From Streptomyces sp. MJM8645 (lineage in GTDB: Bacteria > Actinomycetota > Actinomycetes > Streptomycetales > Streptomycetaceae): a stretch of DNA of 64,000 nucleotides. The DNA lies in NCBI RefSeq assembly GCF_001625365.1, contig NZ_LJJF01000001.1, forward strand, positions 744,001 through 808,000, in the 5' to 3' direction. The notes under the pieces are model-generated. The model was not told where the DNA came from and searched no databases. It saw only the letters and a program-made list of their open reading frames with translations. This document shows positions 1-64,000 of this stretch, in pieces. The position numbers and the translations under genes are program-made. Position 1 is the stretch's first letter, and the number at the start of each line of letters is the position of its first letter.

Positions 1-1
1 G

Positions 2-2941
2 ACCGGGCAGCTGCGCTCGGCCGTCCGGTTCGCCGCCGCGGTGCGGACCCTGCGGGAGCGGGGCACCGACACCTTCGTCGAACTCGGCCCGGACGCGTCC
101 CTGACGGCCCTGGTGCGCCAGATCGCCGACGGGGGTGACGCCCACGGGGGTGATGGGGGTGACGACGCCGACGGGGGTGACCGGACGGGCGGCCACCGTA
201 CGCTGCCGGTCTCCCGGCGTGACCGGCCCGGCGCGGCGACCGCCGTCGCAGTCGCTGCCGCGCTGCACACCGCCGGTGTCCCGGTCGACTGGGCGGCGTT
301 CTTCGACGGCACCGGCGCCCGCCACGTCACGCTGCCGACCTACGCCTTCCAGCGCAAGCGTTACTGGCTGCCCGCACTCGCCGCCCCCACTCCGGCACCG
401 GTACCGGCCGCGATCGCGGAGGCGGAGGCGGAGGCCGCAGCCGAGGAGGCGGCCCCGTCCGGGCGGGTGCTCAAGCCGGGTGAGCGCCCGGAGGTCGCCG
501 CCCGCCTGGCCGGCGTGCTCGCCGGCCTGGACGAGGAGAAGCAGCTCCTCCACATGATCGACCGGATCGCCACGCGGGTCGCGGCGGTGCTCGGCCACGA
601 CAGCGCGGACGCCATCGACCCCGACGTGCCGTTCCTCGAACTCGGCGTCGACTCCCTCATGGCCGTCGAGATGCGCAACCAGTTCAGCGACTTCTGCGGG
701 GTGAGCCTGCGCCCGACGCTCGTCTTCGAGCACCCGACCCCGGCGGTGCTCGCCGACCACCTGCTCGCGAAGGTGCTGGCCGCGGTGTCCGCCACGCCGG
801 GCGTCGACGAGGACGCGGTGGACTTCGCCTCCGAGGTCGTCCTGGCGGCGGACATCTCCCCCGCCGACGAGGTGATCCGGGTCGCGGACGACCCGCAGGA
901 GGTGCTCCTCACCGGTGCGACCGGGTTCCTGGGCGCGTACCTGCTGCGCGACCTGCTGCGGACGACCCGTGCGACCGTGCACTGCCTGGTCCGCGGGGCC
1001 GACGAGGCGGACGCGTGGGCGCGGCTGCGCAAGAACCTTGAGTGGTACGAGTTCTGGGACGCCATCGACCCGGACCGGTTGTCCGTGGTCGTCGGCGATC
1101 TCGCCCGGCCGCTGCTGGGGCTGGCCCCCGAACGCTTCGACGCCCTCGCCCGCAGCGTGGACAGCGTCTACCACGCCGCCGCGACCGTCAACGGCCTCTA
1201 CCCGTACTCGGCGTTGAAGGACGCGAACGTCACGGGCACCGCGGAGATCCTGCGCCTGGCCGCACGGCACCGCACCGTGCCCGTCCACCACGTCTCGTCC
1301 ACCGGCGTGTTCGCCGCGGAGGCGGTCCCCGGGCAGGCGCTCCAGGTGACCGACCCGCCGGGCCCCGCCGAGGCGCTGTCGTCCGGCTACCGGCAGACGA
1401 AGCTGGTGGCGGAGCAGATCATCGAACTCGCCAGGGGGCGGGGCCTGCCGGTCTCGGTCTACCGGGTGGACGAGATCTCCGGCGACTCGGAGCGCGGCTT
1501 CTGCCAGACCCACGACTTCGTCTGGCTGAGCATGAAGGGCATCGTGCAGGCCGGTGCCGTCCCGCAGGATCCCGCCGGCATCTTCCACCTGGTGCCGGTC
1601 GACCACGTCAGCGCGGCGATCCTGCGGCTGTCCCGCGACGACCGGGCGGCGGGCCGCAACCACCACCTCGCCAACGGGACGCACCTCCCGTTCTCCGCGA
1701 TGACGGAATCCCTCCGCTCCCTCGGCTACCGGCTGGACGAACTCCGCTGGGACGCCTGGGTGCGGCGCATCCGCGCCGACCGCGACAACGCGATGGTCCC
1801 GATGATCGACGCGTTCGAATCGACCATCTACAGCGGACGCAACCACTACCTGTCCGTCGACACCTCGCAGACCCGCGAGCTGCTGGCCGGTACCGGCGTC
1901 GACTGCCCGCCGATGACGCGTGAACTCTTCGAGAAGTACGTCGGGTTCTTCGTCCGCGTCGGCTACTTCCCCGAACCGGGCGCCGGCCGCTTTCCCGGCG
2001 GCGACGCCGTGGACAGCGGTGCGCAGGCCTTCCGGGTCCGGGAGGCGGCGTGGGAGGACCTTCCGGCGATGGCGGGCATCTGCTTCGAGGCCTTCAACAC
2101 CCTCAACGCCTCGCTCGGCCTCGCCCCGGAGTGGTCGTCGGTGGACGAGGTGACGGAGATGTTCCGGGACCGGCTCGCGGCCCCGGGCTGCCTCGCCTAC
2201 GTGGCAGTCGACGGCGCGGACTCCGTGACGGGCTCCAACTTCCTGGTCCTGGGCGAGTCCGTCGCCGCCTTCGGCCCGCTCAGTGTCGCGCCCGGCGCGC
2301 AGGGCGGCGGTGTGGGCCGGCTGCTGATGGACGAGGTGATCGGCGCGGCCGCCCGGCACGACCGCGGCTCGGTCCGGGCCGTCCAGGTGACCAACAACCT
2401 GGGCGCGTACCGGCTCTACTCCTCGCTCGGCTTCGTCCCGCACGAGCAGCTGTCCCTGGTCGCCGGGTACGCACCGCCCACCCCGGCGAACATGGCGGGC
2501 TTCACGGTGCGCGCGATGACCGAGGACGACGTGCCCGCGTGCCAGGAGCTGTACCGCTCGGTCAACGGCCATGCACGGGACGGCGAGATCCACATGGCGG
2601 CCAAGCGGGCCTTCGGCTGGTCGCAGCCGTACGTGGTCCTGGACCGGTCGAGCGGTGCACTCGCCGGCTACACCACGGGCCTGTCCGACCTGGGCCATCT
2701 GACGGCGGTCTCGGAGGCTGCGGCACGGGCGCTGTACACGGGCGCCGGCGAGCTGATGCGCCGGGCCGTCCCCGACGGCCCGCCGCCCCGGCTGCGCGTC
2801 CCGGGCCGACTGCTGCCCGAGACCCTGAGCTGGGCGTTCCACACCCGGGGCATCACCCTGGAGCGACTGGAGACCCTGGTGGCACGCGGCTCGTACACGG
2901 CGCCGCAGCAGGGGGTGTACTGCCCGGGGCTGTCCTACTGA
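2..2941 (+). CDS. Modular type I PKS, C-terminal part: AT(end)-ACP-thioester reductase-GNAT
   Basis: The reading frame is open from the left edge, so this is the last ~979 residues of a modular polyketide synthase. In order: end of an AT domain (FVELGPDASLT), post-AT linker ending LPTYAFQRKRYWL, an ACP (LELGVDSLMAVEMR, pantetheine Ser codon 653-655), an NAD(P)H thioester reductase (Rossmann GATGFLG near base 917; Y-x3-K in GYRQTKLVAEQ near 1390), and from about base 2020 two GNAT-like acetyltransferase repeats (FRVREAAWEDLPAM with the acetyl-CoA loop QGGGVGRLL, then FTVRAMTEDDVPAC). TR domains release the chain reductively as aldehyde or alcohol. A GNAT unit placed after a TR is unusual; it may acylate an amine made from the aldehyde (inference). 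A Gly/Asp-rich repeat (bases 130-185) lies in the AT end. The gene closes the upstream cluster; a hairpin follows at 3003. Confidence 0.93.
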   Translation, partial: TGQLRSAVRFAAAVRTLRERGTDTFVELGPDASLTALVRQIADGGDAHGGDGGDDADGGDRTGGHRTLPVSRRDRPGAATAVAVAAALHTAGVPVDWAAFFDGTGARHVTLPTYAFQRKRYWLPALAAPTPAPVPAAIAEAEAEAAAEEAAPSGRVLKPGERPEVAARLAGVLAGLDEEKQLLHMIDRIATRVAAVLGHDSADAIDPDVPFLELGVDSLMAVEMRNQFSDFCGVSLRPTLVFEHPTPAVLADHLLAKVLAAVSATPGVDEDAVDFASEVVLAADISPADEVIRVADDPQEVLLTGATGFLGAYLLRDLLRTTRATVHCLVRGADEADAWARLRKNLEWYEFWDAIDPDRLSVVVGDLARPLLGLAPERFDALARSVDSVYHAAATVNGLYPYSALKDANVTGTAEILRLAARHRTVPVHHVSSTGVFAAEAVPGQALQVTDPPGPAEALSSGYRQTKLVAEQIIELARGRGLPVSVYRVDEISGDSERGFCQTHDFVWLSMKGIVQAGAVPQDPAGIFHLVPVDHVSAAILRLSRDDRAAGRNHHLANGTHLPFSAMTESLRSLGYRLDELRWDAWVRRIRADRDNAMVPMIDAFESTIYSGRNHYLSVDTSQTRELLAGTGVDCPPMTRELFEKYVGFFVRVGYFPEPGAGRFPGGDAVDSGAQAFRVREAAWEDLPAMAGICFEAFNTLNASLGLAPEWSSVDEVTEMFRDRLAAPGCLAYVAVDGADSVTGSNFLVLGESVAAFGPLSVAPGAQGGGVGRLLMDEVIGAAARHDRGSVRAVQVTNNLGAYRLYSSLGFVPHEQLSLVAGYAPPTPANMAGFTVRAMTEDDVPACQELYRSVNGHARDGEIHMAAKRAFGWSQPYVVLDRSSGALAGYTTGLSDLGHLTAVSEAAARALYTGAGELMRRAVPDGPPPRLRVPGRLLPETLSWAFHTRGITLERLETLVARGSYTAPQQGVYCPGLSY

Positions 2942-3002
2942 GGCACCGCCGCAGGCGAGGGGCACGTTGGTCCAAGCCCTGTCGTCCCGACGCGAGTCGG
3001 AA

Positions 3003-3037
3003 GGCCGTTGGCCGGGAGAAATCTCTGGCCAACGGCC
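3003..3037. terminator. Bidirectional hairpin terminator
   Basis: Perfect 11-bp inverted repeat GGCCGTTGGCC (3003-3013) / GGCCAACGGCC (3027-3037) with a 13-nt loop. It lies between the convergent ends of the PKS and the flavoprotein gene, as expected for a shared rho-independent terminator, although no T-run follows (typical in actinomycetes). Confidence 0.75.
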
Positions 3038-3073
3038 CCAGCGGTCACGGCGGCCGGGCTCCGCAGCCGGGTG

Positions 3074-3631
3074 TCACCGCCCGATGGACTCCTCGGCAGC
3101 CCCGAGTGCGGCCTCCCACGGGTAAGCCTCCGGTCTCCCCTGGCCCGGATCGTTCGGGACGAAGCCTCCTTCGCCGAGCAGCACTCGGACGCCGGAGTCA
3201 CGCAGGGTGGCGACGCTCCGGGGGAACTGAGGGTGCCCGGTGAGCGCCGTGTTCGTACACGGCATCACCGACAGCGGGATTCCCTTGCCGATCGCCTCGG
3301 CCGCGAACCCTATGACCCAGGAGGTCGTGAGGCCGAGCGCCAGGCTGTTGATGCTGTTCATCGTCGCGGGAGCGAACAGAACCGCGTCGGCGGGCGGAAG
3401 CACGTCCGGCTCGCCCGGCCGACGGTACGCGAACTTCACCGGGTGGCCGGTCAGACGGTTCAGCTTGGGAAGCTCGTCCTGGAGCCAGCTCGCCGCGGTC
3501 GGGGTGAGCCCGAGCGCGACCTCCCACCCCCTGAACTGGGCGTGGCGGACGACCTGCGCCATGTTCAGGACCGGCGGGGCGGCGGAGCCGAAGAGGTACA
3601 GGACCGGGCGCGTGGTGGACATGGCAGTCAT
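3074..3631 (-). CDS. Flavoprotein of the HFCD family (phosphopantothenoylcysteine decarboxylase-like)
   Basis: A 185-residue single-domain flavoprotein. The start VLYLFGSAAPPVLNM (flavin phosphate loop region) and the later PATMNSINSLALGL segment match the FMN-binding, homo-oligomeric flavin-containing Cys decarboxylase fold (family knowledge: PPC decarboxylase CoaC, EpiD/MrsD, Dfp). Members in biosynthetic loci oxidatively decarboxylate peptidyl or pantothenoyl cysteine, but many stand-alone Streptomyces copies have no known substrate. No CoaB domain is present, so this is not the housekeeping Dfp. ATG at 3631 or 3622 are both possible. Convergent with the PKS and divergent from the XRE gene at 3740; it may belong with either locus. 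Confidence 0.75.
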   Translation of the reverse strand: MTAMSTTRPVLYLFGSAAPPVLNMAQVVRHAQFRGWEVALGLTPTAASWLQDELPKLNRLTGHPVKFAYRRPGEPDVLPPADAVLFAPATMNSINSLALGLTTSWVIGFAAEAIGKGIPLSVMPCTNTALTGHPQFPRSVATLRDSGVRVLLGEGGFVPNDPGQGRPEAYPWEAALGAAEESIGR

Positions 3632-3739
3632 CGAACCCCGTGGGGATGGCCGGCGGCAAACCCTGCCGAATTCGATGATGCGCCTGACTACTTGGCGCTA
3701 CCGTCGGACCACCGGGCCGAACTCCTCAAGGAACGCGCC

Positions 3740-4924
3740 ATGACCGACTTCACGCCTGACACCGTAGGCAAGCGGATCAAGCAGACCCGCAAGCTCCGGC
3801 ACATGACCCAGACCGGACTCGCCCTGAAGGCGCGGATCTCGGCGTCCCACATGGCTCAGATCGAGCAGGGCAAGCGGCAGGCCGGCCCGGCTGTCCTCGC
3901 CTCCATCGCCAGGGCGTTGTCCGTACCCGTCGCCGATCTCGAAGGACGCCCGTACATCGAGGAGTTGCGGCGCGACCAGCTCGACGGGCTGATCCAGCCG
4001 ATCCGGGAATCCCTCGACATCTTCGACCTCGGAGCCGACCCGGACGTGGCACCGCGTCCGACCGAGGAACTCGTCGACCACACCGACCTGGTCTGCCGCC
4101 TGATCCGGGCGTCGGATCTGCGGAGCGCGGCGACAGAACTGCCCGGCCTGATCACCGAGACCACGACCGCGGCGCACAGTAGCGGTGATCGACGTCTCTG
4201 GCAGGCCCTCGCCATGCAGTACCGCTCCGGCTACGACCTCGCGAGCAAGCTCGGGTTCCAGGACCTCGGGTCGATCTCCCTCGACCGCATGGGATGGGCG
4301 GCGGAGCGGGCGTCCGACGCCGTGACCGCGGCGATCAGGCAGTACAGCCGGGCGCTGGCCTACCTGCGCGCCGGCCAGTACCGGACGGGCATCCGCATTG
4401 CTGAGCTTGCCCGCCAGGCGGCCGAGCAGGCCGATCCCGGCGTCGAGCGGGATGCCGTGACCGGCCAGGTGCACCTCGGAATCGCGGTCCTTGCCGCCCG
4501 GAGTAGCGACACGGAGGCGGTCGACGGGAACCTCGCCACGGCCGAGAGGATCGCGGGGCGAACAGGTGAGGTGCCGGGGGTCTTCTGGTTGTCGTTCGGT
4601 CCGACCAACGTCGCGGCCCATCGGGCAAGCTGCCTGATCGATCAAGCGCTCTACCACGAGGCCTTGCAGGTCGCGCGGAGCATCGAGATCCCCGCGTCCT
4701 GGCCGGCCAGCCGCGCCGCGCACCACCACGCCGAAATCGCCCGAGCCCTCCTGTGGACCGGCAAGGGCGACGCCGCCTTCCGCCGCCTCCTCGACGCACG
4801 CCGCCTCGCCCCACAGCAGTCCCGCCACAGCCCCACCGTGCGCGAGACGATGGCCGGCCTACTCCGAGCGCAGCGGCGGCTCCCGGAGTCGATGTCCAAC
4901 TTCGCCTCCTGGATCGGGATGTGA
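3740..4924 (+). CDS. XRE-family helix-turn-helix regulator with TPR-like C-terminal region
   Basis: 394 residues. The N-terminal 65 residues form a Cro/C1-type HTH (IKQTRKLRHMTQTGLALKA, then SHMAQIEQGKRQAGPAVL). The remaining ~320 residues are alpha-helical with repeat-like Ala/Arg-rich helices (YLRAGQYRTGIRIAELARQAAEQ), as in the large Streptomyces group of XRE proteins with TPR-like ligand or partner domains. ATG at 3740 was chosen because the HTH starts a few residues later; the open frame upstream to 3008 runs antisense to the flavoprotein gene and is not coding. Followed 92 bp later by a second regulator of the same architecture. Target unknown; divergent from the flavoprotein gene. Confidence 0.85.
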   Translation: MTDFTPDTVGKRIKQTRKLRHMTQTGLALKARISASHMAQIEQGKRQAGPAVLASIARALSVPVADLEGRPYIEELRRDQLDGLIQPIRESLDIFDLGADPDVAPRPTEELVDHTDLVCRLIRASDLRSAATELPGLITETTTAAHSSGDRRLWQALAMQYRSGYDLASKLGFQDLGSISLDRMGWAAERASDAVTAAIRQYSRALAYLRAGQYRTGIRIAELARQAAEQADPGVERDAVTGQVHLGIAVLAARSSDTEAVDGNLATAERIAGRTGEVPGVFWLSFGPTNVAAHRASCLIDQALYHEALQVARSIEIPASWPASRAAHHHAEIARALLWTGKGDAAFRRLLDARRLAPQQSRHSPTVRETMAGLLRAQRRLPESMSNFASWIGM

Positions 4925-5015
4925 CGACGAACTGACACAGAGTTGTGTGAGTTCTGGACTTGCGACGGCTCGACCTTGTTCATGACGGATTCACCGACAT
5001 GACAGGAGCCTTCGC

Positions 5016-6437
5016 ATGCCTCCCTCGCTCGGCACCAGCACATGGGCTCCGCCAGGAGCCCCCGGTTCCTCTGCCGCGGGAACAACCCGCGGGTCCCGAC
5101 TACGAGTACCGGCGGGAACGGTGACCGACGGCAGCATCACGTTCGGTAGGTTCGTCTCGCTGCATCGCGCAGAGATGGGCTGGACGCAGCTGCGCCTGGC
5201 GACGGAGCTCAACCGCAGCGAGGACTGGATGTCGCAGGTCGAGCGGGACGTCCAGCAGGTCCAGGACGTGCAGCTCCTACGGCGGATGGCCTCGACCCTG
5301 GGCGTTGAGATCGACAGGCTGATGGCCTTGCCGCAGCCCGCGGCCACGAAGCCGAGATCACCGCGACGTCATGTCAGCTCGGCTACGCTGGCGACGACTT
5401 CCGGTGCCGAGGAGGACGATGTGCGACGCCGCCCGTTCCTGTCCCTGGCGGTTGCCGCCTTCGTCACCCCGGCCACGGGTCAGCAGGTCGCGCACGCAGA
5501 GGCGGTGTCGCCGTTGTCCGGCCTGGAGGACCTGCTGCTGTACGGGCCGGGCAGGGCCCCGGCTCCCCGTCGCGAGCCGACCCTGAAGTCCGTCGCCACT
5601 TCTCTCGTGTCCTCGCGCCAGGAGTTCAAGGCGGCCCGGTACGACACGCTCGCGCAGGCACTGCCCGGACGGCTCGCGGCTGCCGACATGGTCGGTACGG
5701 CGGAGGAACGTGCCCGAAACGTCGCCCAGTTCTACAACATCGCCACCAGGTTGACCATCAAGATCGGTGACAACAACCTGGTGGCCGTGACCTCGGACCG
5801 CGCCCTGACGGCCGCCCGTCTGGGCGGCGATCCGCTGATCACCGCGGAAGCCCAGCGGATGGTCTCCAGCTCGTGGCGCCGCCAGGGCAGCCTGGCTCGG
5901 GCGACCGACATCGTGGTGGTAGCCGCCGAAGACCTGCTCGCCGACACCTCGGTGGCCGAGGCCGCCCGTCTGGCCACGCGCGGAGACCTGTACGCCACCG
6001 CCGCGTACACCGCGGCCAAGTCCGGAGACCGGTCCTACGCGCACGCCCTCATCCGGGAGGCCGCAGACAGCGCCGCGGCCGCAGGCCGGGCCTCCGGCCT
6101 GGTGGACGGCATCCAGGGTGTCGCCCTGCACGAGCTATCGGTCCACTACGAGCTCGGAGACGCCGGCCGGGCGATCGAGCTGGCCAGGACGATCGACCCG
6201 AGCGCGCTGCCGACGGCCGAGCGGCAGGCCAGATTCTTCACGGACGTGGCCCGCGCGTTCGACCAGTGGGGCAAGCACGAGAACTGCTACCGGGCACTGC
6301 TCGCCGCCGAGGAGGCGGCCCCGCAGGAGATCCGTCGGGGCGCCGTCCGCGACCTCGCCGTAGGCCTTCTGCGGTACGACCGCCGGCTTCCGGGCGTTCG
6401 CGACTTCGCCGCCCGCGCAGGCGTACAGGGCATCTGA
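5016..6437 (+). CDS. Second XRE/TPR-type regulator
   Basis: 473 residues from ATG 5016, which has AGGAG at 5003-5007; GTG 5121 is an alternative closer to the HTH. The HTH (FVSLHRAEMGWTQLRLATEL, then RSEDWMSQVERDVQ) covers about residues 40-100. It is followed by an Arg-rich, hydrophobic stretch (RRRPFLSLAVAAFV) seen in many Streptomyces regulators of this type, and then by ~300 residues of helical, TPR-like repeats. It ends 2 bp before a pair of palindromes (6439-6473) and directly precedes the small membrane protein and the Mur-like operon, so it is the best candidate regulator of that operon (inference from position). Confidence 0.85.
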   Translation: MPPSLGTSTWAPPGAPGSSAAGTTRGSRLRVPAGTVTDGSITFGRFVSLHRAEMGWTQLRLATELNRSEDWMSQVERDVQQVQDVQLLRRMASTLGVEIDRLMALPQPAATKPRSPRRHVSSATLATTSGAEEDDVRRRPFLSLAVAAFVTPATGQQVAHAEAVSPLSGLEDLLLYGPGRAPAPRREPTLKSVATSLVSSRQEFKAARYDTLAQALPGRLAAADMVGTAEERARNVAQFYNIATRLTIKIGDNNLVAVTSDRALTAARLGGDPLITAEAQRMVSSSWRRQGSLARATDIVVVAAEDLLADTSVAEAARLATRGDLYATAAYTAAKSGDRSYAHALIREAADSAAAAGRASGLVDGIQGVALHELSVHYELGDAGRAIELARTIDPSALPTAERQARFFTDVARAFDQWGKHENCYRALLAAEEAAPQEIRRGAVRDLAVGLLRYDRRLPGVRDFAARAGVQGI

Positions 6438-6438
6438 C

Positions 6439-6473
6439 CCGTAGTCGGACTACGGCCCGTAGTCCGACTACGG
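6439..6473. promoter_or_regulatory. Tandem pair of 17-bp palindromes
   Basis: Two near-identical perfect palindromes, CCGTAGTC-G-GACTACGG (6439-6455) and CCGTAGTC-C-GACTACGG (6457-6473), one base apart. They can also pair with each other as one long hairpin. They begin right after the stop of the XRE gene and precede the small gene at 6540. Either an operator for an adjacent regulator or a strong terminator; the double palindrome favours protein binding. Confidence 0.6.
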
Positions 6474-6539
6474 ATCACGGCAACGAGCCGGCAGTTCACT
6501 GGGACAGCCAACCCGTCCCTTCGCTGCGGAGGCTCTCAC

Positions 6540-6746
6540 ATGCCGACGTCCAGCACCTCGCCGTTCTCCGCCGGTCCCCGGCTCGCCGCCCCGCAGGACC
6601 GTGACCGGCTCGGCACCTTCCTGGCCGCCTCCTGGGCTGCCCTGCACCTGCCCGTGCTCGTCCTGCTGGGGTTCGCCGTCCAGCAGCAGGTCGACGCCCG
6701 GCCCGAGGCCGCGGTCGCCGCTGCCCCGGACCTGCCCATTCAGTAG
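6540..6746 (+). CDS. Small hypothetical protein with one membrane segment
   Basis: 68 residues with a good ribosome binding site (GGAGG about 8 nt before ATG 6540). The centre (FLAASWAALHLPVLVLLGFAV) could span the membrane once; the C-terminus is Ala/Pro-rich and ends PDLPIQ. No known family recognised. It sits between the palindromes and the Mur-like operon and may be the first gene of that transcript. Confidence 0.5.
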   Translation: MPTSSTSPFSAGPRLAAPQDRDRLGTFLAASWAALHLPVLVLLGFAVQQQVDARPEAAVAAAPDLPIQ

Positions 6747-6803
6747 GCATCTGGCTCATCACCGCCCCTCCTTCCACTCGCTCGCCCGAGAGGAGCCCCG
6801 GCC

Positions 6804-7544
6804 ATGCACCGGCTACCCGAAGCTCCCACGATGAGTGCCGCGTTGGCGCGCATCGACTACCGCACCACCCCCGAGTACTACATCGACACCGAGCAGGTCG
6901 CCGACCCCGTCGTCGCGCGGCTGCTGAGCTGCTGTCCGACCGTCTTCGGGCTCAAGAAGGCCATCGTCGACCTGCTGGCCGGACGGTTGGACATCGAGCT
7001 ACCGGAGGGAGCCGGGGTCATCGAGCCCGGTGCCGTCGTCCGCGGCGAGGTGACCGTGGCGGCCGGCGCCGTCATCGCCGAGGGCGCGGTCGTCACCGGC
7101 CCGGTACTGGTCTGCCCCGGCTCGGTGATCGACTCCGGAGCCCGGGTCCGGGACCACACCGTCATCGGTCCCGGCTGCCGGATCGGCTGGGGCGCCGAGG
7201 TCACCCGCTCGCTGCTCACCGGCGGGGTCTTCATGAAGCACACCAGCTTCGTCGGCGACTCCGTCCTCGGCCTGGGGGTCAACATCGGCGCGTTCGTGTC
7301 CACCACCGGCCTGCGCGTCACCAGCGGCCCGGTCGTCGAGCCGGCCACCGAGGAGGTCTGCGCCCGTCTCGACGGCCACCGCGTCGCCACCGGCCAGACC
7401 AAGTTCGGCGCGGTCATCGGCGACGGAGTGATCGTCCCCGCCGGCACCGTGCTCCAGCCCGCCACCCTCATCGGCGCCCACTCCACGCTCTACCCCCGCA
7501 CCCAGATCGGCGGATTCTTCCCCGCCGGAAGCCAGGGAAGGTGA
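6804..7544 (+). CDS. GlmU-like left-handed beta-helix (hexapeptide-repeat) transferase
   Basis: 246 residues; ATG 6804 follows AGGAG by 8 nt. After a short N-terminal helical part the protein is a run of hexapeptide repeats (VIEPGAVVRGEVTVAAGAVI and on) forming a left-handed beta-helix. The segment MKHTSFVGDSVLGLGVNIGA resembles the GlmU acetyltransferase site (HLSYLGD...VNIGAG), including the His. The GlmU nucleotidyltransferase domain is absent. By family it should transfer an acyl group to an amino sugar or sugar phosphate. It is the first gene of an operon with MurA- and MurB-like enzymes (GTGA overlap with the next), so its substrate is probably a UDP-GlcNAc-like sugar (inference). Confidence 0.8.
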   Translation: MHRLPEAPTMSAALARIDYRTTPEYYIDTEQVADPVVARLLSCCPTVFGLKKAIVDLLAGRLDIELPEGAGVIEPGAVVRGEVTVAAGAVIAEGAVVTGPVLVCPGSVIDSGARVRDHTVIGPGCRIGWGAEVTRSLLTGGVFMKHTSFVGDSVLGLGVNIGAFVSTTGLRVTSGPVVEPATEEVCARLDGHRVATGQTKFGAVIGDGVIVPAGTVLQPATLIGAHSTLYPRTQIGGFFPAGSQGR

Positions 7545-7546
7545 CC

Positions 7547-8851
7547 ATGACCGCCACCACGACCCCCGACCAGCTCACCCTCCGGATCACCGGCGGCCAC
7601 CCGCTGCACGGTACGACGACCGTCCAGGGCAGCAAGAACATCGCCCTGCACCTGTACGCTGCCGCGATCCTCGCCGACCAGCCGCTCACCCTTACCGGCG
7701 CCCCCGCGATCCTCGACACCGGCGTGTGCGCGGAGATCCTTCACCGCACCGGCACCCGAGCCACCATCGCCGAGGGCGAGTTCGAGACCCGGCCCGCCGA
7801 CTCCTACTTCCCGGTCATCCCCGACGACCTCGGACGGTGCATCCGGACCACCGCGGTCATCGCGTCCGCGCTGCTGGCCCGCTCCGGCAAGGTCACCTTC
7901 CCACTGCCCGGCGGCGACGCCTTCTGCGCCCGGTACATCGACCTGCACCTGGCCGCCATGGAAGCCGCCGGCGCCGACGTCGAGGTCAACCGGGGCCGCG
8001 TGCGCGCCCGCTTCACCGGAACGAAGCGCCTTCCGTTCATCACCACCGTCAGCACCAAGAAGTGGGGCCCGAGCCTGGGCGCGACGGTCACCGCGATGCT
8101 GCTGGCCGCCCGCACCCCCGGCACGTCGTCCATCCTCGGGCCGAGCATCGAACCCGAGGTCACCGTATCCGCCGAACTCCTGGCTCGCTCCGGCGTCGGC
8201 ATCACCTGGCAAGGCACGGACGCCCTGCACGTCACCGGCACCGACCACATCGCCGGCGGCGTCTTCCCGGTCCCGTCCGACCGGCTGGAGGCCGCCACAC
8301 TGGCGCTCGCCGCCGCGATCACTGGCGGCACCGTCCACCTCGACGCCTTCCCGCCCTGCGGCTTCCCGCCAGGCCTGGTCTCGGTCTTCGCCGACACCGG
8401 GATCCTCCTGACCCCCGAGCGCGGCGGAACGACGGTCACCGTACCGGCCGGACTGCATGCGACGGAGATGGCCACCGGCCCCCACCCGGGTTACCCGACC
8501 GACGTCCAGCCCCAGCTGACCGCGGTCCTCACCCAGGCCGCCGGAACGTCCCGGATCGAGGAGCGGATCTACAGCCGACGCGACACCCACCTCGCCGCGC
8601 TGCGCAAGTTCGGCGCGGTCGTCAACGCGGAGGGCCAGCTGATCACCGTCGAGGGGCCCTCCGGGCTCGCCGCCGCTGACGTGGCGGGCGAGGACATCCG
8701 GGCCGCGACCGCGCTCGTGCTCGCCGCGCTGGCGGCCGAGGGCACCTCTACGATCCGGGGCATGTACCACCTCCGGCGCGGCTACGGCGACCTGCTGCCC
8801 AAACTCGCCGCGCTCGGTGCCAGCCTGACGATCGACCGGGAGATGCCGTGA
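7547..8851 (+). CDS. murA: MurA paralogue (enolpyruvyl transferase) with Asp at the catalytic Cys position
   Basis: 434 residues, EPSP synthase/MurA fold. MurA normally transfers enolpyruvate from PEP to UDP-GlcNAc. Conserved parts: QGSKNIAL (active-site Lys), PLPGGDAFCARYIDLH (loop of the catalytic Cys), HPGYPTDVQPQLTA (catalytic Asp) and HLRRGYGDLLPKLAALGA near the end. In the loop the usual GGCxIGAR reads GGDAFCAR: Asp124 (codon 7916-7918) replaces the Cys attacked by fosfomycin, as in mycobacterial and chlamydial MurA, which are naturally resistant. ATG 7547 has GGAAGG upstream; a GTG at 7541 overlaps the previous stop. It sits in an operon with GlmU-like and MurB-like genes, so it is a pathway paralogue, not a lone housekeeping murA. 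Confidence 0.9.
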   Translation: MTATTTPDQLTLRITGGHPLHGTTTVQGSKNIALHLYAAAILADQPLTLTGAPAILDTGVCAEILHRTGTRATIAEGEFETRPADSYFPVIPDDLGRCIRTTAVIASALLARSGKVTFPLPGGDAFCARYIDLHLAAMEAAGADVEVNRGRVRARFTGTKRLPFITTVSTKKWGPSLGATVTAMLLAARTPGTSSILGPSIEPEVTVSAELLARSGVGITWQGTDALHVTGTDHIAGGVFPVPSDRLEAATLALAAAITGGTVHLDAFPPCGFPPGLVSVFADTGILLTPERGGTTVTVPAGLHATEMATGPHPGYPTDVQPQLTAVLTQAAGTSRIEERIYSRRDTHLAALRKFGAVVNAEGQLITVEGPSGLAAADVAGEDIRAATALVLAALAAEGTSTIRGMYHLRRGYGDLLPKLAALGASLTIDREMP

Positions 8852-9882
8852 CCAGCACCAAGCCGTTGAGCCCCGACACCGTCGCCGAGCTGCAGCAGTG
8901 CCTCGACCTGCTGGTCGACGACGGCGCCCTGCCCGGCGGCGTCCTCGCCCACGGCGCCCGGAACGGCCGGCCCGCGTTCGTCTCCTCCGGCGTCATCGCG
9001 CCCGAGTGCGGGAACGCCGGGCCCGGCCCGGGCACGCTCTACGACGCCGCGTCGCTGACCAAGGTACTGGCCACCTGGCCGCTGATCGGGCTCACCGATG
9101 GCATCACCACCGACACCACGGTGCGGGACCTGCTGCCCGACCTGCCGGACCAGGTGCCCGGCGCGAACGTCACGATCGGGCAGATCCTCGCGCATACCTC
9201 CGGCCTGCGGCCCGAGACCCGTCTCGACCAGTACCGGGGCCGCACCGAACCCCTCGCGGAGCTGATCTGCGGCGAACCGCTGATCGCCGAACCCGGCGCC
9301 GGCCACCGGTACATCAACCGCGGGTTCATCCTCCTCGGCCTCGCGCTCGCCCACCTCCACGGCCGCCGCCTGGACGAGCTCGCCGCCGACCTCTGGCAGT
9401 CCCTCGGCATGACCCACACCACCTACGGACCCGTCAGCCGCTCCGCCGACGTCGCCCCGACCGAGCAGCGCCTCCCCGGCGGCCCGCGGCTGTGGGGCAT
9501 CCCGCACGACGACAACGCCACTCTGCTCGGCGGCGTCGCCGGCCACGCCGGCGTCTTCACCACCCCGGCCGACCTGGCCACCTTCGCCGACCGGCTCCTC
9601 ACCGCGTACACCTCCAGCCACGGACTGGGTGCCTGGCTCCGCACCAGCATGGAACCGAAGGCCGAGATCGAGCCCGGGCTCCACCGCGGCCTGGCCTGGA
9701 TCCTCGCCGACGGCGGCCGGGTCGCCTACCACCACGGCTTCACCGGCACCAGCCTCTACCTCGCCCCGGACACCGGCCGCTACCTGGCCATCTGCACCAA
9801 CGCCGTCTACCACCACCAGAACAACCGCACCCGGCTCGCCCCGCTCCGCAACCTCGCGCTCAAGGCCGTCGCCGCCGACTGA
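8848..9882 (+). CDS. Serine hydrolase of the beta-lactamase/DD-peptidase (S12) family
   Basis: 344 residues, no signal peptide, therefore cytoplasmic. Catalytic motifs of class C/S12 enzymes are present: S-x-x-K as AASLTKV (Ser69, Lys72), Y-x-N as YINRG (Tyr155, Asn157), and a late HHGFTGTS in the place of the KTG/HxG motif. The family includes beta-lactamases, D-Ala-D-Ala peptidases and esterases. A cytoplasmic member inside a MurA/MurB operon suggests an amide or ester hydrolysis or transfer on a muramyl-like or peptidyl intermediate, or self-protection. GTG 8848 overlaps the previous stop (GTGA), so it is translationally coupled. Confidence 0.85.
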   Translation: MTSTKPLSPDTVAELQQCLDLLVDDGALPGGVLAHGARNGRPAFVSSGVIAPECGNAGPGPGTLYDAASLTKVLATWPLIGLTDGITTDTTVRDLLPDLPDQVPGANVTIGQILAHTSGLRPETRLDQYRGRTEPLAELICGEPLIAEPGAGHRYINRGFILLGLALAHLHGRRLDELAADLWQSLGMTHTTYGPVSRSADVAPTEQRLPGGPRLWGIPHDDNATLLGGVAGHAGVFTTPADLATFADRLLTAYTSSHGLGAWLRTSMEPKAEIEPGLHRGLAWILADGGRVAYHHGFTGTSLYLAPDTGRYLAICTNAVYHHQNNRTRLAPLRNLALKAVAAD

Positions 9883-9894
9883 GAGGACCCTGCC

Positions 9895-10938
9895 GTGCCC
9901 CAGGCCACGCTCGCGTCGCTGACCACCCTCCGGCTCGGCGGGCCCGCCGGCGCCGTGCTCAACCTGTCCGACCCCGCGGACTGGCTCGACGCCGCCCGTG
10001 CGATCAGCGCCCAGGAGCAGAACGGTCCCGTCGTCCTGGGGCACGGCAGCAACGTGATCGCGGCGGATGCCGGCCACCCCGGCACCGTCGTGGTCATGAA
10101 CACCCGCGGCATCACCGCCAAGAAGCTCGACGACACCACGGTGGCCGTCACCGTCCAGGCCGGCCACCCGCTCACCGACCTCGTCCATTGGGCCGCTGCC
10201 GAACGGCTTGCCGGCATCGAGTGCCTGGCCGGGATCCCAGGCACCGTCGGCGCCGCGCCGGTCCAGAACGCCGGCGCATACGGCCAGCAGATCGCAGACT
10301 CCCTCCACAGCGTCACGGTCTGGGACTGGGGCATGGGCTGCCTGCGGACCTTCCCGGCCCAGTCCTGCCGCCTGCGCTACCGCAGCAGCCGCTTCAAGCG
10401 AACCCCCGGCCGCTGGACCATCCTCGCCGCCTCGCTCCACCTGACCCACACGCCGGCGGCCCCGATCACCTACCAGCCGCTCGCGGACGAGCTCGGCGTG
10501 CCCGTCGGCGCGCGCCCGACCGTTCCGGAGGTCACCGCGGCCGTACTCGCCAACCGCCGTCGGCGCGGCCTCCTCCTCGACCCGAGCGACCAGGACTCCC
10601 GGCAGGTCGGATCCGTCTTCCTCAACCCTCGAATCACCACCGCCCAGGCCACGCGCTGGTCCGACCGCGGCTGCCCGGTCCACCAGGACAGCGATGGCGG
10701 CCTCCGAGCCAGCGCCGGGTGGCTCCTGGAGCATGTCGGCTGCCGGCCCGGCCAAGCCGTCGCCGACGGCGTGCGCTGCTCGGAACGCCGGACCCTCACG
10801 GTCACCGCTCAAGGAGAGGCCACAGCGGCAGCGTTCGTCCGGGCGCTCGCTGACCTCACCGCCCAGGTCGCAGCTGCAACCGGAATCATCCTCCAGCCCG
10901 AGCCGACGCGCGTCGGCCAGTGGGTCACCGGCCCCTGA
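9895..10938 (+). CDS. murB: MurB paralogue (UDP-N-acetylenolpyruvoylglucosamine reductase)
   Basis: 347 residues. FAD-binding parts (LGHGSNVIAADAG; GIPGTVGAAPVQNAGAYG) and the catalytic-Ser motif GSVFLNP near residue 240 identify the MurB family, which reduces the enolpyruvyl ether to a lactyl ether using NADPH and FAD. It follows the MurA paralogue and the S12 hydrolase with a 12-bp gap and a GAGAGGA ribosome site. Together GlmU-like, MurA-like and MurB-like proteins recapitulate acetylation, enolpyruvylation and reduction in one operon. Ordinary peptidoglycan genes (murC-G, fts) are not nearby, so this copy is accessory. Confidence 0.9.
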   Translation: MPQATLASLTTLRLGGPAGAVLNLSDPADWLDAARAISAQEQNGPVVLGHGSNVIAADAGHPGTVVVMNTRGITAKKLDDTTVAVTVQAGHPLTDLVHWAAAERLAGIECLAGIPGTVGAAPVQNAGAYGQQIADSLHSVTVWDWGMGCLRTFPAQSCRLRYRSSRFKRTPGRWTILAASLHLTHTPAAPITYQPLADELGVPVGARPTVPEVTAAVLANRRRRGLLLDPSDQDSRQVGSVFLNPRITTAQATRWSDRGCPVHQDSDGGLRASAGWLLEHVGCRPGQAVADGVRCSERRTLTVTAQGEATAAAFVRALADLTAQVAAATGIILQPEPTRVGQWVTGP

Positions 10939-11251
10939 TCTCCCGCTGGCCTCAGCTACTTGCCACCTCCGCCACACGCCGGTCGATCAAGGTGGCTGGG
11001 CTGGCCGAGCGCACATTGCCGAACAGCTCTTGGCCCGCGAAATGAGGCAGTGCGATCCTCCACCGAGGGCTGGAATCTGATCAGCAGGCTTACCGTCAGC
11101 TACATCGTCCGAGTGTCCCGGTTGACCGAGGTCGCAGGCCGGATTGCTGCCCATCGGGGTGAAGGATCGACGAACAGGCCTTAGGCCTACAGCCTTTCGA
11201 TGACCTTCTTCACGGCTGAGGAGTTGTCCCCCGGCTACGGGAAGTCCGCAG

Positions 11252-11289
11252 GGCGCTCACCCCATGGCCGTGGAGGCAGGGTGAGCGCC
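11252..11289. terminator. Hairpin terminator between convergent genes
   Basis: Perfect 11-bp arms GGCGCTCACCC (11252-11262) and GGGTGAGCGCC (11279-11289), 16-nt loop. It lies just past the stop of the minus-strand MFS gene. The 310 bp between murB and this hairpin (10939-11251) hold no convincing gene. Confidence 0.7.
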
Positions 11290-11315
11290 TTCGCGCGTCC
11301 GGACGTCGCCGTTCG

Positions 11316-12803
11316 TCAGACCGGCGTAACCGGAAGGTCGTCGTGTGCGGGCCGTTCGCCCCTGGGTACGGCCAGCAGGGTGATCAGCACGCCGAGCACG
11401 GCGAAGCCCGCCCCGACGGCGAACGCGAGCCGGAAGCCCTCCGTCATCGCGTCGGCCATGGCCGGGCCGCCGGCCTGCTTGCCCTCAAGGAGCTCCCTGA
11501 TCCGGGCGTTGGCCACCGAGGAGAGCACGGCGAGCCCGAGCGCGCCGCCGATCTGCTGGGTGGTGTTGATGAGTCCGGAGGCGAGGCCCGACTCCTGCGG
11601 AGTCACACCGGAGACGGCGACGATGGTCACGGGCACGAACGAGAAGCCGAGTCCGAGTGCCGCGACCACCGAGGGCAGGAGCACGTCCCCGGCGAACGTG
11701 CCGTTGGCGGGGATGCGGGTGAACAGCAGGAGTCCCACCGCGGTGAGCGCCAGCCCGCAGGCGAGGACGGGCCTGGGCCCGACCTTGGTCACCAGCTGGG
11801 AGGCGGCGCCGGCGGCGACGATGCTCGCCACCGAGAAGGGCAGGTAGGACAGTCCGGCCTCCAGTGCGGAGAAGCCGAGCACCTGCTGGAGGTAGAGGGA
11901 GATGAAGAAGAACATCGACAGCAGCGCGGCGCCCACCAGCAGGGACACCGCGTTGGCGCTGGAGAGGTTGCGGTTGCGGAAGATCCGCAACGGCATCACC
12001 GGGTGCTTGACGAGACGCAGTTCGACCAGGGCGAAGACCAGCAGCAGGACCGCCGCGAGGCCCAGTAGCCCGATGGTCCTGGCCGAGCCCCAGCCCGCCC
12101 GCTCGGCGTCCACGAGCGCGTAGACCAGCACGCTGAGACCGCCGGTGACCAGTGCGGCGCCGGCGAAGTCGATGCCCGTGCGTTCGTGGCCGCGGCTCTC
12201 CCGGACGAACCTCGGTGTGAGGACGGCGGCGACGACGCAGATCGGCACGTTGACGAACATCACCCACTCCCAGCCCGCCCACTGGGTGAGCACACCGCCG
12301 AGCAGCACGCCGATGGCCCCGCCCGCTCCGGCGAGCGCGCCCCAGATGCCGAGGGCCTTGTTGCGTTCGGCGCCTTCGGTGAAGGTCGTGGTGACGATGG
12401 ACAGGGCGGCCGGCGCGATGATCGCGGCGCCGAGGCCCTGCCCGACCCGTGCGGCGATCAGCAGTCCCGCGGTCGGTGCGAGACCGCCGAGCAGTGACGT
12501 GGCGGCGAACAGGCCGAGCCCGGTCATGAACACCCGCCGCCGTCCGAGCAGATCGGCGGTCCGGCCGCCGAGCAGCAGGAAGCCGCCGAAGGCGAGTGCG
12601 TAGGCGTTGACGATCCACTGGACGTCGGAGTCGGCGAAGTGCAGGTCCCGCTGGATCGAGGGCAGCGCGACGTTCACGATCGAGGCGTCGAGCACCACCG
12701 TCAACTGGGCGACGGCCAGGACGACGAGCGCCTTCCAGCGGAGTGGATCCGGGGAGGGGGTCGAGGTCGAGGTCGATAAGGAGGAAGTGGGAGGCATGGC
12801 CAT
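11316..12803 (-). CDS. MFS drug exporter, DHA2 (EmrB/QacA) family, of the RiPP locus
   Basis: 495 residues with about 14 predicted membrane helices. Family signatures: VVLDASIVNVALPSIQRDL in the first helix and GGRTADLLGRRRVF (MFS motif A) after the second. DHA2 proteins use the proton gradient to export hydrophobic or cationic compounds. The gene is divergent from the TetR gene with only ~90 bp between start codons, a classical repressor-exporter pair, and lies next to the atropopeptide-type precursor, so export of the peptide product is the likely role (inference). Confidence 0.9.
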   Translation of the reverse strand: MAMPPTSSLSTSTSTPSPDPLRWKALVVLAVAQLTVVLDASIVNVALPSIQRDLHFADSDVQWIVNAYALAFGGFLLLGGRTADLLGRRRVFMTGLGLFAATSLLGGLAPTAGLLIAARVGQGLGAAIIAPAALSIVTTTFTEGAERNKALGIWGALAGAGGAIGVLLGGVLTQWAGWEWVMFVNVPICVVAAVLTPRFVRESRGHERTGIDFAGAALVTGGLSVLVYALVDAERAGWGSARTIGLLGLAAVLLLVFALVELRLVKHPVMPLRIFRNRNLSSANAVSLLVGAALLSMFFFISLYLQQVLGFSALEAGLSYLPFSVASIVAAGAASQLVTKVGPRPVLACGLALTAVGLLLFTRIPANGTFAGDVLLPSVVAALGLGFSFVPVTIVAVSGVTPQESGLASGLINTTQQIGGALGLAVLSSVANARIRELLEGKQAGGPAMADAMTEGFRLAFAVGAGFAVLGVLITLLAVPRGERPAHDDLPVTPV

Positions 12804-12837
12804 GGGAGGGATACGCTCCTGTGGGTTAAAGTGGTAA

Positions 12838-12861
12838 CCGGAATCGGACTCACGGTTCCGG
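12838..12861. promoter_or_regulatory. Candidate TetR operator
   Basis: Imperfect 24-bp palindrome with half-sites CCGGAA (12838-12843) and TTCCGG (12856-12861) in the short space between the divergent MFS and TetR start codons, where autoregulating TetR repressors normally bind. Confidence 0.5.
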
Positions 12862-12890
12862 ATGGCGACGATACGGAGGCGCGGTTCCCC

Positions 12891-13511
12891 TTGTCAAACA
12901 CCCCTTCCCCTCCCCCTTCCCGCTCCAGCACACCCACCGGCGGCAAGCTGCGCTCCGACGCCGCCCGCAACCGGCTCAAGGTGCTCGACGCCGCCCGAGC
13001 CGCCTTCTCCGAGTCCGGCCGGGACGCCCAGATGGGCGACATCGCCCGCAGGGCCGGGGTGGGCGTCGGGACGGTGTACCGCCACTTCCCCACCAAGGAA
13101 TCGCTGGCGGAAGCGATCGTGGAACACCGGTTCCAGCAGACCCTGGACTTCCTCAGGAACGAGGTGCTCCCCGACCCCGACCCCTGGCACGGCCTCGCCC
13201 GCTCCCTGGAGTTCTGCGGAATCATGCAGGAACAGGACCGGGGCTACGCGGAGACGGTCACCGCGATGGTCGGCGGCAGCACGTTCGACGCGGCGGCGAT
13301 CGCCGAACTCAACGAACTCACCGACAAGGTGCTCAAGCGCGCCCAGGCCGAGGGTTCGGTGCGAGAGGACCTGACCGTCGCTGACGTGTCACCGCTCTAC
13401 ATCGGCCTCTGCCACGTCGTGCAGGCCGGGGTCACCGACTGGCGCCGCTACCTCGGCATCATCCTCGACGGGCTGCGCCCGCGACGGTGCGCGGACTGCT
13501 CCCGCGACTGA
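12891..13511 (+). CDS. TetR-family repressor
   Basis: 206 residues from TTG 12891, which has GGAGG at 12875-12879; the frame is open further upstream (GTG 12831), but that start would place the operator inside the gene. The DNA-binding domain is clear (RLKVLDAARAAFSESG, then MGDIARRAGVGVGTVYRHF). The C-terminal ligand domain ends in a Cys/Asp-rich tail. It likely represses the divergent exporter and possibly the precursor/P450 transcript that begins 200 bp downstream on the same strand. Confidence 0.85.
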   Translation: MSNTPSPPPSRSSTPTGGKLRSDAARNRLKVLDAARAAFSESGRDAQMGDIARRAGVGVGTVYRHFPTKESLAEAIVEHRFQQTLDFLRNEVLPDPDPWHGLARSLEFCGIMQEQDRGYAETVTAMVGGSTFDAAAIAELNELTDKVLKRAQAEGSVREDLTVADVSPLYIGLCHVVQAGVTDWRRYLGIILDGLRPRRCADCSRD

Positions 13512-13707
13512 CACCGTCCATCGCCCGCCGCCGGGGGGCGAATCAGGAAATCCGCCGGCAAACCCCCCACCTCCCCAACTCCCTCGACAAGAACTCCCCC
13601 CAAAGGTGAACCCGATGGAGACCCGGCCGCGTGTCTACGTCTGTAGGGCGACTGCAGAGTGGCCTTACATTCGCTCAGCCACCTGGTAACGAAAGGGAGA
13701 CCCAAAG

Positions 13708-13788
13708 ATGAAGATCCTGTTCGCCATCCGTGACGCGTCCTTCGCCAAGAAGAGCCTGAAGGCCAGCGCTTGGTACATCTGGTACTAA
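13708..13788 (+). CDS. RiPP precursor peptide, atropopeptide (tryptorubin) type, core AWYIWY
   Basis: A 26-codon gene too short for routine ORF calling: ATG 13708, stop TAA 13786-13788, with AAGGGAG about 8 nt before the ATG. The leader (residues 1-20) begins MKILFAIRD and ends KKSLKAS; the last six residues are AWYIWY. From established knowledge, tryptorubin A is the hexapeptide Ala-Trp-Tyr-Ile-Trp-Tyr, made ribosomally and cross-linked by a cytochrome P450 into an atropisomeric bridge (atropopeptide family). Two P450 genes follow directly, and a TetR/exporter pair precedes. Leader removal from the core's N-side would need a protease not seen here. Confidence 0.93.
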   Translation: MKILFAIRDASFAKKSLKASAWYIWY

Positions 13789-13826
13789 GCCGGCTGATCG
13801 GTACCTCCGGTACCTGAACAGCTGAT

Positions 13827-13889
13827 CCGCCCCCGCCCCTGCCCCCCCTCGCGGCCTCCGCCGGGAGATCGGGCCCGGGGCGGGGGCGG
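13827..13889. terminator. Hairpin between precursor and P450 genes (attenuator or processing site)
   Basis: Perfect 13-bp arms CCGCCCCCGCCCC (13827-13839) and GGGGCGGGGGCGG (13877-13889) with a 37-nt loop. It sits 38 bp after the precursor stop and 33 bp before the first P450 start. A partial terminator or RNA-stabilising stem here would give more precursor than enzyme, as often seen in RiPP operons. Confidence 0.65.
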
Positions 13890-13922
13890 AGACCGCTCCC
13901 GGCAAAGTCTCGGAGACATCAC

Positions 13923-14981
13923 ATGGCCCTCTCCCCCGCCTCCGCCCGTTCGCGAACCACCGTGCTCTCCCCCCGACTTGAGGCCCTGCTCAGGGACCAT
14001 CTGGGCAAGGACGCCGTCCGGCTCGAACCCGACACGATCGGGGTCGCCGGGCCCGAGCTCACCGACCGGATCCTCGCCGCCCGGCGCGCCACCGAGATCG
14101 AACGGCCCACCTTCAAACCGCTGCACGGACGTTCGATCACCCGCACCGAGGCATCCTCGGTGACGCGGACGATCGGCAGCGACGTGCGCGAGGCACTGAA
14201 GGCCCCGCTGCCGCCGAACATCGACCTGTCCGGTCCGTGGCCGCTCACCGGACACCTCTTCCTGCGCGACCTCATCCTCGGCCGGGACCCGCGCCGACTG
14301 CGGATCCTGATGAGCCGCAACCTCGAACTGACGCCCCTGCTCACCTGGTTGGTGATCTCGGCCGGCGCCGCACTGCCCGGCAGGCCCAAGCCCGGCGACG
14401 ACCTCACCGAACTCGGCAAGCTCACCGCGAAGGCGGCCAACTACCAGGACCGACGGTACGCGCTCGGCATGTACCGCCGAGCCGCCGCACCGGTCTGCTT
14501 CACCATCTCCACCCTGGTCGCGAACGCGCTCTGGCTCGGCGCGCCGTTCGACGACAGCACGCCGAACCGGAACATCATCTTCGAGTCGCTGCGCCTGCTG
14601 CCGCCGTCCTGGAACATCCTGCGCCGCGCCTCGCCCGAGTACCCCGCGATCGACCCGCGGATCGGCGCCGGCGACGACGTCCTCGTCCTGCCGCTGCTCT
14701 CGCACCGCGACCCGGCCCTGTGGGAGGACCCGCACGAGTTCCGCCCGGAGCGCTGGGACCACCTCGACCCGGACAACACTCCCGGCTACCTGCCGTTCGG
14801 GCACACCTCCGAACGCTGCTGGGGCCGGCACATGGTGATGCCGCTCGCCGAACTGCTGCTGGACCAGATCCGTACGGCCGGCCTGGTCGTCGACCCCGAA
14901 CAGCGGACCGCCAAGGTGCCACTGCTCGGCCTGCTCGGCGTCAGCGAGATCCGCGTCCTGAAGCCACGCGGTGCACACTGA
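13923..14981 (+). CDS. Cytochrome P450 acting on the RiPP precursor (short variant)
   Basis: 352 residues, about 50 shorter than usual bacterial P450s; the N-terminal beta-domain is reduced. Present are the ExxR pair (FESLRLLP), the PERF-like FRPERW, and the heme-binding loop LPFGHTSERCWGRHM with Cys299 (codon 14817-14819). The I-helix acid/Thr pair is not recognisable. ATG 13923 has GGAG about 8 nt upstream. In known tryptorubin loci a P450 follows the precursor and makes the aryl-aryl and aryl-backbone bonds. This gene is the closest to the precursor and the most divergent P450 of the window, so it is the best candidate for cross-linking (inference). Confidence 0.85.
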   Translation: MALSPASARSRTTVLSPRLEALLRDHLGKDAVRLEPDTIGVAGPELTDRILAARRATEIERPTFKPLHGRSITRTEASSVTRTIGSDVREALKAPLPPNIDLSGPWPLTGHLFLRDLILGRDPRRLRILMSRNLELTPLLTWLVISAGAALPGRPKPGDDLTELGKLTAKAANYQDRRYALGMYRRAAAPVCFTISTLVANALWLGAPFDDSTPNRNIIFESLRLLPPSWNILRRASPEYPAIDPRIGAGDDVLVLPLLSHRDPALWEDPHEFRPERWDHLDPDNTPGYLPFGHTSERCWGRHMVMPLAELLLDQIRTAGLVVDPEQRTAKVPLLGLLGVSEIRVLKPRGAH

Positions 14982-16317
14982 TCACATGCACGATGATCAC
15001 ATACAAACCGAGCACGGGGATTCCGAGCGCGGGGATACCGAGCCCGGGGCTACCGAACACAGCGCCGACGAACCGGAGTTCGCCGACGGCCAGTTCTACG
15101 CCGACCCGCACGCCGCGTACCGCCGCTGGCGCACCGAGGGCGGCGCCCGCAAGGTCCGGTTCGGCGGCGCGGCCGGACTCGAAGGCTGGGTCGTCACCGG
15201 CCACGCCGAGTGCCGGGCCGCCCTCGCCGACCCCCGGCTGAGCAAGAAGGCCGTCACCGAGGCGTTCGCCCGACACGTCGGGAACTCCGAGGGCGGCCCG
15301 GGCCGCGACCTGATGACGCACATGCTCAACTCCGACCCCCCGGAGCACACCCGACTGCGCAAGCTGGTCCAACAGGCCTACACCGGGCGGCAGGTGGCGA
15401 CTCTACGCCCGATGGTCGAGCGCCACGTCGGCGCGCTGCTGGACCAACTCGACGGGCCCGACCCGGTCGAGCTGATCAGTGAGTTCGCACTGCCGCTGCC
15501 ACTCGCGGTCGTCTTCGAACTGTTCGGCGCGCCGCAGGCCGAACGGGAGAACCTCCAAGTCCGGGGCAACGCGGTCGATGCCGACCCGGAGGACGACGGC
15601 GAGGCGGACGGCGGAGCGGACGGCGCAGCGGACGGCGCAGCGGACGGCGAAGTCTCGGTGGAGACCGCCGAAGGCATGGCGAACTACCTGCGCGCCCTGG
15701 TCGACCACAAGCGCACCCACCCGGGCGACGACCTGATCTCCGAACTCCTCGCCGCCCAGGCGGACGGCGACCGGCTGACCGAGGCCGAGATCACCTCGAT
15801 GGCGTTCCTGCTCGCGATCGCCGGCCACCAGAGCACCGTCAACCTGATCACCAACGGCATCCACGCGCTGCTCCGCCACCCCGAGCAACTCGCGGCGCTG
15901 CGCGCGGATCCGGCGCTGCTTCCCGGCACGATCGAGGAAGTCCTGCGCTACGAGAGCCCGTTCAGCATCGCCTCGCTGCGCCGCACGACCGAGCCGGTGA
16001 CCATCGCGGGCACCACGATCCCGGCCGGCGAGTTCGTCCAGATCGCCCTGCTCGCCGCCAACCGCGACCCGGCCGTCTTCACCGACCCCGACCGCTTCGA
16101 CATCACCCGCCCGGACGCCACCCGACACCTCGCATTCGGCCACGGCATCCACCACTGCCTCGGCGCACAACTGGGCCGCCTCCAGGCCGAGGTCGCGTTC
16201 ACCGAACTGCTGCGCCGCTTCCCCGCCCTACGCCTAGCCGACCCGGCCGAGCCCGCACAGTGGCAGGAGAACCCGAGGCACCGCGGGCTGCTCAACCTGC
16301 GAGTGCTGCTGCACTGA
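14971..16317 (+). CDS. Second cytochrome P450 of the RiPP locus
   Basis: 448 residues, canonical bacterial P450. I-helix AIAGHQST has His where an acid usually precedes the Thr/Ser; ExxR is in EEVLRYESP; the heme loop is LAFGHGIHHCLGAQLGR. The start overlaps the previous gene (GTG 14971; ATG 14986 also possible), so the two are coupled. The N-terminal ~30 residues are low complexity (His/Glu/Gly), and bases 15604-15651 hold four 12-bp units (about GCGGACGGCGCA) coding an Asp/Gly/Ala-rich insert. It could perform a second oxidation of the peptide or share the cross-linking. Confidence 0.9.
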   Translation: MHTDHMHDDHIQTEHGDSERGDTEPGATEHSADEPEFADGQFYADPHAAYRRWRTEGGARKVRFGGAAGLEGWVVTGHAECRAALADPRLSKKAVTEAFARHVGNSEGGPGRDLMTHMLNSDPPEHTRLRKLVQQAYTGRQVATLRPMVERHVGALLDQLDGPDPVELISEFALPLPLAVVFELFGAPQAERENLQVRGNAVDADPEDDGEADGGADGAADGAADGEVSVETAEGMANYLRALVDHKRTHPGDDLISELLAAQADGDRLTEAEITSMAFLLAIAGHQSTVNLITNGIHALLRHPEQLAALRADPALLPGTIEEVLRYESPFSIASLRRTTEPVTIAGTTIPAGEFVQIALLAANRDPAVFTDPDRFDITRPDATRHLAFGHGIHHCLGAQLGRLQAEVAFTELLRRFPALRLADPAEPAQWQENPRHRGLLNLRVLLH

Positions 16318-16325
16318 CGCCGCCA

Positions 16326-16356
16326 GGCCCCCACCCACCCAAAGCCGGTGGGGGCC
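16326..16356. terminator. Hairpin terminator of the RiPP operon
   Basis: Perfect 10-bp arms GGCCCCCACC (16326-16335) and GGTGGGGGCC (16347-16356), starting 8 bp after the P450 stop. It marks the right end of the RiPP locus. Confidence 0.8.
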
Positions 16357-16851
16357 GAGCACATCACCCGCATGGCCCGGGTCGCGACCGCCCATCCGAC
16401 GCACCCCGTCGAGGACCAACTCCACACACCAGAACGGTCTCCACCGCGGTAAGTGGCAACTCCCCCGGACAGCCGTGCTCCCACGCGCCGCTTCCAGGAC
16501 TCACTGCGGCGGCGCTGAAGCTCTACGACCTTCCCCATGCCCGGGGCCAACTACCCGCAAGGCCGGCAACACTCCGCGGCAACCGGCGACCAGCCCCCGC
16601 CCCACTTCGCTTCGCCCAGCAGCGCCCACCACGCACCTGTCCCACATGAACACCACCCGGCGGACAGCCTCCTCCGCCGCGTATCCCGCACAACCAGCCG
16701 AACAGACCTGGCCCCGCAAGACCATTCAGACGCCGCCACGTCACCAGCGTCAGGCAGCGGCCCCGGACAATCTCAGCCACTGCCCCAGCGTCCAGCATGT
16801 ACGACAGCAACAGGCTGCCCCGAACCTCAGACGGCTACCACTGCCAACGGC
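16357..16851. other. Gene-free stretch with a minus-strand coding relic
   Basis: No intact gene. On the minus strand around 16700-16810 a frame reading MLDAGAVAEIVRGRCLTLVT resembles frames in the spacer duplications at about 17800-17850 and 22100-22170 (MLCAVVVAEVVWDRFLPLVT), suggesting decayed copies of one former gene or a conserved untranslated module next to the CRISPR leaders. Confidence 0.4.
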
Positions 16852-17020
16852 CCTCAACCTCCACATGCGGGTACGCTTCGAGAACTCAGGCCACGACATC
16901 GACAACCAGCCCTGGGGCAAGGAGAGATGGCAACAACACATCGGCCGTTCGACGGGCCCCCTACCAATCGAACTGAACCAATCAGGCCCCTCGACCGGTA
17001 ATCACCCCAGGCCAAAAAGC
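16852..17020 (+). promoter_or_regulatory. CRISPR leader of array 1
   Basis: 169-bp block ending at the first repeat of array 1 and nearly identical to 21348-21515 before array 4. It contains TACGCT at 16872-16877, 149 bp before the first repeat; the same hexamer stands 149, 138 and 137 bp before arrays 4, 2 and 5 and may be the -10 of the leader promoter. Confidence 0.65.
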
Positions 17021-17414
17021 ATCGGCCCCGCACCCGTGGGGATTGCTCCCCGGACCATCATGCGCGGGGGTTCACGGTGGTGTCGGCCCCGCGCTCGCAG
17101 GGATTGTTCCGAGCTTGCGGCGCTGCGGAGTCGGGGCGCCCTGTCGGGCCGCGCTCGCGGGGATTGCTCCGCGATCGGGACCTGGCTCGCCGGTCTTCGG
17201 GCGTTGACCCCGCACACGCGGGGATTGCTCCAACTACGTCGGCTTGATCAGTTGCAACCCCGGGTCGGCCCTGCGCTCGCGGGGATCGCTCCAGCGTTCC
17301 GCAGCGGTGCCAGCCGTACGCATTGTCGGCCCCGCGCTCGCGGGGATTACTCCAAGGGCTGCCACCGGATCCACAACCGCTTCATGTCGGCTCCGCGCTC
17401 GCGGGGATGGTTCA
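17021..17414 (+). CRISPR. CRISPR array 1 (7 repeats, 6 spacers, type I-E-like)
   Basis: Repeats start at 17021, 17082, 17143, 17203, 17264, 17325 and 17386; all are 29 nt except the third (28). All six spacers are 32 nt. The repeat carries the stem CCCCGCG-CT-CGCGGGG and ends GATTGCTCC. Several copies are degenerate, and the last ends GATGGTTCA, marking the leader-distal end. 29/32 geometry and the repeat sequence fit type I-E (Ecoli-like) systems of Streptomyces. No cas genes lie in the window. Confidence 0.95.
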
Positions 17415-18093
17415 GGGGACCAGCCCGTCGCACCATTGACCACCGGGAGTTGGTCTCGTCGAGGGTACGAGCAAGGCGGACACGAGCCTGCCAGAGCCGG
17501 TCGAAGACGGTGTCCAACCGCCTTCGACCGGCACACGGGCCCGCGCCACTGGCAACACACCACGGTGCTGCCCGACGCCCGCCGCGACACCGTCGAGTTC
17601 GCCGAACCGTCTACCAACGCCCCGCAATCGTCACCTGCACCACCGACCGGAACGGCCTCCAGGACAGCGGACAACACCCCAGAACGCGGCACCGGGACGA
17701 CGAGCGGCAAGCTGGCGGGCGGGAGGCTGCCGACGGACCTGCCGCTCGGCACCGCACCTCGACCCGAGCGAGAGCATCCAGACCCCCCGGCATCACCGGC
17801 GGCAGGAAGCGATCCCAAACGACCTCCGCCACCACCACGGCACACAGCATTTGCGACAACAGCACGTCACCCCCGCCCACCCAGCCACCTCCTGACCTCG
17901 GGCAGATACCAACGCCAACCGTCCCCAAGCACCGCCCCGGACCTTCCCGCACGAGTACGCTTCGGGAGCGCACGACACAGCTGACAACTCTCCCCACGTG
18001 CACGAAGAAGCATGAACTCCTTCACAGACCGCCTGCCTAATCGAACTGAATCAACTGACGGCACCTGACACGAATCACCGCAGGTCAGGAAGT
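17415..18093. repeat. 0.7-kb duplicated inter-array segment, copy A (includes leader of array 2)
   Basis: This segment is highly similar over its whole length to 21728-22407. Both begin right after a repeat ending GATGGTTCA (GACCAGCCCGTCGCACC) and end in the leader of the next array. The promoter-like TACGCT is at 17956-17961. Long plus-strand frames run through it and through the arrays, but they have no ribosome site and mirror the CRISPR repeats, so no gene is called. A weak minus-strand relic is noted under 16357-16851. Confidence 0.8.
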
Positions 18094-18488
18094 ATCGGCC
18101 CCGCGCTCGCGGGGATTGCTCCGCGGCGAGCGGATCGAGGTGGCCCCCGCCGTCATCGGCCCCGCGCTCGCGGGGATTGCTCCACGATCGGTACCCGCCT
18201 CGGCGCGCTGGAGCAGTCGGCCCCGCGCTCGCGGGGATCGCTCTCAGGCTTCCGCGTTCCGGCCGCGCTCGCTGCCATCGGCCCCGCACCCACAGGGATC
18301 GCTCCCGGGCAGCCCGGTGCAGCTCCGTCGACGCTTGATCGGTCTCGCGCTCGTGGGGATCGCTCCCGTGGCCACCTCGACGTCGATCCCGGTCTCCTAT
18401 CGGCACCGCGCTCGCGGGGATTGCTCCTCCGCCGGCCGGTATCGGGCTTTGCGCTCCTTATCGGCCCCGCGCCCGCGGGGATCGCTCC
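18094..18488 (+). CRISPR. CRISPR array 2 (7 repeats, 6 spacers)
   Basis: 29-nt repeats start at 18094, 18155, 18216, 18277, 18338, 18399 and 18460; all spacers are 32 nt. Repeat variants include CACCCACAGGG and TCTCGCGCTCGTGGG in the stem, so decay is scattered rather than only terminal. Leader to the left, same orientation as array 1. Confidence 0.95.
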
Positions 18489-18518
18489 GCCCCCGCTCGG
18501 CTTCGGCCGGGCGGGGGC
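18489..18518. terminator. Hairpin after array 2
   Basis: Arms GCCCCCGC (18489-18496) and GCGGGGGC (18511-18518) directly after the last repeat. It could terminate the array transcript and, on the other strand, the GntR gene. Confidence 0.55.
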
Positions 18519-18527
18519 GCTTCGTCG

Positions 18528-18629
18528 TTACGGGGTGTCGTGCGTCCACCGCCACACGCTGTCCGCGTCCGGCTCGTACCAGGACCGTCCGTCGGCGTAC
18601 CGGCCATGCCGCCATCGTGCGACCGGCAT
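18528..18629 (-). CDS. Possible 33-residue protein
   Basis: Short frame immediately after the GntR gene on the same strand, rich in Trp, Arg and Tyr (ends DSVWRWTHDTP). The composition (RWRHGRYADGRSWYEP) looks like a real small Streptomyces protein, but no ribosome binding site is visible before ATG 18629. It may be translated by coupling to the upstream stop (18643). Low confidence. Confidence 0.3.
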   Translation of the reverse strand: MPVARWRHGRYADGRSWYEPDADSVWRWTHDTP

Positions 18630-18642
18630 CGGACCATGCAGG

Positions 18643-19401
18643 TCAGGAACGTGGGGCGCGCCCGTACTCAGCAACCCAGCGCGAGGTGAGCACGATGTCT
18701 GCGGTCTCAACTGGGCGCCCGGTGGCCTGGTCGTAGTAGGTCCGTTCAATTGCCATCACCGGGACAGCGGGTGCAACACCGAGGGTCTGAGCCTCAGGTC
18801 GCGTGGCAGCCCTGGCACTCACGCGCTCAACGGGCACGCCCACGTCGATGCCGATGATCGCCATGCGGTCGGCGACGCCGATACCAGCGTGTGGACCGGC
18901 CTCGGGCAGGACGATCAAGCTGCCGCCAGTGGTGGCCATCGGTTCCCAGCTCTCTGCGAGCTGCACCGGGTCTCCGTCGGCCAGGTACACGTAGGTCGTG
19001 TGCATCACCGGATCGCCGGGCTGGATTTCCAGCCGGGCCGCGATGCGGGCCTCGGCGGCACGAGGCTGAGATTCGTGCCGCCAAGTACCGGCGACACCCT
19101 GTCTGGCGAGGGTGGCCTCCGTCGGGCTGCCGTCGCCGCGGGGTACGCGTTGACGGCGTACCAGGACGGTGGGCGGTTCCTGGCTGCGGACGTAGTAGCC
19201 GCGGCCATGGCGGGCGACGACCAGGCCCTCGGATTCGAGTAGCCGGTAGGCGTTCTGGCCGACGCCGTGGGAGTAGCCGAATTCCTCACGCAGTGCAGCG
19301 AGAGATGGCAACTGGGCTCCGGCTGCGAGCTGGCCGGTGAGGATCCGTTCGCGGATGTGGTCTGCGATGCGGAGGTAGGGGGATTCGGCGTCGCCTGCCA
19401 T
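18643..19401 (-). CDS. GntR-family regulator with UTRA domain
   Basis: 252 residues from ATG 19401, preceded by AGGAGG at 6-nt spacing. Winged HTH at residues 8-70 (YLRIADHIRERILTGQLAAG; LREEFGYSHGVGQNAYRLLE), then a UTRA ligand-binding domain (GDPVMHTTYVYLADGDPVQLAESW). The HutC/FarR subfamily is frequent on actinomycete plasmids and integrative elements (KorSA-like) and as a sugar-responsive repressor. It is divergent from four small genes (19499-20785) that probably form its regulon. The cassette lies between CRISPR arrays 2 and 3. Confidence 0.85.
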   Translation of the reverse strand: MAGDAESPYLRIADHIRERILTGQLAAGAQLPSLAALREEFGYSHGVGQNAYRLLESEGLVVARHGRGYYVRSQEPPTVLVRRQRVPRGDGSPTEATLARQGVAGTWRHESQPRAAEARIAARLEIQPGDPVMHTTYVYLADGDPVQLAESWEPMATTGGSLIVLPEAGPHAGIGVADRMAIIGIDVGVPVERVSARAATRPEAQTLGVAPAVPVMAIERTYYDQATGRPVETADIVLTSRWVAEYGRAPRS

Positions 19402-19457
19402 GCATGTCCTCCTACGTTCCGTGCTCGGTGGATGACAGAGTATGCGGCCAGGCCCTA

Positions 19458-19492
19458 CTGTATGTGTAGAGCTAATCCTTACATGTACTGGG
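19458..19492. promoter_or_regulatory. Divergent promoter/operator region of the GntR cassette
   Basis: AT-richer stretch between the divergent starts containing CTGTATGTGTAG and CTTACATGTACTG, which form an interrupted imperfect palindrome (TGTA...TACA type). Plausible GntR operator; not precise enough to define half-sites. Confidence 0.35.
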
Positions 19493-19498
19493 GGATCG

Positions 19499-19738
19499 GT
19501 GCAGATCGGCATGTGCGCAGGAGCCGTGAAGGCTGCGCTCGGTCAGGCCACAGGCGCCCACGTACGCGTTACGCGCCCCACCGCTGGAGTAGTGCGCCTG
19601 AGCGTCCCCGCGCCTGTCGACGAATCAGTCGAACGCTGGGCTGATGTCCTGGCCATCGTGCAGTCCTGCACCTCATGGGGATCCACGGACGCAACTGGCG
19701 CGGTGGTCGTTTGGGCCGAACTGGAGGAGCCGCAATGA
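19499..19738 (+). CDS. Hypothetical protein, 79 residues
   Basis: GTG 19499 after a G-rich site (CTGGGGGATCG). The sequence (GAVKAALGQATGAHVRVTRP; VERWADVLAIVQSCTSWGST) looks like a small soluble alpha/beta protein, with no family recognised. It overlaps the next gene by ATGA and is divergent from the GntR gene; similar tiny genes commonly accompany GntR regulators in Streptomyces. Confidence 0.55.
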   Translation: MQIGMCAGAVKAALGQATGAHVRVTRPTAGVVRLSVPAPVDESVERWADVLAIVQSCTSWGSTDATGAVVVWAELEEPQ

Positions 19739-19989
19739 TCTCCAGACCGGACGTCCCGTCCGGCATCGTCATCACTCTGGACACAGCCCAGGCCGGGCGC
19801 TACGTCAGCGCCGAGTGCCAACTCAACGCCCACCACGGGTGTCCCGGCGGCCTGTGGGACGAGTGCGGTGCTCGGGTGCTGGTATGCCTCTGCGGCCAGT
19901 CGGGGTGCCCCTGCGTTCGCAACCTGCCGAGCGGATCTCCCACCGGTGGCCCGAACCATCCCCCTCGCGATCAGGTCGAAACGCCCTGA
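19735..19989 (+). CDS. Hypothetical Cys-rich protein, 84 residues
   Basis: ATG 19735 overlaps the previous stop and has GGAGG upstream. Eight Cys lie in the central half (AECQLNAHHGCPGG, DECGARVLVCLCGQSGCPC), suggesting a metal-binding knuckle or disulfide-rich fold. Function unknown; translationally coupled to the 79-residue protein. Confidence 0.55.
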   Translation: MISRPDVPSGIVITLDTAQAGRYVSAECQLNAHHGCPGGLWDECGARVLVCLCGQSGCPCVRNLPSGSPTGGPNHPPRDQVETP

Positions 19990-20072
19990 TCAACCCTCCG
20001 CCTCCTCGCGGGCCTGACGACGACGTCGGCCCAGGAGGTTGCACCACTCGACACACCGAGAGGAGCACTACC

Positions 20073-20588
20073 ATGATCACTCCCGAACCCACCCCGGCAC
20101 AGGCGCCGCCCCCGACCGCTCCGGACCAGTTCGTGAGCGCGGCAACGTTCGACTCCGTCATCTCCACCGTGCTCTCCAACAACGAGGGCATGAACGTCGC
20201 GATGGCCACCCGGATCACCCGGGAAGCCATCGCGTTCGTGGTCGTGGGCGCCCGCCGCCCCCACCTGGCCATGGCGCCGTCCAGGATCGTGGACGAGGGC
20301 TGGCACGCGTTCCTCGTCCACACCGAGGCGTACGCCGAGTTGTGCGAGCGCGAGGGCCGGTTCGTGCACCACAGCCCGGGATTCGACCCGGGCAACTTCG
20401 ACCAGGACATCATGGAGCAGACCCAGGCTGCCATCCGGGAGGCGGGCTTCGAGGTCGACCAGGAACTGTGGCGGCCGCCGACGGACGACAGCCTGGTGAC
20501 CGTAGCGGCGAGCTGTCAGCACTCGCCCAGCTGTTCAATCAGGCCGATGAAGAAACCGGAGAAGCCCTGCACCAAGCCCGCTGAATAG
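20073..20588 (+). CDS. GRDP-like (glycine-rich domain-containing protein-like) hypothetical protein
   Basis: 171 residues, ATG 20073 with GAGAGGAG upstream. The core (RIVDEGWHAFLVHTEAYAEL, then GRFVHHSPGF) matches the small DUF found in glycine-rich domain-containing protein-like families (conserved WHAF...HH pattern), whose biochemical role is unknown. N-terminus Pro-rich; the C-terminal 25 residues are Cys/Pro/Lys-rich and look unrelated. Part of the small-gene run opposite GntR. Confidence 0.6.
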   Translation: MITPEPTPAQAPPPTAPDQFVSAATFDSVISTVLSNNEGMNVAMATRITREAIAFVVVGARRPHLAMAPSRIVDEGWHAFLVHTEAYAELCEREGRFVHHSPGFDPGNFDQDIMEQTQAAIREAGFEVDQELWRPPTDDSLVTVAASCQHSPSCSIRPMKKPEKPCTKPAE

Positions 20589-20635
20589 CGGACTCGGAAC
20601 GCGTACGCTGCCGGCACACGAGTAGGAGGCATCCG

Positions 20636-20785
20636 ATGGAGTGGATCGATCCGCGGTACGCAGACCTGGTCGCGTGCTACCGGCAGCAGGACTTCGAAGC
20701 TTTCGGGCCATTGCTCGAACGTCCCGACGGCGAGCCTGTGCCCCCGCGGCTCGGGTTCGTCATGGAGCCGCTTCGAGGCGAGTAG
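20636..20785 (+). CDS. Small protein, 49 residues
   Basis: ATG 20636 with a strong AGGAGG about 5 nt before it, and TACGCT upstream that could be a -10. Encodes an acidic, soluble peptide (MEWIDPRYADLVACYRQQDF) ending LRGE. No family recognised; the well-formed start signal supports translation. Confidence 0.5.
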   Translation: MEWIDPRYADLVACYRQQDFEAFGPLLERPDGEPVPPRLGFVMEPLRGE

Positions 20786-20826
20786 CAGCAGGTCAAGGCC
20801 CTGGCCGGCCCGATGGCCGGCCAGGG

Positions 20827-21024
20827 CTACTCGTCGCGGACCAGACGCCAGAGTGGCACGCCGATTGCCCGCGCGATGGCGCCGAGTTGGTCGAGCGTCG
20901 CAGGTGCGAGGCCGTTCTCGATCCACCCGATCGTGCGCCGGCCAAGTCCGGCGCGCTGCCCAAGCCGCTCCTGCGTGAGGTCCGCCTGTCGCCTGAGCGA
21001 GAGGATCCGGGCCCATGAACTCCT
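20827..21024 (-). pseudogene. XRE-type HTH gene truncated at its 5' end
   Basis: The frame encodes an almost complete Cro/C1 HTH (ARILSLRRQADLTQ, RTIGWIENGLAPATLDQL, ending RLVRDE) with a stop at 20827, but it has no start codon: a TGA closes the frame at 21025-21027. The break coincides with base 21014, where an 83-bp block shared with the other CRISPR leaders begins. The gene was therefore cut when the leader/array 3 module joined it. Confidence 0.7.
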
Positions 21025-21096
21025 TCACACGCCGCCTGCCCAATCGAACTGAATCTACTGACGGTCCCTGACACGAATCGCCGCAGGTCAGGAAGT

Positions 21097-21247
21097 GTCG
21101 GCCCCGCGCTCGCGGGGATTGCTCCAAGCGGTACTTCGCCTGGGCGATGCGCGCCAGGTCGGCCCCGCGCTCGCGGGGATTGCTCCGCGGGACACATTGC
21201 CATCGCCGAACTCACGCTGTTGGCCCAACACTTGCGGGGACTGTCCC
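21097..21247 (+). CRISPR. CRISPR array 3 (3 repeats, 2 spacers)
   Basis: Repeats at 21097-21125, 21158-21186 and a strongly degenerate third at 21219-21247 (GTTGGCCCAACACTTGCGGGG...); spacers 32 nt each. It has only the last 83 bp of the leader (21014-21096); the part with the putative promoter is replaced by the XRE relic, so transcription may be lost. Confidence 0.9.
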
Positions 21248-21515
21248 GTGGCAGATCCCCAGCCCGCCCGACGGACTTACCCCACAGCGCACCCAGCCAG
21301 CCCCTGACCTCGGGCAGGTACCGCTGCCAGCGGTCCTCAATCATCGTCTCAACCTCCACGTGCGGGTACGCTTCGGAGAGTCAGGCCACGACACTGACAA
21401 CCAGCCCTGGGGCAAGGAGAGATGGCAACAACGCATCGACTGTTCGACGGGACTTCTACCGATCGAACTGAATCAATCAAGCCCCTCAGCCGCTAATCAC
21501 CGCAGGTCAGAAAGT
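21248..21515. promoter_or_regulatory. Leader of array 4 and preceding relic
   Basis: 21348-21515 is the same leader type as before array 1 (TACGCT at 21367-21372, 149 bp before the first repeat). The 100 bp to its left resemble, on the minus strand, frames such as WQRYLPEVRGWLG that recur near the other arrays; no gene is supported. Confidence 0.55.
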
Positions 21516-21727
21516 ATCGGCCCCGCGCTCGCGGGGATCGCTCCTGCCGGTGGCCTTGGGCACCGAGCCCATGCCCATCGGCCCCGCGCTCGCGGGGATC
21601 GCTCCTGCACCGAGCCGGTGCTGATCGGCAACCAGGTATCGGCCCCGCGCTCGCGGGGATCGCTCCTCATCCCAAGAGGCAAGCGTGTCCAACTGGCCTT
21701 CGGCCCCGCGCTCGCGGGGATGGTTCA
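21516..21727 (+). CRISPR. CRISPR array 4 (4 repeats, 3 spacers)
   Basis: 29-nt repeats at 21516, 21577, 21638 and 21699, spacers 32 nt. The last repeat ends GATGGTTCA, like the last repeat of array 1, and is followed by copy B of the duplicated segment. Repeats 1-3 are identical (GATCGCTCC ending). Confidence 0.95.
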
Positions 21728-22407
21728 GGAGACCAGCCCGTCGCACCGGTGGACCACTGGGAGCTGGTCTCGTCGAGGGTGCGAGCAAGGCGGACACGAG
21801 CCCGCCAGGGCTGGTCGAAGACGTGTCCAACCGCCTTCGACCGGCACGCGAACCCGCGCCACTGGCAACACACCACGGTGCTGCCCGACGCCCGCCGCGA
21901 CGCCTTCGAGTTCGCCGGCACCGTCTGCCAACGCCCCGCAATCGACACCTGCACCACCCACCGGAACGGCCTCCAGGACAGCGGACAACACCCCTGAACC
22001 CGGCACCGGGACGACGAGCGGCAAGCTGGCGAGCAGGAGGCTGCTGGCGGTCCTGCCGCTCGGCACCGTGCCTCGGGCCCGAGCGAGAGCATCCAGACGC
22101 CCCGACGTCACCAGCGGCAGGAACCGATCCCAAACAACCTCAGCCACCACCACGGCACACAGCATTTGCGGCAGCAACACGTCACCCCCGCCCATCCAGC
22201 CACCTCCTGACCTCGGGCTGATACCAACGCCAACCGTCCCCAAGCACCGCCCCGAACCTTCCCGCACGAGTACGCTTCGGGAGCGCACGACACAGCTGAC
22301 AACTCCCCCACCCGCAAGAAGAAGCATGAACTCCTTCACAAACCGCCTGCCTAATCGAACTGAATCAACTGACGGCACCTGACACGAATCACCACAGGTC
22401 AGGAAGT
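21728..22407. repeat. 0.7-kb duplicated inter-array segment, copy B (includes leader of array 5)
   Basis: Counterpart of 17415-18093 with scattered substitutions and small indels; TACGCT at 22271-22276. The conserved right end carries the 83-bp leader-proximal block (from CATGAACTCC) found at arrays 2, 3 and 5. No gene called. Confidence 0.8.
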
Positions 22408-22619
22408 ATCGGCCCCGCACTCGCGGGGATTGCTCCCGCGCCCGCCACGTGTACGACCTGGTCTTCTTGGTCGGCCCCGCGCTCGCGGGGATTGCTCCGC
22501 CCAGTAGGGGACGTGGTCGGGGTCCACGTTGTCGGCCCCGCGCTCGCGGGGATTGCTCCCGGTCCTTGCCTTTTGACCGGATGACGCTGATATCGGCCCG
22601 CGGTCGTGGGGATTGTTCC
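22408..22619 (+). CRISPR. CRISPR array 5 (4 repeats, 3 spacers)
   Basis: Repeats at 22408-22436, 22470-22498, 22531-22559 and a 28-nt degenerate last copy 22592-22619 (CGCGGTCGTGGGG). Spacers are 33, 32 and 32 nt. Leader on the left as in all other arrays. Confidence 0.93.
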
Positions 22620-22642
22620 GGGGCGACGGCCCAGGAGGAGAA

Positions 22643-22864
22643 TCAGGCCTTTCGGCCTCGTGCCTCCGGGCGGGGGTTGCCGGCATCAGGGGGATCTTGG
22701 TCGGCTTGCTGCCTGGGCGACGGCTCCCAGTCCTCCCAGTAGTCGAGGGGGATGCCGTCGTCGGTGGAGGCCAGGACTTTGTGGTGCTGCTCCTTCGTCC
22801 CGTGTGCCACGTTCGCGTGGTCCTTGGTAGACGGGAACGCCCGGTTGACCTTGGGGCATGCCGT
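22643..22864 (-). pseudogene. Possible 3' end of a lost gene
   Basis: A minus-strand frame of 73 codons with protein-like composition (VNRAFPSTKDHANVAHG, DDGIPLDYWEDWEPSP, ends ARGRKA) and a stop at 22643, but no usable start before an upstream TAG (22865-22867). It looks like the C-terminal remnant of a soluble protein beside array 5. Function not recognised. Bases 22865-23121 hold no convincing gene. Confidence 0.35.
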
Positions 22865-23121
22865 CTATCCCGCTGGTTCTGGTGCCCGGTCAGTCACGGG
22901 ACCGGATCCGGGCTCATGGCGTGATTTCTGGGGAGACATCCGGGTCTTCGGAAACCGTCATGGTGCCCACACGGGCTCAATCGAACGCGTGCTTCTTTCT
23001 CCTTCGGAAAGGTGTCGACCTCCAGGTCGGGGTACGACACCCTCGTCGCCGGCGTAGTCAACTGCCTTGCAGGCGAAACCATTTGGGACCACCGGCCGAC
23101 AGCAGCCGGGCTGCCGGCGGG

Positions 23122-23160
23122 AATCCCACCTCCGGACCCCGTGGCTCCGGAGGTGGGATT
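23122..23160. terminator. Strong hairpin terminator of the lectin gene
   Basis: Perfect 15-bp arms AATCCCACCTCCGGA (23122-23136) and TCCGGAGGTGGGATT (23146-23160), 9-nt loop, 60 bp past the lectin stop. Confidence 0.85.
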
Positions 23161-23221
23161 CGAGGGGGCCGTCGGGCCGGCCGTGAGGGGAGATCACGGC
23201 CGGGCCGAGGGGGCGGGGGGA

Positions 23222-24013
23222 TCAGTGCGGGAGGTTCCACTTCTGGTTGTCGGCGCCGTTGCAGTCCCAGATGCCGAGCTGGTTGCCGTTGTTGGTGGCG
23301 AAGCCCAGGTCGTCCAGGCAGCGGCCGGACTGCGGGTTGAGCAGCGAGCCGTCGGGCTGGGCCTTCCACTGCTGGGCTCCGCTGCCGTTGCAGTCGTAGA
23401 GCTGGACCATGGTGTGGTTGGCGGTGTTGCCACCCTCCACGTCCATGCACTTGCCGAGGGCGCGCATCGTCCCGTCCACTCCGACGGTCCACTTCTGGGC
23501 GTTCGTGCCGTTGCAGTCATAGATCTGGACCGCGGTGCCGTTCTTGTTCTCGCCGCCCCGGACGTCGACGCACTTGCTCGCGTAGCCGCTGATCTGGCCC
23601 TGCGGCCCGGCGACCGGCGGCGGCACCGTCCCGAGGAAGACGACCTGCGGGAACATGATGGTGTCGCCGAAGTTGCACATGGCGGTGCTCATCCCGCTCC
23701 CGACGACGGCTCCGCCGATCGCCATGCGCATGTACGGGCCGGTGTTGTTGACGTAGTACTGGCACTGCGCCTGCACGCGCCAGATCTGCAGGGGGCTGAT
23801 GCCCGAACAGGTTCCGATGACCTGGCCGCCGCCGGCGGCGATGGCGTTACACCCGCCGGCCAGCGCCGCGCTCGAACTCGCCTGCTCTGCCTGGGCGGTG
23901 GCGGGCGCGGCCTGGCGCGCGGCGGTGGATGCGGCCTGGGCGGCGGCGGGGACGGTGAGTGCCGCGGCGGAGGCCAGCAGCGTGGTCATCATGACAACAG
24001 CGGTACGGCGCAT
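23222..24013 (-). CDS. Secreted ricin B-type (CBM13) lectin
   Basis: 263 residues from ATG 24013, chosen because a Sec signal peptide begins there (MRRTAVVMMTTLLASAAALT, cleavage near AQAAS). The middle third (residues 60-135) has paired Cys and no clear family. The last ~125 residues form a beta-trefoil ricin B lectin domain with three repeats marked by C-x-D-V/L and Q-x-W (YDCNGTNAQKW, YDCNGSGAQQW, WDCNGADNQKW). Such domains bind galactose- or xylose-type glycans outside the cell. No catalytic domain is attached, so it may be a free lectin or an inhibitor-like protein. Monocistronic. Confidence 0.88.
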   Translation of the reverse strand: MRRTAVVMMTTLLASAAALTVPAAAQAASTAARQAAPATAQAEQASSSAALAGGCNAIAAGGGQVIGTCSGISPLQIWRVQAQCQYYVNNTGPYMRMAIGGAVVGSGMSTAMCNFGDTIMFPQVVFLGTVPPPVAGPQGQISGYASKCVDVRGGENKNGTAVQIYDCNGTNAQKWTVGVDGTMRALGKCMDVEGGNTANHTMVQLYDCNGSGAQQWKAQPDGSLLNPQSGRCLDDLGFATNNGNQLGIWDCNGADNQKWNLPH

Positions 24014-24242
24014 GAGGGTTGGGCCCTTTCCGTGATGACAGGGTGATGGCACTGCTCAGATGTTGCGCAGGTTTGGTCATGAGCATTGCAGTGCCGCCTG
24101 GGGCCGTCAACGGATGTGAGCCGACAAGATGTCGCCATTCACCTCAGCTCATCCGCGACCTGCTCGTTCCCGCCGGACGGGAGTCTGAAAGGAGTCGGAT
24201 GGGATCCGAACAGGGGCTGGATTCAGCCGAATTGACGCAATC

Positions 24243-26072
24243 TCAGCCCAGTGCGCGGTCGAGGTTGAAGGCCGCGCTGATCAGCGAGAGGTGGGTGAAG
24301 GCCTGCGGGAAGTTGCCGAGTTGCTCGCCGGTCGGGCCGATCTCCTCGGCGAACAGCCCGAGATGGTTGGCGTAGGTGAGCATCTTCTCGAAGGCGAGCC
24401 GGGCCTCCTCCAGGCGGCCGGCGCGGGCCAGTGCCTCGACGTACCAGAAGGAGCAGATCGAGAAGGTGCCCTCGGAGCCGCTCAGGCCGTCCGGGCTGGT
24501 GGCCGGGTTGTAGCGGTAGACCAGGGAGTCGGAGACCAGGCCCTTGGTGAGTGCGTCCAGGGTGGAGAGCCACTTGGGGTCGGTGGGCGAGATGAACTTG
24601 GCCATCGGCATCATCAGCAGCGAGGCGTCCAGTTCGCCGTCGTCCAGGGACTGGACGAACGCGCCCAGCTCGCTCGACCAGCCGCGCCGCATGATCTGGT
24701 GGTAGATCGCGTCCCGGGTCTGCCGCCAGCGGGGCAGGTCGGCCGGCAGGCCGCGGCGGTTCGCCATCCGGATCGCGCGTTCCAGCGCCACCCAGCACAT
24801 CAGCCGCGAGTACACGTAGTTCCTGCGGCCGCCGCGGGTCTCCCAGATGCCCTCGTCGGGCTGGTCCCAGTTCTCGCAGAGCCAGTCCGCCACCATGCCG
24901 ACGTCCTCCCAGCCGGCGCTGCTGATCGGCTGCCCCCACTTGTCGTACAGGTAGATGGAGTCGATCATGGCTCCGTAGATGTCCAGCTGGAGCTGGCCGG
25001 TGGCGGCGTTGCCGACCCGGACGGGTGCGGAGCCCAGGTGGCCCTCCAGGTGCGGCAGCGCGTACTCGGGCAGCTCGGTGCGACCGTCGATGCCGTACAT
25101 GATCTGCAACGGGCCGTTCGCGGCGGTGTCGCGCATGCGCTCGAAGAGGAAGCCCATGAACGCCTCGGCCTCCGATGTGAACCCGAGGCGCAGCATGGCG
25201 TAGACGCAGAAGGCGGCGTCGCGGACCCACATGTACCGGTAGTCCCAGTTGCGCTCGCCCCCGACCTGCTCGGGCAGGCTGGTGGTGGGTGCGGCGACGA
25301 TCGCGCCGGTCGGCGCGTAGGTGAGCAGCTTGAGCAGCAGGGCGGAGCGGTGCACCATCTCCCGCCACCGCCCCTGGTAGCGCGACCCGGCCAGCCAGTG
25401 GCGCCAGAACCGGACGGTCGCCTCGAACTGTTCCTCCGCCTCGGCGCGCGGACACGACCGGGCCGGGACGTCGTCGCCGATCTGGTCGAGGGCGAACACG
25501 ACGGAGTCACCCTCCAGGAGCTTGAAGTGCGACCACACGTCCAGGCCGTCGGTCTCCAGCGGCGCGGTGGCGGTCAGCGCGAGCGTCAGCGACGGGGAGC
25601 GGAACACCGCGACGTGGCCTTCGAGGGACACGGTGTGCGCCTCGGCGCCGTAGCCGAAACGCGGGGCGATCCGCGCCCGGAACGGGAGGATTCCCCGGAC
25701 GCAGATGAGCCGCCGGATCAGCCGGTGCCGGGCGACCTCGGGCGACCCCTCGGCCACGGGCATGAAGTCCTGGATCTCCGCCACGCCGTCCGCGGCGAAG
25801 AAGCGTGTGATCAGCACGTTCGTGTCGGGGAAGTAGAACTGCCGGGTGCGGGTCGGGACGTCCGCGGCCAGCTCGAACGATCCGCCCCGCTCCGCGTCGA
25901 GGATGGCCCCGAACACGCTGGGCGCATCGAAGCGCGGACAGCAGTACCAGTCGATGGTGCCGTTCGTGCCGACCAGGGCGGTCGTCCGGAGGTCGCCGAT
26001 CAGGCCGTGCTCGGAGATCGGCAGGTACCGGCCGCTGTCCGCCTGCTCGAACCCCGTCGTGTCGAACGCCAT
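24243..26072 (-). CDS. Glycoside hydrolase family 15 (glucoamylase/trehalase-like)
   Basis: 609 residues from ATG 26072 (GGGGAGG upstream). Domain order is typical of bacterial GH15: N-terminal beta-sandwich starting with RYLPISEHGLIGDLRTTALV and GTIDWYCCPRFDAPSVF, then the (alpha/alpha)6 barrel with NWDYRYMWVRDAAF and, near the end, GTFSICSFWYVEA containing a catalytic Glu. No signal peptide, so it acts inside the cell on trehalose, maltose-like or glycogen-derived glucosides. A shrunken relic of a close homologue lies at 46741-46911. Not part of a visible operon. Confidence 0.92.
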   Translation of the reverse strand: MAFDTTGFEQADSGRYLPISEHGLIGDLRTTALVGTNGTIDWYCCPRFDAPSVFGAILDAERGGSFELAADVPTRTRQFYFPDTNVLITRFFAADGVAEIQDFMPVAEGSPEVARHRLIRRLICVRGILPFRARIAPRFGYGAEAHTVSLEGHVAVFRSPSLTLALTATAPLETDGLDVWSHFKLLEGDSVVFALDQIGDDVPARSCPRAEAEEQFEATVRFWRHWLAGSRYQGRWREMVHRSALLLKLLTYAPTGAIVAAPTTSLPEQVGGERNWDYRYMWVRDAAFCVYAMLRLGFTSEAEAFMGFLFERMRDTAANGPLQIMYGIDGRTELPEYALPHLEGHLGSAPVRVGNAATGQLQLDIYGAMIDSIYLYDKWGQPISSAGWEDVGMVADWLCENWDQPDEGIWETRGGRRNYVYSRLMCWVALERAIRMANRRGLPADLPRWRQTRDAIYHQIMRRGWSSELGAFVQSLDDGELDASLLMMPMAKFISPTDPKWLSTLDALTKGLVSDSLVYRYNPATSPDGLSGSEGTFSICSFWYVEALARAGRLEEARLAFEKMLTYANHLGLFAEEIGPTGEQLGNFPQAFTHLSLISAAFNLDRALG

Positions 26073-26303
26073 GCCGACCTCCCCGCCGCTGTGGCGCGGG
26101 CTTGGAGACGAAGCCTTCCCAGCCATGGTAGATCGCCGTCGACGTAGGGGCCGGACCGAGCACCGGCCGGGCCTCGCGGGCCCCAACCGGAGCGGGCCCC
26201 GGCCGGCGAGGTCCCCAGCCGGAGCGGGCCCCGGCCGGTGCGGCTTCCGCCGTGGGCGTGGCCCCTCCCGTCCCAGCCGGACGCGAGGGGCCACGCCCCG
26301 TGG

Positions 26304-27659
26304 TCAGCGGGTGACGCTCCAGACCAGGCTGCGGGTGAGCGCCGGGGTCAGGGCCGGGTCGATGACGGACGAGGTGGGGTCGTTCGCGACGGCCTTGAGC
26401 TCGTGGGCGGCGGGCTTGGGGCCGGTGGGGCCGAGGTCGGAGACGGCGATCGTCTTGCGGTCGCGCAGGGCCGTCACCTCCTTGCCGTCGAGGTACCACC
26501 GCAGCTTGGTGCCGGAGACCGGGAGGTCGACGGTGAGGCGGTCGGTCGCGGTCAGCCGGGTGGTGACGGGCGTGGCGCTGGAGAGGGTGGAGGCGTGCCG
26601 GTAGAAGCCGGCGATCATCGCCTCGCGGCCGGGCAGGTTGAACTCGCGGCCGAGGGAGCGCATCACCGAGTTGTCGGTCGGCCGGTTCAGGCCGGACGGG
26701 TAGTTGCTGCCGCCCTGGTAGGCGCCGACGGTGCCGCCGTCGGGCGAGGTCTTGCCCAGCCAGCGGTACCACTTGGTCTTGTCCTGGCGCATCCGGTCGG
26801 CGCTCAGGGTGGTGATGTTGGGCTGAGTCGGCTCCGCGCCCTTGTAGGGCCCCGCCCCATCGGCCCAGTACTCGTCCGCGAGCTTGCCCAGTGAGTGCCC
26901 GGTCTCGTGCACCGCTATCTGGCCGGACGCGGCGTTTCCGCCCGCCACGGTGGCGATGCCCTCGTAGCCGAGCGGCGACTGGGTGCTGCCGTAGCCGGCG
27001 CCGCCGTACTTGGCGGTGTTGGCGACGACGATCACGAGGTCGGCCTGCGGGGCCTTGGCGGCGTAGGCGTCGACGGCCTTGACGTCCACGCACAGCAGCC
27101 GCTCGATGGAGTTGCACCAGAAGTGCGAACCGAGGGCGGTCTTGCGGACGGTGTTCTGCTTCGGGTCCCCGGAGACGCCCGACTGTTCGGAGACGGCGCC
27201 CACGGCCCACACGTTGAACAGCTTGCGGTAGGTGGCGTAGGGCTCGACGGCGCTGATGTCCTTCCACTTCGCCGCGGCGTCCTTGCGGAACTTGTCCTGC
27301 TCCGAGGCCGTGTAGCCGTCGCCGATCATGACCACGTCCAGCTTGCTGTCCGTGCTCCCGTTGTTGACGACCTTCGTGACGGCGCCGTCCCCGGCGGCAG
27401 CGCCGGCAGCGGCCACGCTCATGGACTGCTCGGCGACGAAGGGGGACGCCGCAGGGACCTTGGTCCGGCTGATGGCGCCGTCCTCGGCGAAGACCTCGAC
27501 GTCCTGGTCGCCCGGGAAGGCGTCCGGGAAGGCGTCCGGGGAGTCGACGATGGCGGCCGGGTCGGACGGGGCGGCGACCGCCGGGCCGACACCGACGGCG
27601 AAGGCCGTCAGCGTCGTGACGCCGGCCAGGAGGACCGAGGTGAACCTGCTGTTGCGCAA
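26304..27659 (-). CDS. Secreted M64-family (IgA peptidase M64) metallopeptidase
   Basis: 451 residues from TTG 27659 (GGAG about 8 nt upstream). A signal peptide starts directly (RNSRFTSVLLAGVTTLTAFA, cleavage near AVAAPS); the longer open frame upstream is Arg-rich and unlikely. The catalytic zinc motif HETGHSLGKLADEY (HExxH plus distal acidic residue) and the preceding GDGYTASEQDKF region match peptidase family M64. The C-terminal ~100 residues form a beta-rich accessory domain. A short Asp/Ala/Phe/Pro repeat (FPDAFPG) follows the signal peptide. Likely an extracellular nutrient or development protease. Confidence 0.88.
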   Translation of the reverse strand: MRNSRFTSVLLAGVTTLTAFAVGVGPAVAAPSDPAAIVDSPDAFPDAFPGDQDVEVFAEDGAISRTKVPAASPFVAEQSMSVAAAGAAAGDGAVTKVVNNGSTDSKLDVVMIGDGYTASEQDKFRKDAAAKWKDISAVEPYATYRKLFNVWAVGAVSEQSGVSGDPKQNTVRKTALGSHFWCNSIERLLCVDVKAVDAYAAKAPQADLVIVVANTAKYGGAGYGSTQSPLGYEGIATVAGGNAASGQIAVHETGHSLGKLADEYWADGAGPYKGAEPTQPNITTLSADRMRQDKTKWYRWLGKTSPDGGTVGAYQGGSNYPSGLNRPTDNSVMRSLGREFNLPGREAMIAGFYRHASTLSSATPVTTRLTATDRLTVDLPVSGTKLRWYLDGKEVTALRDRKTIAVSDLGPTGPKPAAHELKAVANDPTSSVIDPALTPALTRSLVWSVTR

Positions 27660-27822
27660 AGGAGTTTCTCCGGAATCGACGGGCAGCGAGGGCCGGTGGC
27701 GAGACTCCCGACAAGGGACGTGCGTGCAATACCGCACCGTCCCGTACCGCGACACCGCCACCCGCCGCCACCACCGCCGCACAAGGCCGGAGCTGACGGG
27801 GCGACACCGTCCGCTCGCCACC

Positions 27823-27990
27823 TCACCGGTGGATACGTCCGGCTGCCCACGAACGGTTCACACCGGCTGCCGACACGGTAGTGATGGCGCCCTTGATGCG
27901 GTCGACGACGGCCAGGCGGCCGGCGAGGTCCGCTCGTACGATGCCTCCTGCGTGCAGTCGGCCGAGGAAGGGAAGCTCGGGCCTGGTCAT
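27823..27990 (-). CDS. Possible 55-residue protein coupled to the monooxygenase gene
   Basis: ATG 27990 lies 2 bp beyond the monooxygenase stop with GGGGA 8 nt before it, so translation by coupling is plausible. Sequence MTRPELPFLGRLHAGG, then RADLAGRLAVVDRIKGAITT; no family recognised. Stop at 27823. Confidence 0.4.
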   Translation of the reverse strand: MTRPELPFLGRLHAGGIVRADLAGRLAVVDRIKGAITTVSAAGVNRSWAAGRIHR

Positions 27991-27992
27991 GA

Positions 27993-29183
27993 TTAATCCC
28001 CGCGCGCGGCACGGGACTTGAGGACACTCCCAACCCGGGCTGCCGCCAGCGCGACCGGCGACAGCCGGGTGGCCAGGTTCCGGGCCAGGATGCCGCCGCG
28101 GCCGGCCGGGACGAGCAGCGCGAAGGCCGCTCGTACGGACTGCCGGGCCTGGTCCACCAACCCCCGGTGCGCGGCCTCGTAACGGGCCAGGGCCGCGCGG
28201 TGGTCGGCGGGATCGGCGGCCAGGGCGTCGGCCAGGGCGTAGGCGCCCGCCAGGGCCAGGCTGGAGCCGCCGCCGAAGAGCGACACGCAGGACGCGGCGT
28301 CGCCGAGCAGCGTGACCCGGCCCCGCGACCACTGCGGCAGCCGGACCTGGCTCACCGCGTCGAAGTACAGCTCCTCGCTCTCGCGCACCTGCGCCAGCAC
28401 CTCGGGCGCGCGCCAGCCCATCTGGGCGAACGCGGCGGTCAGCAGTCGCCGGTGCTGATCGGTGTCGCGGTGGTCGAAGTCCGGCACGGCGGCGGACCGG
28501 ACCATGAACGCGGCCAGCGGCCTGCCGCATCCGGGATGCACGCAGAGGGCGCGGCCCGGCGTGTTGTGGATCGCCACTTCCCGTAGGTCGCCCGCCATCC
28601 CGGCCAACGGCATGGTGGCCACGTACATCCCCAGGTGGCGGACGAACCCGGACTCCGGGCCGAAGGCCAGCCGGCGGACGGCGGAGTGCAGGCCGTCGGC
28701 GCCGACCACCAGGGCGAAGCGGCGGGGGCGGCCGGACTCGAAGGTGACGTCGACACCCGCCTCGTCCTGGCTCAGGCTCGCGATCGAGTCGCCGAACACG
28801 AACTCGGCGTCGTCCCGGCCGGCTTCGTGGACGATCGCGGCGAGATCGCCGCGCGGCAGCTCGACCGTGTCGGCCCGGTCCGCGCCCGACAGGCCGCGCA
28901 GGTCGATCCTGCCCACCCGGCGGCCCGCGGCGTTGTAGAAGCCCACACCGGTGACCTGGGTGGCGGCCGCCCGGAGGCGGTCCCTGATCCCCATCCGCTC
29001 GGCGACCTCCATCGCGCGACCGGCGACATCGACCGGGCTGCCGCTGGAGCGCGCGGCCGCGGCCCGCTCGACCACGGTCGGCTGGAAGCCGTGGCGGGCC
29101 AGCCAGTAGGCGAGCGTCGGTCCGGCGATGCCGGCCCCGGAGATCAGCACGGTGCGATCGGCTGTCCTGGTCGAGGCGTTCAT
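27993..29183 (-). CDS. FAD-dependent monooxygenase (PHBH fold)
   Basis: 396 residues from ATG 29183 (AAGGAG upstream). Rossmann FAD motif LISGAGIAGPTLAYWLARHG at the start, VVGADGLHSAVRR in the middle and the GD motif (VTLLGDAASCVSLFGGGSS) near residue 290. These flavoenzymes hydroxylate aromatics or inactivate drugs (TetX, Rox-like). It is divergent from a TetR gene and shares an operator region with it, so it is probably induced by a small molecule, perhaps an antibiotic or aromatic compound (inference). Confidence 0.9.
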   Translation of the reverse strand: MNASTRTADRTVLISGAGIAGPTLAYWLARHGFQPTVVERAAAARSSGSPVDVAGRAMEVAERMGIRDRLRAAATQVTGVGFYNAAGRRVGRIDLRGLSGADRADTVELPRGDLAAIVHEAGRDDAEFVFGDSIASLSQDEAGVDVTFESGRPRRFALVVGADGLHSAVRRLAFGPESGFVRHLGMYVATMPLAGMAGDLREVAIHNTPGRALCVHPGCGRPLAAFMVRSAAVPDFDHRDTDQHRRLLTAAFAQMGWRAPEVLAQVRESEELYFDAVSQVRLPQWSRGRVTLLGDAASCVSLFGGGSSLALAGAYALADALAADPADHRAALARYEAAHRGLVDQARQSVRAAFALLVPAGRGGILARNLATRLSPVALAAARVGSVLKSRAARGD

Positions 29184-29283
29184 GGACGCTCCTTCTGTCA
29201 TCGCCCGATCGTCGTCGCCTGATCGCGGCCAGGCCGACTCGCGGCAGCCGTCGCCGGTCAGCGGTCACGTCGGCACCCCCGGA

Positions 29284-29330
29284 CTGACCATCGGTCAGTA
29301 ATTCGACGCTACGCCCTGACCGCCGGTCAG
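29284..29330. promoter_or_regulatory. Twin 15-bp TetR operators
   Basis: Two copies of CTGACC-NNN-GGTCAG, at 29284-29298 (spacer ATC) and 29316-29330 (spacer GCC), centres 32 bp apart, between the divergent monooxygenase and TetR starts. Identical half-sites make binding by the TetR dimer very likely. Confidence 0.85.
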
Positions 29331-29357
29331 GCAAGGGGCAGCGACTAGGCTCCCCAC

Positions 29358-30083
29358 ATGACTGCTGCCGAGAACCCCGACACCCGGGCACGGATCCTCG
29401 CGGTGGCCCTGAAGGAGTTCGCCGCGCACGGCTACCACGCCACCTCGGTACGCGGGATCGCCGAGCGGGTGGACGTGACCAAGGCCGCGGTGCTGTACCA
29501 CTTCCCCAGCAAGGCGGACATCCTCGGCGCGCTGATCGAACCGATGCTGGACGACCTGGACGCCGCGCTGGCGCCCACCGGGCCGCCGGATCCGACCGCA
29601 GCCCGCTGGGCGGCGATCGAGGGGCTGCTCGACGTCTGGCTGCGCCACCGCGACCTGCTGCGGATGAGCCTGTACGACGCGGCGCCGGGCCTCTCGGGTC
29701 CGGGCTTCACGCGGTTCCGCGACGGAATGCTGTGCGCGAACGTCCTGGTGGCGGGGCCCCACCCGGACTTCGTCGCCCGGGTGCGCGCCGCCCAGACGAT
29801 CGCCATGCTCTCCGACCCGGTGATCCTGCTCGCCGACGCCCCGCCCGAGGACCTGCGCGCCTGCATCCTGGCCGGAGTTCACCGGCTGCTGGACGGCCCC
29901 GAACCCCCCGCCGCGGCCGGCCCCGGGCGCGGCGGCGCTGAACGGCGCGGCCGGCCGAGCGCGATGAGCCCGGCGATGGTCGACACCGCCCGGCGCCTGC
30001 ACGCGGCCGGCCGCACCGCCGAGCAGATCGCGGCAGAGCTCGGAGTCTCCCGGGCGACGGTCTACCGCCACCTGCCGACGTAG
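29358..30083 (+). CDS. TetR-family regulator with an extra C-terminal HTH
   Basis: 241 residues. The N-terminal TetR HTH is clear (RARILAVALKEFAAHGYHA; RVDVTKAAVLYHFPSK), followed by the ligand domain. Residues ~200-241 (GRPSAMSPAMVDTARRLHAA; TAEQIAAELGVSRATVYRHL) are a Hin/resolvase-type HTH normally found in recombinases, joined through a Gly/Pro-rich linker. A two-HTH TetR is uncommon and might bridge the two operators upstream. Divergent from the FAD monooxygenase. Confidence 0.88.
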   Translation: MTAAENPDTRARILAVALKEFAAHGYHATSVRGIAERVDVTKAAVLYHFPSKADILGALIEPMLDDLDAALAPTGPPDPTAARWAAIEGLLDVWLRHRDLLRMSLYDAAPGLSGPGFTRFRDGMLCANVLVAGPHPDFVARVRAAQTIAMLSDPVILLADAPPEDLRACILAGVHRLLDGPEPPAAAGPGRGGAERRGRPSAMSPAMVDTARRLHAAGRTAEQIAAELGVSRATVYRHLPT

Positions 30084-30204
30084 CCGGAGACACGAGGGCG
30101 GCCGCCGGGCAGCGGCTAATAATGAGACTTCATTGAGACAGTGGCGGCCATCTCGGCGGTGGTGCCGGTGGGACAGGCGCAGGAAGTCTCCACCCCGCCA
30201 GTGC

Positions 30205-31524
30205 TCACGTTCCCCTGGCCTCCTCGATGTCCGATCTCGCGGGGGTGTCCTGCTGTTGACGGGGCAGAGCCGCGACGCCGACCGGGGCAGCGGCGGCAGG
30301 AGCCCGGATGAGGCGCCGAACGAGCGGGTTCACGGGCAGGGTCGCGGCGAAGGCGGTGACGAGGAGAACAGTGAACAGCCGGTCGCCGATGATGCCCAGG
30401 TCACGGCCCAGGGTCAGGATGAGGACCTCACTGAGGCCCTTGGTGTTGAGCAGGACCGCCACCGTCGTGGCCTCGCCGCGCGGCACGCCGATCAGCCGGG
30501 CACCCAGCCTGGCGCCGGCGAACTTGCCGCCCCAGGTGACGGCCAGGAACACCACCACCGCGACCAGGCTCCCGAAGCCCAGCCCGCCGATGTCCACGGA
30601 CAGCCCGGTGAGCGCGAAGAAGACCGGCACCAGCAGCGCCCCCGCATGGCGCAGCGGCACCTCGACGGCGTGCCGCAGTTCCTCGGCGGCGTCGCGCGGC
30701 ATGGCCAGCCCGAAGGCGAAGGCGCCGATCACGGCGTGCATGCCGAGCCACGAGGTGGTCCACGCGGACAGCAGGATCCCGCTGCCGAGAGTCAGCAGAA
30801 CGAGCAGGGGATGCCCGTCGACGCGAGCCGGGCGGCGCAGCAGGCGCCGCAGCAGCGGGCGGACCACGAAGGCCATCGTCGCCGCGTAGCAGGCGAGTTC
30901 GGCGAACGCGAGGAGGACGCGGTCCGAGCCGCCGCTCCGGGCCGCGGAGGCGACGCAGGCGACGCCGCACCACGCGGTGATCTCGGTGAGCGCCCCGCAG
31001 GCCGTGGCCATGGCCCCGGTGCGGGTCGTCTGCAGCTGGTTCTCCCCCACGATGCGCGCGAGCACCGACAGCGCGCTGGCGGACAGCGCGATGCCCAGGA
31101 ACACGGCCAGCAGCACGGGGGACGTCTCCGCACCGATGAGGTGCGGCCACCTGGCCGTGAGGACCGCCGCCAGGGCGACCGCGAGGGCGAAGGGCACGGC
31201 GACGGAGGCCGCGGTGACCGCCACCACGGTGCGGACCCGCCCGTTCAGCTGCTTCAGGTCGAGTTCCCAGCCGGCGGCGAACATGAAGAGCGCGATGCCC
31301 AGTTGGGCGATCACCGACAGGTGCTCGCGGACCTGGGGCGGGAAGAGGACGTGCGGGAGGTCGCCCGGCAGCAGCCCGAGGACACTCGGCCCCAGGATCA
31401 CCCCGACCGCGATCTCGCCGACCACCACCGGTTGGCGCAGGCGGGTGCGCAGCGGCGACAGGACGAGTCCGATCAGCAGGATGGTCGCGATGTCGGCCAG
31501 CGCGGTCGAGGAGGAGCCTTCCAT
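30205..31524 (-). CDS. Cation/proton antiporter (CPA2 family)
   Basis: 439 residues with about 12 membrane helices. Signature stretches: QPVVVGEIAVGVILGPSVLG in the first part, FMFAAGWELDL, SASALSVLARIVGE, and NTKGLSEVLILTLGRDLGII late in the protein. CPA2 members exchange Na+ or K+ for H+ at the cytoplasmic membrane; many Streptomyces copies sit next to antibiotic clusters. No RCK/TrkA domain is attached. ATG 31524 has AGGAAGG upstream. Apparently monocistronic. Confidence 0.9.
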   Translation of the reverse strand: MEGSSSTALADIATILLIGLVLSPLRTRLRQPVVVGEIAVGVILGPSVLGLLPGDLPHVLFPPQVREHLSVIAQLGIALFMFAAGWELDLKQLNGRVRTVVAVTAASVAVPFALAVALAAVLTARWPHLIGAETSPVLLAVFLGIALSASALSVLARIVGENQLQTTRTGAMATACGALTEITAWCGVACVASAARSGGSDRVLLAFAELACYAATMAFVVRPLLRRLLRRPARVDGHPLLVLLTLGSGILLSAWTTSWLGMHAVIGAFAFGLAMPRDAAEELRHAVEVPLRHAGALLVPVFFALTGLSVDIGGLGFGSLVAVVVFLAVTWGGKFAGARLGARLIGVPRGEATTVAVLLNTKGLSEVLILTLGRDLGIIGDRLFTVLLVTAFAATLPVNPLVRRLIRAPAAAAPVGVAALPRQQQDTPARSDIEEARGT

Positions 31525-31743
31525 GGTCGTGCGCCTTCCTGGGAACGGGGGCGTGCGCGGCCCGGTGACGCGGCCCCTGCATTATCGGGAAGGACCCGTT
31601 CGTCGACGTAGCGTTCCCCGCGTGTCGCGGTCGCGTGGCTCCTCCCCCCGCGCCCCGACCCGGACCTTCACGCCCCTACCAGACGGACCGGCGGACAGGG
31701 GCGCACAAAGGGCGCGCGGCGTAACGCTGTGCAAGCGAAAGAT

Positions 31744-31772
31744 CGCGTTCCGATACTGACGATCGGAACGCG
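31744..31772. promoter_or_regulatory. Perfect palindrome upstream of the DUF397 genes
   Basis: 11-bp arms CGCGTTCCGAT (31744-31754) and ATCGGAACGCG (31762-31772) with a 7-nt loop, about 150 bp before the first DUF397 start and between it and the antiporter gene. Operator for an XRE-type regulator, or a terminator stem; its promoter-proximal place favours an operator. Confidence 0.55.
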
Positions 31773-31918
31773 GAGGTACGGTGACGCCCAGATACACGTG
31801 TTGAGCACGTGGTGCACAGCAGGGGGCAGTGATGGCACGACGGAAGATCAAGTGGGGACCGACCGCGAGCTCCGCGATCGGGTGCGGCAAATCACCGAGG
31901 CGCTGGAAGGGTTCGGAG

Positions 31919-32128
31919 ATGATGCAGAACGAGCTCGACGCGGCCAGCTGGCGCAAGAGCAGCTACAGCGGCACGAACGGCGGCGACTGCATCGAGGTGG
32001 CCCCCGGGTTCCCCGGCCTCGTGCCCGTGCGTGACTCCAAGGACCCCGACGGCCCGACCCTCGCCTTCCCCGCAGCCGCATGGCAAGCCTTTGTCGCGGC
32101 CGTTCACAAGGGCGAGTTCCCCGCATGA
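31919..32128 (+). CDS. DUF397 protein, copy 1
   Basis: 69 residues (ATG 31919 or 31922; the frame is also open from 31829). Contains the DUF397 pattern W-R-K-S-S-Y-S-G...G-D-C-I-E-V-A and VRDSKDPDGPTLAF. DUF397 proteins are small partners or antagonists of XRE regulators (WhiJ/BldB-associated) in actinomycetes. Normally an XRE gene stands just upstream, but none is intact here. Overlaps copy 2 by ATGA. Confidence 0.85.
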   Translation: MMQNELDAASWRKSSYSGTNGGDCIEVAPGFPGLVPVRDSKDPDGPTLAFPAAAWQAFVAAVHKGEFPA

Positions 32129-32316
32129 AGCTGCTCTGGCACAAGAGCAGCTACAGCGGGGGCAACGGCGGCAACTGCGTCGAGGTCGCCCACGGCCACC
32201 CCGACCTCGTCTCAGTGCGTGACTCCAAGGACCCCGGCGGTCCGGTCCTTTCCTTCCCGGACCCGGCATGGGGCGCCTTCGTCGCGGCCGTCCAGAACGG
32301 GGAGTTCCCGGCATGA
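32125..32316 (+). CDS. DUF397 protein, copy 2
   Basis: 63 residues, ATG 32125 overlapping the stop of copy 1. Same motif set (WHKSSYSGGNGGNCVEVAHG; VRDSKDPGGPVLSFPD). The second half is almost identical in DNA sequence to copy 3, a recent tandem duplication. Confidence 0.85.
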   Translation: MKLLWHKSSYSGGNGGNCVEVAHGHPDLVSVRDSKDPGGPVLSFPDPAWGAFVAAVQNGEFPA

Positions 32317-32504
32317 AGTTGGTCTGGCGCAAGAGCAGTTACAGCGGTCCGGACGGTGGCGACTGCGTCGAGGTCGCCCACGGCCACCCCGACCGCGTGC
32401 CCGTGCGTGACTCAAAGGACCCCGACGGCCCGGTCCTTTCCTTCCCGGACCCGGCATGGGGCGCCTTCGTCGCGGCCGTCCAGAACGGGGAGTTCCCGGT
32501 TTAG
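32313..32504 (+). CDS. DUF397 protein, copy 3
   Basis: 63 residues, ATG 32313 overlapping the stop of copy 2. Differs from copy 2 mainly in the SYSGPDGGDCVEV region, which suggests partner-specific variation while the rest is held identical by duplication or conversion. Confidence 0.85.
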   Translation: MKLVWRKSSYSGPDGGDCVEVAHGHPDRVPVRDSKDPDGPVLSFPDPAWGAFVAAVQNGEFPV

Positions 32505-32522
32505 CGCGCCCGGCCGGGCCTG

Positions 32523-32747
32523 TTACTCGTGGGGGCGGGCCAGTAGGGCTGCCGAGTTCGGGTCGCCGACGAAGGTCGCGGCCACTCCCTTGACCACGGC
32601 CAGCGCGGCCGGCAGTGCCGCCACGGCCGCCGCCTTGAACGCGCCGATCGACGTCAGGTCGAATCCGTCGGCCAGCAGCAGGCCGAGGAATGCCACGGCG
32701 TAGGTGGCGACGGTGCGTTCGGCCAGATCGATGATGAACTTCCGCAT
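32523..32747 (-). CDS. Holin-like small membrane protein
   Basis: 74 residues with AAGGAG before ATG 32747. A short charged start (MRKFIIDLAERT), one or two hydrophobic segments (YAVAFLGLLLADG; AAAVAALPAALAVVKGVAAT) and a polar end fit the r1t-like holin group often found as isolated genes in Streptomyces. Could form membrane lesions or be a domesticated phage remnant; no endolysin lies next to it. Confidence 0.6.
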   Translation of the reverse strand: MRKFIIDLAERTVATYAVAFLGLLLADGFDLTSIGAFKAAAVAALPAALAVVKGVAATFVGDPNSAALLARPHE

Positions 32748-32919
32748 GGTCGGGACTCCTTCGCGGTGAAGGTGCAGAGGTACACGGGGGGCGCTCGGAA
32801 TTGCCGTCCCTGGTGTACACGTTCACGCTGTCGAGTTCCGACGACGGGCTCGGCGACCAGTCCGGTGCCCCGCACACGCGTGGTGTGCGGGGCACCGTCG
32901 TCGGCAGGCCGCCCGGCCG

Positions 32920-33615
32920 TCACCCGTCGTGCAGGGCCCACTTGCTGCTGTCGACCTGCACCGTTCCGGGCAGCGCGATGAGTTCGGGTTTGAACAGCGG
33001 TGGCGCGCCCATCGCAGGCTCCCAGGTGGCCAGCTTCTCGTCCTGGGGGACTTCGATCCGCCGGTCCGCGGTGAGGTCGGCGACCACCTTGAGGAGCAGT
33101 CGCACGCCGAGCGGTGCCAGGTGGTCGCGCCACAGGCTCTGCGCGGTCGAGCCCGGGGGCACGAACAGGTGCTCCTGGGCGGCGAGCGGGCCCGCGTCGG
33201 TGCGTTCGGTGAGGTGGTAGACGCTTCCGCCGGTCACCTTGTCGCCGTCGCGGATCGTCCACCGGATGGCGTCCCGGCCGCGGTGCAGCGGCAGCAGGCT
33301 GGGGTGGTAACCGATGGTGGCGACGGCGGCCCGGGCGCGGGTCTGGCGGCCGAGGAAGGCGTGCGAGTGGGCGGCGACGATGATGTCGACCCCGTCCGGG
33401 ATGTGTCGCGCGCGCAGTTCGGCCGAGTCCGTCCACGGGACGTCCTTGTGGTACGCCCAGGAGCGCAGGCGGTCCCAGCACATCGCGTCGCCCTCGTCGG
33501 ACTTCCCCTTGCGCAGCCGGGGGGCGGCCGCGCCGACGATCTTGTGCCCGTCGTCCAGCAGGGCTTCCGCGACTGCGACCGCGAATCCCCCTTGTCCTGA
33601 CATGTAGATGTTCAT
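32920..33615 (-). CDS. Formyltransferase (10-formyl-THF-dependent fold) of the hybrid cluster
   Basis: 231 residues from ATG 33615. The core IGYHPSLLPLHRGRDAIRW and TGGSVYHLTERTDAGPLAAQ match the formyltransferase catalytic region (His and Asp present; the usual Asn before the His is replaced, as in formyl-THF dehydrogenase hydrolase domains). It lacks the tRNA-binding C-terminal domain of Fmt, so it should act on a small molecule or carrier-bound amine. Last gene of the minus-strand PKS-NRPS operon, 5 bp after the P450 gene; likely N-formylates the product or an amino-acid precursor. Confidence 0.85.
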   Translation of the reverse strand: MNIYMSGQGGFAVAVAEALLDDGHKIVGAAAPRLRKGKSDEGDAMCWDRLRSWAYHKDVPWTDSAELRARHIPDGVDIIVAAHSHAFLGRQTRARAAVATIGYHPSLLPLHRGRDAIRWTIRDGDKVTGGSVYHLTERTDAGPLAAQEHLFVPPGSTAQSLWRDHLAPLGVRLLLKVVADLTADRRIEVPQDEKLATWEPAMGAPPLFKPELIALPGTVQVDSSKWALHDG

Positions 33616-33620
33616 CCGGG

Positions 33621-34853
33621 TCAGTCGACCTCTTTCAGTCCGCGGTGGTCGGGTTCGAACCGCACCGGCATCGTGGAGAACCCGGTCAGGAAGTTGGACC
33701 GGATCCGCAGCGCCTCCTCGGTCTGCTCGAATCCGGTGGTGAAGTCCCGCAGGGCCGTGAGCAGTTCGGCGATCTCCACCTTGGCCAGGTACGAGCCGAC
33801 GCAGAAGTGCGGGCCGTAGCCGAAGGCCAGGTGCTTGTTGGGGGTGCGGCCGAGGTCGAACGCCCCGGGCCGGGCGAAGACCCGTTCGTCGCGGTTGCCG
33901 GAGGCGTGCCAGAGCGTGACGATGTCGCCCGGCCGCAGCCGGACGCCGTGCAGTTCGGTCTCCCGTACAGCGCTGCGCCCGAAGTGCATCGTGGGCGAGG
34001 CCCAGCGCAGCACCTCGTCCACGGCGGTCTCGACCGCGACCTCGCCGTGTTTGAACCGCCGCCACTGTTCGGGTTGGGCGGCGAGGGTGTGGACGCAGTC
34101 GATCATCGTCAGCCGGCTGGTCTCGTCGCCGCCGATGATCAGGCTGTAGCAGTTGAGCACGACGTCCTCGTCGGACAGCGGCACGCCGTCGATGGAGCTG
34201 CCGATCAGCATGCTGATCACGTCGTCGCCCGGGGACTCGCGCCGTTCCTCGACGACGTCCATGAAGTACATCAGGATCTCGTTGCGGGCCATCTCGGAGT
34301 CGACTTCGTCGACGTCCTCGTCCTCGGCCGACAGCGCGGTCTTGGTCAGGCTGAGCAGGTAGTCCCGGTCCTGCTCGGGCACGCCGAGCAGGTTCGAGAT
34401 CGTGGTCATCGGGATCCGGCTGGCGATCTCCTCGGCGAACTCGCAGCCGCCGGATTCGACGGCCTCGCGGATCCACTGCCGGGTGTTGACGCGGACGGTC
34501 TGCGCGACCTCGTCGAGCACCCTCGGCGAGAGCACCCGCTGGAGGATCTTGCGCAGTTCGTGGTGCCGGGGCCCGTCGGTGACGGCCAGCATCCGGCCGG
34601 CCCCGGCGTCGCCGCCCTCCAGGAGCGTGACGAGGACGTTGCCGCGCTCGGAGGTGAAGTTCGCGTTGTCCCGGTAGGTGGCCATGATGTCGTCGTGGCG
34701 GGAGAGCACCCAGAATCCCCGGCGGCCGTCGACGGGCGGGTTCCAGTGCATCGGGGCGGTGTCCCGCAGGGTGCGCCAGAACCCGTCGAGGTCGTGGTCC
34801 GCGAAGGTGGCCGGGTCGCCCAGGTCCACGGTGTCCGGTGGCGGCGTGCTCAT
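33621..34853 (-). CDS. Cytochrome P450 of the hybrid PKS-NRPS cluster
   Basis: 410 residues (ATG 34853; GTG 34859 overlaps the KS stop). Motifs: I-helix SLIIGGDETSRL, ExxR in DEVLRWASP, heme loop LAFGYGPHFCVGSYLAK. CYP family near those using carrier-bound or macrolide substrates in actinomycetes. Coupled to the upstream KS gene, so it probably oxidises the assembled product. Confidence 0.92.
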   Translation of the reverse strand: MSTPPPDTVDLGDPATFADHDLDGFWRTLRDTAPMHWNPPVDGRRGFWVLSRHDDIMATYRDNANFTSERGNVLVTLLEGGDAGAGRMLAVTDGPRHHELRKILQRVLSPRVLDEVAQTVRVNTRQWIREAVESGGCEFAEEIASRIPMTTISNLLGVPEQDRDYLLSLTKTALSAEDEDVDEVDSEMARNEILMYFMDVVEERRESPGDDVISMLIGSSIDGVPLSDEDVVLNCYSLIIGGDETSRLTMIDCVHTLAAQPEQWRRFKHGEVAVETAVDEVLRWASPTMHFGRSAVRETELHGVRLRPGDIVTLWHASGNRDERVFARPGAFDLGRTPNKHLAFGYGPHFCVGSYLAKVEIAELLTALRDFTTGFEQTEEALRIRSNFLTGFSTMPVRFEPDHRGLKEVD

Positions 34854-34855
34854 GG

Positions 34856-36640
34856 TCACCAGTCCGTGCGCCAGAACCGGCGCGGCTGGAACGGGTAGGT
34901 GGGCAGCGGCACCCGGTGGCTGGCCTGCCCCCGGTGCAGGGCGTCGAAGTCCACCTGCTGGCCGGTCACCCAGGCGGCGGCCAGTTCGGCCAGCGCCCGC
35001 TCGTCCTGGCCGGAGGGCACGATCCCGTTGTCGGTGCGGGAGAAGGAGCCCGGGTCGGTCTGCGGGGCGGCGGCGGTCGTGGTGGCGGGGCCGCGGGCGG
35101 CGTCGTCGGACAGCGCCGCGATCAACTCCGCGCGGCTGCGGACCACGGCCGCCCACCGGCGGGCCATCACCTTGCGGCCGAGGTTGAGGCTGAAGCAGAC
35201 GTCGTCCAGGCGCAGGTCGGAGTCGGCCTCCAGCCGCTCCTTGAGCCGCGTACGCTGCCGGGCCAGCGCGTCGTCGTCCAGGGCGGACAGGGTGGCCAGC
35301 CGCGGCCGGCCCTCGTCCTCGGGGGCGCGCCCGGCGGCCGTCGGCGCCTCCTCCAGCAGCAGGTGCGCGTTGTAGCCGCCGCCACCGATCGAGGTGATGC
35401 CCGCGCGGCGGATGCCGGCCTGCGGCTCCCAGGGCGCCCCTTCGATCTGCGGCACGAAGGGGGTGCTGGGGAAGTCGAGGTCCTGGTTGACCTCGGTGAG
35501 GTTGATCGTCGCCGGGAGCGTCTTGTGGTGCAGGGCCAGCGCGGCCTTGATCGCGCCGAAGCCGCCCGAGACCACGCCGCCGTGGCCGACGTTGCCCTTG
35601 ACCCCGCCGATCGAGGTGGTCGCGGTCTGCTTCCCGAACGCCATGGTCGCCGCGTGCACTTCGAGCTCGTCGGTCATCGGCAGGCCGAGACCGTTGGCCT
35701 CGTACATGGACACGGTGTCCGGGGTGACGCCGCCGACCTCCATGGCGTTGGCGATGCAGGCGCTCAGCCGCTCGGGCTGGGCCAGGCCGTACGCCATCGC
35801 GCTGACGCCGTTGTTGTTGACGGCCGAGCCCTTGACGACGGCGTAGATGTGGTCGCGGTCGGCGACGGCGTGGCCCAGCGGCTTCAGCAGCACGGTGACG
35901 ACGCCGCTGGACAGCGCGGTGCCGGTGCCGTTGGCGTCGAACGGGCGGCAGTGGCCGTCCTTCGACAGGATGCGGTTCTCCTCCCACAGGTGGCCGCGCG
36001 GGTGCGGCAGGCGGACCATGGCGCCGCCGGCGATCGCCAGGTCGGTCTGGCCGAGCAGCAGCGACTGACAGGCCAGGTGGACCGCGTAATGGAAGCCCGC
36101 GCAGACGGCGGCGACGGTGACGGCCTCGCCGATGAGCCCCATGTAGTACAGGGCGTTGGAGGTCATGGTGTCCGGCGACCACGCCAGGCTGGCCTCGATC
36201 GCCTCGGGGCCGACCGACACCCGGTCCGGCGGGGAGCTGTAGAGCGCGGCGGTCTGCGGGTTGTTGGCACCGTACATGCCGATCTCGGCCCGGAGCCGGT
36301 CCGGGTCGTAGCCGCCGTCCTCCAGCGTCTCCCAGGCGCTCTCCAGGAACAGCCGGTTCTCCGGGGTCATCGCGGCCGCCATCCGGTCGCTGATGCCGAA
36401 CACCGACGGGTCGAACTTGTCGTACGTGTCGAGCACGCCGCAGGCCCGTACGTAGAACGGGCTGTGGATCAGGGTCTCGTCGACGTGGATGTCGTCCTTG
36501 GCCAGGAACGACACGGACTCCCGGCCGTGGACGAGGTTGTCCCAGAACTGCTCCTTGGTGCGGGCTCCGGGCGCCCGCAGGGACATGCCGATGACGGCCA
36601 CGTCGCCCGGGTCGTAGTCCTGCTCGGGGTTGTCGGTCAT
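34856..36640 (-). CDS. Stand-alone ketosynthase-like protein with Cys/Asn/His active site
   Basis: 594 residues. KS fold from ~residue 12 (DVAVIGMSLRAPG) to ~430, then a KS-AT linker-like part and an ending typical of the post-AT linker (VPLPTYPFQPRRFW), but no AT domain. The nucleophile is Cys180 in AAVCAGFHYAV. The first catalytic His of EAHGTGT is replaced by Asn316 (YEANGLGL). The second is kept as His353 (GNVGHGG). Ordinary decarboxylative condensation needs both His, so another reaction is likely. Placed directly after a C-A-T module without thioesterase, it is a candidate for product release by C-C bond formation, like the KS of the fungal tenuazonic acid synthetase TAS1 (inference). 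ATG 36640, GCAGGAG upstream. Confidence 0.88.
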   Translation of the reverse strand: MTDNPEQDYDPGDVAVIGMSLRAPGARTKEQFWDNLVHGRESVSFLAKDDIHVDETLIHSPFYVRACGVLDTYDKFDPSVFGISDRMAAAMTPENRLFLESAWETLEDGGYDPDRLRAEIGMYGANNPQTAALYSSPPDRVSVGPEAIEASLAWSPDTMTSNALYYMGLIGEAVTVAAVCAGFHYAVHLACQSLLLGQTDLAIAGGAMVRLPHPRGHLWEENRILSKDGHCRPFDANGTGTALSSGVVTVLLKPLGHAVADRDHIYAVVKGSAVNNNGVSAMAYGLAQPERLSACIANAMEVGGVTPDTVSMYEANGLGLPMTDELEVHAATMAFGKQTATTSIGGVKGNVGHGGVVSGGFGAIKAALALHHKTLPATINLTEVNQDLDFPSTPFVPQIEGAPWEPQAGIRRAGITSIGGGGYNAHLLLEEAPTAAGRAPEDEGRPRLATLSALDDDALARQRTRLKERLEADSDLRLDDVCFSLNLGRKVMARRWAAVVRSRAELIAALSDDAARGPATTTAAAPQTDPGSFSRTDNGIVPSGQDERALAELAAAWVTGQQVDFDALHRGQASHRVPLPTYPFQPRRFWRTDW

Positions 36641-36699
36641 GGGGAGGCTCCTGCTTCGTTTCGAGTGAGGGTGGCTCAGCAGACTCAGCGGCTCGTGGT

Positions 36700-38526
36700 T
36701 CAGCGGCCGGTGGCGCCGCCGCGGCCGCGCAGCGCGGCCCGGCGGGTGTTGGCGCGCGCACGGGCGGACTGGACCGCCTCGGGGGTGGCGCCGCTCTCGT
36801 CGTCGAGCCAGCGGGCGAGGGAGGAGATGTCGCGGAAGCTGAAGAGGTCGGGCACCCGGACGCGGCGGTCGAAGCGCCGGGTCATCAGCCGGGCGAGGCG
36901 GATGAGCAGCAGGGAGTCCCCGCCGAGGTCGTAGAAGGCGGACTGCACGTCGATGCTCGACGGTTCGAGGTCGAGCAGCTGGCCCCAGATCTCCGACAGG
37001 GCGACCTCGGTCGGTGTGCCGGCGGCCGTCAGGGGCCCGCCGGTGTCGGCGGCCGGCGGCTCGGGCAGCGCGTTGCGGTCGAGCTTGCCGCCCGGCCCCA
37101 GCGGCAGGGCGGCGAGGAACACGAGCGTCGCGGGCACCATGTAGTCGGGCAGTTCGGCAGCGAGCCTGCCGGTGACGGCGCTCTGGAGCGCGGCGTCCAG
37201 CCGGGGGCCGCCCTGCGGCGCGTCGTCGCCGGCGGGCACGACGTAGCCGACGAGCCGGTTGCCCCGGACGACGACGGCGGCCTCCCGGACTTCGGGGCAG
37301 CCGGTCAGCCGGGCCTCGACCTCCTCCAGCTCGATGCGGTAGCCGCGCAGCTTGACCTGGTGGTCGGTGCGGCCGAGGAAGCGGAGTTCGCCGTCGTCGG
37401 TGAACTTGACGACGTCCCCGGTGCGGTACATGCGTTCGCCGTTGCGGAACGGGTCCGGCACGAAGCGTTCGGCCGTGGTGCGCGGCCGGTTGACGTAGCC
37501 GTGCGCGAGGCCGGCGCCGCCGAGGTAGAGCTCGCCGGGCTCGCCGGCCGGGAGCGGATTCAGCTGCTCGTCGAGCACGTAGACCCGGTCGCTGGTCGTC
37601 GGCGGGCCGATCGTCGGTTCGTCGGTCCCGTCCTCGGGCACCGGCCCGAACGAGCAGAAGACCGTCCCTTCGGTGGGGCCGTAGGCGTTGAACACCCGGT
37701 CGGCGCCGGTCTCCCGGTAGGTGCGGTCCACCAGCTTGCGGCGCAGGGCCTCGCCGCCGAACACGACGGTGCGCACGTTCGGGGGCAGGGCTCCGGCGTC
37801 GAGCAGGCTGTTCATGACCGAGGGGACGACGTTCAGGTGGGTGATCCTGTCGGCGTACCGGCTCTCCGGCAGGTGCACGGCGCTCTCGACGAGCACGACG
37901 GCGCCGCCGCGGCACAGCGCGTTGAAGATCTCCATCACGGACAGGTCGAAGCAGACCGAGCTCGCCGCCGAGACTCCGCTCAGGTCACAGCCGTCGAGCA
38001 CCCGGTCCATCTCGGCGAGCATCGCCACGCAGCCGCTGTGCCGGACGGCCACGCCCTTGGGCCTGCCGGTGGAGCCCGAGGTGTAGATGACGTACGCGGT
38101 GTCGCCGGGCACGACCGCGGCGGGCTTCGCGCCGGGCTCGGTCGTCACGCTCTCCCCGAGCACGACCACGGTCGGTCCGGGCGGGCAACTGGCCCGGGAC
38201 GCGGGCGTGGTGAGCAGCAGGCGGGTCCCGCTGTCCTGGACCATGAAGGTCAGCCGGTCGGCGGGGTAGTTCGGGTCCAGCGGCAGGTAGCAGGATCCGG
38301 CGCGCAGGGCCGCCAGGATGCCGACGAGCAGGTCGGGGGTGCGCTCGACGCAGATGCCGACCGGGACGCCGGGGCCCGCGCCGTCGGCGACCAGCCGTTC
38401 GGCCAACTCCCGGGAGCGTTCGTTCAGTTCGCCGTAGGTCAGGACGCCGGCGTCGGAGTAGACGGCGGTCGCGTCGGGGCTCTTGAGCGCCTGCTCGACG
38501 AACGCGGAATACAGGGTCTCGGTCAC
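36700..38526 (-). CDS. NRPS adenylation-thiolation didomain
   Basis: 608 residues. A domain from residue 1 to ~510: YVIYTSGSTGRPKG (A3), FDLSVMEIFN (A4), NAYGPTEGTVF (A5), GELYLGGAGLAHGY, YRTGDVVKF (A7), GRTDHQVKLRGYRIE (A8), GPGGKLDRN (A10 Lys). T domain around residue 565 (FYDLGGDSLLLIRL). Aligned by eye with GrsA, the pocket residues read D, L, M, S, V, G, A, V, F, K; I cannot match this to an amino acid with confidence. GTG 38526 overlaps the stop of the upstream C-domain protein (GTGA), so the C-A-T module is split over two proteins. The A and T read as intact. Confidence 0.93.
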   Translation of the reverse strand: MTETLYSAFVEQALKSPDATAVYSDAGVLTYGELNERSRELAERLVADGAGPGVPVGICVERTPDLLVGILAALRAGSCYLPLDPNYPADRLTFMVQDSGTRLLLTTPASRASCPPGPTVVVLGESVTTEPGAKPAAVVPGDTAYVIYTSGSTGRPKGVAVRHSGCVAMLAEMDRVLDGCDLSGVSAASSVCFDLSVMEIFNALCRGGAVVLVESAVHLPESRYADRITHLNVVPSVMNSLLDAGALPPNVRTVVFGGEALRRKLVDRTYRETGADRVFNAYGPTEGTVFCSFGPVPEDGTDEPTIGPPTTSDRVYVLDEQLNPLPAGEPGELYLGGAGLAHGYVNRPRTTAERFVPDPFRNGERMYRTGDVVKFTDDGELRFLGRTDHQVKLRGYRIELEEVEARLTGCPEVREAAVVVRGNRLVGYVVPAGDDAPQGGPRLDAALQSAVTGRLAAELPDYMVPATLVFLAALPLGPGGKLDRNALPEPPAADTGGPLTAAGTPTEVALSEIWGQLLDLEPSSIDVQSAFYDLGGDSLLLIRLARLMTRRFDRRVRVPDLFSFRDISSLARWLDDESGATPEAVQSARARANTRRAALRGRGGATGR

Positions 38527-41500
38527 TGGTCCGTCTCCTCGGGGAGGCCGGTCGGCGCCAAGTCGCCGAGGGCCCGGTCGGGTTGGGCGATCGCGTCGAA
38601 GAGCACGGTGCGGTACAGCGCGAGCAGTGCCGTCACGGTCTGCCTTTCCAGGTAGCTCGGTTTGAACTGGACGTGGCCGGCCACCTCGCCGTCGATGTCG
38701 GCCATCGAGATTTCGAGGTCGAACTTGGCGAGGTGCCTGCGCACCTGAAGCGGTTCGAGCGGCAGCGCGCCGTCGGGCGTGATGGTGTCGCCGATGCCGT
38801 GGAAGAGCTTGACGGACCGGGGGAACGCGTCCGAGGACAGCCAGTTGACGACCACGTCGAACCACGGGGAGCGGCCCTCGGCCCTCGGCGGCCGCAGTTG
38901 GGAGGCCAGCAGGTCGAGGGGGTAGTTCATGTGCTCCAGGAGGCCGAGCGAGAAGGCGTGGACCTCGCGCAGCAGTTCGCGGAAGCTGCGGTCACCGGCG
39001 GGGTTCGCCCGCACCAGCACGGTGTTGAGGTAGTAGCCGATGGCGGATTCCCAGCCGGGTTCGGCGCGTTGGGCGATGGCGGTGGCCAGCACGGCGTCCT
39101 CGGTGCCGACCGCGCGGTTGAGCGTGGCGAAGAACCCGGCCAGTACGACGGTGCTGATCGACACGCCTTCGCGCACCGCGAACTCCCGTAGCAGGCGGGT
39201 CTGTTCGGCGTTCCAGCGGAAGGCGAGGTCGCGGCCCTCGTAGGTGACGCCCGGCGGCCGCTCCTTGGTGGACAGGTCGAGGTGGGCGGGCGGGTCGGCC
39301 AGCTTCTGCGACCACCAGTCCAGGGCCGCGCCGGCCGCCGGGCCGGCCAGCCACTGCCGCTCCCATTCGACGAACTCCGTGTACGGGGCGACCGGCGCGC
39401 TGTCGGCGGGGTCGGCGCCCTCGTAGTACTCCTGGAGTTCGCGGATCATGACGTCGGCCGACGCCGCGTCCGACGCGATGTGGTGGACGAGCACCAGCAG
39501 GTAGTGGTCCGCCGGTCCGCGCGTCATGAGGACGACCCGCACCAGCGGCCCGTTGTCCAGGTCGAGCGGCTCGTGCCCGTAGCGGGCCAGTTCCTCGCGG
39601 GCCTGTTCGTCGTCCAGGTCGGTGCCGTCCGCCACGACGAACTCGTACACCGGTTCGTCCAGGATGACCTGGTACGGGCTGCCGCCCGCCTCCACGAAGA
39701 GGGTGCGCAGGGCGGGGTGGCGCTCCATCACGGCCTGGACGGCGCGCTCCAGGGCCTTCTCGTCGACGGCGGTCCGGATCCGGGCGGTCACCATGAAGTT
39801 GTAGGGCACGGCGTCCGGCGCGACCATCTGCATGAACCACAGCGAGGCCTGGCCGTGCGAGGCCGGCGCCAGGGCGAGGCCGAGGCCGTCGGCGCGCAGC
39901 TGGTCCAGGGCCGGGGCGTCGGTGGCCTCCAGCAGTCCGCGCGCGTCCAGTTCGTCGACCAGCTCCTCGGCGTCCAGTTCGGACAGCTCGTCGAGGTACG
40001 TCCGGTCCGGCTCGGCCTCGGGGGCCTGGGCGGGGGCGGGGGCGGCTGCCGGTACGGGCGGTGCCGTCGCGGGCGCGGCCGGTCCGGCGGTGAGCCCGAC
40101 GAAGTGGCCGACGACCTCGGAGATGGGCCGGCCGTCCAGGAACACCACCGGCGACACCCGGTGCCCGAACAGCGACTGCAGCCTGTTGACGAGGCGGATC
40201 GCCAGCATCGAGTCGAGGCCGAAGTCGAGCATGCTGGCGTTCACGTCGAACCTGCTCACCGGCACGCCCAGCGCGTCGGCGAGCTCGGCGAGGACGACCT
40301 CCGCCACCGGCCGGATCGCCGCCGGCTGCTCCTCCTCCACCACACGGGCCACGGGCGCGGCCACGGTTTCGACGGCCGGGGCCGGGGCCGACGACTGGGC
40401 GGGGCGGGGCTCGGTGTCGATCCAGTAGCGGTCCTTCTGCCACTGGACGAGCGGCGTCTCCACGACCTCGACGTCGTCGCCGAACAGCGGGTCGAAGGTC
40501 AGCGGCAGGCCCCTGACGTACAACGACGCGGCGGCGCCCAGCAGGCAGCGGACGTCGCTCTCGTCGCGCCGCAGGGAGTTGATCGCGTGCACCTGGGCGC
40601 CACGGGTCAGCGCGATCTCCTCGACCGCGCCGCGCAGCGTCTCGTGCGGGCCGATCTCGATGAAGGTGCCGACGCCCTGGTCGACCAGCGCGCCGATCGT
40701 CTCGGCGAACCGGACCTGGTTGCGCAGGTTGTGCACCCAGTAGTCGACGTCGGCGACCGGGTTCACCGTGTCGGCCAGTGCCGTGGAGTGGAAGTCGATG
40801 CCGGGTGTCAGCGGGGTGATGCCGTCGATGCCCGCGCGCAGCGGCTGGAGCAGCGGGTCCATGCCGGGGCTGTGCACCGGCCGTTCGACCCGGATCCGCC
40901 GGGTCGAGATGCCGTCCCGCTTGAGGTCGGCCTCCAGGGCGTCGACGGCTTCGGGCGAGCCCGAGACCGCCGCGCTGGTGGGGCTGTTGACCACGGCGAC
41001 GGCCGCGTGCGCGGCGTAGGGGGCGAGCCGCGGCAGCAGCTCCGCCTCCGGCAGGTCGACGGAGATCATGGCGCCCGCGGCGGCCTTGCGCTCCAGCAGG
41101 TGCGACCGGGCGACCACCACGCGGGCGGCGTCCTCCAGCGACAGCGCGCCGGCCACGCAGGCGGCCGCGACCTCGCCCAGGCTGTGCCCGACGACGGCGG
41201 TCGGCTGGATGCCGAGTCCGAGCCAGACCTTCGCCAGCGAGACCTGGAGGGCGAACAGCACGGGCTGCTGGAAGTCCATCTCCTCGTACCTGGCCTCGTC
41301 GGCCGGGGCGGCGAGCTGGTCGAGCACCGAGCAGCCGCCGGCCGCGCGCACGGCGGCGTCGCAGGCGGTCATCCAGGTGCGGAAGCCGGCGTGCGAGCGC
41401 AGGAGTTCGCGGCCCATGCCGACCCACTGGGTGCCGCCGCCGGAGAACACCAGCGCGACCCGCCGGTCGACGTTGCCGGAGACCGTGCCCGTGACGACGT

Positions 41501-44500
41501 CGGGGTGCGGCTGGCCGGCGGCGACCCGGGCGAGGCCGTCCAGGACGTCCTGCCGGTTGCGGGCGAACAGGGCGATCCGGTGGTTGTGGTGGGTGCGCCT
41601 GGCGGCGAGCGTGTAGGCGAGGTCGGAGACCCGCAGGCCCGCGTCGCGTTCGACGTGGTTGGACAGCTCGCGGCAGGTGTCGGTCAGCGCGCCGGCCGTC
41701 CGGGCGGTGACGGGGACGAGGTGCACCTGCTCGTCGGCGGCGGCGTCGCTGCGGCCGGGCGTGACGTGCCGCCCGCGGTCGCCCGCGAGGAACGGGTGGG
41801 CCGTGACGGGGAGGCCTGCGGTGTACAGGGCGCCGAGCGAGCCGAGCAGGGTCGAGGCCTCGTCGGCGCCGCGGCGCAGCGAGGGCAGGGTGGTCGCCGT
41901 CAGGATCTCCGACACCGACTTGAGCAGGACGGGGTGCGGGCTGATCTCGATCACCGCGTCGACGTCGTGGTCGCGCAGGTTCGTCAGGGCGTCGACCACC
42001 CGGATCTCCCGGCGCAGGTTGTCCGCCCAGTAGTCCGGCCCGAGCTCGGCGCCGTCGACGCGTTCGCCGGTGACCGTCGAGATCATCGGGATGCGGGTGG
42101 TCCGGGGCCTGATGCCGTCGAGTTCGACCTTCAGCGGGGCGAGGACGTGGTCGACCAGCGGGGAGTGCGGGGCGTGGCCCATCCGGACCCGGTGGTTGGT
42201 GACGCCCGCCGCGGTCAGCCGCTGGACGAGGTCGTCGATCTCCTGCGGTGTGCCGGTGACCAGGGTGGAGCTCAGGCCGTTGTGGCCGGAGACGGTGAGC
42301 CGGCCGGTCAGGTACGGCTCGACCTCGTCGGCAGCGGTCATCACCACGATGCCCTCGCCGCGCCCCACCGCGAGCTGCTGGAGGAGCCGGCCGTGGTGGG
42401 CGGCCAAGCGGGAGGCGTCGTCGAAGTCGAGCGCGCCGGCGATGTGGGAGGCGGCGAACTCGCCGACGCTCTGCCCCACGACGACGTCCGGCTCCACCCC
42501 CAGCGAGCGCCAGGCCTCGGCCAGCGCGACCTGGAGGGAGAACAGCAGCGGCTGGAAGACGTCCATGTCGTCGATGCGGCCGTCCGGGGACATCAGCTGC
42601 TCGACGAGCGAGAAGCCCAGCAGCTCCCGCATCCGCCGGTCGGACTTCATCATGGACCGGCGGAACACGGGCATTCCGGCGAGCAGTTGCCGGCCCATGC
42701 CCACCCACTGCGAGCCGTTGCCCGAGAACAGGAAGGCCACCCGCGGCCTACGTCCGGTCCGCTCCCCGACGCTCAGCCCGGCGGCCTTCGCCCCGCTGCC
42801 GAAGGCGTCCAGCTGGGAGCGGAGTTCGGGCATGTCGCGGGCGGTGGCCGCGAGCCGGAACGGGCCGTCGCCGGGCGTCCGGCGGCAGAGCTCGCGCAGG
42901 TCGCTCTCGTCGCGCAGCGCCCGGGCCCGCTCGGCCAGCGCCTCCCGGGAGTCCGCGGCCAGCAGGAGCAGCGAGCTCTCGGGGCGCGGCAGTTCCTCGA
43001 CGGCGACGTGACAGATCGCGCCGCCGAACCCGAACGAGCTGACGCCGCCCCGGCGGGCGTCGGAGCGTCGCGGCCACGGCGTCAGCCGGTCCTGGACGGT
43101 GAGGTTGTACTCGTCGAACATGATCTGCGGGTTCGGCGCGCTGTAGTGCAGGCTCGGCGGCAGCACGCCGTTGCGCATCGACATCGCGAGCTTGACCAGG
43201 CCGACGATGCCGGCGGCCGCCTCCAGGTGCCCGACGTTGGACTTGACGGACCCGAGCCGCAGCGGCTCCGTACGGCCGCCGCCGAGGACCGCGCCGATGG
43301 CGTTGGCCTCGATCGGGTCGCCGAGGGGTGTCGCGGAGCCGTGGCACTCGATGTAGTCCACGAGGTGCGGTGCGATGCCCGCCCGCTGGTACGCGGTGCG
43401 GAGCATCTTCTCCTGCGCCTGGGGGTTCGGCGCCGTCATGCCGTTGCTCAGGCCGTCGTTGTTGGAGGAGCTGCCCTTGATCAGGCAGTACACCGGCAGG
43501 TCGCGCTCCAGCGCCACGCTCAGCGGGGCGAGTACGACGACGCCGGCGCCCTCGCCGCGGACGTAGCCATTGGCGCGGGCGTCGAAGGACTTGCAGCGGC
43601 CGTCCGGGGCGAGCGCGCCCATCGCGTCCATGGCGGTGTAGTAGTCGGAGACGAAGCTCAGGTTCACGCCGCCGGCCAGCACCAGGTCGCTCTCGCCCAG
43701 CCAGATCGACTGGCACCCCACGTGCACCGAGACCAGCGATCCGGCGCAGGCGGCGTCGATGGCCATGCTCGGGCCCTGGAGGCCGAGGACGTAGGAGACC
43801 CGGTTGGCGATGATGCCGTCGTGCATGCCCGTCGCGGTGTGCGGGGTGATCTGGCTGTCGGGGCCGCGGTAGTGCGCCAGGGCGGCGTAGTCGCCCCAAC
43901 AGGAGGCCATGAACACGCCGGTGTCGCTGTCGACCAGGCTGTGCGGGGCGATGCCCGCGTCCTCCAGCGCCTCCCAGGACAGCTCCAGGATCAGGCGCTG
44001 CTGCGGGTCCATCTGGACGGCTTCGCGGGGCGAGATGCCGAAGAACAGCGGATCGAACCGGTCGATGCCGTCGATGAAGCCGCCCCAGCGCACCCTGTCG
44101 TTCAGCAGCTCGCGTCGCGCGGCCGGTACCGGCCCGACGGCGTCGCCGCCCTCGACGAGCAGCTGCCAGAACGACGACGGGTCCGGCCCGCCGGGGAACC
44201 GGCAGCCGATGCCCACGATCGCGACGGGCTCGTGCGAGGGCAGGCGGCGGCGCTCGGTGGCCGGGGCGGGCTCCGCGGCACGCGGACCGTCGACGAGCGC
44301 ACGCGCCAGCGCGTCGACGGTCGGGTACTGCCACATCCAGGTGGCCGGGACCTGCCAGCCGAGGAACTCGGACAGCGAGGCCGCGAGGGTCACCGATCTC
44401 AGCGAGTCCAGTCCGTACCGGTGCAGCGGCGCCGAGCGGTCCACCGTGCTCGCGGACACGTCCAGCAGCTCGACAACACGGGAAAGCAGGAAATCCGTTA

Positions 44501-44537
44501 CGGCGGAAATGTCTCGCGCTGCGCGCTCTCGGGGCAC
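38523..44537 (-). CDS. Hybrid PKS-NRPS: ACP-KS-AT-AT-ACP-C
   Basis: 2004 residues. Domains: ACP1 (Ser45 in YGLDSL), KS (~103-520; Cys264, His399, His437 all present), AT1 (~598-890; Ser690 in GQSVGEF; specificity motif HAPH), a second linker-AT unit AT2 (~940-1325; Ser1119 in GHSLGEV; motif RPVH), ACP2 (Ser1443 in FGLDSM), a Pro/Ala linker, and an NRPS condensation domain (~1555-2000; HHIASDA, Asp1690). In AT1 the Arg that binds the extender carboxylate is His (position ~715), whereas AT2 keeps Arg1144. AT1 may thus load a non-carboxylated starter on ACP1 and AT2 an extender on ACP2. The result would be a beta-ketoacyl-ACP2 joined by C to the amino acid on the next protein. No reductive domains. 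ATG 44537. Confidence 0.93.
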   Translation of the reverse strand: MPRERAARDISAVTDFLLSRVVELLDVSASTVDRSAPLHRYGLDSLRSVTLAASLSEFLGWQVPATWMWQYPTVDALARALVDGPRAAEPAPATERRRLPSHEPVAIVGIGCRFPGGPDPSSFWQLLVEGGDAVGPVPAARRELLNDRVRWGGFIDGIDRFDPLFFGISPREAVQMDPQQRLILELSWEALEDAGIAPHSLVDSDTGVFMASCWGDYAALAHYRGPDSQITPHTATGMHDGIIANRVSYVLGLQGPSMAIDAACAGSLVSVHVGCQSIWLGESDLVLAGGVNLSFVSDYYTAMDAMGALAPDGRCKSFDARANGYVRGEGAGVVVLAPLSVALERDLPVYCLIKGSSSNNDGLSNGMTAPNPQAQEKMLRTAYQRAGIAPHLVDYIECHGSATPLGDPIEANAIGAVLGGGRTEPLRLGSVKSNVGHLEAAAGIVGLVKLAMSMRNGVLPPSLHYSAPNPQIMFDEYNLTVQDRLTPWPRRSDARRGGVSSFGFGGAICHVAVEELPRPESSLLLLAADSREALAERARALRDESDLRELCRRTPGDGPFRLAATARDMPELRSQLDAFGSGAKAAGLSVGERTGRRPRVAFLFSGNGSQWVGMGRQLLAGMPVFRRSMMKSDRRMRELLGFSLVEQLMSPDGRIDDMDVFQPLLFSLQVALAEAWRSLGVEPDVVVGQSVGEFAASHIAGALDFDDASRLAAHHGRLLQQLAVGRGEGIVVMTAADEVEPYLTGRLTVSGHNGLSSTLVTGTPQEIDDLVQRLTAAGVTNHRVRMGHAPHSPLVDHVLAPLKVELDGIRPRTTRIPMISTVTGERVDGAELGPDYWADNLRREIRVVDALTNLRDHDVDAVIEISPHPVLLKSVSEILTATTLPSLRRGADEASTLLGSLGALYTAGLPVTAHPFLAGDRGRHVTPGRSDAAADEQVHLVPVTARTAGALTDTCRELSNHVERDAGLRVSDLAYTLAARRTHHNHRIALFARNRQDVLDGLARVAAGQPHPDVVTGTVSGNVDRRVALVFSGGGTQWVGMGRELLRSHAGFRTWMTACDAAVRAAGGCSVLDQLAAPADEARYEEMDFQQPVLFALQVSLAKVWLGLGIQPTAVVGHSLGEVAAACVAGALSLEDAARVVVARSHLLERKAAAGAMISVDLPEAELLPRLAPYAAHAAVAVVNSPTSAAVSGSPEAVDALEADLKRDGISTRRIRVERPVHSPGMDPLLQPLRAGIDGITPLTPGIDFHSTALADTVNPVADVDYWVHNLRNQVRFAETIGALVDQGVGTFIEIGPHETLRGAVEEIALTRGAQVHAINSLRRDESDVRCLLGAAASLYVRGLPLTFDPLFGDDVEVVETPLVQWQKDRYWIDTEPRPAQSSAPAPAVETVAAPVARVVEEEQPAAIRPVAEVVLAELADALGVPVSRFDVNASMLDFGLDSMLAIRLVNRLQSLFGHRVSPVVFLDGRPISEVVGHFVGLTAGPAAPATAPPVPAAAPAPAQAPEAEPDRTYLDELSELDAEELVDELDARGLLEATDAPALDQLRADGLGLALAPASHGQASLWFMQMVAPDAVPYNFMVTARIRTAVDEKALERAVQAVMERHPALRTLFVEAGGSPYQVILDEPVYEFVVADGTDLDDEQAREELARYGHEPLDLDNGPLVRVVLMTRGPADHYLLVLVHHIASDAASADVMIRELQEYYEGADPADSAPVAPYTEFVEWERQWLAGPAAGAALDWWSQKLADPPAHLDLSTKERPPGVTYEGRDLAFRWNAEQTRLLREFAVREGVSISTVVLAGFFATLNRAVGTEDAVLATAIAQRAEPGWESAIGYYLNTVLVRANPAGDRSFRELLREVHAFSLGLLEHMNYPLDLLASQLRPPRAEGRSPWFDVVVNWLSSDAFPRSVKLFHGIGDTITPDGALPLEPLQVRRHLAKFDLEISMADIDGEVAGHVQFKPSYLERQTVTALLALYRTVLFDAIAQPDRALGDLAPTGLPEETDQ

Positions 44538-45323
44538 GGCGACTCCCTCAACAGGGCGGATGGAATGGACGGGTGGAGCTTCACGGCCGACCGGCCAGGG
44601 GGGGCGGTCCGCACCCGGGCAGCCGGATACGGGGGGCGGCTCATGACGCGGAGGGTCCCCTTCGCCGCATCAAGTTCCTGGGTGGGGCCGACGGTTGGCG
44701 TGCGGATGAGATCGGCGTTTCCGATCCCCACGTTCACGGCGGGCGAGAACTCCCGTTCGTGTACCGCTGTTTCAGCTGGCGGCGCAGCTCGTTCTCACCG
44801 CGGGAGAAATCACGGGCGTCTCTGGGTCACATCGGTCCGCGAGTGCATCGACGACAGGATCGCGTACGCGGAATCTTCACCTGCACGGCTACTGTCGATG
44901 GGCTCCAAGGTCCATTTGGTCAAGCGCAACGAGTATGCTGGTTGAGGCAAAATGGATCGTCAGTGCTAATCCGACCGGCGGACAGCAGAGTGCCAGTTTG
45001 TTAATGGTGAGACAAGCGCCATTCGAGGGCTGGTTGAGGCAGTGGCGAGATTTGATCTCCAAGTGTCCGGTTCGAGTGGGAGCCGTCGGCGGTCCGAAAT
45101 GGCACCTCGACTCGGCGGCGCCCCCGCATCACCGCGCCCCGGCCGGGATAGGCGCACGACCCCGCGAAAGGCGCGCCCCACCGGCACGCGACGGGGGTAG
45201 ACAGCGGCTGAGCGACCCATGCAAGCTGACCCCCATGGCAGTTGAGAACCTTGATGCGGCGTCAGCCCGTGCCGACCGTTCCTTAGCCGGGCTCACCGGC
45301 CGCGACGTCGACGGCAGGCCCGC
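44538..45323. other. Intergenic region between divergent PKS-NRPS operon and exporter
   Basis: 785 bp without a supported gene on either strand. AT content rises between about 44860 and 45050 (for example GAGTATGCTGGTTGAGGC), a probable divergent promoter region. The open plus-strand frames here are extensions of antisense frames of the PKS. Confidence 0.6.
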
Positions 45324-46697
45324 ATGACGGACGCCACCGACACCGCCGGCACCACCGGCACCGCGGTCAAGTCGGCGCTCCGGCCGGGGCTGGCACTCGG
45401 CGTACTGGCCGGGGCGCTCGCCCTGGACGTGAGCGGCCTCGGAGTCCTCAACGCCGCCCTGCCATCGGTCGGAGCGCGCTTCGACCTGGACGAGACCACG
45501 CTCCAGTGGGTCATGACCGCCTACGCCGTCACGTTCGCCGGCTTCCTGCTGGTGGGCGGCCGACTGGCCGACGTCCTCGGCCGGCGACGGGTGTTCGAGG
45601 TCGGGGTCGCCCTGTTCACCGTGTCCGCGCTGGTCGGGGCGCTGGCCCCGGACACCGCGGTGCTGCTGGGTGCGCGCGCCGTCCAGGGCATCGGCGCCGC
45701 CCTGTCGGGCCCGGCCGCGCTGGCCCTGCTCACCGAGACGTTTCCGGCCGGTCCGGCCCGCAACCGGGCCTTCAGCGTGTACGCGGCGGTCGGCGCCGCG
45801 AGCTTCAGCGGCGGGGTGATGCTGGGCGGCGTACTGACCCAGTTCCTCGGCTGGCGTTCGGTGCTGTGGTTCTCGGTGCTGCTCGGGCTCGCCGTACTGG
45901 CCGCGACCCGCGCCGGACTGCCCGGCGGCGCCGGGCACAGCGGCCGACTGGACCTGCCCGGCGCGATCACGGGCACGCTCGGCCTCACCCTGCTCATCGT
46001 CGGCGTGAGCAGTGACGGCGCGACGGCGTGGATCGTCCTCGGCGCCGCGGTGGCCTCCCTGGTGCTGTTCGTCGTGCGTGAGCACCGCACCGCCGACCCG
46101 GTGCTACCGCTCGGCCTCTTCCGGATCAGGTCGGTCCGGGCCGCGAGCCTGGCGGCGTTCCTCCAGTACATGGGATCGGTCGGGCTGCTGTTCTTCGCGC
46201 CGCTGTACCTCCAGGGAATGCTGGACTACTCCCCGTTCGAGTCCGGTCTCGCGCTGGTGCCGATGTCCCTGGCCGTGTTCCTCACCGCCAACTTCGCCAC
46301 CGGACGCCTGCTGGCCCGGTTCACCCCGCGCACGCTGATGGCGGTCGGCCTCGTGCTGATCGGCGGGGGTGCCGCGCTGTGGCTGGGCACACCGCACGAC
46401 GGCGGCTACGTGCAGTACGTGCTGCCCGGCCTGGTGCTCAGCGGCATCGGCCAGGGGCTGAACTTCCCCTCGATGACGTCCGCCGGGCTCACCGGAGTCC
46501 CGGCGCAGCAGCACGCCGTCGCCGGGGCGGTGAACGTCGTGGCGCAGCAGATCGGCGCGAGTGCGGGCGTCGCGGTGATGGTCCTGGTCGCCGCGACCAG
46601 CACGGACCAGCTCGCCGGCTACCACCTCGCCTACCTCACCGCCGCCGGCGCGTGCGTCCTGGGCGCGGCGGTCATCGCCGTACGACGGCAGGCCTGA
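45324..46697 (+). CDS. MFS exporter, DHA2 family, of the hybrid cluster
   Basis: 457 residues, about 14 membrane helices. First helix LDVSGLGVLNAALPSVGARF, MFS motif A as GGRLADVLGRRRVF, motif C-like GPAALALLTETFPAG. Divergent from the hybrid PKS-NRPS operon, so it is the likely exporter of that product. A start at 45324 gives a Thr/Ala-rich cytoplasmic tail. Confidence 0.9.
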   Translation: MTDATDTAGTTGTAVKSALRPGLALGVLAGALALDVSGLGVLNAALPSVGARFDLDETTLQWVMTAYAVTFAGFLLVGGRLADVLGRRRVFEVGVALFTVSALVGALAPDTAVLLGARAVQGIGAALSGPAALALLTETFPAGPARNRAFSVYAAVGAASFSGGVMLGGVLTQFLGWRSVLWFSVLLGLAVLAATRAGLPGGAGHSGRLDLPGAITGTLGLTLLIVGVSSDGATAWIVLGAAVASLVLFVVREHRTADPVLPLGLFRIRSVRAASLAAFLQYMGSVGLLFFAPLYLQGMLDYSPFESGLALVPMSLAVFLTANFATGRLLARFTPRTLMAVGLVLIGGGAALWLGTPHDGGYVQYVLPGLVLSGIGQGLNFPSMTSAGLTGVPAQQHAVAGAVNVVAQQIGASAGVAVMVLVAATSTDQLAGYHLAYLTAAGACVLGAAVIAVRRQA

Positions 46698-46740
46698 GGG
46701 CCCCGGCCGACCGGCGGCCGGCCCGCGCCCGGCCGGGCGC

Positions 46741-46911
46741 TGCCGTGTCGGCCCAGTGCGCGGTCGAGGTTGAAGGCGGCGCGCCGTCCGCGGCGAAGAA
46801 CCGCGTGATCAGCACGTTCGTACCGACCAGCGCGGCCGTACGAAGCTCGCCGATCAGGCCGCGCTCGGAGATCGGCGCATAACAGCTGCCGCCTGCCTGC
46901 TCGAACCCCAT
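46741..46911 (-). pseudogene. Internally deleted relic of a GH15 gene
   Basis: Fragments of a homologue of the GH15 gene at 24243-26072 in the same order: the N-terminus (ISERGLIGELRTAALVGTN), directly joined to VLITRFFAADG (normally ~55 residues later), then in another frame AAFNLDRALG, the C-terminus of the enzyme. Over 500 residues are missing, with a deletion point at a shared Thr-Asn. ATG-like start at 46911. Confidence 0.8.
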
Positions 46912-48146
46912 CGTGGCCGGAGGCGATGAGGGCGCGGAGCGCGCCGGACATCCCGCGCTGGGCCGCCCCCGGCGGCGACGGCAGCTGGCTGTGCGGACCG
47001 GGCAAGGCGATCGAGGCGTCGGCGACCCTCCCGGCCTCCTGGACTGGAGGGGACGGCAGGCCCGGCCCTCGCCCCCTGCACGCCCACACCCACGCCCGTA
47101 CCCCTGAGCCGCGTCCGAGCCGGGCACCGGCGCCGCCACCGAGGAGTGGGACGCCTTCCCGCTGATCGGCTGATCTGCTGATCTGCTGATCGGCATCACT
47201 CCCTCGACTGTCGTCACGTCACCCGACGGCATCAGGCCGCCCGCGACCATCACCGGTGCGCGACCAGAACAGCAGGGCCGATCGCACCGGGGCCGCCGAA
47301 CCGAGAGCGGCCGAGGAGGCGGACGGCAGGCCCGAGAAGCACGGGGCGGCCTGCCGGAGCGGGCGGTTGCCCACGCCAACATCCCGGCTCACCTCGCTAG
47401 TTCAGTCGACGATGAGCCGGGGAGCGGCGGTCCCGCGCGGACGGGCCGCCAGGTTGCCGCGAGCCGCAACGGAGATTGTGATCATTCACAGTCCCTTCCC
47501 CCTCTTCACACCCACCAATCACACGAGATGCGCACGGCCGGGCCGGCATCGCGCTTCGTTCACGGAGAGCGAGATCATCCCGTGATCTCACCGTTTCCGA
47601 CGCGGCGAAAAAGCGCCCTTGGGCTGCCCGCGAGGGTCGGTTAGGTTCTCCTTACATCAGGTCACGGCAACAGTCCCGGTGCCGCCGCGGCTTCGGACTC
47701 CAGCACCCCGTTGCCTCTGCGGCAAGCGGGGTTGTGATCTGGACCATAAAGCCCGCGAAAACCAGCCGCTGATCGACGATCGGAAGAAGATGAATGGTTG
47801 GCGTTCCCAGTTGATGGCTGACCCCGGACCTGCACTGTGGCCGCTGCCGTGACGGTCGGCGCCGCCGCCCACGAGGGCGGCGGTCGCCCGAAGGTGCAGG
47901 TGACGCCGGTGCGCGCAAGCCTCCGTCGGCATCGAGGCCGGACCTCACACCGACGGTCGAGGCCTCGCGGACCACCGGGCCGGGACGGCCGAATGGCACC
48001 AGCGGGCTCGACACCGCGCAGCCCCCGATATCACTCCCCCCACACGCCCGTTGCCGTCGAATCCCGTCGGGCGCGCCGCTCTCCGCGGCGGGCCGAAAAC
48101 GGCTGCCACGGCCGGGAATTCGCGCCTTCTACCAACGAGGTCTATC
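46912..48146. other. Gene-poor region
   Basis: 1.2 kb without a supported gene. It contains the 8-bp tandem repeat (47161-47192), a palindrome TGTGA-TCAT-TCACA (47477-47490), and GAGATCA-TCCCG-TGATCTC (47571-47589). The right end is presumably the promoter of the LuxR-type gene. Confidence 0.5.
47161..47192. repeat. 8-bp tandem repeat, four units
   Basis: Four consecutive copies of GCTGATCK (K = G, T, T, G). Short slippage-type repeat in noncoding DNA. Confidence 0.8.
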
Positions 48147-48794
48147 GTGACAATGATAAAGAATCGCACGTCGGTCCTCGTCCTCGAAGGAAATTCGCTG
48201 CTGCGCCAAGGACTGCACGCCTTCCTCTCCGCCGAGCCCGACCTGGTCGTACGCGCGACGGTGGGCACCGTGGACGAGGCGCTGGAGGTGCTGTCCGAAC
48301 ACCACGTCGACGTGGTGCTGTTCGGGGTGGGCGACTCGCACGCGGCCACCGAACAGGCCCTGGGCCGGCTGCTCCCCCGCGGCGCCCGCTGCCGGGTGGT
48401 CGTGCTGAGCAAGCGCGAGCGGCCGGGCGAGGTGGAGATGTACCTCGGCTTCGGAGTGAGTGCCTACCTGCGCGAGGACGTCACCAGCGACTGCCTGGTG
48501 TCCGTGGTCCGGGGGCTGGCCGTCAACCGGGAGCGGGTGTACATCATGGCCTCCCGCTCCGGCATCGACTGGATGACCGGGCCACGCGGATCCCAACTCT
48601 CCTCACGGGAACGGGAGATCATGGGACTTGTGGCGAACGGCCTGAGCAACTCCGCCATCGCCGGCCACCTCAGCATCGCCCCCGGCACCGTCAAACGCCA
48701 CCTCAGGAACGTCTTCGTGAAACTCAACGCGGTCTCCCGGATCGATGCCGTCAACAAGGCCAGGGCCGCCTCCCTGCTGGTGCCACTAGGCTGA
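48147..48794 (+). CDS. LuxR/NarL-type regulator with atypical receiver domain
   Basis: 215 residues from GTG 48147 (GAGG 7 nt upstream; ATG 48153 also possible). The receiver-like domain (SVLVLEGNSLLRQGLHAFLS) lacks the phospho-acceptor: where NarL proteins have VVLLD, this has VVLFGVGDS, and the acidic pair at the start is reduced to Glu-Gly. The C-terminal LuxR HTH is normal (SSREREIMGLVANGLSNSAI; APGTVKRHLRNVFVKLNAV). It probably works without phosphorylation, perhaps by ligand binding. Convergent, overlapping by 9 bp with the SARP gene; both are candidate regulators of the aromatic polyketide cluster. Confidence 0.88.
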   Translation: MTMIKNRTSVLVLEGNSLLRQGLHAFLSAEPDLVVRATVGTVDEALEVLSEHHVDVVLFGVGDSHAATEQALGRLLPRGARCRVVVLSKRERPGEVEMYLGFGVSAYLREDVTSDCLVSVVRGLAVNRERVYIMASRSGIDWMTGPRGSQLSSREREIMGLVANGLSNSAIAGHLSIAPGTVKRHLRNVFVKLNAVSRIDAVNKARAASLLVPLG

Positions 48795-49598
48795 GCCGGC
48801 CGGCTGCTGGCCGAGTTCCATCACCTGCCCGGCACTCGGCCGACGCGGCTCCCACAGCCGCGAGATTCCACTGAGCAGATCGTCGTGCAGCTCCCGCAAC
48901 GGCTGCGACGGGTAGATGCCCAGGTCCTCGTCGAGCTTGCGGTAGAGCGACCGGTAGACGTGCAGGGCCTCACTGCGTCTGCCGGCACAGTCGAGCGCGA
49001 GCATGAGCTGCTCGTGAAACCACTCGTTGAGCGGGTGGTGGAGCGTCAACGCCCGTAGCTCCGGTATGAGTTCCCGGTGCCGGCCGATCTGCTGATCGGC
49101 CAGGATGCGGTTCTCCAGCGCGCGCAGGCGCATCTCCTCCAGGACGGCCACGTGGCCGGCGAGCGCCCTGCCGACGGGGATGTCCGCCAGCGCGCCGCCA
49201 CGCCACAGGCTCAGCGCCTGGCCCAACCGGTCCGACGCCGCCTCGGGGTGGCCGTCGGCCAGCAGGCGGGCGCCCTCGTTGTAGAGCCGCTCGAAGTCCT
49301 GGGAGTCGAGCTCCTCCTCGCCCAGGAGCAACAGGTAGCCCGGCGCCTTGGTGAGGATGAAGTCGCGGCCCTCCACCCGACCGAGTTTGCGGAGTTGGTA
49401 GATGTAGGTCTGCGCGGTGGTCACCACCGTGCGCGGAGGATTGTCGCCCCATATTTCCTCGATCATGACGCCGAGGTCGACGATCCGATTGGCGTGCATC
49501 ACCAGGATGGCCAGCGTCCACCGGACCTTCAGCGCGCTGGGTGTGCACGGGGTTCCCGCATCGAGGACTTCCATCGGGCCGAGAACATTGAACCTCAT
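48786..49598 (-). CDS. SARP-family pathway activator
   Basis: 270 residues from ATG 49598 (GGAGG 7 nt upstream). OmpR-like winged HTH in the first ~95 residues (ALKVRWTLAILVMHANRIVD; RTVVTTAQTYIYQLRKL) followed by a bacterial transcriptional activation domain (BTAD; LYNEGARLLADGHPEAASDR; HEQLMLALDCAGRRSEALHV). Small SARPs activate antibiotic clusters by binding heptamer direct repeats near -35; candidates stand at 56263 and 61335. Divergent from the ribosomal protection gene. Tetracycline clusters are known to be activated by a SARP (OtcR type). Confidence 0.9.
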   Translation of the reverse strand: MRFNVLGPMEVLDAGTPCTPSALKVRWTLAILVMHANRIVDLGVMIEEIWGDNPPRTVVTTAQTYIYQLRKLGRVEGRDFILTKAPGYLLLLGEEELDSQDFERLYNEGARLLADGHPEAASDRLGQALSLWRGGALADIPVGRALAGHVAVLEEMRLRALENRILADQQIGRHRELIPELRALTLHHPLNEWFHEQLMLALDCAGRRSEALHVYRSLYRKLDEDLGIYPSQPLRELHDDLLSGISRLWEPRRPSAGQVMELGQQPAGSA

Positions 49599-49738
49599 GA
49601 CGCCTCCGATTTCGCCGAGATAATCACTCGACTCCTGTATATCCACGCTTCGATCAACGACTCAAGGGGACTGCGCGCAAGGTGGCACTACTGCTATTCC
49701 CAGGCGCTCGGCACGGTTGTTCCAAAAGGAATACTCCC

Positions 49739-49766
49739 CCGCCGATCGACGGGGGTCGATCGGCGG
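49739..49766. promoter_or_regulatory. Perfect 12-bp inverted repeat upstream of the resistance gene
   Basis: CCGCCGATCGAC (49739-49750), loop GGGG, GTCGATCGGCGG (49755-49766), between the divergent SARP and ribosomal-protection genes. Operator or attenuator stem. Confidence 0.6.
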
Positions 49767-49831
49767 TCGGGTCGTCAAGTGCTGTTAGACTGCGACAGGT
49801 TGGACTACTGTCACGACACGAGGAGAATGAC

Positions 49832-49945
49832 GTGCCCCGAAAGATCCGTGTTGCTCCGGTTGTGCAAGCGAAGACCGAAGAACTAGGGGAAGCACGTCAT
49901 GTCAAGCGTGAACATCGGAATCCTGGCCCATGTCGACGCCGGTAA
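49832..49945 (+). CDS. Possible leader peptide of the ribosomal protection gene
   Basis: GTG 49832 has AGGAG 7 nt upstream and opens a 37-codon, Arg/Lys-rich frame (starts PRKIRVAPVVQAKTEELGEA as residues 2-21) that overlaps the start of the resistance gene by 47 bp. Leader-peptide control is known for tet(M). Alternatively it is only a chance frame; a shorter one (ATG 49828 to TAG 49887) also exists. Confidence 0.35.
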   Translation: MPRKIRVAPVVQAKTEELGEARHVKREHRNPGPCRRR

Positions 49946-51899
49946 GACCAGCCTGACCGAGCGGCTGCTCTACACCGCCGGCGTCATCGACCGGATCGGC
50001 AGCGTCGATCGCGGCGACACTCAGACCGACTCCCACGACATGGAGCGGCAGCGCGGCATCACCATCCGGTCGGCGGTGGTGTCCTTCACCGTCGGCGATG
50101 TGAAGGTCAACCTCATCGACACCCCCGGCCACCCGGACTTCATCTCCGAGGTGGAGCGGGCCCTCGGCGTGCTCGACGGCGTGGTGCTCGTCATCTCCGC
50201 GGTGGAGGGCGTCCAGGCCCAGACCCGCCTGCTGATGCGCACGCTGGTCAAGATGCGCATGCCGGTGATCCTCTTCGTCAACAAGATCGACCGCATGGGC
50301 GCCCGCCACGACGACCTGCTGGAGTCGATCCGCTCCGAACTCACGCCCGCCATCGTCCCGATGAGCAGGGTGGAGAGGATCGGTACGCCGCAGGCGAGCG
50401 CCGCGGCCCGCCGGATCGCGGTGGGGGGCACGGAGGAGGAGGCGGGGGACGACTTCGCCACCGAACTGGCCGACGTCCTGGCCGAGCACGGCGACGCGTT
50501 CCTGGCGCGCTACCTCGACGACGAGGCGGCGCTGACCGAGCAGGATTACACGACCGAGCTGGCCCGGCAGACCGGCTCGGCGCAGTTGTACCCGGTGTTC
50601 TTCGGCTCGGCCGTGGCCGGCGTCGGCATCACCGACCTGATGGGCGGGATCACCAGCCTGTTTCCGGTCAATCACGGTGGCTCCGGCGATGCGCTGCGCG
50701 GAACGGTGTTCAAGATCGAACGCGGCTGGGCCGGCGAGAAGGTCGCCTATGTCCGGCTGCACACGGGGGCGCTCAAGGGCCGCACCAAGGTCTCCATCCA
50801 CCGGCAGGACCAGCACGGCGCCGTCGTCGAGCTGCCCGGCCGGACGACCGTGGTCGAGGTGTTCGACCGGGGCTCCGCGGTGGTCGAGGCGCCGGCGTCG
50901 GCCGGTGACATCGCCAAGGTCTGGGGGCTCAAGGGCATCCGGATCGGGGACCAGCTCGGCACCGCCGAGGGGCTGCGCGGGCAGCACCTGTTCGCGCCGC
51001 CGAGCCTGGAGACCGTGGTCAGGGCGACGAGGTCCGGCGCGATGCCCGAACTCTACGAGGCCCTGCTGCAGTTGGCCGACCAGGACCCGTTCATCAACGT
51101 CCGCAAGAACGACGAGGAGCAGGAGGTCTCGGTCTCCCTCTACGGGGAGGTGCAGAAGGAGGTCATCAAGGCGACGCTCGCCGAGGACTACAAGCTGGAC
51201 GTGGTGTTCGAGGGCACCCGGATCATCTGCGTCGAGCGGCCGATCGGGGTCGGTGAGTCGGCGGAGGAGATCGACTACCGGAGCAAGACCTACTTCTGGG
51301 CCACGGTCGGGCTGCGGGTGGAGCCCGGAGAGCCCGGCTCGGGGGTCGTCTTCCGGCGGTCGGTCGAGTTGGGTTCGCTGCCGTACGCCTTCCACAAGGC
51401 GGTGGAGGAGGCGGCGCGTTCGACGCTCCAGCAGGGACTGTGCGGGTGGGAGGTGCTCGACATCCTGGTGACGCTGACCCACACCGGGTTCGCCAGCCCG
51501 GTCAGCGCGGCGGGCGACTTCCGCAAGCTCACCCCGCTGGTGCTGATGAACGCGCTCAAGCAGGCCGGGACGCAGGTGTTCGAGCCGGTGAACAGGTTCG
51601 AACTGGAGGTGCCGGCCGAGAACGTCAGCACCGTCCTGTTGAACCTGGTGGAGTGCGGTGGCACGCCGGAGACGACGAAGGCGCAGGGCAGCACCTGCCT
51701 GGTGGAGGGCACCATCCCGGCCCGCACGGCGCAGGAGTTCGAGCAGCGGCTGCCGGGGCTGAGCCAGGGTGAGGGAGTGTTGGTCACCCGGTTCGACAGC
51801 TTCCAGCCGGCCGTCGGCGCGGCCCCGAGCCGCCGTCGGACCGACACCAACCCGCTGGACCGCAAGGAGTACATGCTGCGGATGTTCGGCCGGATCTGA
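49899..51899 (+). CDS. otrA: Tetracycline-type ribosomal protection protein (OtrA/TetM family)
   Basis: 666 residues, EF-G-like GTPase. G-domain motifs: AHVDAGKTSL (P-loop), RGITI, DTPGH, NKIDR. The later domains are those of Tet(M)/OtrA, and the C-terminus ends DRKEYMLRMFGRI, not as in EF-G. Such proteins remove tetracyclines from the ribosomal A site. ATG 49899 with AGGGGAAG upstream. Divergent from the SARP gene and adjacent to aromatic polyketide tailoring genes, it is the expected self-resistance gene of a tetracycline producer. Its placement is the strongest single pointer to the product class. Confidence 0.92.
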   Translation: MSSVNIGILAHVDAGKTSLTERLLYTAGVIDRIGSVDRGDTQTDSHDMERQRGITIRSAVVSFTVGDVKVNLIDTPGHPDFISEVERALGVLDGVVLVISAVEGVQAQTRLLMRTLVKMRMPVILFVNKIDRMGARHDDLLESIRSELTPAIVPMSRVERIGTPQASAAARRIAVGGTEEEAGDDFATELADVLAEHGDAFLARYLDDEAALTEQDYTTELARQTGSAQLYPVFFGSAVAGVGITDLMGGITSLFPVNHGGSGDALRGTVFKIERGWAGEKVAYVRLHTGALKGRTKVSIHRQDQHGAVVELPGRTTVVEVFDRGSAVVEAPASAGDIAKVWGLKGIRIGDQLGTAEGLRGQHLFAPPSLETVVRATRSGAMPELYEALLQLADQDPFINVRKNDEEQEVSVSLYGEVQKEVIKATLAEDYKLDVVFEGTRIICVERPIGVGESAEEIDYRSKTYFWATVGLRVEPGEPGSGVVFRRSVELGSLPYAFHKAVEEAARSTLQQGLCGWEVLDILVTLTHTGFASPVSAAGDFRKLTPLVLMNALKQAGTQVFEPVNRFELEVPAENVSTVLLNLVECGGTPETTKAQGSTCLVEGTIPARTAQEFEQRLPGLSQGEGVLVTRFDSFQPAVGAAPSRRRTDTNPLDRKEYMLRMFGRI

Positions 51900-51916
51900 C
51901 CACAGGGCCGCACGCC

Positions 51917-51956
51917 CGACAGGTCCCGATCACCCCACGGTGGTCGGGACCTGTCG
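51917..51956. terminator. Bidirectional hairpin terminator
   Basis: 18-bp arms with one T/G mismatch: 51917-51934 (starts CGACAGGTCCCGA) and 51939-51956 (ends TCGGGACCTGTCG), 4-nt loop CCAC, between convergent otrA and cyclase genes. Confidence 0.9.
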
Positions 51957-51991
51957 CATACCGGCCGCGCTGAATTCGGCGGCCGCGGCCG

Positions 51992-52762
51992 TCAATCGAG
52001 CAGTGCCACCGCCCGAGTCCAACCCGCGCCCGCGCCGACGATTTTGACCGGAAGCGCGTGTACGGTGAATCCGGTCGGCGCGGGCAGCGCACCCAGATTG
52101 CACAGCCGCTCGATCTGACAGTATTCCCGCTGCCGCCCCGCGAAATGCGCGGGCCAGAGCACGGAATGGTCGCCGGAACGCCGGAACTCCGAGAGCATAT
52201 GCGTGAAAGGGGCGTCCAGGCCGAAGGCGTCCGTCCCGATGAGCCGCACCCCGAGGTCGAGCAGTAAGTTGGTCGCCTCACCGTCCAGGCCGGCGAACTC
52301 GGTGAAGTACTCCGGTGTTCCGGCGAGCTGGTCGGCGCCGGTGTGCAGGAGCACGATGTCCCCGGCGCGCGGGCAATGGCCGATGTCGTCGAATGCCCGC
52401 CGCAGTCGGTCCGCGCCGATCGTACCGACCCCGGTGTCGGTCAGGTCGAGGACGACTCCCGGGCCGATGAACCAGTCCAACGGCAACTGGTCGATGTCGC
52501 GCGGAATTCCGTACGCCGTCTTGGTGCCGTAGTGCGACGGCGCGTCGACGTGGGTGCCGGTGTGGGTGGTCAGGGTCAGGGTGTCGAGGGAGAGCAGTTC
52601 TCCGTCGGGCAGGTCGGCGATGTCGAACTCGATGCCGTGGTTGCGGAGCATCCCCTCGGCCATGTGCCGCGCGCCGTCGGCCGGCGTCAGCACCTCGTGA
52701 CGGATCCCGTCCACCTCCCAGGCGCCGCCGTCGATCGCCGAGGACAGGTCAATGATGCGCAC
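51992..52762 (-). CDS. Polyketide cyclase, PF04199 (kynurenine formamidase-like) family
   Basis: 256 residues. Metal-binding signature HTGTHVDAPSHYG near residue 68 is diagnostic for the PF04199 fold (Mn/Zn hydrolase-like). In aromatic polyketide clusters members act as cyclases of later rings. The start (ATG 52762) lies inside the end of the upstream monooxygenase gene (14-bp overlap), so the two are coupled. Last gene of the minus-strand operon KR-ARO/CYC-monooxygenase-cyclase. Confidence 0.88.
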   Translation of the reverse strand: MRIIDLSSAIDGGAWEVDGIRHEVLTPADGARHMAEGMLRNHGIEFDIADLPDGELLSLDTLTLTTHTGTHVDAPSHYGTKTAYGIPRDIDQLPLDWFIGPGVVLDLTDTGVGTIGADRLRRAFDDIGHCPRAGDIVLLHTGADQLAGTPEYFTEFAGLDGEATNLLLDLGVRLIGTDAFGLDAPFTHMLSEFRRSGDHSVLWPAHFAGRQREYCQIERLCNLGALPAPTGFTVHALPVKIVGAGAGWTRAVALLD

Positions 52763-54410
52763 TGGTGGTCCCTTCCGGTAGCAGGGCGCAGGCCTGGAGG
52801 ACCTGGCGGAACCGGCCCGGGCCGCGGTCCCGGGCGGCGACGTAGCCGTCCGGCCTGATCAGCAGGAACTCCCCGGGCGCCAGACCCAGGGCACGACGCA
52901 GCGCGCCGTCGGTGTCCGCGTCGGAGTGACCGTCGGCGTCGGAGTGACCGTCCGCGTCGGAGCTACCGTCGGCGTTCGCGTCGGACAGCACCCGTACCGA
53001 GACGGCCGCGCCGAACAGCCGGTCCACCTGCTCCACCGCCTCCCGGTGGGCGGCGCGCCCGGTTGCCGGCTCGGCGGCCAGCAACGTCCATCGGGGATCG
53101 GCGAGTTCGGCACGGAGAGCGGCCCCGCCGGGGTGCCCGCCTGCCGTGCCGGCGGCGCAGCCCACCCGGTCCCCGGGCCTGATCCCACCGGTGGCGTCGG
53201 TCGCCAGGGTGAGCGGGCTGTCCGGGTAGGCCAGGCCCAGCCCGCAGAAGCCGCGGATCATCTTGCCCTCGACCCGGCGCTTCAGCGGCGGCACCGCGCG
53301 CAGCACGGCGGTGCCGACGGTGAGCAGGGCCGGCCCCAGCACGGTGCGCAGCGAGACCAGCGCGGTGGCCGTCCTGGTGGAGCGCAACAGGACGGCCCCG
53401 GTCGGCACCCGCTCGGCGTCGTAGCTGTCGAGCAGGTGGGGCCCGGCGTGACCGCGCGTCACGTCCGCCAGCTTCCAGGCGAGGTTGTAGGCGTCCTGGA
53501 TGCCGCTGTTCATGCCCTGCCCGGAGGCGGGGCTGTGCACGTGCGCGGCGTCACCGGCGAGGAAGCAGCGTCCCGAGCGCATCCGGGTGATCTGGCGCTG
53601 CTGCACGGTGAACACCGAGAGCCAGCTGGGCGCGCCGACCGCGACCGGCCGGCCCAGCGCCCGGCCGATTTTGGCGGTCAGCCTGCGCCGGACGACCTCG
53701 GGGTCGTCGGCTCCGCCGGTGTCCCTGGTGTCCACCACGCGCCACTTGCCCGGTTCGGGGAAGGGCACCAGCAGCAGCGTTCCCGGGTCGGTGTGCAGCA
53801 GGTGGTTGCTGTCCGGCGGCAGGTCGGCGTCGATCGTGACGTCGGCGTTGAGCCACTCCTGGGTGGTGTCCCCGATCAGCCGCATGCCGAGCTGGCGCCG
53901 GACGGTGCTGCGCCCGCCGTCGGCACCGATCAGCCAGGGCACCGGCGTCTCCTCGACCCGCCCGTCGGGGTGGCGCAGGGTGACCAGCGCGGCGTCCGTC
54001 TCGGAGCGGACGCCGACCAGTTCGACGCCCCATTCGACGGTGACGCCGTACCGCGCGGCGCACTCGCGCAGCACGCGTTCCGTCACCACCTGGTCCACCA
54101 TCAGGCTGAATGGGTAACCGGTGGGCATCGTCTCGTAGTTGGTGTCGAATCGAACCAGGGTGCGGCCCCGGCGGTGCATGGTGAAGTGGGTGACACGTCG
54201 GCCCAGCGGGAGCAGCCGGTCGAGCGCTCCCATCTGGTCGAGCACCTCCATGGTCCGGGCGTGCACCGCGAGCGCCCGGCTGCTGGTGGCCGGGCCGTCG
54301 GCGGCGTCGATCAGCCGTACCCGTACGCCGCGTCGGGCGAGCTCGTGGGCCGCGGTGAGCCCGACCGGGCCGGCGCCGGCGATCAGGACGGACGGTGCGG
54401 GGTCAGCCAT
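52749..54410 (-). CDS. FAD-dependent aromatic polyketide hydroxylase
   Basis: 553 residues, three-domain class A flavin monooxygenase: LIAGAGPVGLTAAHELARRG (FAD), WLIGADGGRSTVRRQLGM, CFLAGDAAHVHSPASGQGMN (GD motif), and a thioredoxin-like C-terminal domain. Closest in type to OxyS/OxyE/OxyL-like hydroxylases of tetracycline and angucycline pathways. An Asp/Gly/Ser-rich insert is coded by three 18-bp units (52918-52971). Overlaps the aromatase gene upstream (GTGA-type) and the cyclase downstream. Confidence 0.9.
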   Translation of the reverse strand: MADPAPSVLIAGAGPVGLTAAHELARRGVRVRLIDAADGPATSSRALAVHARTMEVLDQMGALDRLLPLGRRVTHFTMHRRGRTLVRFDTNYETMPTGYPFSLMVDQVVTERVLRECAARYGVTVEWGVELVGVRSETDAALVTLRHPDGRVEETPVPWLIGADGGRSTVRRQLGMRLIGDTTQEWLNADVTIDADLPPDSNHLLHTDPGTLLLVPFPEPGKWRVVDTRDTGGADDPEVVRRRLTAKIGRALGRPVAVGAPSWLSVFTVQQRQITRMRSGRCFLAGDAAHVHSPASGQGMNSGIQDAYNLAWKLADVTRGHAGPHLLDSYDAERVPTGAVLLRSTRTATALVSLRTVLGPALLTVGTAVLRAVPPLKRRVEGKMIRGFCGLGLAYPDSPLTLATDATGGIRPGDRVGCAAGTAGGHPGGAALRAELADPRWTLLAAEPATGRAAHREAVEQVDRLFGAAVSVRVLSDANADGSSDADGHSDADGHSDADTDGALRRALGLAPGEFLLIRPDGYVAARDRGPGRFRQVLQACALLPEGTTSAHH

Positions 54411-55341
54411 GGCGTTCCTCGGCGAACCGCTTGGCCAGCGCCAGGGTGGCGCGGCTGTTGCCGCCCGCGGCGGAGCGGATGAACGTCCGGGCGGAAGCAG
54501 TGGTCGCCTCGGGGCCCAGGACGGCGGGAATCGCCTCGGGGTTGAGCACGACGGCGTGCCAGGACGTCACCCGGACGCCGTGCCCGGTCTGCTCGAAGGT
54601 CCACCGGCCGGTGTGGGCGGACATCATCGACGGTGTGCGCAGCTGCTTGTAGGCGATGGCGGTGCCGGGGAAGCAGATCCGGATCGACTCGGTGGTGTGC
54701 TCGGAGCCGTCCGCGGTGCGGGTGTCCATCGCCATGTGCTGGATGCCGGGGACGTCCTCGCGCAGGTCGAGGCGGGCCACGTGGGGCAGCCGGTCCGGCC
54801 ACTCGGCGGCTTCGTGGAGGAAGCCGTAGACGGTCTCCAGCGGCGCGTCGACCAGCACCGAGTCCTCGAACTCGAATTCCAGGTCGGCGAGCGCCGACCA
54901 GCTCTCGGCGAGGGCCTTGATGTTGCCGAGTTCGGTTCGACTGTTGCGGTCGGTGGCCCGGGTGATCCACTCGACGCCCTGTGGGTCGTCGTCGACCGCG
55001 GTGAACTCGTGGGTGAGCGTCAGGGTGGCGCCGCCGGGCCGCTCGTGGACCTGCCACTCCCCCGCCATCGAGGCGACCGGCGGCGAGGAGACCTCCTGCC
55101 GGAACCGGATCCGCCGGCGGCCGCCGTCCAGCTCGCGGCGTGAAGTCCAGTGCTTCACCTCGCCGTTGGCGCCGGCCCAGATCCGCAGCCGCTCGGTGTC
55201 GGCCGTCAGGGCCTCGTGCTCCACGTGCAGGGTGGGTCCGAACCGCCGTGGCCACGCCAGGGCGTCGGCGATGACGGCGTAGACGACGTCGGCGGGGGCG
55301 GCCACGTCGATGTCGTGGGTGGTGTGCTGTGTGCGGGTCAT
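54403..55341 (-). CDS. Didomain aromatase/cyclase
   Basis: 312 residues with two START/SRPBCC domains, residues ~8-145 (HDIDVAAPADVVYAVIADAL) and ~155-300 (FEDSVLVDAPLETVYGFLHE). Didomain ARO/CYCs close and aromatise the first ring of C-9-reduced polyketides (ActVII, OxyK type). Follows the ketoreductase gene in the same operon, the order found in reduced type II pathways. Confidence 0.92.
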   Translation of the reverse strand: MTRTQHTTHDIDVAAPADVVYAVIADALAWPRRFGPTLHVEHEALTADTERLRIWAGANGEVKHWTSRRELDGGRRRIRFRQEVSSPPVASMAGEWQVHERPGGATLTLTHEFTAVDDDPQGVEWITRATDRNSRTELGNIKALAESWSALADLEFEFEDSVLVDAPLETVYGFLHEAAEWPDRLPHVARLDLREDVPGIQHMAMDTRTADGSEHTTESIRICFPGTAIAYKQLRTPSMMSAHTGRWTFEQTGHGVRVTSWHAVVLNPEAIPAVLGPEATTASARTFIRSAAGGNSRATLALAKRFAEERHG

Positions 55342-55368
55342 CCGTCGACCAGCCTTCCGTCGGTGGGT

Positions 55369-56157
55369 TCAGTAGATGCCGAGGCCGCCGCAGACGTTGA
55401 TCGCCTGCGCGGTGATGGAGGCGGCGGCGGGGGTGGTCAGGTAGTCGACCATGCCCGCCACCTCCTCCGCGGAGGAGTAGCGGCCGAGCGGGATCTTCTG
55501 CTCGAACCGGGCGAGCACGTCCTCCTCGCTGGTCTCCCAGGTGGCGGCGTACGCCTGGCGGACCCGCACCGCCATCGGGGTCTCGACATAACCGGGGCAG
55601 ACCGCGTTCACGGTGGTGCCGGTGGCGGCGAGCTCCTTGGCGAGCGCCTTGGTGAAGCCGATGACGCCGGCCTTGGACGCCGAGTACGGAGCCCCGAGCG
55701 GGACGCCCTGCTTGCCTCCGGTGGAGGCGACGGTGATGATCCGCCCGTGGCCGGCCCGCTCCATGCCGCCGGTGGTCAGCACCTCCCGGGTGACCCGGAA
55801 GACGCTGGTGAGGTTGGTCTCGATCACGTCGTTCCACAGCTCGTCGCTGATGGCCGAGGTGACGCCACCGCCGTTGCGCCCGGCGTTGTTGATCAGCACG
55901 CCGATCGGGCCGAACCGGTCCACCGCGGTCCGGACCGCCGTGGCGACGTCCTCCTGGGAGCGGACGTCGGCGGGTACGCCGTCGACCTCGTACCCCTCGC
56001 CGCGCAGCCGCGCGACCGTCTCCGAGACGTCCTTCGCGGTGCGGGCGCAGATGAAGACGCGCAGGCCTCGCTGGGCCAGGCGGACGGTGCTGGCCAGTCC
56101 GATCCCGCTGGTCGCCCCGGTCACCAGGGCGACCCCGGTGGTTGTCTCGGTGCTCAT
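55369..56157 (-). CDS. C-9-type polyketide ketoreductase (SDR)
   Basis: 262 residues, short-chain dehydrogenase: ALVTGATSGIGLASTVRLAQ, LINNAG, Ser in TVASTGGKQG, YSASKAGVIGF (Tyr, Lys), PGYVETPMA. Closely resembles actinorhodin-type KRs (ActIII/OxyJ), which reduce C-9 of the nascent polyketide. First gene of the minus-strand operon; the divergent promoter region with the SnoaL-like gene carries SARP-like heptamers. Confidence 0.92.
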   Translation of the reverse strand: MSTETTTGVALVTGATSGIGLASTVRLAQRGLRVFICARTAKDVSETVARLRGEGYEVDGVPADVRSQEDVATAVRTAVDRFGPIGVLINNAGRNGGGVTSAISDELWNDVIETNLTSVFRVTREVLTTGGMERAGHGRIITVASTGGKQGVPLGAPYSASKAGVIGFTKALAKELAATGTTVNAVCPGYVETPMAVRVRQAYAATWETSEEDVLARFEQKIPLGRYSSAEEVAGMVDYLTTPAAASITAQAINVCGGLGIY

Positions 56158-56262
56158 CGCATCAGTCTCCGATTCAGAGTTCCCGGGCTCGTTCAGGCCC
56201 CTCGGCCTGACCCTGCACCGCCGGCTTCGACTCCCGTTGGAGCGCGCCCGCGCGGCCCGCGC

Positions 56263-56280
56263 TCGAACCGGATTCGAAAC
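56263..56280. promoter_or_regulatory. Candidate SARP binding site
   Basis: Heptamers TCGAACC (56263-56269) and TCGAAAC (56274-56280) repeat at 11-bp spacing, followed by a looser GCGAACG (56287-56293), in the KR/SnoaL divergent promoter. The spacing of one helical turn is characteristic of SARP sites. Confidence 0.55.
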
Positions 56281-56336
56281 GGGGGTGCGAACGTCGTCGC
56301 CGTACCGATCCCCAACCGCCCGAGGAGGGCCCGAGC

Positions 56337-56756
56337 ATGACCGAATCGCTCTACGAGGAGGTCCAGCACTTCTACGGGCGGCAGATGCGCCACCTGGACG
56401 AGGGCGAGGTCACCCAGTGGGCCGCGACCTTCACCGAGGACGGCGTGTTCGCCGCCAACGCCCGCCCGCACCCGCAGGAGGGCCGGGGGAGCATCGAGCG
56501 CGGCGCCCACGAGGCGGCGGCGCGCCTGGCCGCCGCCGGGGTCCAGCACCGGCACTGGCTCGGCATGCTGGAGGTCGCCGAGCAGCCGGACGGCACCGTG
56601 CTCGCCAGGACCTACGCGCTCATCATCGCCACGCCCAAGGGCGGTGCGGCCGCCGTGCACCTGAGCACCAGCTGCGAGGACCGGCTGGTGCGGGTGGCCG
56701 GGGAGCTGAAGGTCCGCCACCGCCAGGTGTGCCGGGACGACCTGCCGGCCGCCTGA
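56337..56756 (+). CDS. SnoaL-like/NTF2-fold protein
   Basis: 139 residues, alpha+beta barrel of the nuclear transport factor 2 superfamily (YEEVQHFYGRQMRHLDEGEV; QWAATFTEDGVFAANARPHP). Members in aromatic clusters act as cyclases or hydroxylases (SnoaL, SnoaL2, AclR types). ATG 56337 with GGAGGG upstream. First gene of the plus-strand operon with ligase, monooxygenase and methyltransferase. Confidence 0.82.
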   Translation: MTESLYEEVQHFYGRQMRHLDEGEVTQWAATFTEDGVFAANARPHPQEGRGSIERGAHEAAARLAAAGVQHRHWLGMLEVAEQPDGTVLARTYALIIATPKGGAAAVHLSTSCEDRLVRVAGELKVRHRQVCRDDLPAA

Positions 56757-56770
56757 GAGGAGACCCCGAC

Positions 56771-58324
56771 ATGGCTACCTCTGCGGACAGTACGACCTTC
56801 GGCGCGCCGCTGGACACCGTGTCGGAGCTGATCGGCGGCCCCCGGATCGACGACCTGCTCCGACGCTCGGCCCGGCGCTCGCCCCGGCACCCGGCGCTGG
56901 TCGCCGACGGCGAGGTCCTCGACCACGCCGGACTCGACGGACGGGTGACCCGCTGCGCCGAGGCGCTGCGCGGCGCGTTCGGCGGCCCGGAGACGGTGAT
57001 CGCGATCGCCGCCGAGCTCACCGTGGACTTCGCCGTCACCTTCCTGGCGATCTCCCGCTCCGGCAACACCAGCGCCATGTTCAACCCGTTGATCTCGGAC
57101 GACGCCCTGGTGCACGTCCTGAACGCGTGCGGTGCGCGGGCGGCGGTGCTGTCGCCCCGGATGCACCGCCGGATCGAGGCGGTGCGGCACCGGGTCCCGG
57201 CGCTGCGGCAGATCGTGGTGACCTCGGACGCGGGCGACGGCACACCGGTGCTGGACGAACTGCCCCGGGCGGCCGTCCCGGACGGCGAGGCCGCGCGGAC
57301 CGCCTGCCTCCAGTTCACCAGCGGTACCACCGGCGCTCCCAAGACGGTGCGGCTGAGCCACGACAACCTCCTGGTGAACGCCGCGCAGTCGGCGCACGCC
57401 CACCAGCTGGGCGCGGACTCGGTCTCGCTCGACAACCTGCCCTCGTTCCACCTCATGCACCTGAACACCGCGTTGGCGGTCGGCGCGACCCTTCTGCTCT
57501 GCCCGGCGGAGGACCAGGAGGCGATGGTGGAGCTGGCCCGCGCCTGGCGGGCCAGCCACCTGTACAGCCTCCCGGTGCGGCTGTCCCGGCTGGCCGGGGA
57601 CCTGCGCCTGCCGGCCTTCCGGATCCCCTCGCTGCGGGCGGTACTGTCCGGCGGCTCCACGCTGCCGCCGCGCACGACGACGGCCCTGTCGGAGCACTTC
57701 GCCGTCCCGGTGGTCCAGGGCTACGGTCTCGCCGAGACCTCACCCTCCACCCACTTCGACCTGCTGGACCGGCCGACCACCGGATCCTGCGGCCCGCCGG
57801 TGGCGGGAACGGGCTGCCGGATCGTCGACGTGCGGACCGGCGCGGTACTGCCGACGGGCGAGAAGGGCGAGATCCAGGTCAAGGGGCCCCAGCTGATGCT
57901 GGGCTACCTCGGCGCCGGGCACGGCGAGGCCGTGCGCCCGGACGGCTGGTTCAGCACCGGTGACGTCGGACGGGTCGACGAGGAAGGCCGGCTGTCCGTC
58001 GTCGACCGGATCAAGGACGTCTTCAAGTGCGACAACTGGCTCGTGTCGCCGACCGAGATCGAGCGGGTGCTGATGCGGCATCCGTCGGTCGCCGACTGCG
58101 TGGTCTTCGACTACCCCGACGAGCTGAGCGGCGCCGTCGCCGTCGGACTCGTCGTCCCGATGGGCGATGACGTCGACCCGGCCGCCCTGGCCGGCTTCGT
58201 CAACGCCCGACTGCCCTACTACGAGCACCTGCGGCACCTGTGGCTGGCGGAGAGCATCCCGCGCTCCGCCACCGGCAAGGTGCAGCGGCGCGATCTGCGC
58301 GACCGGCTGCTCGGCAAGCCCTGA
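56771..58324 (+). CDS. Acyl-CoA ligase/AMP-forming enzyme (OxyH-like)
   Basis: 517 residues, ANL superfamily: LQFTSGTTGAPKTVRLSHDN (A3), GYGLAETSPSTHFDL (A5), GWFSTGDVGRVDE (A7), IKDVFKCDNWLVSPTEIERV, and the catalytic Lys in PRSATGKVQRRDLR. In tetracycline loci a ligase of this type (OxyH) is conserved, with a proposed role in activating malonamate/malonate or assisting cyclisation. Gap to the SnoaL gene is 14 bp, with GAGAGGAG before ATG 56771. Confidence 0.88.
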   Translation: MATSADSTTFGAPLDTVSELIGGPRIDDLLRRSARRSPRHPALVADGEVLDHAGLDGRVTRCAEALRGAFGGPETVIAIAAELTVDFAVTFLAISRSGNTSAMFNPLISDDALVHVLNACGARAAVLSPRMHRRIEAVRHRVPALRQIVVTSDAGDGTPVLDELPRAAVPDGEAARTACLQFTSGTTGAPKTVRLSHDNLLVNAAQSAHAHQLGADSVSLDNLPSFHLMHLNTALAVGATLLLCPAEDQEAMVELARAWRASHLYSLPVRLSRLAGDLRLPAFRIPSLRAVLSGGSTLPPRTTTALSEHFAVPVVQGYGLAETSPSTHFDLLDRPTTGSCGPPVAGTGCRIVDVRTGAVLPTGEKGEIQVKGPQLMLGYLGAGHGEAVRPDGWFSTGDVGRVDEEGRLSVVDRIKDVFKCDNWLVSPTEIERVLMRHPSVADCVVFDYPDELSGAVAVGLVVPMGDDVDPAALAGFVNARLPYYEHLRHLWLAESIPRSATGKVQRRDLRDRLLGKP

Positions 58325-58350
58325 CCCGCGACCGACCCAGGAGGACCAGC

Positions 58351-58641
58351 ATGTTCACCTTCATCAACCGCTTCACCGTCACCGGTGACAAGACCGAGTT
58401 CGAGGCCGTCGTCGGGGAGATCACCGCCTACATGAGCGCCCAACCCGGCTTCCGCTCCCACCGGCTGTACCGCTCGGCCGCCGACGCGCAGGTCTACGTG
58501 GAGACCGCCGAGTGGGACGACGCCGTCTCGCACAAGCAGGCGACCGGCTCCCCGGAGTTCCGCTCGCGGGTCGGCCGGGTGATGGCGCTCGCCCAGGCCG
58601 AACCGGCCCCGTTCGACCTGATCACGCAGCACGGCGCCTGA
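58351..58641 (+). CDS. ABM-type (anthrone oxygenase-like) monooxygenase
   Basis: 96 residues, ferredoxin-like antibiotic biosynthesis monooxygenase fold (FINRFTVTGDKTEFEAVVGE; VYVETAEWDDAVSHKQATGS). Cofactor-free oxygenases of this size turn anthrones into quinones (TcmH, ActVA-Orf6) and occur in tetracycline clusters as OxyG-like proteins. GGAGGA before ATG 58351. Confidence 0.85.
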   Translation: MFTFINRFTVTGDKTEFEAVVGEITAYMSAQPGFRSHRLYRSAADAQVYVETAEWDDAVSHKQATGSPEFRSRVGRVMALAQAEPAPFDLITQHGA

Positions 58642-58653
58642 GGAGGACGGCAG

Positions 58654-59691
58654 ATGACGACGACCGGCGAAACCATTCCGCAGGCGGTGATCCGGCTGCG
58701 CGAGCTCGCGCTCAGCGCGGCCTGCGCCGCCTCCGTCCGCGCGGCGGCCCGGCTGGGCCTGGCCGACGCGCTCGGCGAGGAGCCCGCCACCGTGGCCGAG
58801 CTGGCCCGGGCCGTGGGCGCCCAACCGGACGCGCTGCAACGGCTGCTGCGCTCGCTGACGACCTACGACGTGTTCAGCGAGCGACCCGACGGCCGGTACG
58901 CGCACACCGACGCCTCGCGGCTGCTACGGGAGGACACCCCGCGCACCCTCAAGCACATGGTGCTCTGGGGCACCGAGCCGTGGACCTGGGAGCTGTGGGG
59001 GCACCTCGACGAGGCGGTCCGCACCGGCAAGGCCGTCTTCCCCGAGCTGCACGGCATGGACTTCTTCGACCACCTGCACGCCCACGCGCCCGAGTCGGCC
59101 GCGGTCTTCGACCAGGCGATGACCCAGTCGAGCCGGCTCTCCGCGCTCGCGCTGGCCGACCGGCTGGACCTGAGCGGGGTCGGCACGGTGGTGGACATCG
59201 CCGGCGGCCAGGGGCACGTCCTCGCCACGCTGCTGGAGCGCAATCCGGGGCTGCGCGGGACCCTGCTGGACCTGCCCGAGGTGGTGGCGGGGGCCGACCC
59301 GCGGCTGCGGCCGGGCGGCGCGCTCGCCGACCGGGCGACGCTGCTGGCCGGCGACTGCCGCCGGGAGGTCCCGGTCAAGGCCGACGTGTACCTGCTGAAG
59401 AACATCCTGGAGTGGGACGACGAGAGCACCGTCCTGACCCTGCGCAACGTGGCGGCGGCGGCGGAGCCGGGCGGCCGCGTCATCGTGGTCGAGAACCTGG
59501 TGGACGGAAGTCCCGAGATCAGGTTCACCACCGCGATGGACCTGCTGCTGCTGCTCAACGTCGGCGGCCGCAAGCACACCCAGGCCGGGCTGGTCGCCCT
59601 CGTCCGGGAGGCGGGTCTGGAGCCGACCGGGGTCCGCCCGGTCAACTCCTACCTGCACCTGGTCGAGAGCACGGTCCCGGACCGGGCCTGA
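58654..59691 (+). CDS. SAM-dependent methyltransferase (O-MT PF00891 family, OxyF/TcmO-like)
   Basis: 345 residues. Winged-helix dimerisation domain (ACAASVRAAARLGLADALGE) and Rossmann SAM site VVDIAGGQGHVLATLLERNP, with LKNILEWDDE in the catalytic region. The position normally held by catalytic His in O-methyltransferases reads Leu-Lys-Asn, so a C-methyltransferase role (OxyF methylates C-6 of pretetramid) is possible. 12 bp after the ABM gene. Confidence 0.88.
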   Translation: MTTTGETIPQAVIRLRELALSAACAASVRAAARLGLADALGEEPATVAELARAVGAQPDALQRLLRSLTTYDVFSERPDGRYAHTDASRLLREDTPRTLKHMVLWGTEPWTWELWGHLDEAVRTGKAVFPELHGMDFFDHLHAHAPESAAVFDQAMTQSSRLSALALADRLDLSGVGTVVDIAGGQGHVLATLLERNPGLRGTLLDLPEVVAGADPRLRPGGALADRATLLAGDCRREVPVKADVYLLKNILEWDDESTVLTLRNVAAAAEPGGRVIVVENLVDGSPEIRFTTAMDLLLLLNVGGRKHTQAGLVALVREAGLEPTGVRPVNSYLHLVESTVPDRA

Positions 59692-59707
59692 CGGACCGGG
59701 GTACGCG

Positions 59708-59753
59708 CGGCGTCGGTCCCCGAGACCCGGTGGGGTCTCGGGGACCGACGCCG
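59708..59753. terminator. Long perfect bidirectional terminator
   Basis: 21-bp perfect arms (59708-59728 and 59733-59753; inner ends CGAGACCC / GGGTCTCG) with a GGTG loop, between convergent methyltransferase and aminotransferase genes. Confidence 0.95.
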
Positions 59754-59769
59754 TCGTCCACTCCGTCCG

Positions 59770-60861
59770 TCAGAAGGCCGCGGCGAGCCGCTTCACCGCC
59801 TGCTCGACCCGCTCGTCGGTCTCGGTGACCGCCACCCGGACGTGCCGCGCGCCCGCCTCGCCGTAGAACTCCCCGGGCGCCACCAGGATGCCGAGCTCAG
59901 CCAGCGCGCCCACCGTCACCCAGCAGGGCTCGTCCCTGGTCGCCCAGAGGAAGAGCGCGCCCACCGAGTGGTCGATCCGGAAGCCGCACTCCAGCAGCGC
60001 CGCGCGCAGCACGGCCCGCCGCCGGGCGTAGCTCCCGCGCTGCCCCGCCAGGTGCGAGTCGTCGCCGAGCGCCGCCACCATGGCGGCCTGCACCGGGGCG
60101 GGCACCATGTGTCCGGCGTGCTTGCGCACCTCCAGCAGCGTGGCGATCACCGCCGGGTCCCCGGCAGCGAACCCGGCCCGGTAGCCGGCCAGGTTGGAGC
60201 GCTTGGAGAGCGAGTGCACGGCCAGGACCCCCTCGTGGCTGCCACCGCTGATCTCGGGGTGCAGCACCGAGCGGGTCTCGCCCTCCCAGACGTGGTCGAG
60301 GTAGCACTCGTCGTTCACCACGAGGGCGCCGCGTTCCCGCGCCCAGCCGACGATCGCGCGCAGCTCGGCGGTGCCGAGGACGCGGCCCTCCGGGTTGGAC
60401 GGGGAGTTCAGCCAGACCACCCTGGGGACGGGGCCGTCGTAGTCCAGCGGCGAGGCCGTCCGGACCAGCCGGGCACCCGCCAGCCGGGCGCTCACCTCGT
60501 ACGTGGGGAAGGCGAGTTCGGGCACCAGGACGACGTCGGAGGGGCCCAGGCCGAGCATGGTGGGCAGCCAGGCGATCAGCTCCTTGGTGCCGACCGCGGG
60601 GATCACCGCGGACGGGTCCACGCTCACGCCCTCGCGCCGCAGCAGCCATGCCGCGACGGCCTCGCGGAGCTGCGGCGTACCCTCCGTGGACGGGTAGCCG
60701 GGGGCGTCCGCGGCGGCGGCCAGGGCCGCGCGGACGACGGCCGGCGTCCGGTCCACCGGGTCGCCGAGCGCCAGGTTGACCAGCCCGTCGGGGTGGGCGG
60801 CGGCGAGCTTGCGGTAGGGGAACAGGACGTCCCAGGGGAACTTCGGCAGCCGCTCGATCAT
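59770..60861 (-). CDS. PLP-dependent aminotransferase (fold type I; OxyQ-like candidate)
   Basis: 363 residues. Class I/II aminotransferase: YPSTEGTPQLREAVAAWLLR, VWLNSPSNPEGRVLG, DECYLDHVW, and the PLP Lys in HSLSKRSNLAGYRAGF; C-terminal Arg in RHVRVAVTET. Resembles succinyl-diaminopimelate aminotransferases, the group to which OxyQ (C-4 amination in tetracyclines) belongs. ATGA overlap with the preceding reductase gene. Followed by the 46-bp terminator. Confidence 0.88.
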   Translation of the reverse strand: MIERLPKFPWDVLFPYRKLAAAHPDGLVNLALGDPVDRTPAVVRAALAAAADAPGYPSTEGTPQLREAVAAWLLRREGVSVDPSAVIPAVGTKELIAWLPTMLGLGPSDVVLVPELAFPTYEVSARLAGARLVRTASPLDYDGPVPRVVWLNSPSNPEGRVLGTAELRAIVGWARERGALVVNDECYLDHVWEGETRSVLHPEISGGSHEGVLAVHSLSKRSNLAGYRAGFAAGDPAVIATLLEVRKHAGHMVPAPVQAAMVAALGDDSHLAGQRGSYARRRAVLRAALLECGFRIDHSVGALFLWATRDEPCWVTVGALAELGILVAPGEFYGEAGARHVRVAVTETDERVEQAVKRLAAAF

Positions 60862-61280
60862 GCCCGGGCCCCCTTCGCGACGGTGCGGGCCAGCGGCGGC
60901 GCCTGGCAGTCGGAGTCGATGCCCCAGGAGACGATCCGCTCCGGGGTGATCCGGATCAGCTCGTCGTCGACGTGCGGCAGGACCTCCTTGCCGCCGGTGG
61001 GGAGCGCCTGCGCGGTGCCGCGGATCTCCAGGCCCCGGACCACCCAGTCCGCCGGGTCCAGCACGTCGTCCACGACCAGCGAGACCTTCGGATTCTCCTG
61101 CACGTGGCGGTACTTGAGGCTGCGGGCCATGCCGCGACCGGTCACATCGATGGTGCCGAGGCCGGCGTTGTAGTGGAAGCCGAGCGGGACGACGTGCGGC
61201 TGCCCGCGACCGTCCACGGTGGCCAGGCGGGCGAGCGACTGCGAGGCCAGATAGGCGGCCTCGTTCGCGGTGAAGGGCAT
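60858..61280 (-). CDS. PNPOx-like F420-dependent reductase (OxyR-like candidate)
   Basis: 140 residues, split beta-barrel of the pyridoxamine 5'-phosphate oxidase superfamily (ASQSLARLATVDGRGQPHVV; DVTGRGMARSLKYRHVQENP). The small PPOX class uses F420 or FMN. In oxytetracycline biosynthesis OxyR, of this family, carries out the last C5a-C11a reduction. Paired with the aminotransferase in a two-gene operon, divergent from the FAD monooxygenase at 61450. Confidence 0.88.
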   Translation of the reverse strand: MPFTANEAAYLASQSLARLATVDGRGQPHVVPLGFHYNAGLGTIDVTGRGMARSLKYRHVQENPKVSLVVDDVLDPADWVVRGLEIRGTAQALPTGGKEVLPHVDDELIRITPERIVSWGIDSDCQAPPLARTVAKGARA

Positions 61281-61334
61281 GACGGGTCCTCACATCGGTC
61301 GGATCAGGGATTCCGCCGACGCTAGGCGTCGCCC

Positions 61335-61352
61335 TTCGAGCCGCTTTCGTGC
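61335..61352. promoter_or_regulatory. Candidate SARP binding site
   Basis: Heptamers TTCGAGC (61335-61341) and TTCGTGC (61346-61352), 11 bp apart, in the divergent promoter between the reductase and monooxygenase genes; similar in form to the site at 56263. Confidence 0.5.
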
Positions 61353-61449
61353 CCCGCCCGCGCCAGGGCTGCCAAGAGCGCTGGACACCGGCTCGAAGCG
61401 GCGCTGGCACGGTGGGCCCGTCGTACAGGAGCCGGCAGCGGAGGGCGCG

Positions 61450-62964
61450 ATGGACTGCGATGTGGTGGTGGCGGGTGCGGGGCCGACGGGCCTGATGCTC
61501 GCCTGCGAGCTGGCGTTGGGCGGTGCCCGGACGCTGGTGGTGGAGCGTAGGGAGGAGCCGGAGAAACACTCGAAGGCCATGGGCATGCAGGGCCGCACCG
61601 TGGAACTGCTGGAACTGCGCGGGCTGCTCGACCGGTTCCTGGAGGGCGCGGGCCTGCTCAAGGGCGGCAACTTCGCCAGCCTGGGCGTGCCGATGCGGTT
61701 CGAGGAGTTCGACACCCGGCACCCGTACGTGCTGCTGGTGCCGCAGCTGCGCACGGAGGAGCTGCTGGCCGAGCGGGCGCGGGAACTCGGCGTGCGGATC
61801 GTCCGGGGCGCTCCCGTCACCGGCTTCACCCAGGACGAGGACGGCGTGACCGTCGAGACCGGGACCGGCACCGTCCGGGCGAGCTACCTGGTCGGCTGCG
61901 ACGGCGGCGGCAGTACCGTACGCCGGCAGGCGGGGATCGCCTTCACCGGCCAGGACCCGCACATGTACGCGCTGATCGGGGACATGCGGTTCCGAGGTGA
62001 GCTGCCGCGCGGTGAGGGACTGGGGCCGATGCGCCCGGTGGGTCTGGTCAACCCGGAGAAGAGGTCCTGGTTCGGCGCCTTCCAGCACAAGCCGGACGTC
62101 TACCGGGCCACCGTCGCCTGGTTCGGCGAGCCCTTCCCCGACCGCAACGCGCCGGTCACCGAGGAGGAGATGCGCACGGCCCTGGTCGAGCACACCGGCG
62201 GCGACCACGGGATGCACGACGTCACCTGGCTGTCCCGGCTCACCGACGTCTCCCGGCTGGCCGGGGCGTACCGCAGCGGCCGGGTGCTGCTGGCCGGCGA
62301 CGCGGCGCACATCCACCTGCCGGCCGGCGGGCAGGGGCTCAACCTCGGCATCCAGGACGCGGTGAACCTCGGCTGGAAGCTCGCGTCCGTGGTACGCGGC
62401 CAGGGCGGCGAGGAGTTGCTGGACAGCTATCAGGGCGAGCGGCGCCCGGTCGCCGACGGCGTGGTGCGCAACACCCGGACCCAGGCCGTGCTGATCGACC
62501 CGGACCCGAGGTACGACGCGCTGCGCCAAACCTTCCGCGAGCTGATGGCACTGCCGGACACCAACCGCCACATCGCCGGGATGCTGTCCGGCTTCGACGT
62601 CGCCTACGGGACGGGTGACCACCCGTCGGTCGGGCGCCGGATGCCGGACGCCGACCTGCTCACCGCCGGGGGCGGCCGACGGATCAGCGGCTGCTTCACC
62701 GAGGCGCGCGGGCTGCTGCTGCTGCCCGACCCCGGACCGGCCGCCTCGCCACCGGCCGCCTCGCCACCGGCCGCCTCGCCACCGGCCGCCTCGCCACTGG
62801 CCGCCTGGGCCGACCGCGTCACCACCGTGACCGCCAAGGTCGCGGGCGCGGAGCCCGACCTCGCCTTCCTGATCCGCCCTGACGGCTACGTCGCCTGGGC
62901 CGGGCCCCCGGCGCGGCGCGAGGAGCTCCGCCACGCCGCGACCACCTGGTTCGGCGCCGCCTGA
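61450..62964 (+). CDS. FAD-dependent aromatic polyketide hydroxylase (second)
   Basis: 504 residues from ATG 61450 (GGAGGG upstream). Class A flavin monooxygenase: VVVAGAGPTGLMLACELALG, YLVGCDGGGSTVRRQAGI, LLAGDAAHIHLPAGGQGLNL, short thioredoxin-like C-terminus. OxyL/OxyE-like in type. An Ala-Ala-Ser-Pro-Pro repeat near residue 435 is encoded by the 15-bp repeat at 62740. Heads a plus-strand operon with the methyltransferase at 63023. Confidence 0.9.
   Translation: MDCDVVVAGAGPTGLMLACELALGGARTLVVERREEPEKHSKAMGMQGRTVELLELRGLLDRFLEGAGLLKGGNFASLGVPMRFEEFDTRHPYVLLVPQLRTEELLAERARELGVRIVRGAPVTGFTQDEDGVTVETGTGTVRASYLVGCDGGGSTVRRQAGIAFTGQDPHMYALIGDMRFRGELPRGEGLGPMRPVGLVNPEKRSWFGAFQHKPDVYRATVAWFGEPFPDRNAPVTEEEMRTALVEHTGGDHGMHDVTWLSRLTDVSRLAGAYRSGRVLLAGDAAHIHLPAGGQGLNLGIQDAVNLGWKLASVVRGQGGEELLDSYQGERRPVADGVVRNTRTQAVLIDPDPRYDALRQTFRELMALPDTNRHIAGMLSGFDVAYGTGDHPSVGRRMPDADLLTAGGGRRISGCFTEARGLLLLPDPGPAASPPAASPPAASPPAASPLAAWADRVTTVTAKVAGAEPDLAFLIRPDGYVAWAGPPARREELRHAATTWFGAA
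62740..62799 (+). repeat. In-frame 15-bp tandem repeat
   Basis: Four units of GCCGCCTCGCCACCG (last with one change), coding AASPP repeats in a surface loop of the monooxygenase before its C-terminal domain. Confidence 0.95.
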
Positions 62965-63022
62965 GAACCGCACGACCCGCACGACCCGCACGACACCCGC
63001 AGCACACCGAGAGAGGGAGAAG

Positions 63023-64000
63023 ATGACTTCAGTCACCGGCAGCCCCGCCGCCCGCGCGCGCCGGATCGTCGCACTCAACACCGCCTACTTCCAAGCGAAG
63101 GCGCTCCAGAGCGCGGTGGAGCTCGGCCTCTTCGAGCTACTGGCGGACCGCTCCGCCGGCGTCGACGAGATCCGGTCCGAACTGGGCGTCAACCACCGGC
63201 TGTTCAAGGACTTCCTGGACGCCCTGGTCGGCCTCGACCTGCTGACGGCCGAGGACGGCCGCTACCGCGCCGCCCCGCTCGCCGAGGAGTTCCTGCTCCC
63301 GGACGCTCCGACCTACCTGGGCGGCACCGCCCAGCAGCACGCCCGGCTGCACTTCCACGCCTGGGCGCAGCTGACCGACGCGCTGCGCGACGGCAAGGCC
63401 AAGTCCGCCGTCGCCGCGCAGGGTCCGCTGGCCTACCCCAAGCACTACGAGGACCTCGACCGCGCCCGCCAGGTCATGGCGCACATGGACGCCCACAACG
63501 GGTTCACCGCGGACGAGCTGGCCCGCCAGCTCGACTGGAGCCGCTACACGTCCTTCGTGGACGTCGGCGGCGCGCGCGGCAACGTGGCCTCCCGGATCGC
63601 CTCGGCCCACCCGCACCTGCGGGGCGCCGTCTTCGACCTGCCGGCGCTGCGCCCGCTCTTCGACGAGCTGGTGAGCACGGCCGGGACGGCCGACCGGGTC
63701 ACCTTCCACGGCGGCGACTTCTTCGCCTCCCCGATGCCGGAGGCCGATGTGGTGATCCTCGGCCACGTGCTGCCCGACTGGCCGGTCGACGACCGCCGGG
63801 AGCTGCTGCGGCGCGCCCACAAGGCGGTGCGGCCCGGCGGCGCGGTGGTGCTCTACGACGCCATGATCGACCCGGACGAGCGGGACCCGGAGGTCCTGCT
63901 GCAACGGATCAACCACACCATGATCCGGGACGACAGCTCCGCGTACTCGCTCCAGCAGGCCCGCGACTACCTGGAGGAGGCCGGCTTCACGGTCGACCGG
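63023..64000 (+). CDS. SAM-dependent methyltransferase, 3' end outside window (OxyT-like candidate)
   Basis: 326 codons visible, running off the right edge. Dimerisation domain (LNTAYFQAKALQSAVELGLF), SAM-binding SFVDVGGARGNVASRIASAH, and LGHVLPDWPVDDRRELLRRA in the catalytic region. Same PF00891 family as the gene at 58654 but a distinct paralogue. Next to an aminotransferase it may be the N-methyltransferase of the C-4 amine (OxyT in oxytetracycline), as tetracycline pathways require. GAGAGGGAG before ATG 63023; a 10-bp repeat (GCACGACCCG) precedes it. Confidence 0.88.
   Translation, partial: MTSVTGSPAARARRIVALNTAYFQAKALQSAVELGLFELLADRSAGVDEIRSELGVNHRLFKDFLDALVGLDLLTAEDGRYRAAPLAEEFLLPDAPTYLGGTAQQHARLHFHAWAQLTDALRDGKAKSAVAAQGPLAYPKHYEDLDRARQVMAHMDAHNGFTADELARQLDWSRYTSFVDVGGARGNVASRIASAHPHLRGAVFDLPALRPLFDELVSTAGTADRVTFHGGDFFASPMPEADVVILGHVLPDWPVDDRRELLRRAHKAVRPGGAVVLYDAMIDPDERDPEVLLQRINHTMIRDDSSAYSLQQARDYLEEAGFTVDR

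Follow-up and report, generated by a model that had tools for sequence, protein, structure and literature searches.

The window analysed here, i.e., the whole stretch of 64,000 nucleotides, corresponds to positions 744001-808000 of contig C1 of the 9.23-Mb genome. At its positions 13708-13788 an open reading frame of 26 codons plus stop is located, the translation of which (MKILFAIRDASFAKKSLKASAWYIWY) ends in AWYIWY, as had been stated correctly, coordinates included, in an earlier sequence-only reading of this DNA. A ribosome site (GGGAG, 13695-13699) precedes the ATG by 8 nt and two P450 genes follow, the first at 13923-14981 and the second ending at 16317, both of which is in line with what had been claimed before. 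The features of the locus are listed below, whereby the counts refer to 80 related loci which were compared with the window.

11316-12803, minus strand: MFS exporter, divergent from the TetR gene, a neighbour outside the unit; homologues in 7 of the 80 loci.
12831-13511, plus strand: TetR regulator, a neighbour outside the unit, ending just before the block shared with Kitasatospora sp. MAA19; homologue in 1 of the 80 loci, there not upstream.
13540-13707, plus strand: upstream region common with MAA19, which probably holds promoter and 5' UTR (blastn block from 13525, clear alignment from about 13540).
13708-13788, plus strand: precursor gene with leader (13708-13767, KSLK motif), core AWYIWY (13768-13785) and stop.
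13791-13824, plus strand: smaller stem-loop inside the gap between precursor and P450-1.
13826-13890, plus strand: strong G+C-rich stem-loop inside the same gap.
13923-14981, plus strand: P450-1, atropopeptide-class cytochrome P450 (352 aa, PF00067), predicted to install the tryptorubin bonds.
14986-16317, plus strand: P450-2, putative relative of the LauB2 kind (PF00067), predicted to add a Trp-Tyr aryl ether.

Comparison of MKILFAIRDASFAKKSLKASAWYIWY with the NCBIfam model NF038372 (tryptorubin family precursor) revealed an end-to-end match of 47.4 bits, the cut-off being 33, and a whole-genome search identified the window precursor as the sole match (E 2.5e-10). Within the genus, 14 of 70 genomes, counting that of the window, contain such a match, as compared to none of 14 control genomes. 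Atropopeptide precursors were defined by a KSLK leader, a tryptophan at core position 2 and an adjacent P450 of the respective class (PMC11450843). In MKILFAIRDASFAKKSLKASAWYIWY the KSLK-type motif occupies residues 15-18 (residues 17-20 are given for the putative precursors in PMC11450843), Trp is found at position 2 of AWYIWY, and the adjacent P450-1 groups with the P450s of the 80 loci, its class being assigned by this grouping. By this definition, and together with the model match, the identification of the ORF as a putative atropopeptide precursor, proposed previously, is supported. The curated NCBI model covers exactly such peptides, while generic gene callers may miss a gene of 26 codons. 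Biarylitides, which derive from precursors of five residues (PMC13417212), were considered and rejected as identity of the product, as the precursor reported here has 26 residues and bears a leader.

Relatives of P450-1 were collected from genome contigs by exact peptide patterns and the best 80 of 99 were kept (the 80 loci, identity 53-96%), for five of which the contig ends within 1.9-4.6 kb upstream (L022, L052, L054, L065, L076). A KSLK-type precursor was identified upstream of the P450 gene in 77 of the 80 loci when a wider pattern was used and in 75 with a stricter one; by pattern, none was found in L036, L068 and L081. The core is exactly AWYIWY in 18 of these loci and more than 650 atropopeptide clusters have been published (PMC11450843), hence novelty can be claimed neither for the core nor for the type of cluster. 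Among its best 60 PDB matches P450-1 aligned only within residues 207-334, and the nearest PDB entries of P450-2 are TamI, an unnamed P450 and PikC; neither set of matches has a bearing on the chemistry.

As judged by sequence, P450-2 differs in kind from P450-1. Its gene starts with the ATG at 14986 or with a GTG at 14971, the latter overlapping the P450-1 gene. The closest proteins listed are from Kitasatospora, with 97% identity to a protein of Kitasatospora sp. NPDC056731, followed by 67% to a Streptomyces sp. MMG1121 protein and 64-65% to four S. laurentii proteins. When adjacency was defined as a same-strand match at most 700 nt downstream of P450-1, a relative of P450-2 was found in the window and in 17 of 86 P450-1 relatives, one of these (L026) carrying a remnant; matches that are non-adjacent or on the opposite strand were left uncounted (L024, 34%; L081, 57%, partial; L088, 45%). 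To the 80 loci, the underlying P450-1 tree (87 rows) adds the window and, from the same genus, 6 of 13 loci, the other seven being six which seemingly were already among the 80, plus L108. All 18 rows bearing P450-2 fall inside one subclade of 42 rows (SH-aLRT 98), and the presence of P450-2 requires 6 changes on this tree as compared to a mean of 16.5 after shuffling. The remaining 24 rows of the subclade are without an adjacent P450-2, two of them (L017, L022) ending less than 1.5 kb downstream of P450-1, meaning that the second P450 step is dispensable. All 18 loci bearing P450-2 possess a core of the type AWY[I/F/V]WY, so that the Tyr-6 needed for an ether is always present, a correlation which is confounded with ancestry.

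For the P450-2 tree, 17 of the 18 loci (the L026 remnant was omitted) were combined with 26 of 120 listed proteins. In this tree, 32 of the 43 rows form a supported clade (SH-aLRT 99), to which belong the 17 loci, the four S. laurentii proteins, that of MMG1121 and ten further proteins; the 11 remaining rows fall outside. In its position beside P450-1 the P450-2 of the window matches the lau layout, and the tree groups it with the proteins of S. laurentii and MMG1121. The pairwise distances of P450-1 and P450-2 correlate strongly (Mantel r 0.946, n=17, none of 2000 permutations as high); at the level of the sequences compared, P450-2 has co-diverged with P450-1.

Two loci deviate from this picture. 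In L026 (Streptomyces monashensis, 7328-7642) P450-2 is represented by a match of 106 residues behind P450-1 and an AWYFWY precursor, which points to loss of the second step or to a frameshift in the gene. In L081 (Kutzneria sp. 744, 4461-5216), which is outside the subclade, the partial relative of P450-2 lies on the opposite strand upstream of P450-1, indicating that kin of P450-2 are not confined to the order precursor, P450-1, P450-2. A 12-bp tandem repeat (4.6 copies, 15595-15649) was furthermore observed within the P450-2 gene of the window, where it encodes the acidic ADGGADGAADGAADG stretch; among 18 aligned sequences this insert occurs in Kitasatospora rows only, with varying length, and is absent from the S. 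laurentii proteins.

The extent of the unit was deduced from comparison with Kitasatospora sp. MAA19 (L009), which possesses an identical precursor and both P450s (P450-1 96%, P450-2 89% identical) with a shorter acidic stretch in P450-2, while its flanks differ. Window positions 13525-16328 form one blastn block with the MAA19 stretch (92.5% identical), within which identity amounts to 85.8% for the upstream region (13525-13707), 100% for the precursor (81 of 81 nt), 96.2% for the gap, 96.6% for P450-1 and 94.8% for P450-2 outside of 81 gap columns. The identity of the precursor is weak evidence when taken alone, as at the 3.4% divergence of P450-1 only about three changes would be expected. 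Matches to the MAA19 flanks were found on contig C3 of the window genome, for the upstream side with 93-94% identity and for parts of the downstream side with 74-89%, whereas the only precursor and the only near-identical P450-1 of this genome are both located on C1. The two related genomes hence carry the same three genes at different places. A TetR/exporter pair had been described as preceding the precursor. The pair is indeed present upstream, but its membership in the cluster was rejected, since the block shared with MAA19 excludes it and since a TetR/MFS pair upstream of the precursor was found in none of the 80 related loci. Consistently, no TetR or MFS homologue was found in the MAA19 stretch compared, and a search of the MAA19-assigned genome for window positions 8800-13520, in which 40 of 1059 candidate places were scored, revealed no close copy (best match 67% over 1.2 kb). 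A consensus scan of 13400-16500 identified no promoter of the sigma-70 type.

Further features of the window were recorded outside of this unit. CRISPR-like arrays with repeats like CGGCCCCGCGCTCGCGGGGATTGCTCC and a spacing of about 61 bp are located at 17020-17420, 18095-18490 and 21514-21667. A gene row at 6804-10938, encoding a hexapeptide transferase, a protein with EPSP-synthase fold (MurA-like), a beta-lactamase-like hydrolase and a MurB-like protein, perhaps constitutes a small secondary pathway. At 31948-32499 a coding-like unit of 188 bp is repeated in tandem (2.9 copies), presumably resembling the DUF397 repeat.

Among published systems, the lau cluster of Streptomyces laurentii ATCC 31255, which consists of a precursor, the class P450 LauB1 and the second P450 LauB2 and has a similar counterpart in MMG1121 (PMC11450843), shares its gene set with the window. 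There, LauA together with LauB1 was reported to yield the tryptorubin B scaffold and the full cluster laurentirubin B, with the Trp-Tyr aryl ether credited to the second P450, while no atropopeptide was obtained from LauA and LauB2 in the absence of LauB1 (PMC11450843). A linear product of the LauA core was reported as WYIW (PMC12352619). The lau hexapeptide ion (m/z 895.3760, C49H51N8O9+; PMC11450843) equals the calculated value for AWYIWY minus 6 H (m/z 895.3773), i.e., the product formula fits the core found in the window. The two systems differ in that P450-2 of the window has a longer N-terminus than the S. laurentii proteins, besides the acidic insert, and in the host genus, which for the window is likely Kitasatospora. 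The tryptorubin A/B cluster shares the AWYIWY core, the KSLK leader and the class P450 with the window but is composed of two genes only, i.e., the precursor and one P450 (PMC11450843, PMC12352619), whereas the window has a second P450. The amyxirubin/jum, varsorubin and scabrirubin clusters likewise combine a KSLK-type leader with a class P450 but have other cores and are depicted with one P450 (PMC11450843), and for two further clusters that have been characterised an additional P450 with a modifying role was mentioned (PMC11450843). The comparison of leader and P450s with published loci, which had been asked for at the outset, returned a matching KSLK leader and class P450 in a layout equal to that of lau, and the window cluster is well supported, on the level of its genes, as a sound further example of the described tryptorubin/laurentirubin system.

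The three genes (precursor, class P450 and second P450) constitute an atropopeptide cluster which probably makes laurentirubin-type peptides; the genes and their relatives were read from the sequence, and the proposed chemistry follows that published for lau. Laurentirubin rather than tryptorubin is suggested as the most likely product because of the lau-like P450-2 and the fit of the AWYIWY minus 6 H formula. The earlier naming of a tryptorubin core consequently holds for the core itself but not for the end product, for which one more bond is expected owing to the second P450. The proposed reaction sequence assumes that the leader with its KSLK motif docks the peptide in P450-1, which would then couple the aromatic residues of AWYIWY to the rigid tryptorubin scaffold with loss of 4 H, forming a Trp-Trp C-C bond, a Trp-Tyr C-N bond and a C-N bond from Trp to the backbone. 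Next, P450-2 would form an aryl ether between Trp-5 and Tyr-6, with loss of another 2 H. Finally, the leader would be removed by a host protease, no gene for which was found beside the cluster genes, and the alanine would be trimmed in part by a peptidase. Thus formed products are expected at [M+H]+ 895.377 (hexapeptide) and 824.340 (pentapeptide), whereas 897.393 and 826.356 would apply without P450-2 activity.

The low identity of P450-2 to the S. laurentii proteins (64-65%) and the acidic insert, confined to Kitasatospora rows among the sequences aligned, leave room for another fourth bond, and so do the two further clusters for which an additional P450 was mentioned (PMC11450843); in that case P450-2 would introduce a modification unlike that of LauB2 and the product would be a new atropopeptide; with core, gene order and clade being the same as for lau, this is regarded as rather unlikely. 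That the locus makes tryptorubin A/B itself, P450-2 being silent, inactive or acting on another substrate, would agree with AWYIWY being the tryptorubin core and with tryptorubin B being the product of LauA and LauB1 (PMC11450843), as well as with the absence of an adjacent P450-2 from 15 of the 18 AWYIWY loci and with the mere remnant kept in L026. It is nevertheless considered improbable, as the P450-2 gene overlaps or abuts that of P450-1, was retained with it in MAA19 and has co-diverged with it, and as ExxR and heme-cysteine motifs, applied here from general knowledge, are present in P450-2. A decayed or chance ORF without any product was rejected as exceedingly improbable: the gene is tiny and its translation a prediction, but it matches the curated model far over the cut-off as the single hit of the genome, is preceded by a ribosome site, is identical to its MAA19 counterpart and is followed by P450 genes free of stops.

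Outside the window, a second locus of interest was identified near 1,061,175-1,063,550 of contig C1 (L116, 8176-10549), where a precursor-like ORF (MKMIKAIVKKFKRDEDLADHSWIAHVI), a P450 and a JmjC_2 oxygenase are found. Its P450 is the next-best P450-1 relative of the genome (37%, 218 bits), with 65 bits for the one ranked after it, and the ORF ahead of it encodes 27 residues ending in SWIAHVI; in MKMIKAIVKKFKRDEDLADHSWIAHVI neither a KSLK motif nor an NCBIfam match was found. Of 394 family genomes searched, 46 matched at E 1e-60, and all 19 loci with at least 75% identity, the own one included, encode a precursor ending in [AS]WxxH[VL]I and a downstream JmjC-type ORF, as identified by Pfam (JmjC_2) for the own locus only and by a JmjC-type motif for the others. 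Of these 19 loci, 11 were scored for the stability of the gap between precursor and P450, ten of them giving z < -2. Roseovertin, rubrin and lapparbin were described as P450-made 'cyptides', the links of which include Trp-to-His (PMC12299652), and L116 likely represents a family of Trp-His cross-linked peptides, possibly near roseovertin. No publication on the trio of precursor, P450 and JmjC protein was found in a literature search that mostly covered papers available without subscription, and this locus may be of more interest than the window cluster.

For the 134 nt that separate precursor and P450-1 (13789-13922) a fold of -83.1 kcal/mol (z -5.8) was calculated, none of 200 shuffles being as stable. 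The corresponding gaps of the window and 77 of the 80 loci (L036, L068 and L081 are out), whose ends were set by tblastn starts so that some take in a few P450 codons, gave a mean z of -2.9, with z < -2 in 56 of 78 loci; of the other 22, four are above 0. Among the Pseudomonadota loci, 6 of 10 precursor gaps were below -2. Other co-directional gaps, taken by a rough gene call from the window and 70 loci of actinobacteria, the 10 Pseudomonadota loci being left out, were below -2 in 15 of 65 cases; after thinning the precursor gaps to 42 representatives (<85% identity) 28 remained below -2, a significant difference to these controls (Fisher p 1.5e-5). Convergent gaps are low as well (mean z -2.1, 42% below -2, n=31), an intermediate position as is expected if terminator-like folds form part of the signal. 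Stems of at least 12 pairs occur in 67 of the 78 loci, a count made without control set. Within the gap, a consensus scan found no T-tailed intrinsic terminator, and no Rfam family reached threshold in window positions 11000-24000. Covariation was rejected as support, as the stem differences between window and MAA19 are without clear compensation; the case for the hairpin is consequently built solely on its stability as compared to shuffles and other gaps.

Expression of precursor over enzyme by means of such folds is known from other peptide clusters. The hairpin probably acts either as a terminator that leaks or by stabilising the 3' end, which favours the precursor over the enzyme; it is likely an expression valve or mRNA stabiliser which keeps precursor transcripts in excess of enzyme transcripts. 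More tentatively, it may be envisaged as an RNA valve common to the whole family, in Actinomycetota and Pseudomonadota alike, by which precursor transcripts would accumulate while the P450 is throttled. Such a valve would explain why insertion of a ribosome site before the P450 of one cluster increased the yield 100-fold (PMC11450843), a gain which is consistent with throttled P450 expression but no proof of it. The main text of PMC11450843 holds no mention of a terminator, hairpin, stem-loop or intergenic element, and that of PMC12352619 none of a terminator.

Taken together, the window likely adds a second genus with the two-P450 laurentirubin layout, for which exact masses are given, and precursor and both enzymes appear to have stayed together and to have co-diverged. 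This also means that naming a product from its core sequence alone may be misleading, since whether AWYIWY gives rise to a tryptorubin or a laurentirubin would be decided by the second P450. Poor native yields could find a simple explanation in the hairpin within the gap, which may also serve as an easy handle for better expression.
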